Part shown: piece after piece, positions 1-64,000 of the stretch
Layout of the letters: each line of letters starts with the position of its first letter
Position numbering within the stretch: the first letter of the stretch is position 1
DNA from: Bolinopsis microptera
Lineage: Eukaryota; Ctenophora; Tentaculata; Lobata; Bolinopsidae
Assembly (NCBI RefSeq): GCF_026151205.1
Contig: NC_087081.1
Coordinates: 9,983,113-10,047,112, forward strand
Reading direction: 5' to 3'
DNA: 64,000 bases
Notes under the pieces: generated by a model
Database searches by the model: none
The model's input: only the letters and a program-made list of their open reading frames with translations
Told to the model about the DNA's origin: nothing
Position numbers and translations under genes: made by a program

Positions 1-2493
1 TTATGAATACACTAAGGTTAGTTGATCCACAAGGTGTTGTTATGCGCACTCCAAAGTTCAAGAATAAGAGGCCTAAGAAGACCTTCTTCAGCAAGGGGCC
101 AAACTACTTATGGAGTCTGGATGGCCATGACAAGTTAAGTGGGGATGCCAACTGCCAATTCGACCTCAAAATATATGGGTATGTTACATTTCTTGTTTGT
201 GTGAAAACATGCTATTGCTGAGCTCTAATTGTTTTTATACCATCCCACAACTTATAAATTCCTTCGTGATGTTTTGAAAGGGGCGGGATGGCTCATAAGG
301 GGCGGGATTAAACGGGTAATCCTACTGTCAACATCAGCTAGAAAGATAACCCTGCTGGGCATTCCCGGGCGCATATCAAGTGTATCTTGTATAACCATGA
401 TTGAGTGTGTGCACGGTGCACCTGACTGAAAATTGTCACGTAACATGAGCGCACACACTACGTGATGAGATTGAGTGCATCATCTGACAGTATGGGAACA
501 CAGCATTGGATAAGATTTCCCCCTTATCAGCCAATCAGTTATATCACTATACTGTAGTAATTAGGTCGGGCGATATGCTAGCGTTATTAATTCTTTTTCA
601 TTTTTCACAGGGCCCTTGATACTTACAGTAGGAAAATCATGTTCTTGTACATTGGGCGGTCTAATAGAGACAGTGAAGTTATTGGACGTATTTTGTTTGA
701 CCATCTGCTGGAATCTAGAGTTTTACCGCAAATGCTTCGATTTGACAAAGGAACTGAGACCGTCCATGCTGCAGCTGTACACGTAAGTTAATTTTCCAAG
801 GCGTTTTTTATATATTCTACTGCCTACTGTCCCTGTGCCATGTCTGCTACAAATGCTGTTTCCATATTAAATTTCAATACGTACCTTAAAGCTATGGTGT
901 TAGACCGCAGGATTCTGCTTGTTTTCACTCTTGTTTTTCAGAAAACTCTATTGCAACTGAAAAATGTTGACAAGGAGATTACAACGATACTTGGTCCTTC
1001 TACTGCCAACAAAATAGAACGATTGTGGAGGCAGGTAGGCAATAGTTGGAGTGAAATGTTTGATAAATCTGGTTAAATCTTGCTCACTTCTTAGGTCACA
1101 ACTGTTTTCAAAACAATTATTTGTCGACAAGAAACAAACATAGGCAAAGCAAAGTCCGTTTCCTTACTTATACCATAGTTTGTCCCCATTTTCCAAGTAA
1201 AAAATGCTGACAGGTCCGCAAAAAGGTTTGTGATGGTTTTCGTCACGTACTTAGAGAGATTGATCAAGACGGTCTGTATGATTCAAGTTGCGAGTATGAC
1301 AGGGATTTAATTGCTGGTGTGTTCATACCTGTTGTCGAACGTTATCTCGACGAATTCAGGGAGAACCATAACAATATGAGGTAGGATTATAAATTTATAG
1401 TAAACTGCAATACGAAATTACTGAAAACATTCAAGAATAGAAACAACATATAGGATGTCTTTAAAGGCCCCATGTAGCCGGTGGACCCGACATGATACGA
1501 CATATCTCGACACGTCGGGGTTTGTCGGGGTTTGTCGGGGTTTATCGGGGTTTGTCGGGGTTTGTCGAAGTTTGTCGGGATATGTCGGGGTTTGTCGGGG
1601 TTTGAAATTATTGGGCAAACTGACATAATCCGACATACCCTGACATATCTCGACACGTCGGGGTTTGTCGGGGTCTGTCGGGATATGTCGGAGTTTGTCG
1701 GGATATGTCGGGGTGTGTCGGGGTTTTTCGGGGTGTGTCGGGGTTTTTCGGGGTTTGTCGAGCCTGGAGGCTACATGAGGCCTCTTTAAGTGCATATCTA
1801 ATAATCTAATAAATCTGTTCAGGGGAAGAAAGCAGCGCAACGTGGAACTTCCATCAGGAACAATTCCTGAGCATGTGTATTCGTGCCCAGAAGAGTACGG
1901 CGGAGAGGTTAGTTTGATTAGATCAAATGAATTATTCTTTACTAAAAACCGTCAACAGTGTTGGCTAACGCAATCAGATAAATTAGCAAACAAAAACAAC
2001 CCAATTATAGCAATACAAACTAGCAGACAGAAAACCTATTATCTGGGCCCAATTATTATTTATTTTCCCCTCTCATATTAATTATCAGGTATTATTTATC
2101 ATTCAGGAGTGTGGAATCATGCTTTCTGATAAGGATATAGAGAGTTTCACTGACGCTGATATTTTGTCCAACGTTTTTACTGGTATTAAAATTAATTCAG
2201 AGTTGGCGTCTGAATACCTCGTTGCTGCTCTCCCTCGGATAGCAGTAAGTGTCTTCAAATGCATCCTACTTCCCCTCTCATATTAATTGTTATCGTTTAT
2301 CCACGTATATATATATATATATCTTACTCCGATGACTGGCTATGAACACGTAATAATGACTGGCTATGAACATGTAATAGTTAGGCAACGTTTTTGCTAA
2401 AATATTTACCCGTTTCAGGAACTTCAGTTAAGTGGGGTTAAAGCGGAATACACACGAATAAGGGAAGCGGTCTATCGAGATACCAGATTTTGA
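1..2493 (+). CDS. DDE integrase-core protein, 3' part of a seven-exon gene (5' partial)
   Basis: Exons read 3-178, 611-782, 942-1034, 1214-1380, 1823-1907, 2107-2244 and 2419-2493 (TGA); all introns are GT-AG and every junction keeps phase. The product resembles the retroviral-type integrase core found in many animal genomes as intron-containing genes. A DDE triad is visible, numbering from the Met codon at 3: D40 in LDGHDKL, D104 in RFDKGTET, E142 in NKIERLWRQ. The ALDTYSRK segment matches the usual second beta-strand region. The stretch before the first Asp (LRLVDPQGV) usually lies inside this family's N-terminal region, so the Met at 3 is probably internal and the gene probably starts upstream of the window. 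I infer a domesticated or host-type integrase gene rather than a young transposon, because there are six introns and no adjacent terminal repeats. The function is unknown. Confidence 0.8.
1459..1790. mobile_element. MITE-like element with internal CGGGGTTTGT minisatellite
   Basis: Lies in an intron of the integrase gene. The left end (CTTTAAAGGCCCCATGTAGC) and right end (GGCTACATGAGGCCTCTTTA) form imperfect terminal inverted repeats. The interior is about 25 variants of a GTCGGGGTTT unit, with TCTCGACACGTCGGGG occurring twice. The same right end and minisatellite recur at 34388-34470. The peptide-like PDKPRQTPTN reading on the minus strand is only the repeat translated. It is probably a non-autonomous DNA element; no transposase is present. 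Confidence 0.6.
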
Positions 2494-3719
2494 TAATTTC
2501 CGTCTCGTTGAAGCCGAGATTTTATTAAAGAACGTTTAGTTATAAATATCGTAAAAAAGCTTCTGTTGGTTTTTGTACTGTTTTTTCTTCGGTACACCCA
2601 GCCATATCCATACAATCGTGTTATAAGGATTTCAAGTTAACTTGAAAGTTTAAATGTTAAACTCCGTAAATTATAAAGTTGGTATAATTCTTTTCTAAGG
2701 ATTAGAATACGAAGTAAGTTATTATGATAAAATGTTTGTTTCACTGCTAACATCATCTTACAAAATATAAAAACCCAAGTAATCTCTCTCTAACATTCAA
2801 TTTTTAACATTAAATTTTAACATTGACTTCTTTTTAGCAGAACTACAATGTTTTGTTAAATTATAACATTTACTTGATTGATTTAACATTTACATGTACT
2901 TGGTTGGTTAAACACCTTTAAACCTCGGTTAAACGCATGAAATTGATTTTTAGATTTTTAACATTCAATTTTTAACATTAAATTTTAACATTAAATTTTA
3001 ACATTAAATTTTAACATTGAATTCTTTTTAGCAGAACTACAATGTTTTGTTAAATTATAACATTTACTTGGTTGTTTTATATGTGGGTTTGATTCTTCTG
3101 TTGGTTTTTGTACTGTTTTTTCTTCGGTACACCCAGCCATTACCCATAAAATCGTGTTATAAGGATTTCAATTTAACTTGAAAGTTTAAATGTTAAACTC
3201 TGTAAATTATAAAGTTGGTATAATTCTTTTCTAAGGATTAGAATACGAAGTAAGTTATTATGATAAAATGTTTGTTTCACTGCTAACATCATCCTACAAA
3301 ATATAAAAAGCCCAAGTAATCTCTCAACTTTGAACACAAATTTATCTGTTAAAAACTGCTCTAAAATGACTAAATTGTGTTTTTGTAAACCACACTAGCA
3401 TACAGATTTGTCCGGCCAATGGGGCCGGGCAAGATGCTGAACTCAATCTCAATAACCTAATGTCTGCAGTCGTTTTCAAGCACGCTTAAATCACACGTCA
3501 AATACAGGAGTTTATCGGTATGCCATATATATTTCACCTGAGGACAATAATAGGTGGATAATAATAACTGGATCAGACTACACGTGAGGGAACAATAAGC
3601 ACGCGTTAGCGCGATCGCCATCTGGTACAATTGTAGACATCTGCGCGCGCGCAACGTACGTTCTTTGTGGCGCGCAGTGAGGACTGCTGATGGCACATTT
3701 CGGCCATATGGAGCGATTT
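2494..3719. repeat. AT-rich intergenic DNA with a ~230-bp direct duplication
   Basis: About 230 bp at 2560-2788 recur with few changes at 3095-3325. The DNA between them holds a second nested duplication built on TTTTAACATTAAA units (2797-2885 and 2958-3070). No coding region is supported. The first copy begins 67 bp after the integrase stop codon and may overlap its 3' UTR. The remainder to 3719 shows no gene. Confidence 0.7.
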
Positions 3720-3925
3720 CATTTTTGTTTTGAATTTTTTTTGGTTTTTTTTTTAATTTTTTTTTGTTTTTTTTTTTGTTTTGGTTTTTTATTGTTTTAA
3801 ATTGCTTTTTTTTTTTGTTTTTTTTTAGTTTAGTTTTTTTTTTTTTTTTTTTTTATTTATTTTTGGTTTATTTTTTTAAAGTTTGGTTATTTTTTGGTTT
3901 TTTTTGGTTTTCTAAATTTATTTTG
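3720..3925. repeat. T-rich low-complexity tract
   Basis: About 200 bp almost entirely T with scattered G and A, including a run of about 20 T near 3835-3854. No gene-like sequence is seen from here to 4505. Confidence 0.8.
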
Positions 3926-4505
3926 AAATAATTTACAATGACCCACCTCGGCCACCATAGGGAGAGTACGTGAGACACTTTAGTATCACATTTGGGTCAA
4001 AAAATGATCAATTAAACCACTTACCACCGGCCGATTTAAAAAACCTTAATCATTTGGCTTGGTCAGAGCTTTGTCGGCACTATACCGAAAAAACCAGCCC
4101 CGAAACTCTTACTGTTTTCTTGATTAAGCCGTTCGGAAATTATACGCGAACGATCACACATCTTGAGATTATTAGTATAGATTATGCCTTGACCTAAATA
4201 TGTATAATAAAATATGAGCCACAGTTCTTTCTTCTACCTAAATCTCCACACAAAATCCTGCATCGTAAAAAACTTGTTGAAAACGGTTTATAGAAATCAT
4301 CAGCCACAACTTACACTAAATACATACAGTAAAACCCCTTATACTGGGTGGGAGAAAGTGCAAGTATTATGGAATACTCGTGTATCTGTACACATATGGT
4401 ACACACTTAAGCACTTCACTCCAGGGTTGTCTAAATATTGCATATTATATGTTTTTGTTGGGTGGTGTATATTGCGATTAGAGCTTGGATGTTTCGGGGG
4501 TATCT

Positions 4506-4735
4506 AGGGCCTGGGTAGTTTAGCGGTTATAACACCAGTCCGGATAGCTGGAGGTCCCGGGTTCAATTCCCAGTCCAGTCCCAGTGCCTTGATTTTTCCG
4601 ATATGCTTGTTCACTAATTCAGATGCGAAGTTTGAGCTCTATTCGCAATATACACCCAGTGCCTTGATTTTTCCGATATGCTTGTTCACTAATTCAGATG
4701 CGAAGTTTGAGCTCTATTCGCAATATACACCACCG
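4506..4735 (+). mobile_element. tRNA-derived SINE with tandemly duplicated 3' tail
   Basis: The head folds like a degenerate tRNA. A box A-like TAGTTTAGCGG lies at 4516-4526, a box B-like GGTTCAATTCC at 4560-4570, and an anticodon-type stem CCAGT/GCTGG lies between them. The acceptor stem has mismatches and position 33 of the loop is C rather than T, which argues against a functional tRNA. Immediately after the head, a 75-bp non-tRNA tail (4580-4654) is repeated almost exactly (4655-4731). This organisation is that of a Pol III-transcribed SINE. Confidence 0.65.
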
Positions 4736-4741
4736 AACAAA

Positions 4742-4925
4742 AACAGTAAAACCCCGATATACCGCGCCCCGATTTACCGCAAACCCTGGTATACCGCGGC
4801 CATTTCCTTTCTCCCAAATAGGGCTAAACATACATAATGTAAACCAAACAAAACCCCGATTTACCGCGGCCCCCGATATACCGCGGATGTTTTCTTTCCC
4901 GCAGTAAATCGGGGTTTTACCGTAT
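4742..4925. mobile_element. Small foldback/MITE built on TAAAACCCCGATNTACCGC
   Basis: The left end ACAGTAAAACCCCGATATAC is inverted at the right end (GTAAATCGGGGTTTTACCGT). Internal copies of ACCCCGATTTACCGCGG occur in direct orientation. Diverged relatives of the end sequence appear at 4328-4350 and at about 42000-42050 in an ALDH6A1 intron, so it is a dispersed family. No coding capacity. Confidence 0.6.
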
Positions 4926-5047
4926 AGTACTAAAACAAACTACAAAGTATCGGCACGTAGATAAAGAATATGAGAATAAAATATAAAAGTTCATAAATTC
5001 TGATAACAAGTCAGAGTGCGTGTAGAACGCATATAACTTATAAGGCT

Positions 5048-5350
5048 CTAGCTCTCACTAACACAATTAACTTTATTGTCTCTGATAAAATAACGCTTGC
5101 TATTGTCCTGCTTTATTAGTTCTTTTATCTGTTTGACAAGTCCACTGTGTAGCCTTCTCTGCTCTTTTGTCCTATCCGATGCAAGATAAACTGACTTAAA
5201 ATCTACATTTGTTAATATAAGTTTGTGTGTGTTCCTTAGTATAATGTCCACATCGCTAGAACTTTCAAACTGAACTTTGATTGGTCGCGTTTTGGGATAA
5301 CGTGCTAAATTGTCAAGTTTTGGGTGACTTACTGCCTCTCGTGACAGCAA
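5048..5350 (-). pseudogene. Non-LTR retrotransposon ORF1 fragment (RNA-binding region)
   Basis: A 100-codon minus-strand reading frame that looks like the RRM/C-terminal-domain part of LINE ORF1 proteins of invertebrates. Landmarks are LARYPKTRPIKVQFESSSDV, then DVDIILRNTHKL, DFKSVYLASDRTKEQRR and RYFIRDNKV, in the usual order for that family. The first stretch fits the common R-(L/A)-K/RY-x-RPI-V-F pattern. No second ORF, EEP or RT lies next to it on this strand, so it is an isolated relic. It ends in a natural stop codon, which may be the true ORF1 end or chance. Confidence 0.55.
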
Positions 5351-5720
5351 TTCTAGTTATTTCTAAGATGACAGTTATATAATTTAAATGTTTTTATTCC
5401 AAATTTGTTTTTTGAAAGATACGGTTAAATTGCCAAAAAAAAGCGAAGATGCATTTTCCATTTGTTTCATTAACATACTAACGAATTCAGAAGAAAATAA
5501 AGTAGAACAACTAGATTTGAAATATATTCATGGGCCTTTTCAAAAACTTATCGATATGAGAAAGTTCGTGATTTGGATAACACCGTAGTAAAAAACATTG
5601 TCGTACTTTGAATCATAATGTTTTCTGTAATATATCTGTGGCGTCTCTAGAACTTTTCTAGTATAATATGTAATGTAAGCCGGGCATCCTTAACAGTTAA
5701 CACTAATCCCCGATTTTCAG
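5351..5720. other. No assignable gene
   Basis: AT-rich. A 66-codon plus-strand frame at 5388-5588 exists but has no recognisable features. It could at best hold an upstream exon of the following gene. Confidence 0.4.
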
Positions 5721-6121
5721 GGAATTTTCTGGAACTAAACCACGAGATCCTGGAACGTTACTCCGCATGCACCACAGCAGCTGAGGTTATAGAACAACAA
5801 AACGAGCACATGAAATTCATAGAACAGGAATCAATGGATAGAAAATCTCAGGATATGACAGAAATTGACTTTAGTGTAGAAATGTGTAATCCCAACCGAC
5901 AGACTGTCCCGGAATACAGTGAATCTTCTGAAGATTACGAGTCTTCTGAAGAGGAAGAGGAAGAGGAAGAATCAGATTCAGAAGAGAGCGCTTCTGAGTC
6001 TGAAGAGAGTGTGAAAGTGGGGGAATCTTCCGTGGAACCAGATCAGGTGACCGCAGATCACGTGACAGAAAAGCTAAATTCAGTGACGTTTTTAGACCAA
6101 GATGAAGTTTATGATATTTAA
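5721..6121 (+). CDS. Terminal exon of an unidentified protein with an acidic Ser/Glu tail
   Basis: A good acceptor (CGATTTTCAG, ending 5720) opens a frame that runs to TAA at 6119-6121. The exon enters in phase, with two leading bases completing a split codon. It reads as a short hydrophilic helix (FLELNHEILERY, then AEVIEQQNEHMKF), followed by a strongly acidic tract rich in Glu and Ser-Glu pairs at about 5920-6020 and a C-terminus ending DQDEVYDI. Acidic Ser-rich tails of this kind are often casein kinase 2 substrates, but that is only a general property. I do not recognise the family. No upstream exon could be assigned, because the preceding DNA carries a LINE relic and a SINE. Confidence 0.5.
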
Positions 6122-6803
6122 TTTTACTTTTAGTGGGAATGAAATGATTTGATTTTTATAAAATACGTTTCAAAATTTTACTGGGTTGACCTATTTACGA
6201 ATATACGATGAGATGGGCTAGAATTTTGCCCCAACTGTAAAATACGCGTACGTTGTGAGATTCTTTTTGAATTTTTCGATAATTGGTTGTTAACATTATT
6301 AATTAATATTTATTCTTTCTATTTTCGTGCTATGTTCTTTCTTGTCACTATTGTGATAAAGATTCTAGACCAAATCAGGCGGGTATTTCCTATAGCTCTG
6401 AAGAGGTGTTGGAAATGGCGAAAAATCTCATTTCACGCCATTCCATATAATATCATGTATTCAACTTTTTTACCTTTATATTTTTTAGCTATGTTATGAG
6501 CGATAATTAAAGAATTCCTCACATAAAGATACGAGTTTGAGGACTTCTCTACACATGATAAACTTAACAACTTGCTGAAACAACCAGACACGAACAGGAA
6601 TCACCCCTGTAACCGTATCATTAAGAAACAACCAACTTTCTTGGGGGAAGATTTTTAAAACCAAATCACCTTTACCCCAAGAAAGCCCCTATATCTCGAT
6701 AATCCTCAGCTCAACAGAGAAAATAAGACGCTATCCGCTCACAAGTTGCCATACCACCCTGTGTAAACACAGAGGCTACCATTCTGTAGTTGAGCCCGGT
6801 AAG
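6122..6803. other. Intergenic; no gene seen
   Basis: AT-rich DNA between the acidic-tail exon and the GT8 start codon. It probably contains the 3' UTR of the former and the promoter/5' UTR of the latter. No clear TATA box or initiator could be assigned. Confidence 0.5.
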
Positions 6804-15099
<8,296 letters not shown>

Positions 15100-15148
15100 T
15101 TTTAGAAGTAGAACAGGAGGGTAGTTAATTTTTGCCCCACGCTGTCGT

Positions 15149-15179
<31 letters not shown>

Positions 15180-15771
15180 TTACGCGGCCACTAACAAAGA
15201 GTCGATGTTTGGATTGTGATAAGTGTGTTGTGATTTTGGTGTAACTTTTTGTTGGTGTCTTATTTGATTTTATTTTTAGACATGTCGATAGTGGATACAT
15301 ATGCAGTAACTCTGGTGATATAACCTTGCAATTGTATCCTTGTATTTCTGTATAATTGTTTTTCTTTCGAATTCACTAATAAAAGTGTCAGATGCCGAAT
15401 AGTTCTATGCGTGCTTTGAAATATTATTTCTTCACCTACCCACGTGCTCACGCGTACTACGAGACGCGCTTGTTTTACAAGCAACAAGTATGTAATTTGC
15501 CGCCGTATGGTGGTTGGTGGCTCTGGTTAGAGCAGATTATTTCTATTTGATCTTTTTTCAGTACCGTTTATTTAATATGTAAACTCTTTTAATATGTAAA
15601 TGTTTACTAATAATATCATATAAAAGTTGAATTATCGAAGTTACAATGAAAAAGAACTGTTTTACCCTGTTTATGTTTACCTACCTTTGAGCTTGCTAGT
15701 ACAGTCTATTGCTCGCTTTCTTACGTATAGGATAAGGAAGCTCAAAGAGCGCCGCGCACATGACAGTGATA
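15100..15771. other. Intergenic; (TA)n tract, no gene
   Basis: Downstream of GT8. Contains a short TA microsatellite at about 15149-15180. The frames here (minus 15260-15487, plus 15627-15824) lack any family signature and are treated as chance. Confidence 0.5.
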
Positions 15772-15810
15772 ACCTGGGGACCACAGGCTATAATGTTCAG
15801 AAACATAGAG

Positions 15811-16253
15811 ATTCGGCGGAATGATAGGCTGTTCGCCGCCCAGTAAGGCGTGCCAGGCAAGGTTTTTGGTTAAAGTATTATGTTAATTTATAAGAGACGG
15901 TACCATACGTGATGAGTATTGAGTTTGAGTTGCGTCGTCAGTCTTGCTCTAACCATGCAGAGCCCTGATCTCTCTAGCCTTGCAGTAGCGCGTCACGCAG
16001 TACGAGTAGACTCATGCATCATGGCTATGTGAATCGTCGCGTCAGTCGTACGTGCCGTATGGTTATTGGCTAAGACCTCAGACCACGACACGTGATCAAC
16101 GGGTGATACTCTTAACATATTTTTACGCAATACCGTCGACGAATGCAATACAACTGACAACATGACTCGCGGCGCGCGTTTTGATTGGTTATAAGCCTAC
16201 AAATCACCACACATTATTTACTGGGCGGCGCTCAGCCTGTCATTCCGCCGAAT
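15811..16253. mobile_element. MITE with ~36-bp terminal inverted repeats (unit 1)
   Basis: The left end ATTCGGCGGAATGATAGGCT continues to CGCCGCCCAGTAA. The right end TTACTGGGCGGCG continues to TGTCATTCCGCCGAAT, its near-perfect complement. There is no coding capacity. A second copy is in unit 2 at about 17394-17833. Confidence 0.65.
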
Positions 16254-16656
16254 CTTTATTCGGGCTGAGTGAATTACGACCTCCATCGCCCTTTGACATA
16301 CGTTGCATGCCACTTTTCGCGCGCGAAGCGCGCGCCGCCGAAGGCGGAAAAATCAGATAATATCTCTGATATTTGGATACGAAACATGTATCAAATCGCC
16401 CTGAAAAAAGTGCGAATGCTCATAGGATGTTAGAGCGCACGTGACTAGCATTCACGTGATCGTTCAGAACCATTTACAGCCGCGCAATTCAAAAGATCAC
16501 GTGCACGTCAAGATGATGATTAATCACTACACTCGACTGTCACGTGACTTTTTCAATTCAACCCATTCTCTAGCTGGCCCTGAACGACTATTCGAAATTT
16601 TGATTCACGATGTCAATCCTTCGCATCTCGCCGATCTGCACACCCTCTAATCTGAT

Positions 16657-16725
16657 CCCAACCCTAACCCTAACCCAATCCCTAACAAAAGCATATGCTG
16701 AAATCCTAACCCTAACGATAAATTA
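16657..16725. repeat. Telomere-like CCCTAA runs (unit 1; repeated at 18127-18195)
   Basis: AACCCTAACCCTAACCC and ATCCTAACCCTAACG are short interstitial matches to the animal (TTAGGG)n telomere repeat. They are present in both tandem units at the same position. Confidence 0.7.
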
Positions 16726-16764
16726 GACTAACTTCCTTATCACTTATACAGTCATATCACGTGA

Positions 16765-17100
16765 TTGACGGATGTTACTCGTCTAAATTTCTTCGAAGTA
16801 GCGCGCACGAGCTACGAAGTAGCGCGCGCCGGGCCAGATCATTAACAATGGTCAAATCACGTGATCGAGATCGAAACAGTTTTTCGTCAATATCTCGTCA
16901 GGGAAGTATTTTACCTTTATGTCGTCTGTCGTGGGGGTGATTCGGAATTAGCGTCCGAAAATACATCTATTGAAGTTGGTTTCAACTTGACCATTGTTAA
17001 TGATCTGGCCCGGCGCGCGCTACTTCGTAGCTCGTGCTTCGAGAAGAAAGTGGCGCGCGCTACTTCGAAGAAATTTAGACGAGTAACATCCGTCAAGTTT
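16765..17100. mobile_element. Foldback element, ~90-bp arms with CGAAGTAGCGCGC (unit 1; copy at 18235-18575)
   Basis: The left arm runs GACGGATGTTACTCGTCTAA to CATTAACAATGGTCAA. The right arm is the complement, from TTGACCATTGTTAATG to AGACGAGTAACATCCGTC, with a loop of about 125 bp. Arm fragments of the same family occur in GT8 introns (9960-10130, 14729-14765). Confidence 0.75.
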
Positions 17101-17351
17101 CAACTGTCGGGGGCCCTCATAGAACAATCTCGAAGATCGACTATATAGTGATTTAGCACGCTCGTGCACGTCAACTACTAATTGGAAAAAAGTGACGTAT
17201 GCGCTATACTACAAGAGCCGCGCGCTGAGTTAGATTGTAAAATCTGATTATTTGATTGTAAAATCGCATAAACGCTTCTACTTGCGCGTTTTAGAGGGTT
17301 CAATTACGCCAGGCTAATATGTTTATGAACATAATAGTTTGGGGTCCCCTT

Positions 17352-18783
17352 ACCTGGGGACCTCAGCTAGGCTATCATAATCGAATAGAGAGTAGGCGGA
17401 ATAATAGGCTGTTCGCCGCCCAGCAAGGCGTGCCAGGCAAGGTTTTTGGTTAAAGTATTATGTTAATTTATAAGAGACGGTACCATACGTGATGAGTATT
17501 GAGTTTGAGTTGCGTCGTCAGTCTTGCTCTAACCATGCAGAGCCCTGATCTCTCTAGCCTTGCAGTAGCGCGTCACGCAGTACGAGTAGACTCATGCATC
17601 ATGGCTATGTGAATCGTCGCGTCAGTCGTACGTGCCGTATGGTTATTGGCTAAGACCTCAGACCACGACACGTGATCAACGGGTGATACTCTTAACATAT
17701 TTTTACGCAATACCGTCGACGAATGCAACACAACTGACAACATGACTCGCGGCGCGCGTTTTGATTGGTTATAAGCCTACAAATCACCACACATTATTTA
17801 CTGGGCGGCGCTCAGCCTGTCATTCCGCCGAATCTTTATTCGGGCTGAGTGAATTACGACCTCCATCGCCCTGAAAAAAGTGCGAATGCTCATAGGATGT
17901 TAGAGCGCACGTGACTAGCATTCACGTGATCGTTCAGAACCATTTACAGCCGCGCAATTCAAAAGATCACGTGCACGTCAAGATGATGATTAATCACTAC
18001 ACTCGACTGTCACGTGACTTTTTCAATTCAACCCATTCTCTAGCTGGCCCTGAACGACTATTCGAAATCTTGATTCACGATGTCAATCCTTCGCATCTCG
18101 CCGATCTGCACACCCTCTAATCTGATCCCAACCCTAACCCTAACCCAATCCCTAACAAAAGCATATGCTGAAATCCTAACCCTAACGAGAAATTAGACTA
18201 ACTTCCTTATCACTTATACAGTCATATCACGTGATTGACGGATGTTACTCGTCTAAATTTCTTCGAAGTAGCGCGCACGAGCTACGAAGTACCGCGCGCC
18301 GGGCCAGATCATTAACAATGGTCAAATCACGTGATCGAGATCGAAACAGTTTTTCGTCAATATCTCGTCAGGGAAGTATTTTACCTTTATGTCGTCAGTC
18401 GTGGGGGTGATTCGGAATTAGCGTCCGAAAATACATCTATTGAAGTTGGTTTCAACTTGACCATTGTTAATGATCTGGCCCGGCGCGCGCTACTTCGTAG
18501 CTCGTGCTTCGAGAAGAAAGTGGCGCGCGCTACTTCGAAGAAATTTAGACGAGTAACATCCGTCAAGTTTCAATACAAGTTTCAATACAACTGTCGGGGG
18601 CCCTCATAGAACAATCTCGAAGATCGACTATATAGTGATTTAGCACGCTCGTGCACGTCAACTACTAATTGGAAAAAAGTGACGTATGCGCTATACTACA
18701 AGAGCCGCGCGCTGAGTTAGATTGTAAAATCTGATTATTTGATTGTAAAATCGCATAAACGCTTCTACTTGCGCGTTTTAGAG
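17352..18783. repeat. Tandem duplication, unit 2 (~1.4 kb)
   Basis: Second copy of 15772-17296. It lacks the 110-bp segment and has a short extra duplication of AAGTTTCAATAC near 18570-18590. Otherwise only scattered substitutions are seen, so the duplication is recent. Confidence 0.9.
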
Positions 18784-19483
18784 TATATTAGCATCGATAG
18801 TCAAAGTTAATATATACAAAATAACATAAAAATAAAATATACCCAATAGAGCACATAACATATGACGAGACAGAAGACAGGACAACAAATTTTCCCCGTT
18901 ACCTCTATTATTTTTTTATAAAATTATTCAAACAATATACACATAATATAGCAATGACCCTATATAAAAACAAACCTTTAAGAATATAAAAAATTCCCTA
19001 AACACTCAAAAATTACCCTTGGCCTTGTGGCTCCAAGTTAAGATCTAGACTGTTTATATTAACAATGTTTTTATCTCGCACCTCTGTCTCCACGGAGAGA
19101 AATCACCTCTATTATTTTTACTGATGATAACATACCTAGAAAACATACCAGTTGCAACACGGTGTTGTTGAGCCGATATTCCCATGGAACTTTTAAGTAT
19201 ATTATTAACAGAATTGTGTCTCGCCATTGTGTTTTGTTAGGTATTGTGCTATAATATGAAGTAACATATATTATGTTAAAAAAAAAAAAAGGGGGGACCC
19301 CCAACCCATGTAGCTGAGACACCTCACAGCAAGTTGACCAAAGTGGCTCTTGCTTGTGATCGGTGCATCAACTACCCGCCGAAGCGGTGGGTTGGGAGTC
19401 CCCCCTGGGATCATTTCGTCCGTAAAATTGTATACAATATAAAATAGTACAGTAAAATATCTACAAAATTTACATAAACAAAT
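18784..19483. other. No gene seen; poly-A/poly-G junction and short foldback
   Basis: AT-rich DNA. At 19279-19300 a run of about 12 A passes into G6 and GACCCCCAACCCA. A partly inverted copy (GGTTGGGAGTCCCCCC) lies at 19390-19406. This may be 3' material of the minus-strand retroelement fragments that follow. Confidence 0.4.
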
Positions 19484-19838
19484 CTAGGAGACCTCAAAGC
19501 TCGTCTTCTGGGGAATGAGGTTGAAGGATACGTCTTGCAGTTCAAGATGCTGGGCTGTTGATCTTCCTCTGATTCCCCTCAGTGCAATGAGTGTACTTCT
19601 TAACAGATCAAATCTGAATCGTGTTCTGATATGATTTTTGACTTGGCTCTTGGCTTCTTTTTTGTGGTCAGCTATCATCTCAGAGACACGATCTACAAAC
19701 ACTGTGCAGAGCGGTCCCATACCTCCGGAGGTTGTGAAGACTAAAGGGACAAAGGATCCCTTCTCCGACTGAAGTACTCTCTCTTCATAAAAATCTTTCT
19801 TTTCTTTCTCATGATCTCTATAGATCTTATCTATATTA
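19484..19838 (-). pseudogene. C-terminal remnant of a LINE-type reverse-transcriptase polyprotein
   Basis: Minus-strand frame without in-frame stops from about 19838 to TAA at 19484. It reads KDFYEERVLQSEKGSFVPLV, then FTTSGGMGP, IRTRFRFDLLRSTLIALRG and RGRS. I recognise this SFVPLVFTTSGGMG...R-x-R-F-LL-S-LIA-RG pattern as the C-terminal region of retrotransposon polyproteins abundant in cnidarian and sponge genomes; that is recall, not a search. Upstream the frame is closed by stops. Neither EEP nor RT core survives, so this is a 5'-truncated relic. Confidence 0.6.
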
Positions 19839-19939
19839 TGTTATCACTTCGTTTGAATACATATAATAAATAACATCCAAATGATCAGATCCAATAGGAT
19901 ACTGATGCAGACAATGAAAAATTGAAATATTGAATTTAA

Positions 19940-20398
19940 TTACCACATCAGTATCCCAATGGATTTAATTACTTTGAGTGTATAATTGAGTGCCACCACT
20001 GGCATCCCAGCCTTGGGGCTGGGATGAATATCATAAAAGCCCCTATTGTCACACTTAGGAAATAATCTCTCGTTTCTGTTTCCATAGCGGTCTAAGAAAG
20101 CCCTAAAAACATCAAGGTAAAACAGTTTATGCCTAGAGCAGCGATCAAAGATCAAATTATTCATAGCACAAACATTACCAGGGATTTTATCTTGTCCGTT
20201 AGGGTGGACTGGTGGAATAGCTTGTACAAAAACACGTGCATTTGGATAAAGTGTTTTTGCTGTCTTTATAAGGTCACTCACAGGGGTCTTGAGATGATTG
20301 ACACCCTGGGTAGTGACCTTATAAGTAGTGGAGTAGTGTGCACCCCTGCAGATTTCGTCGATTTCAGTTGCCGTCGGCACCATAAAAATTAAAAGCAA
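19940..20398 (-). pseudogene. SGNH-hydrolase-like fragment of a retroelement
   Basis: A 152-codon minus-strand frame resembling the C-terminal two thirds of the SGNH/GDSL domain of LINE ORF1 proteins. GVNHLKT stands where the G-x-N-D block normally is. LYPNARVFVQAIPPVHPNG is the typical central strand and loop. LFYLDVFRAF follows, and DIHPSPKAG is the terminal Asp-x-His region. The catalytic Ser block is missing and Asp and His are one residue closer than in the usual DxxH. It shares orientation with the RT C-terminal remnant 100 bp downstream. The two may be ends of one internally deleted element. Confidence 0.55.
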
Positions 20399-20594
20399 AC
20401 ATAAATTTTTTCCCCTAAAATCGAACGCTTTCTGCTCAAAAAATTGACCTCAACAGAAAAAATTAAACATGGCTTCAAATCCAAATTTGAACCAGAGATT
20501 TTTCACTTCCTCTCGATAAACTCAATTTTCAACCCAAAATAAAGTCTCAAAGGGGTAAATTACTCAGGTCAGGATTGTAGGCAATGATTATCAT

Positions 20595-20672
20595 TTTTAC
20601 TACTTTCATTACGTCATTTTTATTCATTTTTACTACTTTCATTACGCATTTTTACTACTTTCATTACGCATC
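20595..20672. repeat. Short direct repeats upstream of ORF1
   Basis: TTTTTACTACTTTCATTACG occurs two to three times ahead of the ORF1 start, with partial copies. In LINEs, 5' UTR tandem repeats often carry internal promoter activity; here that is only inference. Confidence 0.5.
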
Positions 20673-20733
20673 AATATTTTTCCTCTGTAATCTACCTTTT
20701 CTTATCGCACTGAGCTTGTGATTTATACTGATC

Positions 20734-22503
20734 ATGCGACGAAATTCTACACCTAATACCTCTACACCTACATCATCCCAGAGGAAGAAACTAGCTTCTA
20801 AGGCTGCTTCTGAGTCAATCGCTGACTCAGAAGCACCTTCTACCGGTATGTTGGGGCTTGGGGTGTCAGGGAATTACACGTTTGCAGCAACAACATGCCT
20901 TCACTTGTTAAGCTTACTGCCAGCTCCCGATTTAGATTTTGAGTTCGAAAGACTCCGCCTCCTTTCGAAAAGTGCTACTAAAGCAAGCACAACGGACAAC
21001 AAAATTTCTTTTTTAAGGAAACATTTATTAGGGCAATGTGCCCTAGACGCTGACGAGACAATGAACAAATTAACTGCGAGTCTAAAACTCATTTCATGTA
21101 CCGTTAATGAAGAGGTTGAGAAGGCGGTCAACAACATCACGGAACGAGCCTGCACTGCGATCCAGGAAGTCTCTGAAGAGTCCAGGAAGCAGACCTCTCT
21201 CATCGTTGAAGCAGCTAGCAGTAGTTCTCCACAGACTCTCTCCCCTTCCGGTGAAGTAGAAAGCATACCTAACCCACCACCTCCGGTAAGATTTTTGGAC
21301 TGTGACTTTGGTGATCTTTCTTTTGATGAAATCTACCGCGAGCTTGACTTTAACATGAAACACCCGGGGGGCCGTTCAACGTCATATTTTGGCTCGGTAC
21401 CTTACAGTTATGGCAGAACCAACCACCGTGCAACCCATGATAAGCCCTTGCCACCTGTCCTAAAGCGCATTTTTGATTGTTTGCATGAATCCGATCCTGA
21501 CTTTACTCCCACGAACTATACCTGCCTCTGTACTTACTATAAGGACGGGTCAGTTGGTATTCCATTGCATAGTGACAGCGAATCCAGCATTGTTGAAGAT
21601 AGTCTGATTTACACTGCATCATTTGGCTCTACCAGAATTATGAGAATGTCAACGTCGACAGGCCCTTTCGTTGAGCATAACATCCCGCTTGAGCACGGCT
21701 CTGTCTTTGCAATGTCTCGATCTGATCAGAACCACTGGCAGCACGGCATTGAACGTGATCCTATGTTAAGGCAGCCACGAATCTCGCTCACTCTTCGCAA
21801 GTTGAAACAGCCTGATCCCACGGCCTTACCAGCACCTGCAGCCCCTACTCGGGTCCCGCCTGTTGCACCACCTACACAGATACAGTCACCAGCGTCCCGT
21901 CACTCCAGAGTCCTCTTAATTCACGACTCAATACACCGAGAAACGCCAGAATGGCTGTTCGACCAGATACCTGGCCACCGATGTCAAAAGCGCCTTAACT
22001 ATCAACTAGTGAACTCACTGGAACATCAACATGAGTTCAAACATTCTAAAGCAGTCGTACTTTCCTGCGGCATTAATGACCTAGCTAGGTATGGGCAGTC
22101 GGCCAGGAGTCTTGCGGACAATTTCTGTCCCCGTTTTATAGACTCTTGTAACAATAACAAGAATACCGAGTTTATGTTTTGTGCTTTATCTATGACTAAA
22201 TTTAACTGGTTGAATGCAGAGATTGACGCTTTTAATATCATAATGTTGAACCTGGCTAAGGATATTCCAAATCTGAGTTTTTTCGATGCCCATGCCGTGA
22301 TCAAGCGTGCTAACTCATACTACGTATGGGACCGCAACGACAGACATGGCATCCACTTATATCACGAGGTGCAAAGGGTAGTGGCACATGAACTTGTTAA
22401 CTGCGTTGGCAAGTTATGTGGATCTGAACAGAGACGTCACAGGAACTGTGAGTGGCTCTATCACCACAAGCCTAACAGTCTCTCCAGATATAACCGAAGC
22501 TGA
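20734..22503 (+). CDS. Element A ORF1: AlkB-like 2OG-Fe(II) oxygenase plus SGNH hydrolase
   Basis: 589 codons. Residues 1-180 form a polar N-terminal region with a helical segment (about 85-160) that may oligomerise. Residues 230-356 form an AlkB-type dioxygenase: H279-S-D281 (IPLHSDSE), distal H337 (HWQHGIE), and R349/R355 in RISLTLRKL, which would bind Fe(II) and 2-oxoglutarate. Residues 360-385 are a Pro-rich linker. Residues 390-555 are SGNH-like: Ser399 in LIHDSIH, N448 in CGINDL, H541 in HGIHL. The position three before that His, usually Asp, is His538, so esterase activity may be altered. AlkB enzymes remove alkyl or methyl groups from nucleic acids. An ORF1 role in protecting or editing retrotransposon RNA is inference. 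The Met at 20734 is the first in frame. Confidence 0.8.
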   Translation: MRRNSTPNTSTPTSSQRKKLASKAASESIADSEAPSTGMLGLGVSGNYTFAATTCLHLLSLLPAPDLDFEFERLRLLSKSATKASTTDNKISFLRKHLLGQCALDADETMNKLTASLKLISCTVNEEVEKAVNNITERACTAIQEVSEESRKQTSLIVEAASSSSPQTLSPSGEVESIPNPPPPVRFLDCDFGDLSFDEIYRELDFNMKHPGGRSTSYFGSVPYSYGRTNHRATHDKPLPPVLKRIFDCLHESDPDFTPTNYTCLCTYYKDGSVGIPLHSDSESSIVEDSLIYTASFGSTRIMRMSTSTGPFVEHNIPLEHGSVFAMSRSDQNHWQHGIERDPMLRQPRISLTLRKLKQPDPTALPAPAAPTRVPPVAPPTQIQSPASRHSRVLLIHDSIHRETPEWLFDQIPGHRCQKRLNYQLVNSLEHQHEFKHSKAVVLSCGINDLARYGQSARSLADNFCPRFIDSCNNNKNTEFMFCALSMTKFNWLNAEIDAFNIIMLNLAKDIPNLSFFDAHAVIKRANSYYVWDRNDRHGIHLYHEVQRVVAHELVNCVGKLCGSEQRRHRNCEWLYHHKPNSLSRYNRS

Positions 22504-23145
22504 GCGCTTTACAAATCATTGATACCATTCTGATTAAAAAATGCGATTCACTTTTTTCTCAACTTCCAGTCCACCTTTAACAGATCGTTACCAAGATAGA
22601 TCATATTATAATGAAATGATCTGATTGGTGGAATTTTTCTCATTATCTGATAAGCTCATTCATTATCAGTATCTCTTATCACCCGATCGCACACAAAACA
22701 TCTTACTCTACAAATCTGTATCATCCTAAATCAATGAGATTTCATAACTCTATACAACATTCAAAATTCACATACAAATCTATAAATAATCAAGTGCGTT
22801 CTCTTCAGTATTACTCAAGTTCAGTGCGATAGTCCCTTATTACGTAAACGCTACAAACAAATCAAATACAAATAACACCTCACAAAACTACACAACACAA
22901 AAGCTACCACTTTATTCGATTTCTATTTTTTAGCCAAATCAGTTATTTAAATCATACTGATAAGGCCCTAGATAAGGACACTTTATTTCACTTAATTATC
23001 CGATTTTAGCTTAAAATAATATAATTTACTTTTAAATCATATCACGATTCTGTAGCATACAGGACCTCCGGTTCTCGTGAAAGAATCTGATTTGAACTAT
23101 AGTTTTATATACTATCAGTATCATAATCATAATATTTAGTTATAA
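22504..23145. other. Inter-ORF spacer of element A
   Basis: 642 bp of AT-rich, non-coding DNA between ORF1 and ORF2. No repeat or RNA gene recognised. The spacing contrasts with element B, whose two ORFs overlap. Confidence 0.5.
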
Positions 23146-26100
23146 ATGGAACCCACTGTTACATCTGAAAATAAAGTCAAGATCAAATGTTCAAGCTGCA
23201 GCGGCTGGTGTTACTCTATTAGAAATATTCGCACATGCTCATGGTGTCAAAGTAATGTCCATGTCAAATGTTTTAAGGATAATTTAGGCTGTACGAGTTG
23301 CTGTGAAAGTATCATTCCTGGATTTCACGCAACCTACTATGAAATCTATGACGACTACAGTAAACTTAATAGTGACATATTTAATCCGTACGATCAGAAT
23401 AGTCGATTTAATCTTATTGGCGACGCCATGACCAACGAAGAGCATCAAGATTCAACTTGGAGCAATATTTCATCTTTCCTAACTAGTTGTCAGTATAAAC
23501 AACAACGTAACGTGAAAAAATCTACCTGCTCTCAACTTAAAACATTTTCTATGAACATAAGATCCCTTATTAAGAATATAGATCAACTACGTGATGATAT
23601 TGAGACTTATGATAAGTATGATATATTGTGTTTTAACGAAACTAATTGCACTTTAGGGAAATTACCGAACGGAATAAACGACGTTACCTTAGATGGATTT
23701 CATGAACCATTTATCCAGGATCCAATTCGCCCATCTGGAAAAGGTGGGGGGCTAGCCACTTATGTACACAAACGTGTAGTCGATTATGATAAAATTGATA
23801 TTTTCACTCCAAACCCTGAACCAACTAATACTAGTGGCGAATTTCAATTTATCAAGCTCCATCAGTGCAAAGGATACAACAGAACGAAAATAATTGGCAA
23901 TGTTTACCGTTCTCCCGCTAGGAGACCTGAAGCGTTTCTAGAAATTTTCAAAAATACGCTGCACAACCTAGGGAGACACACCCGTAAACATATGACGCTT
24001 CATGGAGATTTCAACCTTGATTTACTGAAGCACAGCAGCGACCAAGCATGTCAGAACATTATAGATATTGCGTCCTCTTACGGTTTTATTCAAATTGTAT
24101 CACGCCCAACTCGCCTAACGGACCATAGTGCCACGCTTATTGACCACATCTACACAAACAATCTTGAGGATACAATAAGCTGTAACGTCTTAACGACAGA
24201 TATGTCTGATCACTTAGCAATAGTCACTACAATAAATCTTGATAACACGCCAACCAGCAGCTACCGCTCTGCGTCTAACTCACAAAATGTATCTCAAACT
24301 GAAACACGTAGATTTAACGACACCAACAATCAAAAATTCAGAGACTTAATTACAGATGAAAGTTGGTCAGAAATTTTTAACAATACCAATGATGCCAACG
24401 AACAGTTCAATAATTTAAATACGGCTTATAATAAGATTTACGAGTCCGCCTATCCCACAAAAAGACAATCACGAAGACAAAATGAACGTGTTAATCCGAA
24501 ACCATGGATGCTGCCCTGGCTCGAAGAAGCTATAGAACGTAAAAATGAGTCATATTATGATTTTGTTAAGGAACCATCTGATAGTAACCGCAGTAAATAT
24601 GACCGTCTGAAGAAGTTTTGTAATAAACACATCGATAAAGCTAAAAACAAGCACTTCAAAAAATTTTTTGAGCAAAACAAAGAAAATTCTAAGAAGCAGT
24701 GGCAAATGATAAACAGTCTTCTTAATAGGAAAAAATCTAAACCTACTTCAATTAAACTGACTGACGAAGACGGCTCAATCAGCACTCCGGCAGCTGTAGC
24801 AGAAAAATTTAACGATTACTTCTCAAACATCGCTCCTAAAATTAAGTCTGAAATTAGTAGTAGGACCACTTTTGATCCTGGTGGAACCCATAGCACACTT
24901 CGCAACGCCACTCACTGCCACAGTCACTGCCAACATGAGGAAAAACCTGTGGTAGACACCGTGGAAGAATTCATCGACAGTGATGCTGAATCAGACCTTC
25001 TCCAATACTGCGAATCTCTTCAGTTCAGTCAGGAGAATGGGCATTCAGTATGTTCTTTTGGAGAGAAGTACAAGTATAGCGGATCCAGAGATGAGAATAA
25101 GAAAACCGTGGAGATCCCTGATAAAATTGCTGCACTTGTCCTGAAAATCAATGAGGAGTTCTGTGCAGAAGGAAACCCTGTAATGAATAGCGTGTTGATC
25201 AACCGCTATGAAGAAGGCGAGGGTTATCTGCCTGAACATTCAGACAATGAACCGGTGATACATCCAGAGTCTAGCATATTGACTCTTTCCATTGGAGGTG
25301 AATGCAAAGTCCTCTTCACTGAAATGAACAACCCAGTTCACACGCACAAGTGTACTCCAAGATCAGTTTACAGGATGACCAGAAGGAGTCAGGCTCACTA
25401 CAAGCACTCTATCCAGAAGGGGTCAGTCACTGGTGCAGTACGATATAGTTTCACCTTCAGATCAATAGATGGAAAGAATCGTGCCAGTACTTGTATCTTC
25501 TCTGATTCAAATGGAGCAGGTATGAAATTTGGAGAGGATCACAAAAGGAGCTTTGGTAAGTGGCTGCCTGGTCGGAATGTTTGGACTCCTACAATAGATG
25601 ACATTAACCCATATCTTGCATGTGGATACAAGAACATTGTTATTATGTGTGGTATAAATGATGTTAGAAGACCATCTGTTAAATCTCAGCGTGAAATTTT
25701 TGCTATATTTAGTCATCTAGAATTCAAGATTGAGCAAATTCAAGAGGCCAATCCAACTGCCCAAGTATTTCTTTGTCCTCTTTTACCAACTCGAAATGCT
25801 GATTTAAATAGGAAAGTTCTTTACTTTATAGAACTTATTCGTCGTGAGCTACTCCCCAAAAACTTTGGTGTCCAGTTCGTTGATGGCTTTGATGACTTCC
25901 TTGACAATAACACTGGCTTACTTTGCCTAACCTTGTCCAGGGAGTTTGACAGATATGGCCGAACGGATTACCTGCACCTTAATTGGAAGGGAGTGGCCAA
26001 ACTTGCTACTTTAATCCGTAATACTGTCCTTGTTAGGATGCATGGAGGGACTGATAGGAGGAAGAGGGGGAGGAGGGACGGTAAGGTTGGTTCAACACTT

Positions 26101-26157
26101 TATTCTCATGCCGCCGGAGGACAGCCTCATGTTGAAGGCTATCAGCCTCCAGCATGA
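23146..26157 (+). CDS. In-frame fusion: element A PHD-EEP joined to element B AlkB-SGNH
   Basis: 1003 codons made of two retrotransposons. Residues 15-52 form a C4HC3 PHD-like finger (C15, C18, C31, C34, H39, C42, C49, C52). About 125-365 is an APE-type EEP endonuclease: MNIRS, CFNETN, LHGDFNLDL, TDMSDHLAI. From about residue 581 (nt 24890) the pre-RT linker of A stops and the ORF1 of B begins, 5'-truncated. It holds AlkB H698-S-D700, H754 and R766/R772 (RYSFTFR), then SGNH Ser788 (FSDSNG), N838 (CGINDV) and D941-x-x-H944, all canonical. The C-terminus is basic and Gly-rich. The stop overlaps the next start as ATGA. The fusion is probably accidental, with one chance in three of frame agreement, but it is fully open. 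Confidence 0.8.
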   Translation: MEPTVTSENKVKIKCSSCSGWCYSIRNIRTCSWCQSNVHVKCFKDNLGCTSCCESIIPGFHATYYEIYDDYSKLNSDIFNPYDQNSRFNLIGDAMTNEEHQDSTWSNISSFLTSCQYKQQRNVKKSTCSQLKTFSMNIRSLIKNIDQLRDDIETYDKYDILCFNETNCTLGKLPNGINDVTLDGFHEPFIQDPIRPSGKGGGLATYVHKRVVDYDKIDIFTPNPEPTNTSGEFQFIKLHQCKGYNRTKIIGNVYRSPARRPEAFLEIFKNTLHNLGRHTRKHMTLHGDFNLDLLKHSSDQACQNIIDIASSYGFIQIVSRPTRLTDHSATLIDHIYTNNLEDTISCNVLTTDMSDHLAIVTTINLDNTPTSSYRSASNSQNVSQTETRRFNDTNNQKFRDLITDESWSEIFNNTNDANEQFNNLNTAYNKIYESAYPTKRQSRRQNERVNPKPWMLPWLEEAIERKNESYYDFVKEPSDSNRSKYDRLKKFCNKHIDKAKNKHFKKFFEQNKENSKKQWQMINSLLNRKKSKPTSIKLTDEDGSISTPAAVAEKFNDYFSNIAPKIKSEISSRTTFDPGGTHSTLRNATHCHSHCQHEEKPVVDTVEEFIDSDAESDLLQYCESLQFSQENGHSVCSFGEKYKYSGSRDENKKTVEIPDKIAALVLKINEEFCAEGNPVMNSVLINRYEEGEGYLPEHSDNEPVIHPESSILTLSIGGECKVLFTEMNNPVHTHKCTPRSVYRMTRRSQAHYKHSIQKGSVTGAVRYSFTFRSIDGKNRASTCIFSDSNGAGMKFGEDHKRSFGKWLPGRNVWTPTIDDINPYLACGYKNIVIMCGINDVRRPSVKSQREIFAIFSHLEFKIEQIQEANPTAQVFLCPLLPTRNADLNRKVLYFIELIRRELLPKNFGVQFVDGFDDFLDNNTGLLCLTLSREFDRYGRTDYLHLNWKGVAKLATLIRNTVLVRMHGGTDRRKRGRRDGKVGSTLYSHAAGGQPHVEGYQPPA

Positions 26158-29100
26158 ATGTTCTTAAAAAAGAGGTCTGTGCCCACTGTTTAAAAAGTAT
26201 TTACTTAGGTCAATCTATAATTGAATGCTACCACTGTAATTGTCCCATTCACTCTAGATGTTTTAACACCAGTGACAAACAAAATAAAAAAGTTGACTTG
26301 TACTGCAATAATTGTATCCACCTAGCAGTAAACCGTTATAACCCATTTAAGCTTCTGAATGATGACAATGATGACAACACTGATGCAGATGATGTAATAC
26401 GTAAAATCTCTGAGGTACTTGAAAGCTGTGACTCATATTCTGTAAAAGACATAAACCGCACCTTTGCTAACGAATTACAAGTGCAAAACTCACTAATATT
26501 TCAAAATCTTGATGGCAACAAATCAAACTTTGACTCGCTGGCAATTGAAATAGCTAGGTTTACTAACAAATTCTCTGTAATTGGTCTTGCTGAAACGAAT
26601 GTAGGCCCTGAAATGAAAAACTTGTACGAACTCACAGGCTATGAGAGCTTCTATCAAGATACCTTCGACTCGAAAGTAAAAGGCTCAGGAGTAGCTCTAT
26701 ATGTCCTGAACTCCTTCAATGCTGTCAAAAATAACAACCTTTCACAAGTAACAGAAAATCTAGAAACCCTCTTTGTAACTATAGGTAGTCTAGGAAATTC
26801 TACTTCTATAGGAGTAATATACCGCCCTCCAAGTGGCAATGCTGAGCAAGCTCTCCAAGAACTGTCGTCAATACTTGATAAAGCACCAAAACATACACAC
26901 ATTGCAGGTGATTTTAACATTAATCTCCATAGTAACCACAGTAGCATTATTGCACAGTATGAAGATGTCCTATTTAGTAGAGGCTTCTTTCCATTGATAT
27001 CATTAGCAACTCATGAAAAGCCTGGATGTAATGCCTCGTGCATCGACAACATCATTACAAATGACCTAGACTCTGTTACTGCCTCTGGAGTCATAACTGA
27101 TCACATATCTCATCACCTCCCTATATTTACAATATTTGACTGGGAAATTAGCAAGACCAAAAATATTCACAAGCACACTCAATATTATGACTATTGTAAA
27201 TCAAACACTGATAAATTTGCTGAAGTCTTGGGTAACAAACTAGACAATGAACCAATTATAGATTTTACTAACTTTCATGATATCTTTAAAAACAGCATTG
27301 ACGAAACCTGCAAACTAGCTGTACCCAAAACCACTAAGCGCACTATCCAGAACAACCCATGGATTACTGGCGGGATTATAGCCTCAGTAAACCACTGCCA
27401 TGGGCTGTATGATGACTGGGCGAAAGTCAGGAAAGTTAAGTGTAAACAAGGCGAAACTGACACAAAAGGGGGCACATGCCTGTGTTCTATCTGCTGTAAT
27501 AAAAGAAACCGTTATGATGACTACAAAGAATATAGAAAGGCTCTAAAAAAGGTTCGTAAAAAAGCTGTATCTGAATATTATTCTGACAAGTTTCTTGAAA
27601 CTCAGGGAAATTCCAAGAAAACCTGGGAACTGATAAATAAAATTCGTGGCAAACAGAAACGTGATATCAGACCTATATTTACCATAGACAATGAAAAGAT
27701 AACTGATCGCAGAGTTATAGCTAATGAATTCAATAAGTATTTTGTATCCCTAGCATCTAACCTTAATGCAGCCTACACAGAACTAGGAGAGATACAAATA
27801 AATCAGCTTCCAAGTTTCTGTGACTTCTTACCTAAATCGAATACAGCTAATATATATCTACATGACTGCTCACCTGAGGAGGTGGCTAAGATCATATCGG
27901 AACTTAAGAATGGCAAGGCTAGCGACATACCAGTACATATAGTAAAGGCAGTATCAGGCAAAATTAGCCCACTACTATCGGTATTGTACAACGAATGTAT
28001 GCAACAGGGATTTTTTCCAGACGACCTAAAAGTAGGTAAAATAAGTCCAATATATAAGAAAGAAAATGCTGAGCTTCTTGAAAATTACAGGCCTATCTCA
28101 ACCTTAGCGATATTCGGTAAAATACTTGAAAAAATCATATTCTCCAGGCTTTACAGTTTCTTTCAGTCGCAAGGATTATTATATGAAAATCAATATGGCT
28201 TTAGAAAAAATCACTCGACAAGCCATGCACTCAACTTCTCTGTCGACTACATTGAAAAATCTTTAAGAGATAAAAATCACGTACTAGGCATCTTCATTGA
28301 TTTAAGTAAAGCTTTTGACACAATCTGTCATGATAAACTGCTTAAAAAACTGAATGATTATGGAATTCGAGGGACTGCAAATAAATTGATAGCCAGTTAC
28401 CTTTCTAATAGACAGCAATATGTTTCAGTACTTGGAGAAGAATCCGAAAAACTGTCTGTAATATTTGGTGTTCCTCAGGGGTCAGTATTAGGTCCCTTGC
28501 TTTTCATTATCTACATCAATGAAATATACAGAGTATCAGACCTAGGTAAGTTTATACTTTTTGCCGATGACACCAACATATTTGTTGTAGATAAATGTAT
28601 AAAAACACTTTACTGCAAAGCTAATAAAATTCTTAAACTTGTTCATCAGTATATGAAGAGTAACTTGCTGCATATCAACATAAAGAAATGTTGTTATATC
28701 CACTTTAAGCCGAACTGTAGAAATGAACCAGATTCAAACACCAATGAATTAGAACTGACACTAAATAATATAGTAATTAAAAAGGTGGAGGAAACTAAGT
28801 TTCTTGGAGTCATTATTGACCAAAAACTGAACTGGGATGCTCACTTAAGAGCGTTAAACCGTAAATTGAAATGTGAGATAGGTAGACTATGTGGAATTAG
28901 ACGCTGTGTACCTAAAAAACTATATAAGGACCTGTACCACACCCTTTTTGAATCACACCTATGTTATGGAATATCTGTTTGGGGAGGTGTATCAAATAAT
29001 AAACTAGAAGCCATATTTAAAACACAAAAGAAATGCATAAGAATTCTCTTTGGTGATAATGATGCATACTTCAATAAGTTCAAAACATGTGCCAGAGTAA

Positions 29101-29537
29101 GGCCTATCACTAGGGATAAGACCGGTAAAGTTATCAAGCAGATGTTAGGCAAAGATTTCTTTGAACTAGAACACAGTAAACCAATCTGTAACGAGTATAA
29201 CTTCCTGACTGTCCACAATCTTCATAAGTTGCACTGTTTACTGGAAATGTTTAAAATTAATAAGTTCCAATCACCAGTCTCAATGTTCTCTTTATTCAAC
29301 AGGTCACCAAGACGAGACAACTACTTCATCCCACCCACTCCATCCTCACTATTCATCTATCAATCAACTAGTATTTGGAATCACTGCCGTAAGTCAACAA
29401 GTGAAATAGACTTCTCCACTCCCATCAGTATATTCAAGAATAATCTTAAGAAATCTTTGTTAGAACTACAATCTAAATATGACCGACAACTTTGGTGCAG
29501 TTACAACTTTGATGCAAATGAATTATCATTGAAATAG
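26154..29537 (+). CDS. Element B ORF2: PHD finger, EEP endonuclease, reverse transcriptase (intact)
   Basis: 1127 codons without interruption. N-terminal C4HC3 PHD-like finger: C9, C12, C25, C28, H33, C36, C51, C54. EEP nuclease at about 120-335: LAETN, IAGDFNINL and TDHISHHLPIF. A second Cys-rich patch (CLCSICCNKRN) lies at about residue 440-455. The RT core runs about 610-880: PIYKKENAELLENYRPIS, QYGFRKNHST, GIFIDLSKAFD, GVPQGSVLGPLLF and the catalytic FADDT. A thumb and C-terminal region follow (KFLGVIIDQKLNWDAHL). Length and order are those of CR1/Jockey-group ORF2 proteins. All catalytic blocks are present, so the enzyme could be active. Translation may depend on termination-reinitiation at the ATGA overlap. 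Confidence 0.92.
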   Translation: MNVLKKEVCAHCLKSIYLGQSIIECYHCNCPIHSRCFNTSDKQNKKVDLYCNNCIHLAVNRYNPFKLLNDDNDDNTDADDVIRKISEVLESCDSYSVKDINRTFANELQVQNSLIFQNLDGNKSNFDSLAIEIARFTNKFSVIGLAETNVGPEMKNLYELTGYESFYQDTFDSKVKGSGVALYVLNSFNAVKNNNLSQVTENLETLFVTIGSLGNSTSIGVIYRPPSGNAEQALQELSSILDKAPKHTHIAGDFNINLHSNHSSIIAQYEDVLFSRGFFPLISLATHEKPGCNASCIDNIITNDLDSVTASGVITDHISHHLPIFTIFDWEISKTKNIHKHTQYYDYCKSNTDKFAEVLGNKLDNEPIIDFTNFHDIFKNSIDETCKLAVPKTTKRTIQNNPWITGGIIASVNHCHGLYDDWAKVRKVKCKQGETDTKGGTCLCSICCNKRNRYDDYKEYRKALKKVRKKAVSEYYSDKFLETQGNSKKTWELINKIRGKQKRDIRPIFTIDNEKITDRRVIANEFNKYFVSLASNLNAAYTELGEIQINQLPSFCDFLPKSNTANIYLHDCSPEEVAKIISELKNGKASDIPVHIVKAVSGKISPLLSVLYNECMQQGFFPDDLKVGKISPIYKKENAELLENYRPISTLAIFGKILEKIIFSRLYSFFQSQGLLYENQYGFRKNHSTSHALNFSVDYIEKSLRDKNHVLGIFIDLSKAFDTICHDKLLKKLNDYGIRGTANKLIASYLSNRQQYVSVLGEESEKLSVIFGVPQGSVLGPLLFIIYINEIYRVSDLGKFILFADDTNIFVVDKCIKTLYCKANKILKLVHQYMKSNLLHINIKKCCYIHFKPNCRNEPDSNTNELELTLNNIVIKKVEETKFLGVIIDQKLNWDAHLRALNRKLKCEIGRLCGIRRCVPKKLYKDLYHTLFESHLCYGISVWGGVSNNKLEAIFKTQKKCIRILFGDNDAYFNKFKTCARVRPITRDKTGKVIKQMLGKDFFELEHSKPICNEYNFLTVHNLHKLHCLLEMFKINKFQSPVSMFSLFNRSPRRDNYFIPPTPSSLFIYQSTSIWNHCRKSTSEIDFSTPISIFKNNLKKSLLELQSKYDRQLWCSYNFDANELSLK

Positions 29538-30867
29538 GTTGATTTAGTAAACATAATCATATGAGTAAACCACGGTGTTATTGCAAAAAACCATGACAAG
29601 GGTATCAGACCTATATTAATCTAAGAGACGACACAAAACGAATCATCATACAACAAATTTTAAAATCCTGCGGCACAGGATCCTGTTGTTTTCCTACTCT
29701 ACCTCTCCCAAACCCCTCTCTCCTTCTCCTCTCTTCAGGTTTATTGTTCAATTTTTAAAAAAATTAGATAGCAGATATATTTTCTTTTAAATGAAGTAAT
29801 GGCATTATACATTGTTTGTTATCGTATGTATGTTGTGTATAGTGTTTGCTGACTGGGTATATGCTATATATTTTGAGGCTCACGACGTCTCGTCCCATGG
29901 GTGGAGTTGTAGGCTGAGTATGTGTTCAAATCTCCTTACTTCGTATGGTGAAACATTGAAAGGTTTGCCTTAGCCTTTGGGACGAGTGTTTGCCCACCGG
30001 GGATCCAAATATATGATTATCATGGACATTACTTTGACACATAAACTAATCAAACGACTTTAATGATTCCAGAAAATTTTACTAACTGCATTTAGCTAGT
30101 TTATAGTAAATACACACGATCGCAGAATAGAGGAGCACAATTGGGTTCCTTGTTCTGCGACTGTGTTTCCTCGGTGGGCCGACAGGTTTTTGTTGTGTAG
30201 TAGTGCTGGGGAAAAAAACGCTTTAACTATCAATGAGAGTACAAATTTTTAATTCTTGACCTTAGTGCCACAGTTTCTGTGGTAAAAACAAATTTATAGT
30301 TAAACGTTATATATTGTAGAAGGGCATGATTTACTCACATCACTAAGCATCTGGATGGATAATTAGCACACAAAGATAAACTGACCTTTAAACATGACCA
30401 CCAGCTATACCACGTAACCATAGCTCAGAAATAAATAAATTGCTCTACATAGAAACATCTGGCCTGATCCTATCACATTGTGGTCCCCAGGGGTTCGGTA
30501 AAGCCCTTACAGGCAACTGGGTCCTTTTACCAGCCACAATAAAATTGATCATGCCAGTACTGTCATAAACTGTAACCAACTATTTAAAAATTAGATATCT
30601 TTTGCTAAATTTTAAATTTTAAGTCATAGAGCAATCTTCTCAATTTAAAAATTTTTAAGAATTATATTTTACCCTAACTATGATGTGGTGGCATTTCATA
30701 CTTAACTAAATTTCAACTTTGAAAGTAAATAGATTATTAGTGACAACAAAATTATAGTTTAAGACATCCATTCTGCATTGTGTTTCCAATATTAGAATTT
30801 ATGATATGTATTGATTGAATAATTGGTAATAAATTTAACTTTTGTTTTAACTTTTGTTTTATTAAAA
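29538..30867 (+). other. 3' region of element B, non-coding
   Basis: AT-rich with no supported gene. It ends in two AACTTTTGTTTT repeats and ATTAAAACAG immediately before the linker sequence of element A resumes. Confidence 0.5.
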
Positions 30868-32541
30868 CAGAAATTCAGGACGTCATAAACCTGCTTAAGA
30901 ATAAAGCCAACACTAGACACTAAAATTGAACCTCTAAAAATCGCTAACAGCTGTCCCAGTTTTACTAGTGTACTAGCCCACGTTGTCAACAGTTCTTTTG
31001 AACAGGGGATCTTTCCACAGGCTTTGAAAGAAGCGAAGGTGGTCCCAATTCACAAAGGTGGATCTAAATCTGACATAAAAAATTACAGACCAATATCTCT
31101 TCTTGCTTCTTTCTCTAAAGTATTTGAAAAGCTAATGCATAACCGAGTTATAAGTTTTTTAGATAAATACAGCATACTATGTGAAAACCAATACGGTTTT
31201 CGCCCGGGTAGGTCTTGTGAACATGCTCTTCTCAACGCAAAAGACACCATTCTTAATTCAATGTCTAAAAAGCAGGTAACTTTACTTCTTTTAATCGATT
31301 TCAGCAAAGCTTTCGACCTTGTGGATCATTCCATACTCTTGCGCAAGCTGGACCATTACGGCATAAGGGGTCAAGCCTTAAACTGGTTTAAGTCATATCT
31401 CACTAACAGGAAACAGTTTGTATCAATTGGCTCGTCAAAATCTTCAACCAACCAAATTTTATACGGCGTGCCTCAAGGGTCAATATTAGGACCTTTACTT
31501 TTTATAATCTACATAAACGACCTGCCTCAAATATCAGATATAGCCAATTTCATTATGTACGCAGATAATGCCAACATCTTCCTGATAGGAGAAAATCTTA
31601 ATGAAGTTTACGATAAACTAATAACTCTTAGCGATGCTTTAGTTAAATGGGTAGATAACAATGGTTTAGCTCTCAACCTTAAGAAAACAAATTATATGAT
31701 CTTCTCTCGACAAAGAAATCTTAATTATCGTGATGTGGCAATTTCTGGTGTCACAATTGAGAGAAAAACAGAAGCCCGTTTTTTAGGAGTTATAATAGAT
31801 GATAAACTAAACTGGTCCCATCATATTTCTGCCATGAAAATGAAAATGTCCAGATACATAGGAGTCATGTACAAACTTAAAAAATATCTGCCTCTCGAAG
31901 CACGTCTTCAAATTTATCAAAGTTTTGTGCAGTCACACCTTAATTATTGCAGCCTTGTATGGGGTTTTGCTGCCAAGTCTCATATTGAATCGCTTTTTGT
32001 AAAACAGAAAATGGGCCTTCGAGCAGTATTACCTGGTTTCGTCAATTACTGGTACAAGGACGGTATCCCCCCAGCAAGTACCAAGTCTGGCTTTTATTCA
32101 CATAAAATATTGACAGTACACAGTATCATTGTAAAGAACGCACTCATTTTAATGCATAAATTGAAAAACTTTCCTCATCTAGTACCATTGTCTCTCAAGA
32201 AAACAATTCCCAAAAGCGCACCATTGTTTAATACTAACCTGGATTCTATTTTCACTACACAATGGTCAGAAAAGTATGGTCAACACCCTTACAACAACTC
32301 AGTATTTTTTAAAGGTCCATTATTAGCAATAAACCGATATAATGTTGCAGCAACTTCCCCGCCTAGTCTATTTAACCTGAACATTTACAAAACTTGTATA
32401 AAAACTATGCTCATCGATCAGCAAAATGAAAACATCGAAGACGATTGGCCTAATTTCATGTTATATTGTATAACAGGACTAAGAAAATCAAAGCGTAACA
32501 TAAACCAAAATGCCGATAATAACCTTGTCTCTACATCTTAG
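30868..32541 (+). pseudogene. Element A ORF2, 3' half: inactivated reverse transcriptase
   Basis: EIQDVINLLKNKANT (from about 30870) is followed by a frame change near 30915. An open frame then runs to 32541: PLKIANSCPSFTSVL, FPQALKEAKVVPIHKGG, NYRPISLL, QYGFRPGRSCEHAL, LIDFSKAFDLVDH, GVPQGSILGPLLF and the thumb RFLGVIIDDKLNW. The active site reads MYADNANIF, so the second catalytic Asp of YADD is Asn. The sequence before the RT core matches the linker lost from the 23146 frame at about 24890, supporting one original ORF2. With the frameshift, the insertion and YADN, this copy cannot be active. Confidence 0.8.
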
Positions 32542-33292
32542 ATTATATGCACACACTTATGCATCACTCAATAAACGTCGCATATCTCATCAATTACACT
32601 GCCAACATAGGACATTCTTTTTTATCGCCGCGATTTCAAATCAAGTTACAAATTCTACAAATTTGAAGTGCTCAGTCTTGTTTTACTTTTCTTATCTTTA
32701 CCTATTAACCATTGGAAAATAAAACTTTAAGCTATAAACCTTCATTGCATACTTTACCGGTAGAGTCTAAATTGAATAGTTTGAGATTTCCTTTACATTT
32801 TATATTTATGCATGTGCCCCACGGGGATGAATTTCTTATTACCATTGATATTATATATACTTTTTTGAGTAAACATTGGCTGGTACCACGGGCCAGTCCC
32901 CAACAAAAAAAAAAATTATGCCAAACCATACATTTTTGTAAATTCATTAAACTTTCAATTTAGCCTAAAACACCCTATTTCGCACCCTAGCCCCTGCCAA
33001 TGGGGTCCGCCCCTTACCTGGACCCCGCTGGGGGCCGCGCCCCCAGACCCCTGCCACAGCTTGCAGCTTCGCTCGCCGACAGCCCCCCCCCCTCAAAGAA
33101 AAATCCTGGCTACGTGCCTGAGCAAAATATAGGTTTAGGGCTTTTCAGATGATTTGGCTCCTCAACAGATACCGATGTACATAACGGTCAATATAATATG
33201 TAGTTTAGGTTTAACTGGCCCGTCAGGTTACGAATGTGCCCGAGGAGGAAAAAAAAAGCAAACTTAAGAAAATTTCTCGGGAACTTAAAAGT
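32542..33292. other. Probable 3' UTR of element A and GC-rich patch
   Basis: AT-rich sequence, then a GC-rich stretch at about 32985-33100 with CCCCGCTGGGGGCCGCGCCC and C/G runs unlike its neighbours. No gene. The end of element A probably lies within it. Confidence 0.4.
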
Positions 33293-34387
33293 TCACCTCA
33301 AAACGAAATCTGCACCTATGGTAGTGTGTGCCTTTCTTCCTCTCCCGAAAATAAATCTTACAGCAGAATTTTGCACCTTCTGTAAACGACTTAAATCATA
33401 AGAGCTCAGTCCAAAATATATGCTATTGCAATAATCAATTCTAGGGAGTACTAGAGCATGAACAAGCTGAATCTTAAGGTTAAAAGACAGTTTTGATGCA
33501 ATAAACCACAAATTTCTGATCTGAATATTACATGCTTGAACCACTGACGTAATCTGATCACTCATTGAAAGATAACTGTCCAAATACAGCCCAAGACTCT
33601 TCACAGTTCCACTAACAACATGTGGCTCTTGATCCTTAACAATCTGTAGAGAGGCTGGAATATTTTTTGAGTCAAATTTAGAGGATATAACGATGACTTC
33701 AGTCTTAGAAGAATTTAGTTGAAGGAAATTGTTTGTCATCCATTTCTTGATATCAGACATACAGTGTTCCATATTGTGCTCTAGCTGTGATGGGTCATCA
33801 GAATCAAGAGTGAAATACAGCTGGGTGTCATCAGCATACAAATGAATACAGCACCCATGCATACTTGCAATGTTCTCAAGATCTTTGGTGTACAATATGA
33901 ATAGCAGGGGGCCAAGAATTGAACCTTGTGGCACACCTATCTCAAGAACAGTTGATGAGGAAGACGAATCCTCGACTTTGACACAAAATGAACGGTTAGC
34001 CAAGTAGGACCTGATCCATGTAAGAGCAAGGCCTGTAATGCCATAAGCAGATCTTAGCTTCTTGATTAATCTTGGGTGATTGACAGTATCAAAGGCAGCA
34101 CTCAAATCTAGAAGTAAAAGAACAACTTTAGTTTTCTTGTCAATAGTTATCAAGATGTCGTTATGGATTCTGGTTGTTGCAGTTTCACAGCTATGAAACT
34201 TCCTATAGCCAGACTGAACTTTAGAAAGCAAGTTGTTATCCTCAAGATAACTGGTGAGCTGTATAGATACACACTTCTCAATGATTTTTGACAAGAATGA
34301 GAGATTGCTAATAGGCCTATAGTTAGATAGAGATTCACCGTCAAGGCCACGTTTCTTCAAACTTGGACGAATGAGAGCCTCCTTAAG
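33293..34387 (-). pseudogene. Jockey/CR1-type LINE reverse-transcriptase fragment
   Basis: Minus-strand RT frame of about 365 codons: LKKRGLDGESLSNYRPISNL, YRKFHSCETA, LLLDLSAAFDTVNH, GVPQGSILGPLLF, the catalytic LYADDTQLY, and the thumb KSLGLYLD. It is cut at both ends. Upstream, EEP and N-terminal regions are absent and the frame runs into a minisatellite. Downstream it stops soon after the first part of the connection region (FGRGRKAHTTIG). It belongs to a different family from elements A and B, as shown by the different active-site context and the lack of neighbouring ORF1. Confidence 0.85.
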
Positions 34388-34620
34388 TATATCTCGACAC
34401 GTCGGGGTTTGTCGGGATTTGTCAGGGTTTGTCGGGGTTTGTCGAGCCTGGAGGCTACATGAGGCCTCCAAAAGCTGTGTCTCCAATGTCCCCAATGTCT
34501 CCAATGTCCCCAATGTCTCCAATGTCTCCAAAAGCTGTGTCTCCAATGTCTCCAGGACACGTCTCCGCACCCTATATTTTCAAAAAAGACAAGAGACATT
34601 GGAGACATTGGAGATGTGTC
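34388..34620. repeat. CGGGGTTTGT minisatellite element end plus inverted CCAATGTCTCC repeats
   Basis: 34388-34470 repeats the TCTCGACACGTCGGGG, minisatellite and GGCTACATGAGGCCTC end of the element at 1459-1790. Next, about eight 12-bp TCCAATGTCTCC-type units (34480-34555) are followed at 34589-34615 by the complement (GGAGACATTGGAGA), a foldback. Confidence 0.75.
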
Positions 34621-35173
34621 ATGCCCCCCTTTATGAAGGAGCACATGTATGCGGATGGTAATGCATGTTTTGCTTTGTGACACCACGAAAAAACTACCTA
34701 CCTACCATACCCATTCTCAATTCCTACCACTTCTAACCATCTTATGTTTTTTTAAAGAAAAAAGAAGTTGATGGAAAAAATTTCCCGGTCAGCTAGCGTA
34801 TCGAGCTTAACCACTTTTGAAAGGTAAGCTCAGCCAACGAAATGCTTTCAAAAAAGAAAGGGGGGCTTTCACTCAGCACCACTGGCGGCGCATGAAATAA
34901 AAATAGCCTAGACGAAATGTTATATAAAATGCTGAGTGAGGGCACCCCCTTGAGCACTACATGGGCCGTTATCTGACTCTGTTATACTCCATGGATCAGT
35001 AAACAAATATTTTGATGTTGTTATTTGAACTGTATTGCAAGATGTGTGATCATGTGAAGCTATGATTAACATCTTATCCTTTCCCAGATGGCAAAGAAAG
35101 TACATCTGATGTCTCCCATTTGGTACTTCTAATATTTAATCTTGGCTTAATATTTGATTCAAAGTGATGAGAT
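34621..35173. other. Intergenic; no gene seen
   Basis: Upstream region of ETFBKMT. No clear core promoter motif and no repeat recognised. Confidence 0.4.
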
Positions 35174-35869
35174 GTGGAGTTAATAGTTTTGTTGCATAAA
35201 ATGGCATCAAAGATAGCCCTTCAGAGATCATATCAACTTATCCTTCAAAACACAAAAGTAAGGACTAAAAATCTTGTCCCAGAGTTGAGTCTTTATCTTC
35301 TGGATAAATCGTGTCCTTGGTATTACCAAAAAGAAGTACCAGAACTGGAACATGACCCATTTTGGTCTGTATTTTGGCCTGGAGGTCAAGTCCTTTCAAG
35401 GTTTATATTTGATAATGAAAATGTGGTTAAGAATAGAGATGTTATGGATATAGGCTGTGGCTGTGGTGCACTTGGTATTGCTGCGAAAATAGCAGGGGCA
35501 AAATCAGTAATGTGTAATGACATAGATGAGTTAGCAATGGCTGCAGTTCAATTGAATTTCAAATTGAATGAACTGGAACCTCCAATACTTTCAGCAGAGG
35601 ATTTATTGCAAAGCTCGTCCATAATCCAACCAGAAAACACCACAATCTTTTTGGGTGACATGTTTTATGACGAGGTGATGGCAGGTAAAATTCTAGCCTG
35701 GTGTTTGAGGAACAACCAGATTGAAAATGATGTGTATATTGGTGATCCAGGTAGATGGGGTCTAGACTTTATAAAAGATCACATTACGAAAGTTGCAGAG
35801 TACGATATAAGTGATGAAGATTGTGATGAATTCAGGACTGCGTCAGTTTTCCAATTTATTTCAAATTAA
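35174..35869 (+). CDS. ETFBKMT: ETF-beta lysine methyltransferase, single exon
   Basis: 231 codons (222 if the second Met at 35201, ATGGCATCAAAG, is used). The mitochondrial enzyme of this family (METTL20) methylates lysines of the electron-transfer flavoprotein beta subunit using S-adenosylmethionine. Visible motifs: DPFWSVFWPGGQVLSR (61-76), SAM-binding motif I MDIGCGCGALGIAAK (91-105), acidic NDID (115-118), catalytic-region GDMFYDE (161-167) and GDPGR (190-194), in the family order. The N-terminus is basic with hydroxylated residues and could be a mitochondrial targeting peptide. Length matches the family (about 260 in human). No intron interrupts it, unlike other host genes here. SETD9 lies 235 bp downstream on the same strand. 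Confidence 0.92.
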   Translation: MELIVLLHKMASKIALQRSYQLILQNTKVRTKNLVPELSLYLLDKSCPWYYQKEVPELEHDPFWSVFWPGGQVLSRFIFDNENVVKNRDVMDIGCGCGALGIAAKIAGAKSVMCNDIDELAMAAVQLNFKLNELEPPILSAEDLLQSSSIIQPENTTIFLGDMFYDEVMAGKILAWCLRNNQIENDVYIGDPGRWGLDFIKDHITKVAEYDISDEDCDEFRTASVFQFISN

Positions 35870-36104
35870 TTGATCATGTTTTATTGATTAAATTGATGAG
35901 TTTTGATATTTATTTTATTCTTGGTGTGAATTTAATTTTCTCTCTCTTTCTATCTTCATTTTGAATTACCCTATCATTTTCCTAAATCGGATTATTCTTG
36001 ATATTAAATCTATTATATTATACTGTATGACTGCTCAAAGTTTATTCATCATCTACTTTTGTAGCACTCTTATCTAGACTCATCATAGCAGATGTTTTGA
36101 AATT

Positions 36105-36815
36105 ATGGTCTTCAAATCCTACAAAAGAAAACTGCTGCCTTGGATATATTTCAACTTCATCAAACATGCCAACGCTAAAGCACCAGTCGTGGACACTTCT
36201 CACATCATAAAAACTGTCTACAATCAATTAAACAATTTTGTACATTGCCCTGAATCCAACCTGGATAACATACACAAGACTCATGGCTTTACAGTAGGTA
36301 TAAAGGATAGTGCTCTGCACAATAGAGGTGTGTTTGTCACCTGCGGAGCTGTATCTCCTGGATCCATTATTGGTTATTATCCTGGAACTATATACCGTCC
36401 TGGTGATTCCATTTTCATCCAATCCATATCAAACTCGTATATATTCCAATGTTCTGATGGAACGTATATTGATGGGAAACATGATGGGATTTCAGGATTG
36501 TTTTATAAATCTTGCTCTCAGCGAAATCGTTTGGGTCCCCACATGACATGTGATGAATCGTGGTTAGCCCTTAAAAACCCTGTAAACCCCCTGGCCTGTG
36601 GTCAGATAGTAAATAACGGTGGCAACAAAACTTCAAATGTCAGTTACTGTGAAATAGACATAGATCTGAGGAAAGTTCCTTTAAAGCAGAGAAGATTTAT
36701 CCCAAACGTTTTATACTCAGAACCATCTGCTTACTTGAGAATGGTAGTTTTAGTTGCTACAAAGGAAATTGTAGAGGAGGAAGAGATATTGTCATCTTAC
36801 CTCTCCATTTTCTAA
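36105..36815 (+). CDS. SETD9: SET domain-containing protein 9, single exon
   Basis: 236 codons. A small SET-domain protein recognisable as SETD9: GVFVTCGAVSPGSIIGYYPG (75-94), SIFIQSISNSYIFQCSDGTY (102-121), YKSCSQRNRLGP (134-145), NPLACGQIVNNGGN (161-174) and EEEILSSYLSIF at the C-terminus. SET domains transfer methyl groups from S-adenosylmethionine to lysine, but the SETD9 substrate is not established. The canonical NHS motif is replaced by VNN-type residues, as I recall for this family. No introns. A strong acceptor-like sequence (CTACTTTTGTAG, ending about 36063) lies 41 bp before the start codon and could be a 5' UTR or trans-splice acceptor. Confidence 0.9.
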   Translation: MVFKSYKRKLLPWIYFNFIKHANAKAPVVDTSHIIKTVYNQLNNFVHCPESNLDNIHKTHGFTVGIKDSALHNRGVFVTCGAVSPGSIIGYYPGTIYRPGDSIFIQSISNSYIFQCSDGTYIDGKHDGISGLFYKSCSQRNRLGPHMTCDESWLALKNPVNPLACGQIVNNGGNKTSNVSYCEIDIDLRKVPLKQRRFIPNVLYSEPSAYLRMVVLVATKEIVEEEEILSSYLSIF

Positions 36816-37004
36816 TGTTTTTAAGAATCAATTTGTATTCGTATAATTGTTGGTTATAGATTTTTTCTTACTAATATTTGAAAAAGCTGTATATTATTTT
36901 GTGATAGTATTTTCAAGTGTTTTTGTTTTGGCTCCCTGCGAAAGTTTTATCTCAATTCAACAATGAAATTACTACCTACATCACAAACTCACCTCCATTA
37001 GACT

Positions 37005-40000
37005 ATGTTGACTCAGAAGCTTCTAACAAGGATTGCTCCTCTCCACGGGTTGAGATGTCTGAACACCACAGCGCCTGCTCCTGCTGCGGCCACTGAACTG
37101 GTGAGATACTGAGTTAATTTATCATTACGTTATCACTTTAAACTTTTATGCCAATTATTAACCCCCCCCCCCCTTGTCCTCCCTCCTCCGTAATTAGTTT
37201 TACACGTAGTTATTTTGTAAACATTACACTTGCGTAATCATTTAGAAACCCCCTCCCTCCCCGTCAGTGATGACATAATACGTGAACGACCCCTTGTATG
37301 TAGAGTTGTTGTCAGTTTCACTGGTTGATATTGTTGAATCTTTATTCTTTGTTGACAGATTTAGATTAGTCAAATATGATCAAATTTGTCTTATTATTAC
37401 TATTATTCCTTACATGATTCATCGTTTAAAAAAAAAGGAGAATTTTGTAAAAAAAGATCAGTAGGGCAATGTTTAAAATTCATTTGAAAACATAGACCTA
37501 GACCTTCAATTTTAGTTCTTTCCCATAAATACCAGGAATACAATTTCTCGTGAGCAGAAACAAATACCAGCTCAGTTAACCATGCACAGTGCGCAATCAA
37601 TTACCTCGAATATGAAATATCACATACTGTTTCTTTATCATGGGTTACAGTGCGGGGGGGGGGGGGGGGGGGGATCATACACTTAGTACCGTACGTGACG
37701 TTGGGGGGAGGTGGGTCATATTTTCTTCCAAAAACACAGTTGTCAGTTAGTACATGGTACATTACCCAGAAAAACAGTTAGTACATGGTACAAAGGGGGG
37801 TCTCCAACCCCAAAAAAACCCATTTTACCTCAAATTTCAATTTTGGGAATAGGTTTTGAGGTTTTTTTCCATTTTCCCCCAATTTTTCCCCCATTTCCCA
37901 ATGTTTAATGAGCTGTTTAAAGCAATTTATGGCTTTATGGGTGGGTATCTTATTTCATATACCAAGACACAGTTAGTACTGTGATTTCTCAACAGCTAGT
38001 ACCACAAAAGCCGGCAAAAGTCGCGAAGGGGGAGGGTGGGTCTTTTGACAAAATTCCAAAATTACACTTAGTCGACGTCACGTACAGAACTTAGTACCTG
38101 ATCCACCCCCCCCCCGTACAGTGTTGTAGATAAGATCAAGTAGATTACATTACTAACACGCAGGCCCTTAACATATCACCTGGACCAGTCTGTGACGTGT
38201 CGGGGAAGATTATTGAATTATTGTGCAGTGCATGAACTGTATGTTTTATTGATAACGGCTTGTTTTTGACTTTAGATAATGCTCTTATCAGCTATGAAAT
38301 ACGTAGAAATTGAAAATATTCCATGGTTAGTATCAAAACTGCAACTAGCGATTTTGGTCCCAACTGATAGTAATACTTTACAGGAATTGTGTCTAGTCTT
38401 TAAACTTGTATTTTCAGTACAAGACGAAGAACCTGATTAATGGTGAGTTTGTTGAGTCCTCTGCTACAGAGTGGGTGGATCTCCACAATCCTGTAAGTAA
38501 ACAACATGTACACACAATGTACATATTTAAATGTATAGTGAAATAAGTGTAAACACGGAAGTTTAAATTTCAGTTAAACCCTCAAGACTTTGTCACAGAA
38601 AATGTATAGTATAAGGCTTGAAGCGCTGATTTATTGTGGGTTTACCTTAGCATTACTATTCATCATTCTGCATAATGTCAACTTTCATGCAGCATTAACA
38701 ATTTGTGTGATAATTTTACACCCTTAAGTTAATTTAATTAACTCAACACTAACAATAACTAAACAAAAAACCCCAAAATAATATATAACCCCCAAACAGG
38801 CAACTAACGAACTTGTTACTAGAGTTCCCAAATCTACCCCTGAGGAAATGCAGGCTGCTGTAGATTCCGGTTAGTCACAATGAGTCGCATTCTGTCTGGT
38901 ATCCCCCTTATCACATTTGTTATTATAACGGGGTTCATTGCTGAGTGATAGTTAGTCACAATTAGTCAGATTTTCTCTAGTACCCTCATTATCAAATTGA
39001 TTTCTGAGTGATAACGTTGCTTATCTTTTAACAGCAACACAATTTTATGGATTACATGACCGATAAGAAGTTTGTTAATTACATCTATAGAACGGTTTTA
39101 ATATTATTACGTGGCACATTTAACGATTTAATTAATATTGTTGTTAAAATGCTCATATATTTTAGATTATAATCATCATGTTTACACTGGTAGTTGGTAC
39201 TATTAACAACTCAAGTATTTGGATTAATGTCAAATCATCGCAACATGTCCATTAAATCACAAATATGTCTGAAACAACTTCCTAATCATTACTAAAGTAC
39301 TTAACCATGAGTAAATTTTCAGCGAAGGCAGCATTCAAATCATGGTCTCAAGTATCCGTGTTGTCGCGTCAGGGAGTTATGTTCAAATTCCAACATCTCA
39401 TCAAGGAGAACATGGCAGAACTTGCTAAGGTAAACATCCGTTTGTTTTACTTTCACTTCCTTAAATCAAAGTTCCCGTTTTCATTCGAATTAGTAACGAC
39501 ACGTCATTTATCAAGCAATGATGTGTAGCTTAGATTATGCAGCCATGTTTTGAACTGGCTAAAATCCGGTTTAATATATTACATATTATTATTTGACATA
39601 TTCACTGTCAAAAAACATATTTACAATAAACTATGATAGAAATCGGTGTGACGGCTTGTTACTCTGCAGCTCGAGCCATTTTGGGAAACAGCTAAATCTT
39701 ATCTTCACCTCTCCTTATGTCCTCAGAACATCACACTGGAGCAAGGTAAGACACTAGCAGACGCGGAAGGAGACGTTATAAGAGGACTGCAAATAGTAGA
39801 ACATGCCTGCAGTGTGACGTCATTACAAATGGGGGAAACCATGCCGGGTGTCACTAAAGACATGGACACGTACTCTATCAGGTACTGTCAAGTGTTTCCT
39901 GTGTGTGCGTGGTGTGGTTTCTGGAATGTTCGTCTGATCCACTTCTATAGAACAGAGTGCAGTAAATTGAATTAAGATGTGGCAACGCTCTGTTTATACT

Positions 40001-43000
40001 GTGAAAGGGTCTTCGATTTTTCCAAAATTTGCAGAGACTGCCGCGCGCACGCTACTTCCTTCCAATACTTTGTAGATTTTACAACCTTAAAAAACGGATA
40101 TTTTTCAGAGCTCCACTAGGAGTATGTGCCGGTATCACTCCCTTCAACTTCCCTGCTATGATCCCACTGTGGATGTTTCCTCTGGCTAACGTTGCTGGTA
40201 ACACATACGTCCTGAAACCCTCTGAAAGAGACCCCGGCGCTGCTATGATGTTAGCAGAGCTGGCTATTGAGGCTGGACTCCCTAAAGGTATGTGAGGAGC
40301 AACAGTAGGATTGAAATCAAACTGAAACAAGAAACCCTCTTTAGAACGAAAATGGGGCTATATTCTACTTCCGTTTGTCTTCATTCGGAGAAAGTTTTTG
40401 TAGCTATTATTTTGTTCGCACAAGCCTGAAAAATATTACCATTGTGCTTCCACCGTGTTTCCATGGTAACTATTACCATTAACAGGTGTACTGAACGTGA
40501 TACACGGAACACACGACTCCGTCAACTTTATCTGTGATAACCCCGACATTAAAGCCATCTCCTTTGTTGGATCTAACCAAGCTGTAAGTTATACTTTTAG
40601 GGGGGGTTTACTAACAAACTAGGACCAGTGACCGAACTTTTGAGGGGTCCCGGACCCCAACCGCCAAACGGTGCCTGCGGGGCAGCCACGCCCATATTTG
40701 GTCCAAATTAGGCCGAATTTAGCCAAATACCCTGAACATGCCCAAAACCCAGATTTTAGGTGCTCTACTTGTAGCTAGTGGTCTTCTGAACTCGTATATG
40801 AAATTTCATCAAGATTGGACAAAAAATGACTGAGTTATGAGCAAAAAACCATATGCCCATATTTGGTCATACGCACCAAATTTGGTAGATTTCGTCCCAT
40901 AAATTGAGCAAATATCAATATTCTCTGTAAGTTATAGCTTTATATCTGTTTAAATGTGGATACTAAGGCGAAAAAAACATAAAAAAATGAACTAAATTGC
41001 CCATATCTCGGTTCGCGATAACTCAATCAGTTTTCAAAATTTTTGCATGAAATTTTCGGAATCGACTCGAAATCGCATTTGGCTCAATTGGGCCTAATTT
41101 GGACCAAATATGGGCGTGGCTGCCCCGCGGGCACCGTTTGGCTGTTGGGGTCCGGGACCCCCTCAAAAGTTTGGTCACTGGTCCTAGTTTGTTGGTCAAC
41201 TGCTATCTCTAAATCAAGTTTCACAAAAAAATACCCATTGGCTGACTTTTATCTGTTGCATATGGCAATATTTGAGCTGTAAATTCCTCGATCTGTAGTC
41301 CAATTTAAGACGGTACTGAAAAAATGGGTCCTAATCTCCATCAACTGTCTCCTGTATAGCACTGTGTAGCTATTGGATACTAACATAACCATGCCTGATA
41401 CGGAGATTCGTTACTATATCACTCTATTTCAGGGACAACACATCTACGAGAGGGGAAGTAAGAATGGAAAGAGAGTACAAGCCAACATGGCTGCTAAGAA
41501 CCACGGAGTTATCATGCCTGATGCTAACAAGGAGAATACTCTTAATCAACTTGTAGGGGCTGCGTTCGGGGCCGCTGGGCAGAGGTCTGTACTGTTATCT
41601 GTTGTAGAATTCATGTTTTTAGCAGAAAGAAATCTTTGAGATTATCCTGCTCGTCAAACTGAGTTTCTACATTTTATTAGATAGCTATTATTTAACATAA
41701 ACAATAATATATTATATGTTATTAATATAGCATCACACCAGGTGTATGGCACTTAGTGTAGCAGTGATGGTGGGAGAAGCTAGGAACTGGATCCCTGAGC
41801 TGGTGGAACGAGCCAGGAAACTGAATGTGACAGCTGGTGACCAGCCTGGAGCTGACTTGGGTCCTGTTATCTCTCCTCAGTCTAAAGCTAGGATTGAGAG
41901 GTACGTAATCTAATGTTACTATTTAAACATTGTAATGAGTTTAACTGTGATTAGATGGGCAATCAATTCCGACATGCGGTGTTTGGAGAAAGAAAACATC
42001 CGCGGTAAATTGGGGTTTGCGGTGAATCGGGACACGGTAAAATTTTAGCTTCTCCTGTTATGATTTGGTAATAGGTTTCGCTTTAGATTTTATACAGTTA
42101 CAAAACTTTTTTCATGATGATACTTTCAATTTGAATTTGAGAATTTTGCCACATTTTATGCAACCACCCACTAGGTTAATTCAGAGTGGTGTTGATGAAG
42201 GAGCAACCCTGCCCCTGGACGGTAGAAACATCTCAGTTCCCGGCTACGAGAATGGCAACTTTGTGGGTCCCACCATTATCAGCAATGTTACTACTGACAT
42301 GGAGTGCTATCGGGAGGTTTACTACAGTTATTTTATAGATTTAGTTATCTGTACTAAGCTAATAAATCAAAATAAAATCATAAACTTTCCTATTGAAGAA
42401 ACATCTGTAGTGGAAAAAAGTATTTATAATATGTTTTTTTGGAATGATCATAATTGTTCTCATCTTGTTTGTGTTAACCAGTTAAAAAATAATCACAGGA
42501 AATATTTGGACCTGTACTGAACATTCTGGAAGCTGATACAATGGACGATGCTATTGAGATCCTTAACAACAATCCCTATGGTAACGGCTGTGCGGTGTTT
42601 ACTAACAGTGGGGCTGCAGCAAGAAAGTTCACCAATGAGGTATGATCAGATGGTTAATTAATAAATTAGTAATTATTTGATTAATTATCTTAGTTAGATT
42701 ATTAATAATAATATGGTTAATTCAAATACTCAATACATTTACTGATTAACGTCTGATGCAAATATCATTCACAAGTTTTACGGGTAATTTCATACTTATG
42801 AATAATCACTCACTAGATATATAATTACTTACTTTCATTTTACTAACTAATTAATAATTGTGCAGGTAGATGTAGGTCAGATCGGAGTGAATGTCCCTAT
42901 TCCCGTCCCACTGCCCATGTTCAGTTTCACGGGGTCTCGTGGTTCCTTCCTGGGTGACTCAAACTTCTACGGCAAGGCCGGACTCAACTTCTACTCTCAG

Positions 43001-46000
43001 TGGAAAACAAGTGAGTTTGTCACGCGTTACAAGACTATTGTCACGCGTTACAAGACTATTGTCACGCGTTACAAGACTATTGTCACGTGTTACACGACTA
43101 TTGTCACGTGTTACACGACTATTGTCACGCGTTACACGACTATTGTCACGCGTTACACGACTATTGTCACGCGTTACAAGACTATTGTCAACTGTTACAC
43201 GACTATTGTCACGCGTTACACGACTATTGTCACGCGCTACACAAGACTATTGTCACGAGTTACACGACTATTGTCACGCGTTACACGACTATTGTCACGT
43301 GTTACACGACTATTGTCACGCGTTACACGACTATTGTCACGTGTTACACGACTATTGTCACGAGTTACACGACTATTGTCACGAGTTACACGACTATTGT
43401 CACGTGTTACACGACTATTGTCACGCGTTACAAGACTATTGTCACGTGTTACACGACTATTGTCACGCGTTACACGACTATTGTCACGTGTTACACGACT
43501 ATTGTCACGCGTTACAAGACTATTGTCACGTGTTACACGACTATTGTCACGCGTTACACGACTATTGTCACGCGCTACACAAGACTATTGTCACGAGTTA
43601 CACGACTATTGTCACGCGTTACACGACTATTGTCACGTGTTACACGACTATTGTCACGCGTTACACGACTATTGTCACGTGTAACACGACTATTGTCACG
43701 TGTTACACAACTATTGTCACGAGTTACACGACTATTGTCACGTGTTACACGACTATTGTCACGCGTTACACGACTATTGTCACGCGTTACAAGACTATTG
43801 TCACGTGTTACACGACTATTGTCACGCGCTACACGACTAGTGTCACGCGTTACAAGACTATTGTCACGCGTTACAAGACTATTGTCACGCGTTACACGAC
43901 TATTGTCATGTGTTACACGACTATTGTCACGCGTTACAAGACTATTGTCACGTGTTACACGATTATTGTCACGAGTTACACGACTATTGTCACGTGTTAC
44001 ACGACTATTGTCACGCGTTACACGACTATTGTCACGCGTTACACGACTATTGTCACGTGTTACACGACTATTGTCACGCGTTACACGACTATTGTCACGT
44101 GTTACACGACTATTGTCACGTGTTACACGACTATTGTCACGCGTTACACGACTATTGTCACGTGTTACACGACTATTGTCACGCGTTACACGACTATTGT
44201 CACGTGTTACACGACTATTGTCACGTGTTACACGACTATTGTCACGCGTTACACGACTATTGTCACGCGTTACACGACTATTGTCACGTGTTACACGACT
44301 ATTGTCACGAGTTACACGACTATTGTCACGAGTTACACGACTATTGTCACGCGTTACACGACTATTGTCACGCGTTACACGACTATTGTCACGTGTTACA
44401 CGACTATTGTCACGCGTTACACGACTATTGTCACGTGTTACACGACTATTGTCACGCGTTACTCGACTATTGTCACGAGTTACACGACTATTGTCACGTG
44501 TTACACGACTATTGTCACGCGTTACACGACTATTGTCACGCGTTACAAGACTATTGTCACGTGTTACACGACTATTGTCACGCGCTACACGACTATTGTC
44601 ACGCGTTACAAGACTATTGTCACGCGTTACACGACTATTGTCACGCGTTACAAGACTATTGTCACGCGTTACAAGACTATTGTCACGCGTTACACGACTA
44701 TTGTCACGTGTTACACGACTATTGTCACGCGTTACACGACTATTGTCACGTGTTACACGACTATTGTCACGAGTTACACGACTATTGTCACGTGTTACAC
44801 GACTATTGTCACGCGTTACACGACTATTGTCACGTGTTACACGACTATTGTCACGCGTTACACGACTATTGTCACGTGTTACACGACTATTGTCACGCGT
44901 TACACGACTATTGTCACGCGTTACACGACTATTGTCACGTGTTACACGACTATTGTCACGCGTTACACGACTATTGTCACGTGTTACACGACTATTGTCA
45001 CGCGTTACACGACTATTGTCACGTGTTACACGACTATTGTCACGTGTTACACGACTATTGTCACGAGTTACACGACTATTGTCACGTGTTACACGACTAT
45101 TGTCACGCGTTACACGACTATTGTCACGCTGTTACACGACTATTGTCACGCGATACACGACTATTGTCACGCGTTACACGACTATTGTCACGCGTTACAA
45201 GACTATTGTCAGCGTTACACGACTATTGTCACGCGTTACACGACTATTGTCACGCGTTTACAAGACTATTGTCACGTGTTACGCGATTATTGTCACGCGT
45301 TACACGACTATTGTCACGGTGTTACACGGACTATTGTCACGCGTTACAAGACTATTGTACGTGTTACACGACTATTGTCACGTGTTACACGACTATTGTC
45401 ACGCTGTTACAAGACTATTGTCACGTGTTACACGATTATTGTCACGAGTTACACGACTATTGTCACGTGTTACACGACTATTGTCACGCGTTACAAGACT
45501 ATTGTCACGTGTTACACGACTATTGTCACGAGTTACACGACTATTGTCACGTGTTACACGACTATTGTCACGCGTTACACGACTATTGTCATGCGTTACA
45601 CGACTATTGTCACGTGTTACACGACTATTGTCACGCGTTACAAGACTATTGTCACGTGTTACACGACTATTGTCACGAGTTACACGACTATTGTCACGTG
45701 TTACACGACTATTGTCACGCGTTACACGACTATTGTCACGCGTTACAAGACTATTGTCACGTGTTACACGACTATTGTCACGCGTTACACGACTATTGGA
45801 TACTTTTCTCTTACGACTGAAGGGAAAACCTGTTAAACTTCCAAATTAAGCTGCTAGTGAAAACATTGCTGTAATTTTGTTATCGTCCAAATATCACTGA
45901 AGGAGAGGGAGGAGGTTTCTACATGATTACGCTAGCTTTGTATATATATAGCTTTGTATAAAACTGATTACGGAGGGGGAGGAAGGGGGATTAAAAATTG

Positions 46001-46165
46001 GGAAAATTGGTCTACAAATAATTGCGTAATATCTTAATATGTGAACAGCCCCTTAGTGATTCGCCGCAGTTTGTAACGAGGAATAATATTTCAGTTACCA
46101 CATTGTGGAAGGAAGAAGACGCTAAGACCGCCACAGCAGAGGTCGCCATGCCTCGCATGCAGTAA
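37005..46165 (+). CDS. ALDH6A1: Methylmalonate-semialdehyde dehydrogenase (acylating), thirteen exons, complete
   Basis: Exons: 37005-37100, 38418-38492, 38800-38869, 39323-39429, 39727-39881, 40109-40287, 40486-40583, 41433-41584, 41742-41900, 42175-42316, 42499-42639, 42866-43010, 46095-46165. All are phase-consistent and give 529 residues (human 535). This mitochondrial enzyme converts methylmalonate and malonate semialdehyde to propionyl- and acetyl-CoA in valine and pyrimidine catabolism. Exon 1 is an Arg-containing targeting peptide. Motifs: [57 protein letters not shown], and GQRC with catalytic Cys312, the first whole codon of exon 9. [15 protein letters not shown] and [15 protein letters not shown] follow. 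The exon-8 donor (AG|GTCTGT) is weak. Intron 12 is 3.1 kb, mostly minisatellite. The terminal exon is 71 bp. Confidence 0.95.
37652..38120. mobile_element. Foldback/MITE with poly-G/poly-C termini in ALDH6A1 intron 1
   Basis: Left: a G run, then ATCATACACTTAGTACCGTA and CGTGACGTTGG. Right: CGACGTCACGTAC, then AACTTAGTACCTGATCC and a C run, the approximate complement. The interior repeats TTAGTACATGGTAC. No coding capacity. Like the GT8 intron element at 12640-13131 it has homopolymer ends, but the arms differ. Confidence 0.6.
40610..41197. mobile_element. Foldback element with ~105-bp arms in ALDH6A1 intron 7
   Basis: The left arm ACAAACTAGGACCAGTGACC continues through GGTCCCGGACCCC and GCCACGCCCATATTTGGTCC. 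The right arm is its complement, ending GTCACTGGTCCTAGTTTGT. The middle of about 375 bp contains further CATATTTGGTC-like pieces. No transposase. Confidence 0.75.
43018..45795. repeat. Giant 21-bp minisatellite in ALDH6A1 intron 12
   Basis: About 130 copies of a 21-bp unit of form ACGACTATTGTCACGYGTTAC. Two sites vary: CACGCG, CACGTG or CACGAG in the middle, and TACACGAC or TACAAGAC at the junction. The array begins within 10 bp of the exon-12 donor. Mutated, length-altered copies cluster at 45120-45420. The unit has no stop codon in any forward frame, which creates spurious 600-980-codon frames. Confidence 0.97.
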
Positions 46166-46180
46166 AGTCAATGACTTTGA

Positions 46181-46226
46181 TGACGTCACGTGACTCCGAT
46201 GACGTCACGTGACTTTGATGACGTCA
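46181..46226. promoter_or_regulatory. Three TGACGTCA (CRE) sites in 19-bp tandem, just after ALDH6A1
   Basis: TGACGTCA lies at 46181-46188, 46200-46207 and 46219-46226. The first two continue as TGACGTCACGTGAC, which adds a CACGTG E-box. The first site begins 16 bp after the stop codon, so they lie in the 3' UTR or just downstream. CRE palindromes bind CREB/ATF factors in animals. Function here is not shown. Confidence 0.6.
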
Positions 46227-46232
46227 CGCGAG

Positions 46233-47610
46233 ATGGTGCCGCTTTCGCCAAAACTCTATCGTACCCTCAACCCGCACTAAACTATACTTTATATATGGAT
46301 TGATGTTATGATTTTTATGTGGTGTTCAACCTTTTCTCATTTTCTGTTGTTTCCAAAGGTGAAATAGTTAATGCTGCCCAAGATTTTTTCGGTTCCGGCC
46401 ATCCATTGACTTTAATTTATTACCTACTTTGTAAAATTGCTTCGTTTGTTAGATTTTCAAGTATTGCTTTTTAAATGTTTCTATCTTTTGTCAATGTAAA
46501 TAAGTTTCAGAGTAGATTATATAATCATTGAAATTAGACAATAATTATTCGTATCTTTATTTTTACACTCTAGAACTAGTACGACAAAAACATTTGCAGC
46601 CAGTTAAATTTCTAGAAAAGTGTCAATGTTCAGTTTAAAATATGCTGTAGAACCCAAGAAAAGGCAGATATATCACCACTGAGACCAGGGCACCGTCAAG
46701 TACCCCAAGTCCAACACAGATTTCTGGTCCACAACTAGCCATTAAAATATAACCCCTGATCTTCCCATACCGTCCTGCTGAATCTAGAAAACAGACAGAC
46801 AGACCGCACCCAGAAAACCATCAAACTCTGTTGAGTCTCATCGCACGTTACAGTGTTAGGACTCTGCAAATACCGCTAATTGAATACGGAAGTGTACTTC
46901 ACGGCGCGGTGGAGGTACGCTACACCAGTACACTTTGTAACATTTTCTCTTGTCCCTCTTTGTAACCTGTATACACAGTTTCCCAACACAGTTGCACTAC
47001 GTGTTTTGAAAACGAGTTTCCATGCTTTATTGGGGGCGAGGAGTCGTCAACATTAGAACAATATTAATCTCATCTGCATAATTCATAATCTTATTTGTAA
47101 TGTTGTGCCTCCGCGTGTAAATCCTAACTCCTTCATCAAATATTACACTAATTTCATATCTGCGGCTGTCGTTAAGCTGTGTTACACTTTCATTAGATTA
47201 CGTTGGGAGAAGCTGTTAGATTACGGGGGAACCTGACCTAATATGGCATAATCACTCGCATTCTCCGACCATTTGGCTTTTAACCGACTCGCTGCTTTGC
47301 TCTTTTGATAGTTGTGGCGGTGTTTAAAGTTGTGGTAGTGGTAGTTGTGGGTGGGGTTGTTAAGCTTGTAACCATGGTAACGTAGGTTCAAGATAACGGT
47401 ACTGGTAGTGAGAATTAGTTGCTCAACTTTTGGCTTATTTGGGTTTGATATTATAGTGGAAGTGGTTACAGACATTATAACAAGTCAGTTATAGTTTGTA
47501 ATGGCGGGGTGTTATAATTGCAATGATCATGGAATTATTGATGAGTTGCTGTTATTGGAACTGGGAGTATTTATTGATCCGTTGGTTTCGTACCGTCACG
47601 TGGGTTTAAG
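46233..47610. other. Intergenic; no gene seen
   Basis: Contains probable ALDH6A1 3' UTR and unassigned DNA. A minus frame at 47221-47475 is low-complexity (TTST, HNYHYH) and not supported. One single GTAACCATGGTAAC occurs at 47369-47382. Confidence 0.4.
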
Positions 47611-47619
47611 TCACTTAGG

Positions 47620-48245
47620 CATCAGGTAACTATGGTAACTATTAACTAACCACACTACGTAGGTCAGGTAACTATGGTAACTATTAACTAACCACACTAC
47701 GTAGGTCAGGTAACTATGGTTACTATTATCTAACCACACTACGTAGGTCAGGTAACTATGGTAACTATTAACTAACCACACTACGTAGGTCAGGTAACTA
47801 TGGTAACTATTAACTAACCACACTACGTAGGTCAGGTAACTATGGTAACTATTAACTAACCACACTACGTAGGTCAGGTAACTATGGTAACTATTATCTA
47901 ACGGCTAACCACACTACGTAGGTCAGGTAACTATGGTAACTATTATCTAACCAAACTACGTAGGTCAAGTAACTATGGTAACTATTATCTAACCAAACTG
48001 CGTAGGTCAGGTAACTATGGTTACTATTATCTAACCACAATACGTAGGTCAGGTAACTATAGTTACTATTATCTAACCACACTACGTAGGTCAGGTAACT
48101 ATGGTAACTATTATCTAACCAAACTACGTAGGTCAGGTAACTATAGTTACTATTATCTAACCACAATACGTAGGTCAGGTAACTATAGTTACTATTATCT
48201 AACCACACTACGTAGGTCAGGTAACTATGGTTACTATTATCTACC
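47620..48245. repeat. 42-bp minisatellite containing GTAACTATGGTAAC
   Basis: About fifteen copies of a 42-bp unit: AGGTCAGGTAACTATGGTAA, then CTATTAACTAACCACACTAC. Later units vary (GTAACTATAGTTAC, TATTATCTAACC). Translated as Tyr/Ser-rich repeats on the minus strand; not coding. Confidence 0.9.
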
Positions 48246-48754
48246 TCAAATGATCATTGTTATGAACACAATAAGTGGGTTATGTTCATATCTTTAACAC
48301 TGAGGTTGGAGCTGTGCTATAAATGGTATAATGTAACATTACATGTCACGTGAAAACCTTACTTTTAACGCATGGGCCATCAACATTCAACATTATCAGG
48401 CCTCTCTCCTTTATCAGCTGTATGTATTCATTATTCATCTTGCTGTTTTGTAAGTTTTTTGTATTATTTGTCGCAAAAATTAGAATAATCAGAAATTATC
48501 ATCTGTCTATTGTTATGCGACTAATAAATAATGTTCCAGTCCGTAATCTAAGTTTTTTGCTGTGGAATTTTATCTTTCGAGCTTTGATTTCAGGATGTTA
48601 TGAACGGTAGGCTACATCTTCAGGAATAAGCAAATCTTGGTTTTTTTCTTCATATCCATACAATTTACTACTTTTATAAACAAACCTTTAACTTTATCTA
48701 CTAACCTTACCTAGAGTAGATTTGATAATCAGTTTAATACCTTATTCTGTTCTT
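48246..48754. other. No gene supported
   Basis: A plus frame at 48350-48610 is hydrophobic and AT-driven with no recognisable family. Confidence 0.35.
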
Positions 48755-49125
48755 TAGAACCGGTCTCTTAGTAACCGGTCTCTTAGTTACTGGTTTCTTA
48801 GTAACCGGTCTCTTAATAACCGGTCTCTTAGTAACCGGTCTCTTAGTAACCTTGCCTAGAGTAGATTTGATAATCAGTTTAATACCTTATTCTGTTCTTT
48901 AGAACCGGTCTCTTAATAACCGGTCTCTTAGTAACCGGTCTCTTAGTAACCGGTCTCTTAGTTACTGATATCTTAGTAACCGGTCTCTTAGTAACCGGTC
49001 TCTTAGTTACTGGTCTCTTAGTTACCGGTCTCTTAGTAACCGGTCTCTTAGTTACTGGTCTCTTAGTTGCTGGTCTCTTAGTAACCGGTCTCTTAGTAAC
49101 CGGTCTCTTAGTAACCGGGTTCCTT
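48755..49125. repeat. 15-bp CCGGTCTCTTAGTAA minisatellite with duplicated flank
   Basis: About 24 units, with variants CTGGTCTCTTAGTTA. The 55-bp flank before the array (about 48706-48764, containing CCTAGAGTAGATTTGATAAT) recurs inside it at about 48848-48906, after which the array resumes. Confidence 0.9.
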
Positions 49126-49796
49126 AGTTTAGACCATGTGGTCACTGTATCACGTGGTATAAACTGAGGAGTTCACTGCACGTGTTATGTTCCTGAGAAC
49201 ATATTATCTCAATATGACTTTACACTCTACACTTGTACATCGTAATCTTTTCCATTCTCAAGTTTCTTGATAAAAACAGATGAGGTGTATTGAGCGCTGA
49301 TTAAACTGAGGTAATATAATTTCAAGTCCAGTTCAAGTTACCAGGAATTAGGAGTCTCCCCCGAATGTTGGTACTGATTAGGTACAACAAGAAACAGAGT
49401 GCCATGTTGTCATGGTAACCCTATGAAGCTCCGCTATTCTCCTCTCCCCAGTACATATTCTCACAAGCATGACTCATATCACACATGCTTGCCTGAAGAG
49501 GAGGAGACTCATTAATAATCTCCAGCTCTCTCTCTCTCTCTCTCACATTTGCACACTCATTCAGCACGGCCGTCAGTGTAAATGACACGGACCCGCGTTG
49601 TTTTCATTATGATCGTTTATAATATAGGACCGTTTAGTATTACCGTACAGCACGACCGTTTGAGGATCGTTTGACAGGTAAAGTAGGAGCCGAGCTTGTT
49701 ACACTACTAAAACTAGTCTTAGTGAGCAGATACACCTGTTCTAGCAGACTTCAGATTACCATTTATCCGCACCATCTCAGCTGATTAAGCCCAGTG
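49126..49796. other. No gene seen
   Basis: Intergenic. Contains a short CT microsatellite at 49527-49543. Confidence 0.4.
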
Positions 49797-49975
49797 GTGG
49801 TGCTTGTACCATGCTGTTACCATGGTACCCTCAGGGTACCATGGTGCTGTTACCATGGTACCCTCAGGGTACCATGGTGCTGTTACCATGGTGTTACCAT
49901 GGTGCTGTTACCATGGTGCTGTTACCATGGTGTTGTTACCATGGTGCTGTTACCATGGTACCCTCAGGGTACCAG
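49797..49975. repeat. GTTACCATGGTGCT / GGTACCCTCAGGGTACC tandem repeats
   Basis: Interleaved copies of GCTGTTACCATGGT and the palindrome GGTACCCTCAGGGTACC, the latter three times. All translated frames are artefacts. Confidence 0.85.
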
Positions 49976-50914
49976 TCTATAATGCTCCGTCGTTAGGCCA
50001 GCTTTGTTTTTAATCAATCGTCTGGACTTTTAGAAGTTTCTCACAAATTTAATATCCGTGGGAGTATGTTATTTTTTAATCGTGTTTTGCCGTTTCTTCT
50101 ATTTTCAAGAATCACAGTGATATTTGACATTCGATTGGATATTGAAATTAGTTTGTAACAATTCTCCGTCGAGAGGTCCGAGTTTGTACCGCGGAAGTAA
50201 CGATCATATTAAAGCACCCCTCCCAGTCTGGTAGAGTCACCCCATTTTAGTGGTTTGTTTGTAACCGTGGTAACCGTGAGGATACAGGTTGCTCCTCCAG
50301 GAAGTGTAGCTTTGTAGACTATACCTGATTTTGTCAACAGCTGTCAGTTCTGTATTGTGAATTGTTATACGCTACTGCCATTATTGGTCACCGCAGTTAA
50401 CCACAGTTAACCAAAACAATTTGTTTGTTTATGTTGGGGAATTGTTCCCGCTAACTATTAAGATGTGTGTACGTTAATAGTGAACGTTATATATTATTAC
50501 TTTCTACACTTCTTTATCATGTTTATTGTAACAAATAATTCGAGGGACCGATGTCACACAGTCGATATATTTCAATGTTGCTATGGGCCGGTGGGATGGA
50601 AAGTACCCATGTTCATCGCAGTCCGGTAGTTCCACTGCAATATAACATATTATTGTTTCGTCAGCGTTAGCAGTCAGGCCTTGTTTGTGTTTTAGATTTA
50701 ATTATGTACAGATTACCAGTAATAACTCTAATTTTCGGGTGACTTCCGTTCTGAACGATTCAATGGAGTGTTTCTTATTGGAGCTGATCCAACTTACTCT
50801 CGCTTTAGTTCCTTTTGTTTCGCATTGATATAGTAGAACCATACAATAGGTATATAACATTATATAGCTGTCTCAATACATCTTAGTTAACCTACACTTC
50901 CGTCATTTTAAATA
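49976..50914. other. No gene seen
   Basis: Unique intergenic DNA without a supported feature. GTAACCGTGGTAACC at 50262-50276 is a near match to the palindromic core of nearby arrays. Confidence 0.4.
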
Positions 50915-51682
50915 CAGGGTGGGCCAAAAGTCAGTACCCATACGTTGGCCTTTATAGCTCAGTCATTGAGTGCCCAATTTAAATACTTCTTTCTGGTATG
51001 ACTTAGTACCACCACTGGTTCGAGGAATTTGTTAACTCGAAAAATATTCGTGTTCATTTTTTTCAAATAGAGGTTCATTTTCACATTTATTTGATAGTTT
51101 GGATAGTCGGATCGAGCTAAATTTTATTTAATTGTGTTTGGTCATTCGAATTACGTTTGTCCTGAAAGAATTAGAACTGTAGCTTCTCAGATGACCGAGA
51201 TATGAAGCATAACGAGTTTATTCATTACGTGTGATCAGGTGATTGGTTTACCTAATCACGTGATAAGGTGACCCCGTTAACTACCCCGTTAAACATTATG
51301 GGAACTGGTTAAGGGTGCCCAATTAAGGTGTCGTGTCACGGTGTCAAATAATCACCCAGTCAATTTTGTTAACGAGATACAGAAATCGCTTGTTAACTTC
51401 GTCATTTCTAATCCGTTTTGCCTCATGTTTTCAGATCATATGCAACATTTGATAATCTACCGTCTCTGAAAAAATTAGGCGTTCAGCATGTTCAGAGAAA
51501 ACAATAAAGGTGTTTTAATATTGAATGGGCGTGGTCTAAAATATTCGAATTTTCAAATTTTGACGACCGAATCCTCGAACCAGTAAGTACAGTATGCCAT
51601 CTGCAAAGCAACACCTCTCAAATATAAAACACGGCGGAGCTATTAAGGCCAACGTATGGGTACTGACTTTTGGCCCACCCTG
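50915..51682. mobile_element. Mariner-type MITE with perfect ~37-bp TIRs and TA target
   Basis: 768 bp starting CAGGGTGGGCCAAAAGTCAG and ending with its complement CTGACTTTTGGCCCACCCTG. TIR identity extends about 37 bp. TA lies on both outer sides (50913-50914 and 51683-51684), the standard Tc1/mariner target duplication. No transposase frame is inside, so it is non-autonomous and would need a transposase in trans. Confidence 0.88.
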
Positions 51683-51684
51683 TA

Positions 51685-53280
51685 CAATTTATTGGTATTC
51701 TCTGCGAATATGGTCTCTGCGTGTATGATCTAACTATTACTAAAACACGCACATTGAATATCAGGTTATGACGTCATAGCCGCTATTATGACGTCATAGC
51801 AGGTTATGACGAGACGTTAAGTTAGCGTGAATGATTGTTCGTGAGGAATAATTTGTCAGCAAGTTTAAACTTGGAGCATGTGGTTTTGAAAAATAGTGAC
51901 TTGAATGTTTTATGCTTCTTTAAATATGGTTTTTGTTTGTGTTCATTGTAAGAGTTCTGTGTAAGAATCGTGAGATATTTTAAGCCCGGATCTCTGACTC
52001 TTCAAGTTGACTTGAATGAATTTGACTTTATATAGTCTGAACTTGTAGCTTTTGTTTCTGAAAATAAGCGCGGTGACTATATGCTTTTTTCCATATAGTT
52101 TTTGTTTGCTTCATAATAAGAGTTGTCAGATATTTTAAGTCTGATCTTCAATAGAATCTCAAAGTTCACTCGGATATATCCAACATTATATAACCACAGT
52201 ATGCTATGTCCGTAGCTTGGTTAATAAAGTTGCACATTAGTTCGTCTATTTTTGCTTCATTTTCTTGAGCAATTAACATCTTCCTTGCAATACAATCCTA
52301 ATAAATATAAGTTATTAGCCTCAATATACATACACTATGAAGATATACCGTATCAGGGATCTCATTACAAGGAGCAAGCCAATACAAATATGCATAGGTC
52401 CTATTTGAAAGCTCCGAAACTTACAGAAATTGCAATTCCCTTGTCCAATACCTTAGAACCGCTGTATCACATTATAAAACACAAGTCATGTTTATAAAAA
52501 TGATGACTTGTATAAATCTGTCCCTCCTGATCCAGGTAATCTCTGAAAATAGCCCCCTGTAAATGTAGAGCCCTACAATAGGACATGTACGTTAGTAATG
52601 AGGAAAACAAATGTAATGAAGCGACCATGTGTTCCAGTGTACAGGCTAGATATTAGAGTTATAGAGCAACATTTTGCATTGGCATAGTCCCTAGCTTTAT
52701 ACCTTGTTCTCAACGTTGTTAGAGATCCTAGCTTCGTAGTTTAAGTGTCGTGATCAACTTTGTTTCTGTGTCCCTGCAAGTCAGCTGATCCAGGTACACT
52801 AGCCGTCCAACTATTAACCGCCCCACAATTATCCCGTACCTCACTAATGAGAAGACCAGATGTGATGAGGACAACACAACACACTAGTTCCTGTATAATG
52901 ATATTACTCGGTACGGCTGCTATCAAATTACTCACATTGTACCATCTGTTGTCTAACAATGTAATGGTCAACTTGGAGTAGGGGCAAGTGTGTGGGTAAT
53001 AGTGGTGTAGGAGCTGCGTGGGTGATAATATTGTAGTGGGTAATCTTGAAGGTGTTTAGTAAATGCGAAGATTTTATCTGAATTGTGGTGTTTTTATCCT
53101 AACATACTACATCCTTGTAGTTGTTTAGTTTAGTATCATCATATTGCAGTTGTTTAGTAGCCTCAGCTTGCAGTTGTTTAGTATTTTGAGTCTTGTGACT
53201 TATTGAGTGTGTGTTATAATGGGGGGCTGTTGTTTAGCTCCACGTGTGGTCCGAGTATAGTCGTACACTGACTGTTAGGG
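51685..53280. other. Intergenic; no gene supported
   Basis: Frames at 52252-52497 (plus) and 52741-52971 (minus) have no family signature. Short TTGCAGTTGTTTAGTA repeats at about 53113-53185. Confidence 0.4.
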
Positions 53281-53636
53281 GTTACTAGCTGGTTACTAGC
53301 TGGTTACTAGCTGACTACTAGCTGGTTACTAGCTGGTTACTAGCTGGTTACTAGCTGGTTACTAGCTGGTTACCAGCTGGTTACTAGCTGGTTACTAGCT
53401 GACTACTAGCTGGTTACTAGCTGGTTACTAGCTGGTTACTAGCTGGTTACTAGCTGGTTACTAGCTGGTTACCAGCTGGTTACTAGCTGGTTACTAGCTG
53501 ACTACTAGCTGGTTACTAGCTGGTTACTAGCTGGTTACTAGCTGGTTACTAGCTGGTTACTAGCTGGTTACCCTCTGGTTACTATCTCGTTACTAGCTGG
53601 TTACTAGTTGGTTACTATCTGGTTACTAGCTGGTTC
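53281..53636. repeat. 11-bp GCTGGTTACTA minisatellite
   Basis: About 32 copies, with a higher-order pattern of GACTACTAGCT and GGTTACCAGCT variants about every 120 bp. The distal 40 bp (53591-53630) are copied at 54341-54380. Confidence 0.92.
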
Positions 53637-53841
53637 CTGTAATTGAATGTACACTAATAACATGGATCTACATCTTCTTTGTGTGTGTTAACGCTTAACC
53701 TATTAGGGGGCTGGCGGGTAGTACCCACACGGGGTCCGTCTATTTTAGACTGCTGATGTAATTGTATGGTGTAACGTTTTTATTTTACGTGGATATCGTT
53801 TAAGTTTGAAATTATTGTACTGGTTGTGTTAGTCATAGTGA

Positions 53842-54113
53842 GATGTACCTTTTTGATGTACCTTTTTGATGTACCTTTTTGATGTACCTTTTTGATGTAC
53901 CTTTTTGATGTACCTTTTTGATGTACCTTTTTGATGTACCTTTTTGATGTACCTTTTTGATGTACCTTTTTGATGTACCTTTTTGATGTACCTTTTTGAT
54001 GTACCTTTTTGATGTACCTTTTTGATGTACCTTTTTGATGTACCTTTTTGATGTACCTTTTTGATGTACCTTTTTGATGTACCTTTTTGATGTACCTTTT
54101 TGATGTACCTTTT
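53842..54113. repeat. 13-bp GATGTACCTTTTT minisatellite
   Basis: About 21 near-identical copies. No coding content. Confidence 0.95.
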
Positions 54114-54316
54114 GTGTTTAATTTTGCGATCGCTATAAGTGTCCAGGGGCCAACCTTTTGATCACCCCTTCACATCTTCACCTAGCTGAAGACGATTTAC
54201 ACATGTATTTTGAAAGCTCCTGCTAAAACAAACTTTTCTTATCTCTTATATGTTTTAAAACAAATCCCCCTCCAAACCTTTTGATAGATCATTATATTGG
54301 GGGCATTATATTTAAC

Positions 54317-54399
54317 TCTTCACTGGTACCACGAGTTGGTTACTAGCTGGTTACTAGTTGGTTACTATCTGGTTACTAGCTCTTCACTGGTACCACGAG
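54317..54399. repeat. Short array copy bracketed by a 19-bp perfect direct repeat
   Basis: TCTTCACTGGTACCACGAG occurs at 54317-54335 and 54381-54399. The 45 bp between are GGTTACTAGCT-type units whose last 40 bp are identical to 53591-53630, about 750 bp away. Confidence 0.85.
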
Positions 54400-54752
54400 C
54401 TGTTATAAGAGTCTTATTCTTAAGATTTAGCACAAATTCGATGTGGTCTTTTACGACCTTTGAGTATTTAAGATCATCAGTCAACTGATCAGTCATCAGA
54501 AAAGTCTTTTATCATTTGCTCATTCCCTCACGAGGGCACAGCTGCTGCTCTCTGTTTCACAGTTCATCATGTTGTTGAATTGAATTGTCTGTACATTGTA
54601 CGAATAGTCTGCACATAAGAACTCTCTAACTGTAATGACACACTTACAGAACTGAACAGTTACACACTCACTGTCACACGGTTCATTTCCCTCACCGTTA
54701 TTATTCGGGTACAACAACCTTCTTAGTCCAGAGGTCCCAGAGTCCTTCTAGT
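54400..54752. other. No gene supported
   Basis: A Cys-containing minus frame at 54520-54717 has no signal peptide or family signature and is not annotated as a gene. Confidence 0.35.
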
Positions 54753-54841
54753 TCATAGTTTGTAAACTGCCAGGTATCGGGGACTAAACACTCTATAAAT
54801 AGAGTTTTTAGTCCCCGCGATACCCATGGCAGTCAAACTAG
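54753..54841. other. Long imperfect hairpin (~38-nt arms)
   Basis: The 5' arm contains CTGCCAGGTATCGGGGACTA (54768 onward). The 3' arm contains TAGTCCCCGCGATACCC then ATGGCAG. Small bulges separate paired blocks, and the loop near 54795 is only a few nt (TATAAAT). Outside, AGTTTGTAAACTGCC pairs with GGCAGTCAAACT. It could be a pre-miRNA-like hairpin or a very small foldback element. Confidence 0.5.
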
Positions 54842-55547
54842 CAGTTCTGAAAATCTGATTAAATGGCATTACCTTTTATGGTAGTGTTACTATGGTAACA
54901 CCATGTCATATAAGGTAATATTAACAATCTGAGATCATGGCTATTGTGACATTCCGGTATTACCTTCGTTTTAGTTTATCGTTATTTCAGCTTGTTATTA
55001 TTTTATTACACTGCCAATTTGTGTGATAAGACGTACTACTTTACATTTCTTTGCTCAAAAGACGACCGATTATTATCATAATCACAATGAACTCTCAAAG
55101 ATTAAGTTTGAAATCGACTAAATCTTGATTCTCCATCTCATAGTTTGACAAACACGTTTTTATGATAACTATGATTTATCTACCACATACGTTTTTTTAT
55201 GACATTCCTGAGTTTTACCGTTAATTTCAGTTGAAAACCTTTTTAGAGCTACTTGCTCACAAAAGTTCGTGTTTTTTTTAAATCGACTAAATCTTGATTC
55301 TCCGCCTAAACTTTCAGATAAGCAGGCAACTTTTTTGTAATTTAACTCCATGGATATTATTCTATTTTACAAGTTTATTTTTCAATTTCAATAAAATATT
55401 TACCAACAATCCTTTTGTTTGATTAAAGAAATCATCACATTCTGATGAAACACCTCTACCAAGTACCAAGTACAATAAAGGTCATTCAAACAATGTATAC
55501 ATTCAACCACAAGTTTATTTGATCCCGTTTTACCATGGCAACAGTAC
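54842..55547. other. Intergenic; partial direct repeat
   Basis: AAATCGACTAAATCTTGATTC occurs twice in part (55110-55130 and 55279-55299) within a diverged duplication of about 170 bp that also shares TACGTTTTTTTATGAC-like context. GTTACTATGGTAAC occurs singly at 54885-54898. Confidence 0.4.
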
Positions 55548-55790
55548 GTTGTGGTAACCATGGTAACATGTTGTGGTAACCATGGTAACATGTTGTGGTA
55601 ACCATGGTAACATGTTGTGGTAACCATGGTAACATGTTGTGGTAACCATGGTAACATGTTGTGGTAACCATGGTAACATGTTGTGGTAACCATGGTAACA
55701 TGTTGTGGTAACCATGATAACATGTTGTGGTAACCATGGTAACATGTTGTGGTAACCATGGTAACATGTTGTGGTAACCATGGTAACCAC
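55548..55790. repeat. 22-bp minisatellite containing GTAACCATGGTAAC
   Basis: Eleven copies of a 22-bp unit (GTGGTAACCATGGTAACATG plus TT). The flanks are near-duplicates: ACAAGTTTATTTGATCCCGT (from about 55510) on one side and ACAAGTTTCCTGATCCCGT (from about 55800) on the other. Confidence 0.92.
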
Positions 55791-55799
55791 GTCTATTTG

Positions 55800-56615
55800 A
55801 CAAGTTTCCTGATCCCGTCTCACCCAGATGCTGCAAAATGACCTAAGATAATGTTGTCCTACCAGTACAGTTCAGATCAGATATCCTCCGTACCTTCACC
55901 CCGCATACCAGACAAATACGCGTAAGTTGTTTAGAAATTGTCCCCCCCCCCCCTCAGGTCCCGGCCCCCTCCCTCTCAGGAGCGGAATAAGTGAGGATGC
56001 ACTTTTCAGTAGTATCCAGTATGAATATAATTATACTTAGTCAAACCAACCTACTGCTTAGATCATCATAGCAGGTACAGGTCTATTAGCAAATAATGGA
56101 TCCATTGTCACCCCGCTTGGTAGGGTTTCGATAATGGATGCTTGATAGGTGGCATTAAAGTTGAATCAACCAACATTAATGTGTTTGAATGGGTGGTTGC
56201 CGCGTACTCACCAAATACCGCTCATTATCGACCCACGAGTTACTCACGATCGAATAAATTGATTGAGATTTGCTTTCTCGAACCCTGAGGTGTGTGTTAT
56301 AAAGGTTTACAGGAATATTTACAGTTTAAATTACTGTTATTTATGTTGAAATATTTACAATTTCAGAGGGTACAGGTCACATGATAAAGTGATTACCAGT
56401 GATAACGGGTACGAGTCTGGCTCTGTTTCAAGGTGAGAATTTAATATGTTTCTTACAATTATCTGTAATTCTAAAATATCTTACTTCGTATCAAAGCGAT
56501 TGTGCTATCGTCTCCATTTACTTTATCGGACGTTATTTAACCGGACATTGCGTAAACGGACATAATTTTGGACGGACATTAAAATGAACGCTCGAACGCC
56601 ATCGTGATTCAAATA
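55800..56615. other. No gene seen
   Basis: Intergenic, with a C11 run near 55944. Frames here lack family features. Confidence 0.4.
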
Positions 56616-56722
56616 AAGTCCGATAACACATAAGTTGGATAACACATAAGTTGGATAACACATAAGTTGGATAACACATAAGTTGGATAACACATAAGTT
56701 GGATAACACATAAGTTGGATAA
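56616..56722. repeat. 16-bp GATAACACATAAGTTG minisatellite
   Basis: About six perfect units preceded by GGACG-containing tetranucleotide-like sequence (TTAACCGGACATTGCG, GTAAACGGACAT). Confidence 0.92.
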
Positions 56723-59266
56723 GGTACAGTGGCTTAACGTTACACCACTGATAAGGTAGGCTTGGGTACGATCCAGTGCTGGCCAGGTACCACGTGATTA
56801 TGGATTCGTCCGAGTGTTTGAGTGAGAATTACCACGTGATTATAACTGGATATCACGTGATCACAATACACACCTGCCGCACTAAACACATATGAAACTT
56901 TACCCTCTCTCCCCGTATTACCCCTCCTCCTCCTCAGTTGTTATTTACAGAGATCATGTCTTGTTGTTGGTAGTTTGCCAGTTACCAGCTCACATCCACA
57001 CAGTTAAAAAATCCCGTTAAAATTATGATTACTTTCACCCTCTGTCTCCTTTGTCTCCTCTTTGCTCTCTTCTTGCTATTACTTCTACTCCTTCTTACGC
57101 TGATCCATCTCATTATAACGTTTTTTATTGTTCTCTTTTAATACGAAGTTGTGTTGTCATTTTAAGTTGATAACCGTGTTACCTCAGCCATTTGAGAATG
57201 AATATTGAATATAATGCTAATTCATTATCATAAAAGTGTAATAATATTTATATTTATTATCTCATGCCTCGTACAATCTCTACTTCGTTCATAGCACTCA
57301 TGTTGTATTATAAGTATTATAAATAAGTTACAAATATATTGACTTCTAGTACACTTCCTGCAGATGACTTAAGAGAGTCCTATATTCATGCTGTAGCCAT
57401 GGTAACCATATATTTATGTTTAGGGCGGGTATCTGATTATTTAGTTTCGTAACGAACACACTAACACCGTATTAAAGTATTAAGTTTCTTCAACACTTGA
57501 ATAAAGTAACGCTGCTGCTTTTTATAAAGATTGTATTTGTACCTTTACTCACCGGTTAGTTTGTGGCGTAACGAAGGGCCCCGCTTGCCAGTTTCGCTTT
57601 CAGTCAGGCTCGTAGTGGTTCGAAATAACAGCACTTTTTTAAACGCACACATCATTAGGATCGTCCGTAATTCTGGTGATCATCACAGTCTTTTAAAAAA
57701 AGGGGGGGGGGGGGGGGGGGGGGGGGGCTACAAAGTCTTATATCAGTACACAATTATATTAACACTAGTGACAGTGTATAGTTACATAACAATACACTAC
57801 CCTCCAGGGCTAATATGTCACTTAATTCCAACTTCAGAGGATTTTAGATTTCACTGCCACCCACTTGCTAGCCACTTGCTAGCCACTTGCTCCCCTGCTA
57901 GAGTCATGTTCAGCGTGTACTTTGTAGTTCTCCTTTGGCTAATGGTTGATGTACAGTTTTGCACTTTGCAATCGTGATTTTGTCCTTCTTAAAACATCAA
58001 GGGGGCAAGCCGGCAAGATATTCGCAATCTTCTTCATGAAAAGTTCATAAACGTTGGTTTGTCGCACATTTGTCCTGACAATTCTAGTTTTGTTTTAATA
58101 AAGTTAACAATTATAGAATGTTTAGTTTTAATAAAGTTTCATTACGGGCAATATCCTAGTAGTAGCGAAGTGATTTACACTGTTAAAGTAGCCTGTAGCC
58201 TGTGCAAATTCTACTATACACACTAGTTTTACCACCTTGAGTAATAAGCTTGTCGTAGTATTGAGGTCGGGGGTCCCTCTTTTCGATATCATGATTTCGT
58301 TATTCGTCTCTTCTGAGCTTCTGAGGATTTAGGGATAAAATATTCTTAACATGCTTTTTTAATCATAATTCCACGTTCGTTTGATGAACTGGGATGTTTC
58401 AAAATTAGAATCTCTACTTTTCTACAGTATACACACATAAAAATAGAACACGTGACGGCTTTGTTGACCGTAAGTGTTTATTCACTGCCGAGTGAATAAA
58501 GAGTTTGTATATAAATAGATAAGATAGCTGTACTGTCAAAATTCTTTGTAACGACTTGTCATTCTAATATGGCTTATTGTAATACTTATTGTAATTGCAA
58601 TATTACCTATCATTACTGTATTGGTTTCCTGATTTTATTTATTTATAACTATTGATCCCAGTGCCGACTCTTTTATATATATACCTTGACAAAAGCAGTT
58701 ATTGCTAGCCGTGTGGTATGGCGATCTGCACCACTTTTATCCTCAATATTCAATATTTCATGAAGTAGTTTGTAGTTTGTCAGGCGTGTCATCCCCACAT
58801 AGCTTTATGATGCCGTAAAAGGAATAAACAACTAAGTGTGTGTGTCTAAAAGCAACGGTGCAAACTGTATAGCCAAAGAGGTATATTGTGTAACGATGTC
58901 GAATGCATACTAGCGGTGTACTAGAGATATTAATGAGGAAGTAAGAGGTTATGATACTTCGGAATTGTAAATGTCACTCTCGAGCAGGAAGTCACTGGTG
59001 CCTAGTTTTAACCTCCAAATACTGATAATAATTAATAACTACACTCATAACAATTAATTAAAATACTCTTAATAATAATGAATGATAACCAAACATGTGT
59101 TTCTACTTCTAGTAATGCACACACTATACACAAACTACACAGAGTATATCATAATCTAATATCTACAAATATCTAATCAGAGATATTGCTTGTGAGAAGT
59201 TGTTGCATATAATACTTTCCTCTCTGTCAACCTTACCTTTATGGCTTGATATCGCTTCACTTTTGT
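56723..59266. other. Gene-poor DNA with a ~29-nt G run
   Basis: No gene supported. A homopolymer G run lies at about 57699-57727 after an A run. The plus frame 57531-57977 passes through it (poly-Gly) and is not credible. Triplicated GCCACTTGCTA at about 57861-57890. A single GTAGCCATGGTAAC lies at 57393-57406. A distal promoter of the ankyrin gene could be here. Confidence 0.45.
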
Positions 59267-59406
59267 AGAGTGGTAGTTTAGTGTTAGTTTAGTGTTAGTT
59301 TAGTGTTAGTTTAGTGTTAGTTTAGTGTTAGTTTAGTGTTAGTTTAGTGTTAGTTTAGTGTTAGTTTAGTGTTAGTTTAGTGTTATTTTAGTGTTAGTTT
59401 AGTGTA
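59267..59406. repeat. 12-bp TAGTTTAGTGTT minisatellite
   Basis: About eleven copies, one with TTATTTTAGTG. It lies upstream of the first recognised ankyrin-gene exon. Confidence 0.93.
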
Positions 59407-59771
59407 GACTTTTAGCTTTTGAACGAGTATATCAGTTCGATACTCAATAAGCTAATAAAGAATAATTCTCTTCCTTTCTTCACTCATATTAGTTTTTGTG
59501 TTGAGTCTTCTCGTATATTCCTATGCTCAAGTTCTTCTAAGAACTCTTACCAAGACCGGAATAATTGTTCCTAAATAACATAATTCTTAAAAAACACACG
59601 AGCGTGATAATACATTTTTTTACTTACTTTATGTTCCAGGTTCCTATGTGTATTCAAATTAATAATATTATATAAATATATAAATAGAAAGGTCTCCCAA
59701 AATGAGCACAGTTTCATAGAATAAAACCATGGTTGGTGACCTGACGACCTCCTCCTTATCTTGATGTGCAG

Positions 59772-62700
59772 AAAGAAACTGGAAATTTATGTTCTCTGAG
59801 GAATTTGTGAGGCTAATCTCACCGATAAAATCTCAGAAAGCGAAGAGAAAAGTTAAATTTGACAGAAATAAAAGGTAAGTTAAACCTACAACTAACAGTC
59901 ACAACTAACAGTCACAACTAACAGTCACAACTAACAGTCACAACTAATAGTCACAACTTACAGTCACAACTAACAGTCACAACTAACAGTCACAACTAAC
60001 AGTCACAACTAACAGTCACAACTAACAGTCACAACTAACAGTCACAACTAACAGTCACAACTAACAGTCACAACTTACAGTCACAACTAACAGTCACAAC
60101 TAACAGTCACAACTTACAGTCACAACTAACAGTCACAACTAACAGTCACAACTAACAGTCACAACTAACAGTCACAACTAACAGTCACAACTTACAGTCA
60201 CAACTTACAGTCACAACTAACAGTCACAACTAACAGTCACAACTAACAGTCACAACTAACAGTCACAACTAACAGTCACAACTAACAGTCACAACTAACA
60301 GTCACAACTTACAGTCAAAACTTACAGTCACAACTTACAGTCACAACTTACAGTCACAACTAACAGTCACAACTAACAGTCACAACTAACAGTCACAACT
60401 AACAGTCACAACTTACAGTCACAACTTACAGTCACAACTAACAGTCACAACTAACAGTCACAACTTACAGTCACAACTAACAGTCACAACTAACAGTCAC
60501 AACTAACAGTCACAACTAACAGTCACAACTAACAGTCACAACTTACAGTCACAACTTACAGTCACAACTAACAGTCACAACTAACAGTCACAACTAACAG
60601 TCACAACTAACAGTCACAACTAACAGTCACAACTAACAGTCACAACTTACAGTCAAAACTTACAGTCACAACTTACAGTCAAAACTTACAGTCACAACTT
60701 ACAGTCACAACTTACAGTCACAACTTACAGTCACAACTAACAGTCACAACTAACAGTCACAACTAACAGTCACAACTAACAGTCACAACTTACAGTCACA
60801 ACTTACAGTCACAACTTACAGTCACAACTAACAGTCACAACTAACAGTCACAACTAACAGTCACAACTTACAGTCACAACTTACAGTCACAACTTACAGT
60901 CACAACTTACAGTCACAACTAACAGTCACAACTAACAGTCACAACTAACAGTCACAACTAACAGTCACAACTTACAGTCACAACTTACAGTCACAACTTA
61001 CAGTCACAACTTACAGTCACAACTTACAGTCACAACTTACAGTCACAACTTACAGTCAAAACTTACAGTCACAACTTACAGTCACAACTTACAGTCACAA
61101 CTTACAGTCACAACTTACAGTCACAACTTACAGTCACAACTAACAGTCACAACTAACAGTCACAACTTACAGTCACAACTTACAGTCACAACTAACAGTC
61201 ACAACTAACAGTCACAACTAACAGTCACAACTAACAGTCACAACTTACAGTCACAACTTACAGTCACAACTTACAGTCACAACTAACAGTCACAACTAAC
61301 AGTCACAACTTACAGTCAAAACTTACAGTCACAACTTACAGTCACAACTTACAGTCACAACTTACAGTCACAACTTACAGTCACAACTAACAGTCACAAC
61401 TTACAGTCACAACTTACAGTCACAACTTACAGTCACAACTTACAGTCACAACTTACAGTCACAACTTACAGTCACAACTTACAGTCACAACTTACAGTCA
61501 CAACTTACAACAACTAACTGCGCGACTAATATCCCTTCTCCCGCAGAGAAAGTGCAGCAAGTGCTGTCCCGGATCAGTGGCCCCAAGTAAGATCAGTAGC
61601 AGTGAGCGCTAGTCTTGATGATATCCCCGACCTCCCCGAGCACACTTCCATCCGAGACCTGGTAAGTGCTGGAAGATTAGTGTATTCTAGTGGTGTGGTG
61701 CAGCATATTTTTTGACACGTGACAGTGATTCTGGGGTTTGATTGATCAATAATGGAAGCTGATTGGTTAATCGCAGTCACTTATCAGAAAATATGCTTCA
61801 CATCCCCACGAGAGTCCCCACGTTAAGTATAATAGTACAGTGATGAGTTACTTGAATCAACAAGTCTTTTGGGAGCATGCAACAACTCAATAAGATTATT
61901 TGGGGTAACATATCGTTAGACCATGTAATATGAACCATTACCAGCAAACTATAGTCCAAGTACCACAGTACATACCTTATCATATATCACAACATACTCT
62001 AGCTCGAATATACTTAACCCATGAAATTGGAAACGGTATCGGTTGATCACTGAGAAAAACGGTGCACACTTTATCCGCCCCATTCCGATGATATTGTATA
62101 ATTTTATTTAGTTCTAATTTTTGTCGCACCTTGTCGCACCTTGTCGCATCTTGTCGCACCTTGAAATCTTGACTTTTTGGAAAGTTTGTCTAACAGTATT
62201 TGAAATGACGTTTACAATCCACATCCAGAGAAGTCCACTGCTAGAAGATGAGGAAACCCTGCTCAGTCCCATGACAACACTCTGTTACGATCCTCCTTTT
62301 GATAGGACCTTCAGAGAGGGGTTCAGGGAGGAGACATATGATGAGGAGTACACTAACAAACGATTCAGTGAGTTTAGTTACCAATAGTTACTATAGTTAC
62401 TATAGTTACTAGCTATAGTTACTATAGTTACCATAGTTACCATATTTACCATAGTTACCATAGTTACACTAACAGATGATTCAGTGAGTTTAAATTGCAT
62501 AGATGCGGAGTTCGTTGATTTTTGGCGTAGAGTTCGTGGAGTTCGTTCAAAATTTGGAGTTCGTTAGAGTTCGTTGGAGTTCGTTAGTCAATTTTTCAAA
62601 AAAAAACATGGAAAATGTAAGAAATTAGAAATCCAACTGTACGATCTTGGCAGGCGTTATCACGTACCAAACTATGCATACAGATAACTATAAACTGTAC

Positions 62701-63654
62701 ATTATTATATCAACTTTACTGTAGTACTGTACACTGTCTACTTTACTGCTGAAAGTTGTACCTACAATGACATTTGAATCATCAACTATACCTATAAGTC
62801 TATACACAGTGCACTTCAATTTCAAATAGTTCAGTCTGCTGTACATGGCAAAATAAAATGTATACATCATACATGAACACTGAATGTACAATGTACATTC
62901 GGTGTGATCACAGCTGTTTACAGCAGAAGAAAACGAAACGCAACGCCAGAAGTACAAGTTGAAGTTTTCTGCAACGTGTCCATTATCTTCCCTGTTACCT
63001 ATTACCATAGACTCAGTCTTTTTACCTCAACTATAGTCTGGTGGGACTAGCGTGGTGCCAGTGGCGTAACGTTGAATGTTGGCGCCCCTCGACCCCGCCC
63101 CTATAACTAACCCCCTGTTTTACAGATAGCACACCGCACGTAGCCCCAATCCCTGACTACACCACACTAATGAGACTCTGCGGAGAAGGGGACGCTAACG
63201 CTCTAGACTCCTTCCTCTCCGTCAACCCTGAGAGTCTACAGAGAAATGGGAACGCTTATCTGGGCGTGATGGCGGATATGAAGCACAACTCCATGAGGGT
63301 AACTAGTGCGGTAAGTGAACCTCTCCAGAGCCTTTTATTATATGTGTTATGTGGTAGATTCAGTGATCAATCAGAACAAGTGGAACTGATTGAGTGTTTC
63401 TTTAGTAGTATAGCTCTCGGGTCCTGATTCGAAGTTTCATTTATAATGTTAACCTCATTAACCTCACTAACCTCACTTATAATGATAACCTCACTATACT
63501 AACCTAGACTAACCTTATCATTGCCCTCAGGAAAGTATCAGAGTGCCAGAGCCCCAAGTAATAATATCCCCGATAGTATCCGCTATATTAGGGGGGAACC
63601 CAGAGTGCGTGAGGCTACTTGTGGAGGCTGGGGCTAGTGTCAACAGTCCTAACG
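59772..63654 (+). CDS. Ankyrin-repeat protein, five exons seen (partial at both ends)
   Basis: Exons: 59772-59874, 61547-61661, 62229-62367, 63126-63310, 63531-63654, all GT-AG and phase-consistent; upstream exons are not identified and the gene continues beyond 64000. Exon 1 seen here is basic (KSQKAKRKVKFDRNKR), possibly a nuclear localisation signal. Next come acidic, Ser-rich segments (SLDDIPDLPEHTSIRDL; CYDPPFDRTFREGFREETYD). Exon 4 (TTLMRLCGEGDANALDSFLS) looks like the start of an ankyrin helix pair. The last has SPIVSAILGGNPECVRLLVE, then AGASVNSPNG, a clear ankyrin repeat. Ankyrin repeats bind proteins; the family cannot be named. Exon 4 may alternatively end 12 nt earlier at AGG|GTAACT. 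Introns 1 and 3 start with minisatellites. Confidence 0.7.
59884..61512. repeat. 13-bp ACAACTAACAGTC minisatellite in an ankyrin-gene intron
   Basis: About 125 copies with a two-state variant (ACAACTAACAGTC or ACAACTTACAGTC), the second state dominating toward the 3' end. Occasional TCAAAACT units occur. The array begins about 10 bp after the exon donor (GGTAAGTTAAACCTACAACT). Confidence 0.96.
62350..62492. repeat. ATAGTTACT array flanked by a duplicated exon end and splice donor
   Basis: The 27 bp at 62350-62376, spanning the end of the exon and its donor (GATTCA|GTGAGTTTA), recur with two changes at 62466-62492. Between them lies an irregular TAGTTACTATAGTTACCA array. Confidence 0.85.
62493..63125. 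other. Intronic; no gene seen
   Basis: Contains GGAGTTCGTTAGAGTTCGTT-type short repeats (62515-62590). The minus frame at 62688-63008 has no support. Confidence 0.45.
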
Positions 63655-64000
63655 GTATCACTGATAACATGTTAGTCTAATAAGTTTACTTTTTATTTTC
63701 AATATGTTATGAATATGTAAGTTTTATAAGTTAGGTCTTTATTTATTTATGTTTCAATTGAAGGGACGAATTTGGGACGAAATATTGTTGATTTAACCTC
63801 TAATTTGGACCAATTTTCTTCGGAAAGGGCGCAATTTTCACAAACCATCGCGTCGCCACCATATAACAGCGAAGTGTGGGGTCGTAATATAAGTTACGAC
63901 ACTGGATAACAATTCAGTATCAATTTTAAAACGGTGGCGGGTCTGAGTAACCATGCAGTTGAGACAGTTTATTAATTCTGTTTTAATGATCGCTGTTACA
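63655..64000. other. Intron of the ankyrin gene running out of the window
   Basis: Begins with a donor (AACG|GTATCA). No further exon recognised before the right edge. Confidence 0.5.

Follow-up and report, generated by a model that had tools for sequence, protein, structure and literature searches.

Nested LINEs in the window and their copies

Two different LINEs, each with an AlkB domain ahead of an SGNH domain in ORF1, lie on the forward strand of the window, the 64,000-nucleotide stretch of Bolinopsis microptera DNA analyzed here (Table 1). An initial annotation had claimed this arrangement, which profiles, folds, and copies confirmed. It had also placed ORF1 of the second element (B) at 24890–26157, within the open frame 23146–26157; the AlkB-SGNH part stands, at 24931–26157, whereas the frame as a single protein was rejected. 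Since B sits inside ORF2 of the first element (A), this frame is a chance fusion of two elements, a chimera of the 5' part of A ORF2 and the inserted, 5'-truncated B.

Eight of nine fetched A copies lack B and read through its insertion site, and the ninth (L037) is deleted there. ORF2 is full length in six of the nine, and in copy L031 its endonuclease part and reverse transcriptase (RT) form one continuous frame. At the insertion site, 26 to 32 bp of A are missing; a target-site duplication was rejected, with at most ACAG common to both junctions. Relative to B ORF1 of the window, P0011 carries about 290 additional N-terminal residues. The exact 5' end of A shifts with repeat number, and alignments of copies L036 and L037 to the window begin at 20604 and 20600. 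L039 is 97.6% identical to the 3' part of A, and L037 keeps only 525 bp of it.

Table 1. Features of elements A and B, numbered from the first nucleotide of the window
Feature	Coordinates	Strand	Remarks
A 5'-end tandem repeats	20591..20671	+	~22/33 bp units; repeat number varies among copies
A, 5' part (5' UTR, ORF1, ORF2 start)	20628..24913	+	L031, L032, L035 99.6-99.7% identical here
A ORF1, 589 aa	20734..22503	+	Long helix (probable coiled coil), AlkB, linker, SGNH
A ORF1 long helix, residues 87-159	20992..21210	+	Probable coiled coil; AF2 model, moderate confidence
A AlkB domain, residues 186-361	21289..21816	+	
A HxD iron ligands H279, D281	21568..21576	+	Unchanged in 107/107 aligned homologues; gap in 2/109
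A distal iron ligand H337	21742..21744	+	Unchanged in 108/108 aligned homologues; gap in 1/109
A 2OG-binding R349, R355 (RISLTLR)	21778..21798	+	Unchanged in 108/108 aligned homologues; gap in 1/109
A SGNH domain, about residues 391-562	21904..22419	+	S399, N448, H541
A ORF2, 5' part	23146..24913	+	Zinc finger (PHD-like, by eye), endonuclease; Exo_endo_phos E 5.6e-7
B, 5'-truncated, within A ORF2	24914..30866	+	Left junction ambiguous, 24914-24924
B AlkB domain	24928..25473	+	Predicted extent, from structure-model alignment
B ORF1 without N-terminal part	24931..26157	+	AlkB, SGNH
B HxD iron ligands	25237..25245	+	Columns invariant in 58-row alignment
B distal His and RYSFTFR Arg pair	25405..25461	+	His 25405-25407; Arg 25441-25443, 25459-25461; columns invariant in 58-row alignment
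B SGNH domain	25477..26031	+	
ATGA	26154..26157	+	B ORF1 stop codon overlapped by ORF2 start codon
B ORF2, 1127 aa	26154..29537	+	Zinc finger (PHD-like, by eye), endonuclease, RT; RVT_1 E 5.6e-36, Exo_endo_phos
Short tandem repeat (TTTAACTTTTGT)	30834..30861	+	Close to B 3' end
A, 3' part (RT, 3' UTR)	30867..32914	+	99.1-99.8% identity to 7/9 fetched A copies

Several LINE families of this ctenophore, with intact frames, encode AlkB and SGNH in ORF1. In uninterrupted A copies, the AlkB-SGNH ORF1 is followed by an ORF2 with endonuclease and RT. The same linkage was found in five of five cases in family A2, and in family B an AlkB-SGNH match precedes 28 of 29 ORF2 starts (in one of the 28, the ORF1 match is broken and lies 115 bp from ORF2); in two more families, L045 and L047, ORF2 is complete. 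Full-length matches numbered six at 100% identity for A and nine at 99 to 100% for B, the window's own copy counted in each case, and such near-identical copies point to recent activity of both elements. Copies end in a common CAACAA, with an A-run after it in most of eight tails.

The Exo_endo_phos and RVT_1 domains of ORF2 fit CR1/L2 LINEs but are common to other LINE lineages. The Cys/His finger at the ORF2 start was seen as PHD-like by eye, and no PHD match came up in Pfam for these ORF2s. Ahead of AlkB-SGNH lies a helix that is probably a coiled coil. Some B-type relatives carry, in addition, a PHD-like finger there: a custom pattern picks it out in 21 of 54 proteins of 600 aa or more, and Pfam reports PHD in 7 of 58 (E <= 0.01).

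Identity, conservation, and origin of the AlkB-SGNH module

The oxygenase assignment made in the initial annotation agrees with matches to PF13532 (AlkB-like 2OG-Fe(II) oxygenases) at 70.6 and 55.4 bits, against a curated cut-off of 31.2, and with the AlkB jelly-roll fold predicted for the domain. By sequence and fold, the AlkB domain of these LINEs is nearest to ALKBH3/ALKBH2. Profile matches to solved proteins comprised ALKBH3 (3e-21), ALKBH2 (2e-19), ALKBH8 (8e-14), NMAD-1 (1.5e-9), and E. coli AlkB (3e-7). In this sequence profile search, the 38 PDB sequences at E <= 0.001 include neither ALKBH5 nor FTO. Among the 50 fold matches listed for the model of A, the AlkB proteins are ALKBH2/3 only; ALKBH5 does occur in the list for B, at lower Z. 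Second-look fold lists for both elements are headed by ALKBH2/ALKBH3 DNA complexes. Viral AlkB models, including those of RNA-virus polyproteins, match the model of B, and two pattern scans of viral contigs matched 35 and 39 stretches, none of which encodes a relative by tblastn.

Conserved ligands had been taken as a sign of selection, a suggestion that column counts over 109 relatives (a species name is attached to four, one Bolinopsis and three Mnemiopsis) bear out. The AlkB alignment has 128 columns filled by 100 or more letters, of which 10 are invariant, all five Fe/2OG ligands included, and 118 vary; the ligands are thus conserved far above the average column. For SGNH, 163 columns hold 95 letters or more; the three invariant ones are exactly S, N, and H, and both enzyme domains retain their catalytic residues. 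The other genomic copies read, 5'-truncated ones aside, likewise keep the AlkB domain. None of the 33 A-type loci inspected lacks any of the five ligands, a count in which intact copies are favored because 30 of these loci were the best-scoring 30 of 76 matches. Individual copies carry E283K (L023, in a frame otherwise open) and S399Y (L019).

Between A and the related family A2, AlkB pN was 0.213 and pS 0.733 (mean of four pairs), with silent sites near saturation. Within families, the AlkB ratio was 0.43 in A and 0.80 in A2, and that of A2 SGNH 0.10, among copies too alike for firm ratios. Across eight intact A2 copies, AlkB has 16 amino-acid-changing and 6 silent-only variable codons, compared with 16 and 33 in the rest of ORF1 (Fisher p 0.002). 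Part of the domain is therefore fast-evolving or relaxed in A2.

A and B appear to owe their AlkB-SGNH module to a single ancestral fusion. Profiles of the two elements align over both domains (hhalign, E 1.5e-37). In an AlkB tree of all 73 rows, the LINE domains do not form one side of a branch, with P0143 (branch length 2.85) inside; without P0143 they group together (support 96/81), and human ALKBH2/3 fall outside them, among stand-alone AlkB proteins. The tree is unrooted, ALKBH2 and ALKBH3 are the ALKBH families represented in it, and its LINE rows are ORF1-like proteins, for which an adjacent ORF2 was looked for in Bolinopsis copies only.

Proposed role of the AlkB domain

At just short of even confidence, we propose that the AlkB domain of the ORF1 protein (ORF1p) oxidatively strips m1A and m3C from the element's own RNA, aiding full-length copying. 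ORF1p would coat the RNA of its own element, and AlkB would remove these Watson-Crick-face methyl groups together with other damage or host-made marks. Since m1A and m3C stop reverse transcriptases, a cleaned template would favor full-length target-primed reverse transcription. Passages of PMC7968990 describe AlkB treatment as taking off RT-stopping modifications and restoring full-length cDNA, and N1-methyladenine and N3-methylcytosine are given as ALKBH3 substrates in part of PMC10816986. By analogy with a proposal for fish L2 ORF1p, the SGNH esterase would act in membrane or lipid steps. More speculatively, and somewhat doubtfully, these LINEs could possess their own m1A/m3C template-repair enzyme for the ORF2 RT, with the fast-changing parts of AlkB reflecting an arms race against RNA methylation by the host and AlkB-SGNH being an old, deeply diversified module rather than a one-off capture.

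Alternatively, AlkB might erase m6A from element RNA and thereby protect it from decay or silencing by the host, a role suggested for an orchid Ty3/Gypsy AlkB. This reading, akin to the evasion of RNA-methylation-based control raised in the initial annotation, is unlikely: removal of m1A/m3C is preferred, and m6A erasure was set aside as first choice, because the profile kin are ALKBH3/2 and ALKBH8 rather than ALKBH5/FTO. The AlkB fold matches listed for A also speak against it, though ALKBH5 appears among those of B. Furthermore, mammalian L1 mobility is helped by METTL3 and suppressed by ALKBH5, the opposite direction (PMC7873242).

It is comparably improbable that AlkB repairs alkylated DNA, whether nascent cDNA or single-stranded target exposed during target-primed reverse transcription. 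ORF1 proteins of LINEs are generally taken to act on RNA within the RNP, which argues against such a role, although the second-look fold lists are led by DNA complexes. ALKBH2 and ALKBH3 are, moreover, the two human members described as confirmed in vivo DNA repair enzymes in part of PMC7968990. Retention of the fold merely for nucleic-acid binding or structure of ORF1p, without catalysis, would accord with the fast amino-acid change of A2 AlkB, yet we consider it quite improbable given that no aligned homologue departs from the five ligands amid so many varying columns, and that neither both arginines nor the iron triad would be needed for binding alone. That the ORFs with AlkB-SGNH belong to the host or merely adjoin LINE debris by chance has next to no likelihood, as the chance two-element fusion at 23146–26157 is real but the multi-copy state, shared boundaries, constant ORF1-ORF2 order in uninterrupted copies, and common 3' end contradict it.

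Comparison with known systems and significance

In keeping with the first impression that the fusion is undescribed, no LINE carrying an AlkB domain was found in the literature searched for it, among the matches listed. The nearest architecture is the type IV (esterase) ORF1 of CR1/L2 LINEs such as zebrafish ZfL2-1, which, in passages of PMC3905857 and PMC4120745, likewise has a C-terminal SGNH with catalytic residues and a coiled coil ahead (probable here), in two-ORF elements with endonuclease-RT in ORF2. The type IV feature, an ORF1 with SGNH S/N/H followed by an ORF2 with endonuclease and RT, is present in our elements. Unlike ZfL2-1-type ORF1, the ctenophore LINEs add AlkB between helix and esterase, include a PHD-like finger in part of the B-type relatives, and reside in a ctenophore host.

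A retrotransposon-encoded AlkB-family demethylase is likewise described, in part of PMC9289625, for Ty3/Gypsy (Ogre-like) elements of Phalaenopsis; that orchid element is of LTR type, with an ALKBH5-like m6A enzyme, reportedly gained recently, in an extra ORF. In contrast, the ctenophore AlkB belongs to non-LTR elements, is ALKBH3/2-like, and is joined to an esterase in ORF1, with many divergent families in a single genome. The AlkB of RNA viruses is likewise parasite-encoded but forms part of a replicase polyprotein, where it is not known to be paired with SGNH. Bdelloid rotifer LTR and Athena retroelements also captured SGNH/GDSL; their GDSL esterase is ORF3 rather than a LINE ORF1, and the words "AlkB" and "dioxygenase" are absent from the main text of the source (PMC5408684). 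Human ALKBH3 and ALKBH2 share the fold and ligand pattern of the LINE AlkB and are its best profile and second-look structure matches, but they are cellular enzymes, 18 to 26% identical in the fold lists and separated from the LINE domains by a branch in the tree lacking P0143.

In sum, domain content and conservation suggest that the RNA of these elements may be repaired or freed of marks by their own ORF1 protein ahead of copying. A demethylase-type domain in the ORF1p of recently active retrotransposons would make it testable whether modified RNA bases limit reverse transcription in vivo and whether elements counter this, in the setting of an early-branching animal phylum, and the diversified natural AlkB set is possibly useful for RNA sequencing chemistry. 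With AlkB previously known in RNA viruses and a plant LTR element, the LINE case is an addition to the known ORF1 architectures.

Element A and the insertion of element B

The analysis established the anatomy of the AlkB-SGNH LINEs of the Bolinopsis genome, the linkage of their ORF1 and ORF2, near-identical copies, and retained catalytic residues. The window carries 5.95 kb of foreign sequence inside A. Because eight of nine fetched A copies run unbroken at the same site (the ninth, L037, has a deletion there), A is divided into two parts, with B nested in its ORF2. Uninterrupted copies place 5' repeats, an ORF1 of 589 aa, an ORF2 of 1157 aa (endonuclease and reverse transcriptase [RT]), and a 3' end of CAACAA in whole A, followed in most by an A-run. 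Six of the nine (L031, L034, L035, L036, L038, and L039) have a full-length ORF2; L032 and L033 have a shortened one, and in L037 it is deleted. All five fetched copies of the related family A2 have an ORF1 of 597 aa and an ORF2 of 1158 to 1162 aa. B is 5' truncated, since the relative P0011 has ~290 extra N-terminal residues; its ORF2 start codon lies within an ATGA overlapping the ORF1 stop, and a short tandem repeat lies close to its 3' end. The A and B ORF2 products are 28% identical across ~1,000 columns. The 1003-aa frame at 23146 results from a chance fusion of the A ORF2 start and the B ORF1 remnant.

Elements and other features of the window and genome
Feature	Location	Description
Element A	~20628-24913 and 30867-32914	Two parts around B
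Element B	24914-30866	Inserted within ORF2 of A
Inverted repeats	18235-18566	Nested, near-perfect; arms 42 and 51 bp; resemble a fold-back or MITE-type element
LINE-type fragment	33293-34570, minus strand	RT domain (RVT_1 E 1.3e-33); adjoins short tandem repeats
Two ORFs	35174-36815	231 and 236 aa; by eye, resemble an ETFBKMT-like protein-lysine methyltransferase and a SET-type protein
Long satellite	43017-45798	21-bp unit, 132 copies; yields several long open frames that appear spurious
Long satellite	59888-61509	13-bp unit, 125 copies
PF13532 in giant frames	C10:16875843, C3:14441692, C12:8338315, C9:15868177, C12:2469580, C9:11092850 (contigs of genome G000)	Six matches within open frames of 2,225-3,388 aa

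Genomic copies and origin of the AlkB-SGNH fusion

Further copies, to which the initial annotation had looked as a check on its AlkB-SGNH reading, are plentiful in the Bolinopsis microptera (ctenophore) genome (264.65 Mb, 232 contigs). A ORF1 had 76 matches (806 candidates, 74 scored), six of them full length at 100%, including the window's own, with other groups near 97-98%, 62%, 38%, and 33-36%, among others. The AlkB-SGNH region of B had 101 matches (938 candidates, 101 scored), nine of them full length at 99-100%, again including the window's own; others were at 94-98%, ~50%, and ~45%, many within open frames of 700-751 aa. Of 43 B ORF2 matches, 29 start at base 1, and 28 of these directly follow an AlkB-SGNH match (one such partner being a broken ORF1 of 65% identity, 115 bp away); three of the 31 B ORF1 matches used (those at ≥94% identity plus the broken one at 65%) had no such ORF2.

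The PF13532 profile gave at least 151 genome matches, host ALKBH genes among them (587 candidates, 150 scored), and every match among those listed exceeded the cut-off. The six in giant frames, far exceeding LINE ORF1 length, possibly represent another element class or a fused polyprotein also carrying AlkB. In three further families, hand-picked from many (L045, L046, and L047), Pfam identified AlkB in ORF1 and listed no GDSL match at an E-value threshold of 0.02, the SGNH motifs being recognized by alignment or by eye; L045 and L047 have a complete ORF2, and that of L046 is truncated.

The alignment of the A and B profiles runs through both domains, whose order is shared (hhalign E 1.5e-37). 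An AlkB-domain tree was built from 49 LINE-type rows and 24 others, 73 in total. Its LINE-type rows did not form one side of a branch because P0143, a homologue with a very long branch, was placed among them; without P0143 they did, with support of 96/81. The simplest reading of these alignments and trees is that a single AlkB-SGNH fusion predated the A/B split. Four homologous proteins (P0111, P0112, P0115, and P0107) make up a further AlkB-bearing ORF1-like branch grouping between the A and B types, and P0111 and P0115 continue into an SGNH-like part.

Conservation and change in the catalytic domains

Among 109 aligned homologues, counting rows aligned at each position, the AlkB iron ligands H279 and D281 (107 rows) and H337, together with the 2-oxoglutarate (2OG)-binding R349 and R355 (108 rows each), were invariant, bearing out the earlier proposal that these ligands are conserved in divergent copies. 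The SGNH residues S399 and N448 (107 rows) and H541 (103 rows) were likewise invariant. Ten of 128 AlkB columns (≥100 letters each) are invariant, including all five ligands, as are 3 of 163 SGNH columns (≥95 letters each), exactly S, N, and H. In 33 genomic A-type loci (the best 30 of the 76 A ORF1 matches plus L045-L047), the five ligands were kept in 33/33, S in 32/33, N in 33/33, and H541 in 31/33.

Between A and A2 (means of 4 pairs), pN/pS values were 0.213/0.733 for AlkB, 0.125/0.673 for SGNH, and 0.349/0.682 for the ORF1 N-terminal part, with silent sites so near saturation that no exact ratio can be given. Other results point away from constraint: within ten A2 copies the ratio was 0.80 for AlkB versus 0.10 for SGNH. 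In eight intact A2 copies, amino-acid-changing and silent-only variable codons numbered 16:6 in AlkB versus 16:33 in the rest of ORF1 (Fisher p 0.002); family A gave 11:7 versus 15:14 (p 0.56), and A and A2 pooled gave p 0.006, in a test selected post hoc with the counts already known and on non-independent copies. Also on this side, copy L023 carries E283K and copy L019 carries S399Y. The variable AlkB codons of A2 (copies among L015-L024) spare the five iron and 2OG ligands.

Possible role and relation to known ORF1 types

LINE ORF1p is in general an RNA-packaging protein; an ORF1p that packages element RNA would therefore position its AlkB enzyme on the template. By profile, the closest solved enzymes are ALKBH3, ALKBH2, ALKBH8, NMAD-1, and E. 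coli AlkB. Published studies describe N1-methyladenine and N3-methylcytosine as ALKBH3 substrates (PMC10816986) and report that modified bases can halt reverse transcription, full-length cDNA being recovered by AlkB treatment (PMC7968990). With its own AlkB, a LINE might thus gain longer cDNA and release from modified-base marks. Alternatively, the domain may act on m6A, a reading with a plant precedent (PMC9289625) but weaker kinship; moreover, in mammals METTL3 aids and ALKBH5 impedes L1 (PMC7873242).

Among the matches listed in the literature searched on AlkB in retroelements, mostly titles and abstract starts, no LINE with AlkB appeared; an earlier mention is possible in subscription papers or Repbase, which lay outside that scope. 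A paper describing ORF1 types in the CR1, L2, and Jockey groups of LINEs lists esterase and PHD types among them, and the words "AlkB" and "oxygenase" are absent from its main text (PMC4120745). A lipid-related role has been proposed for the esterase domain that ORF1p of fish L2 carries (PMC3905857).
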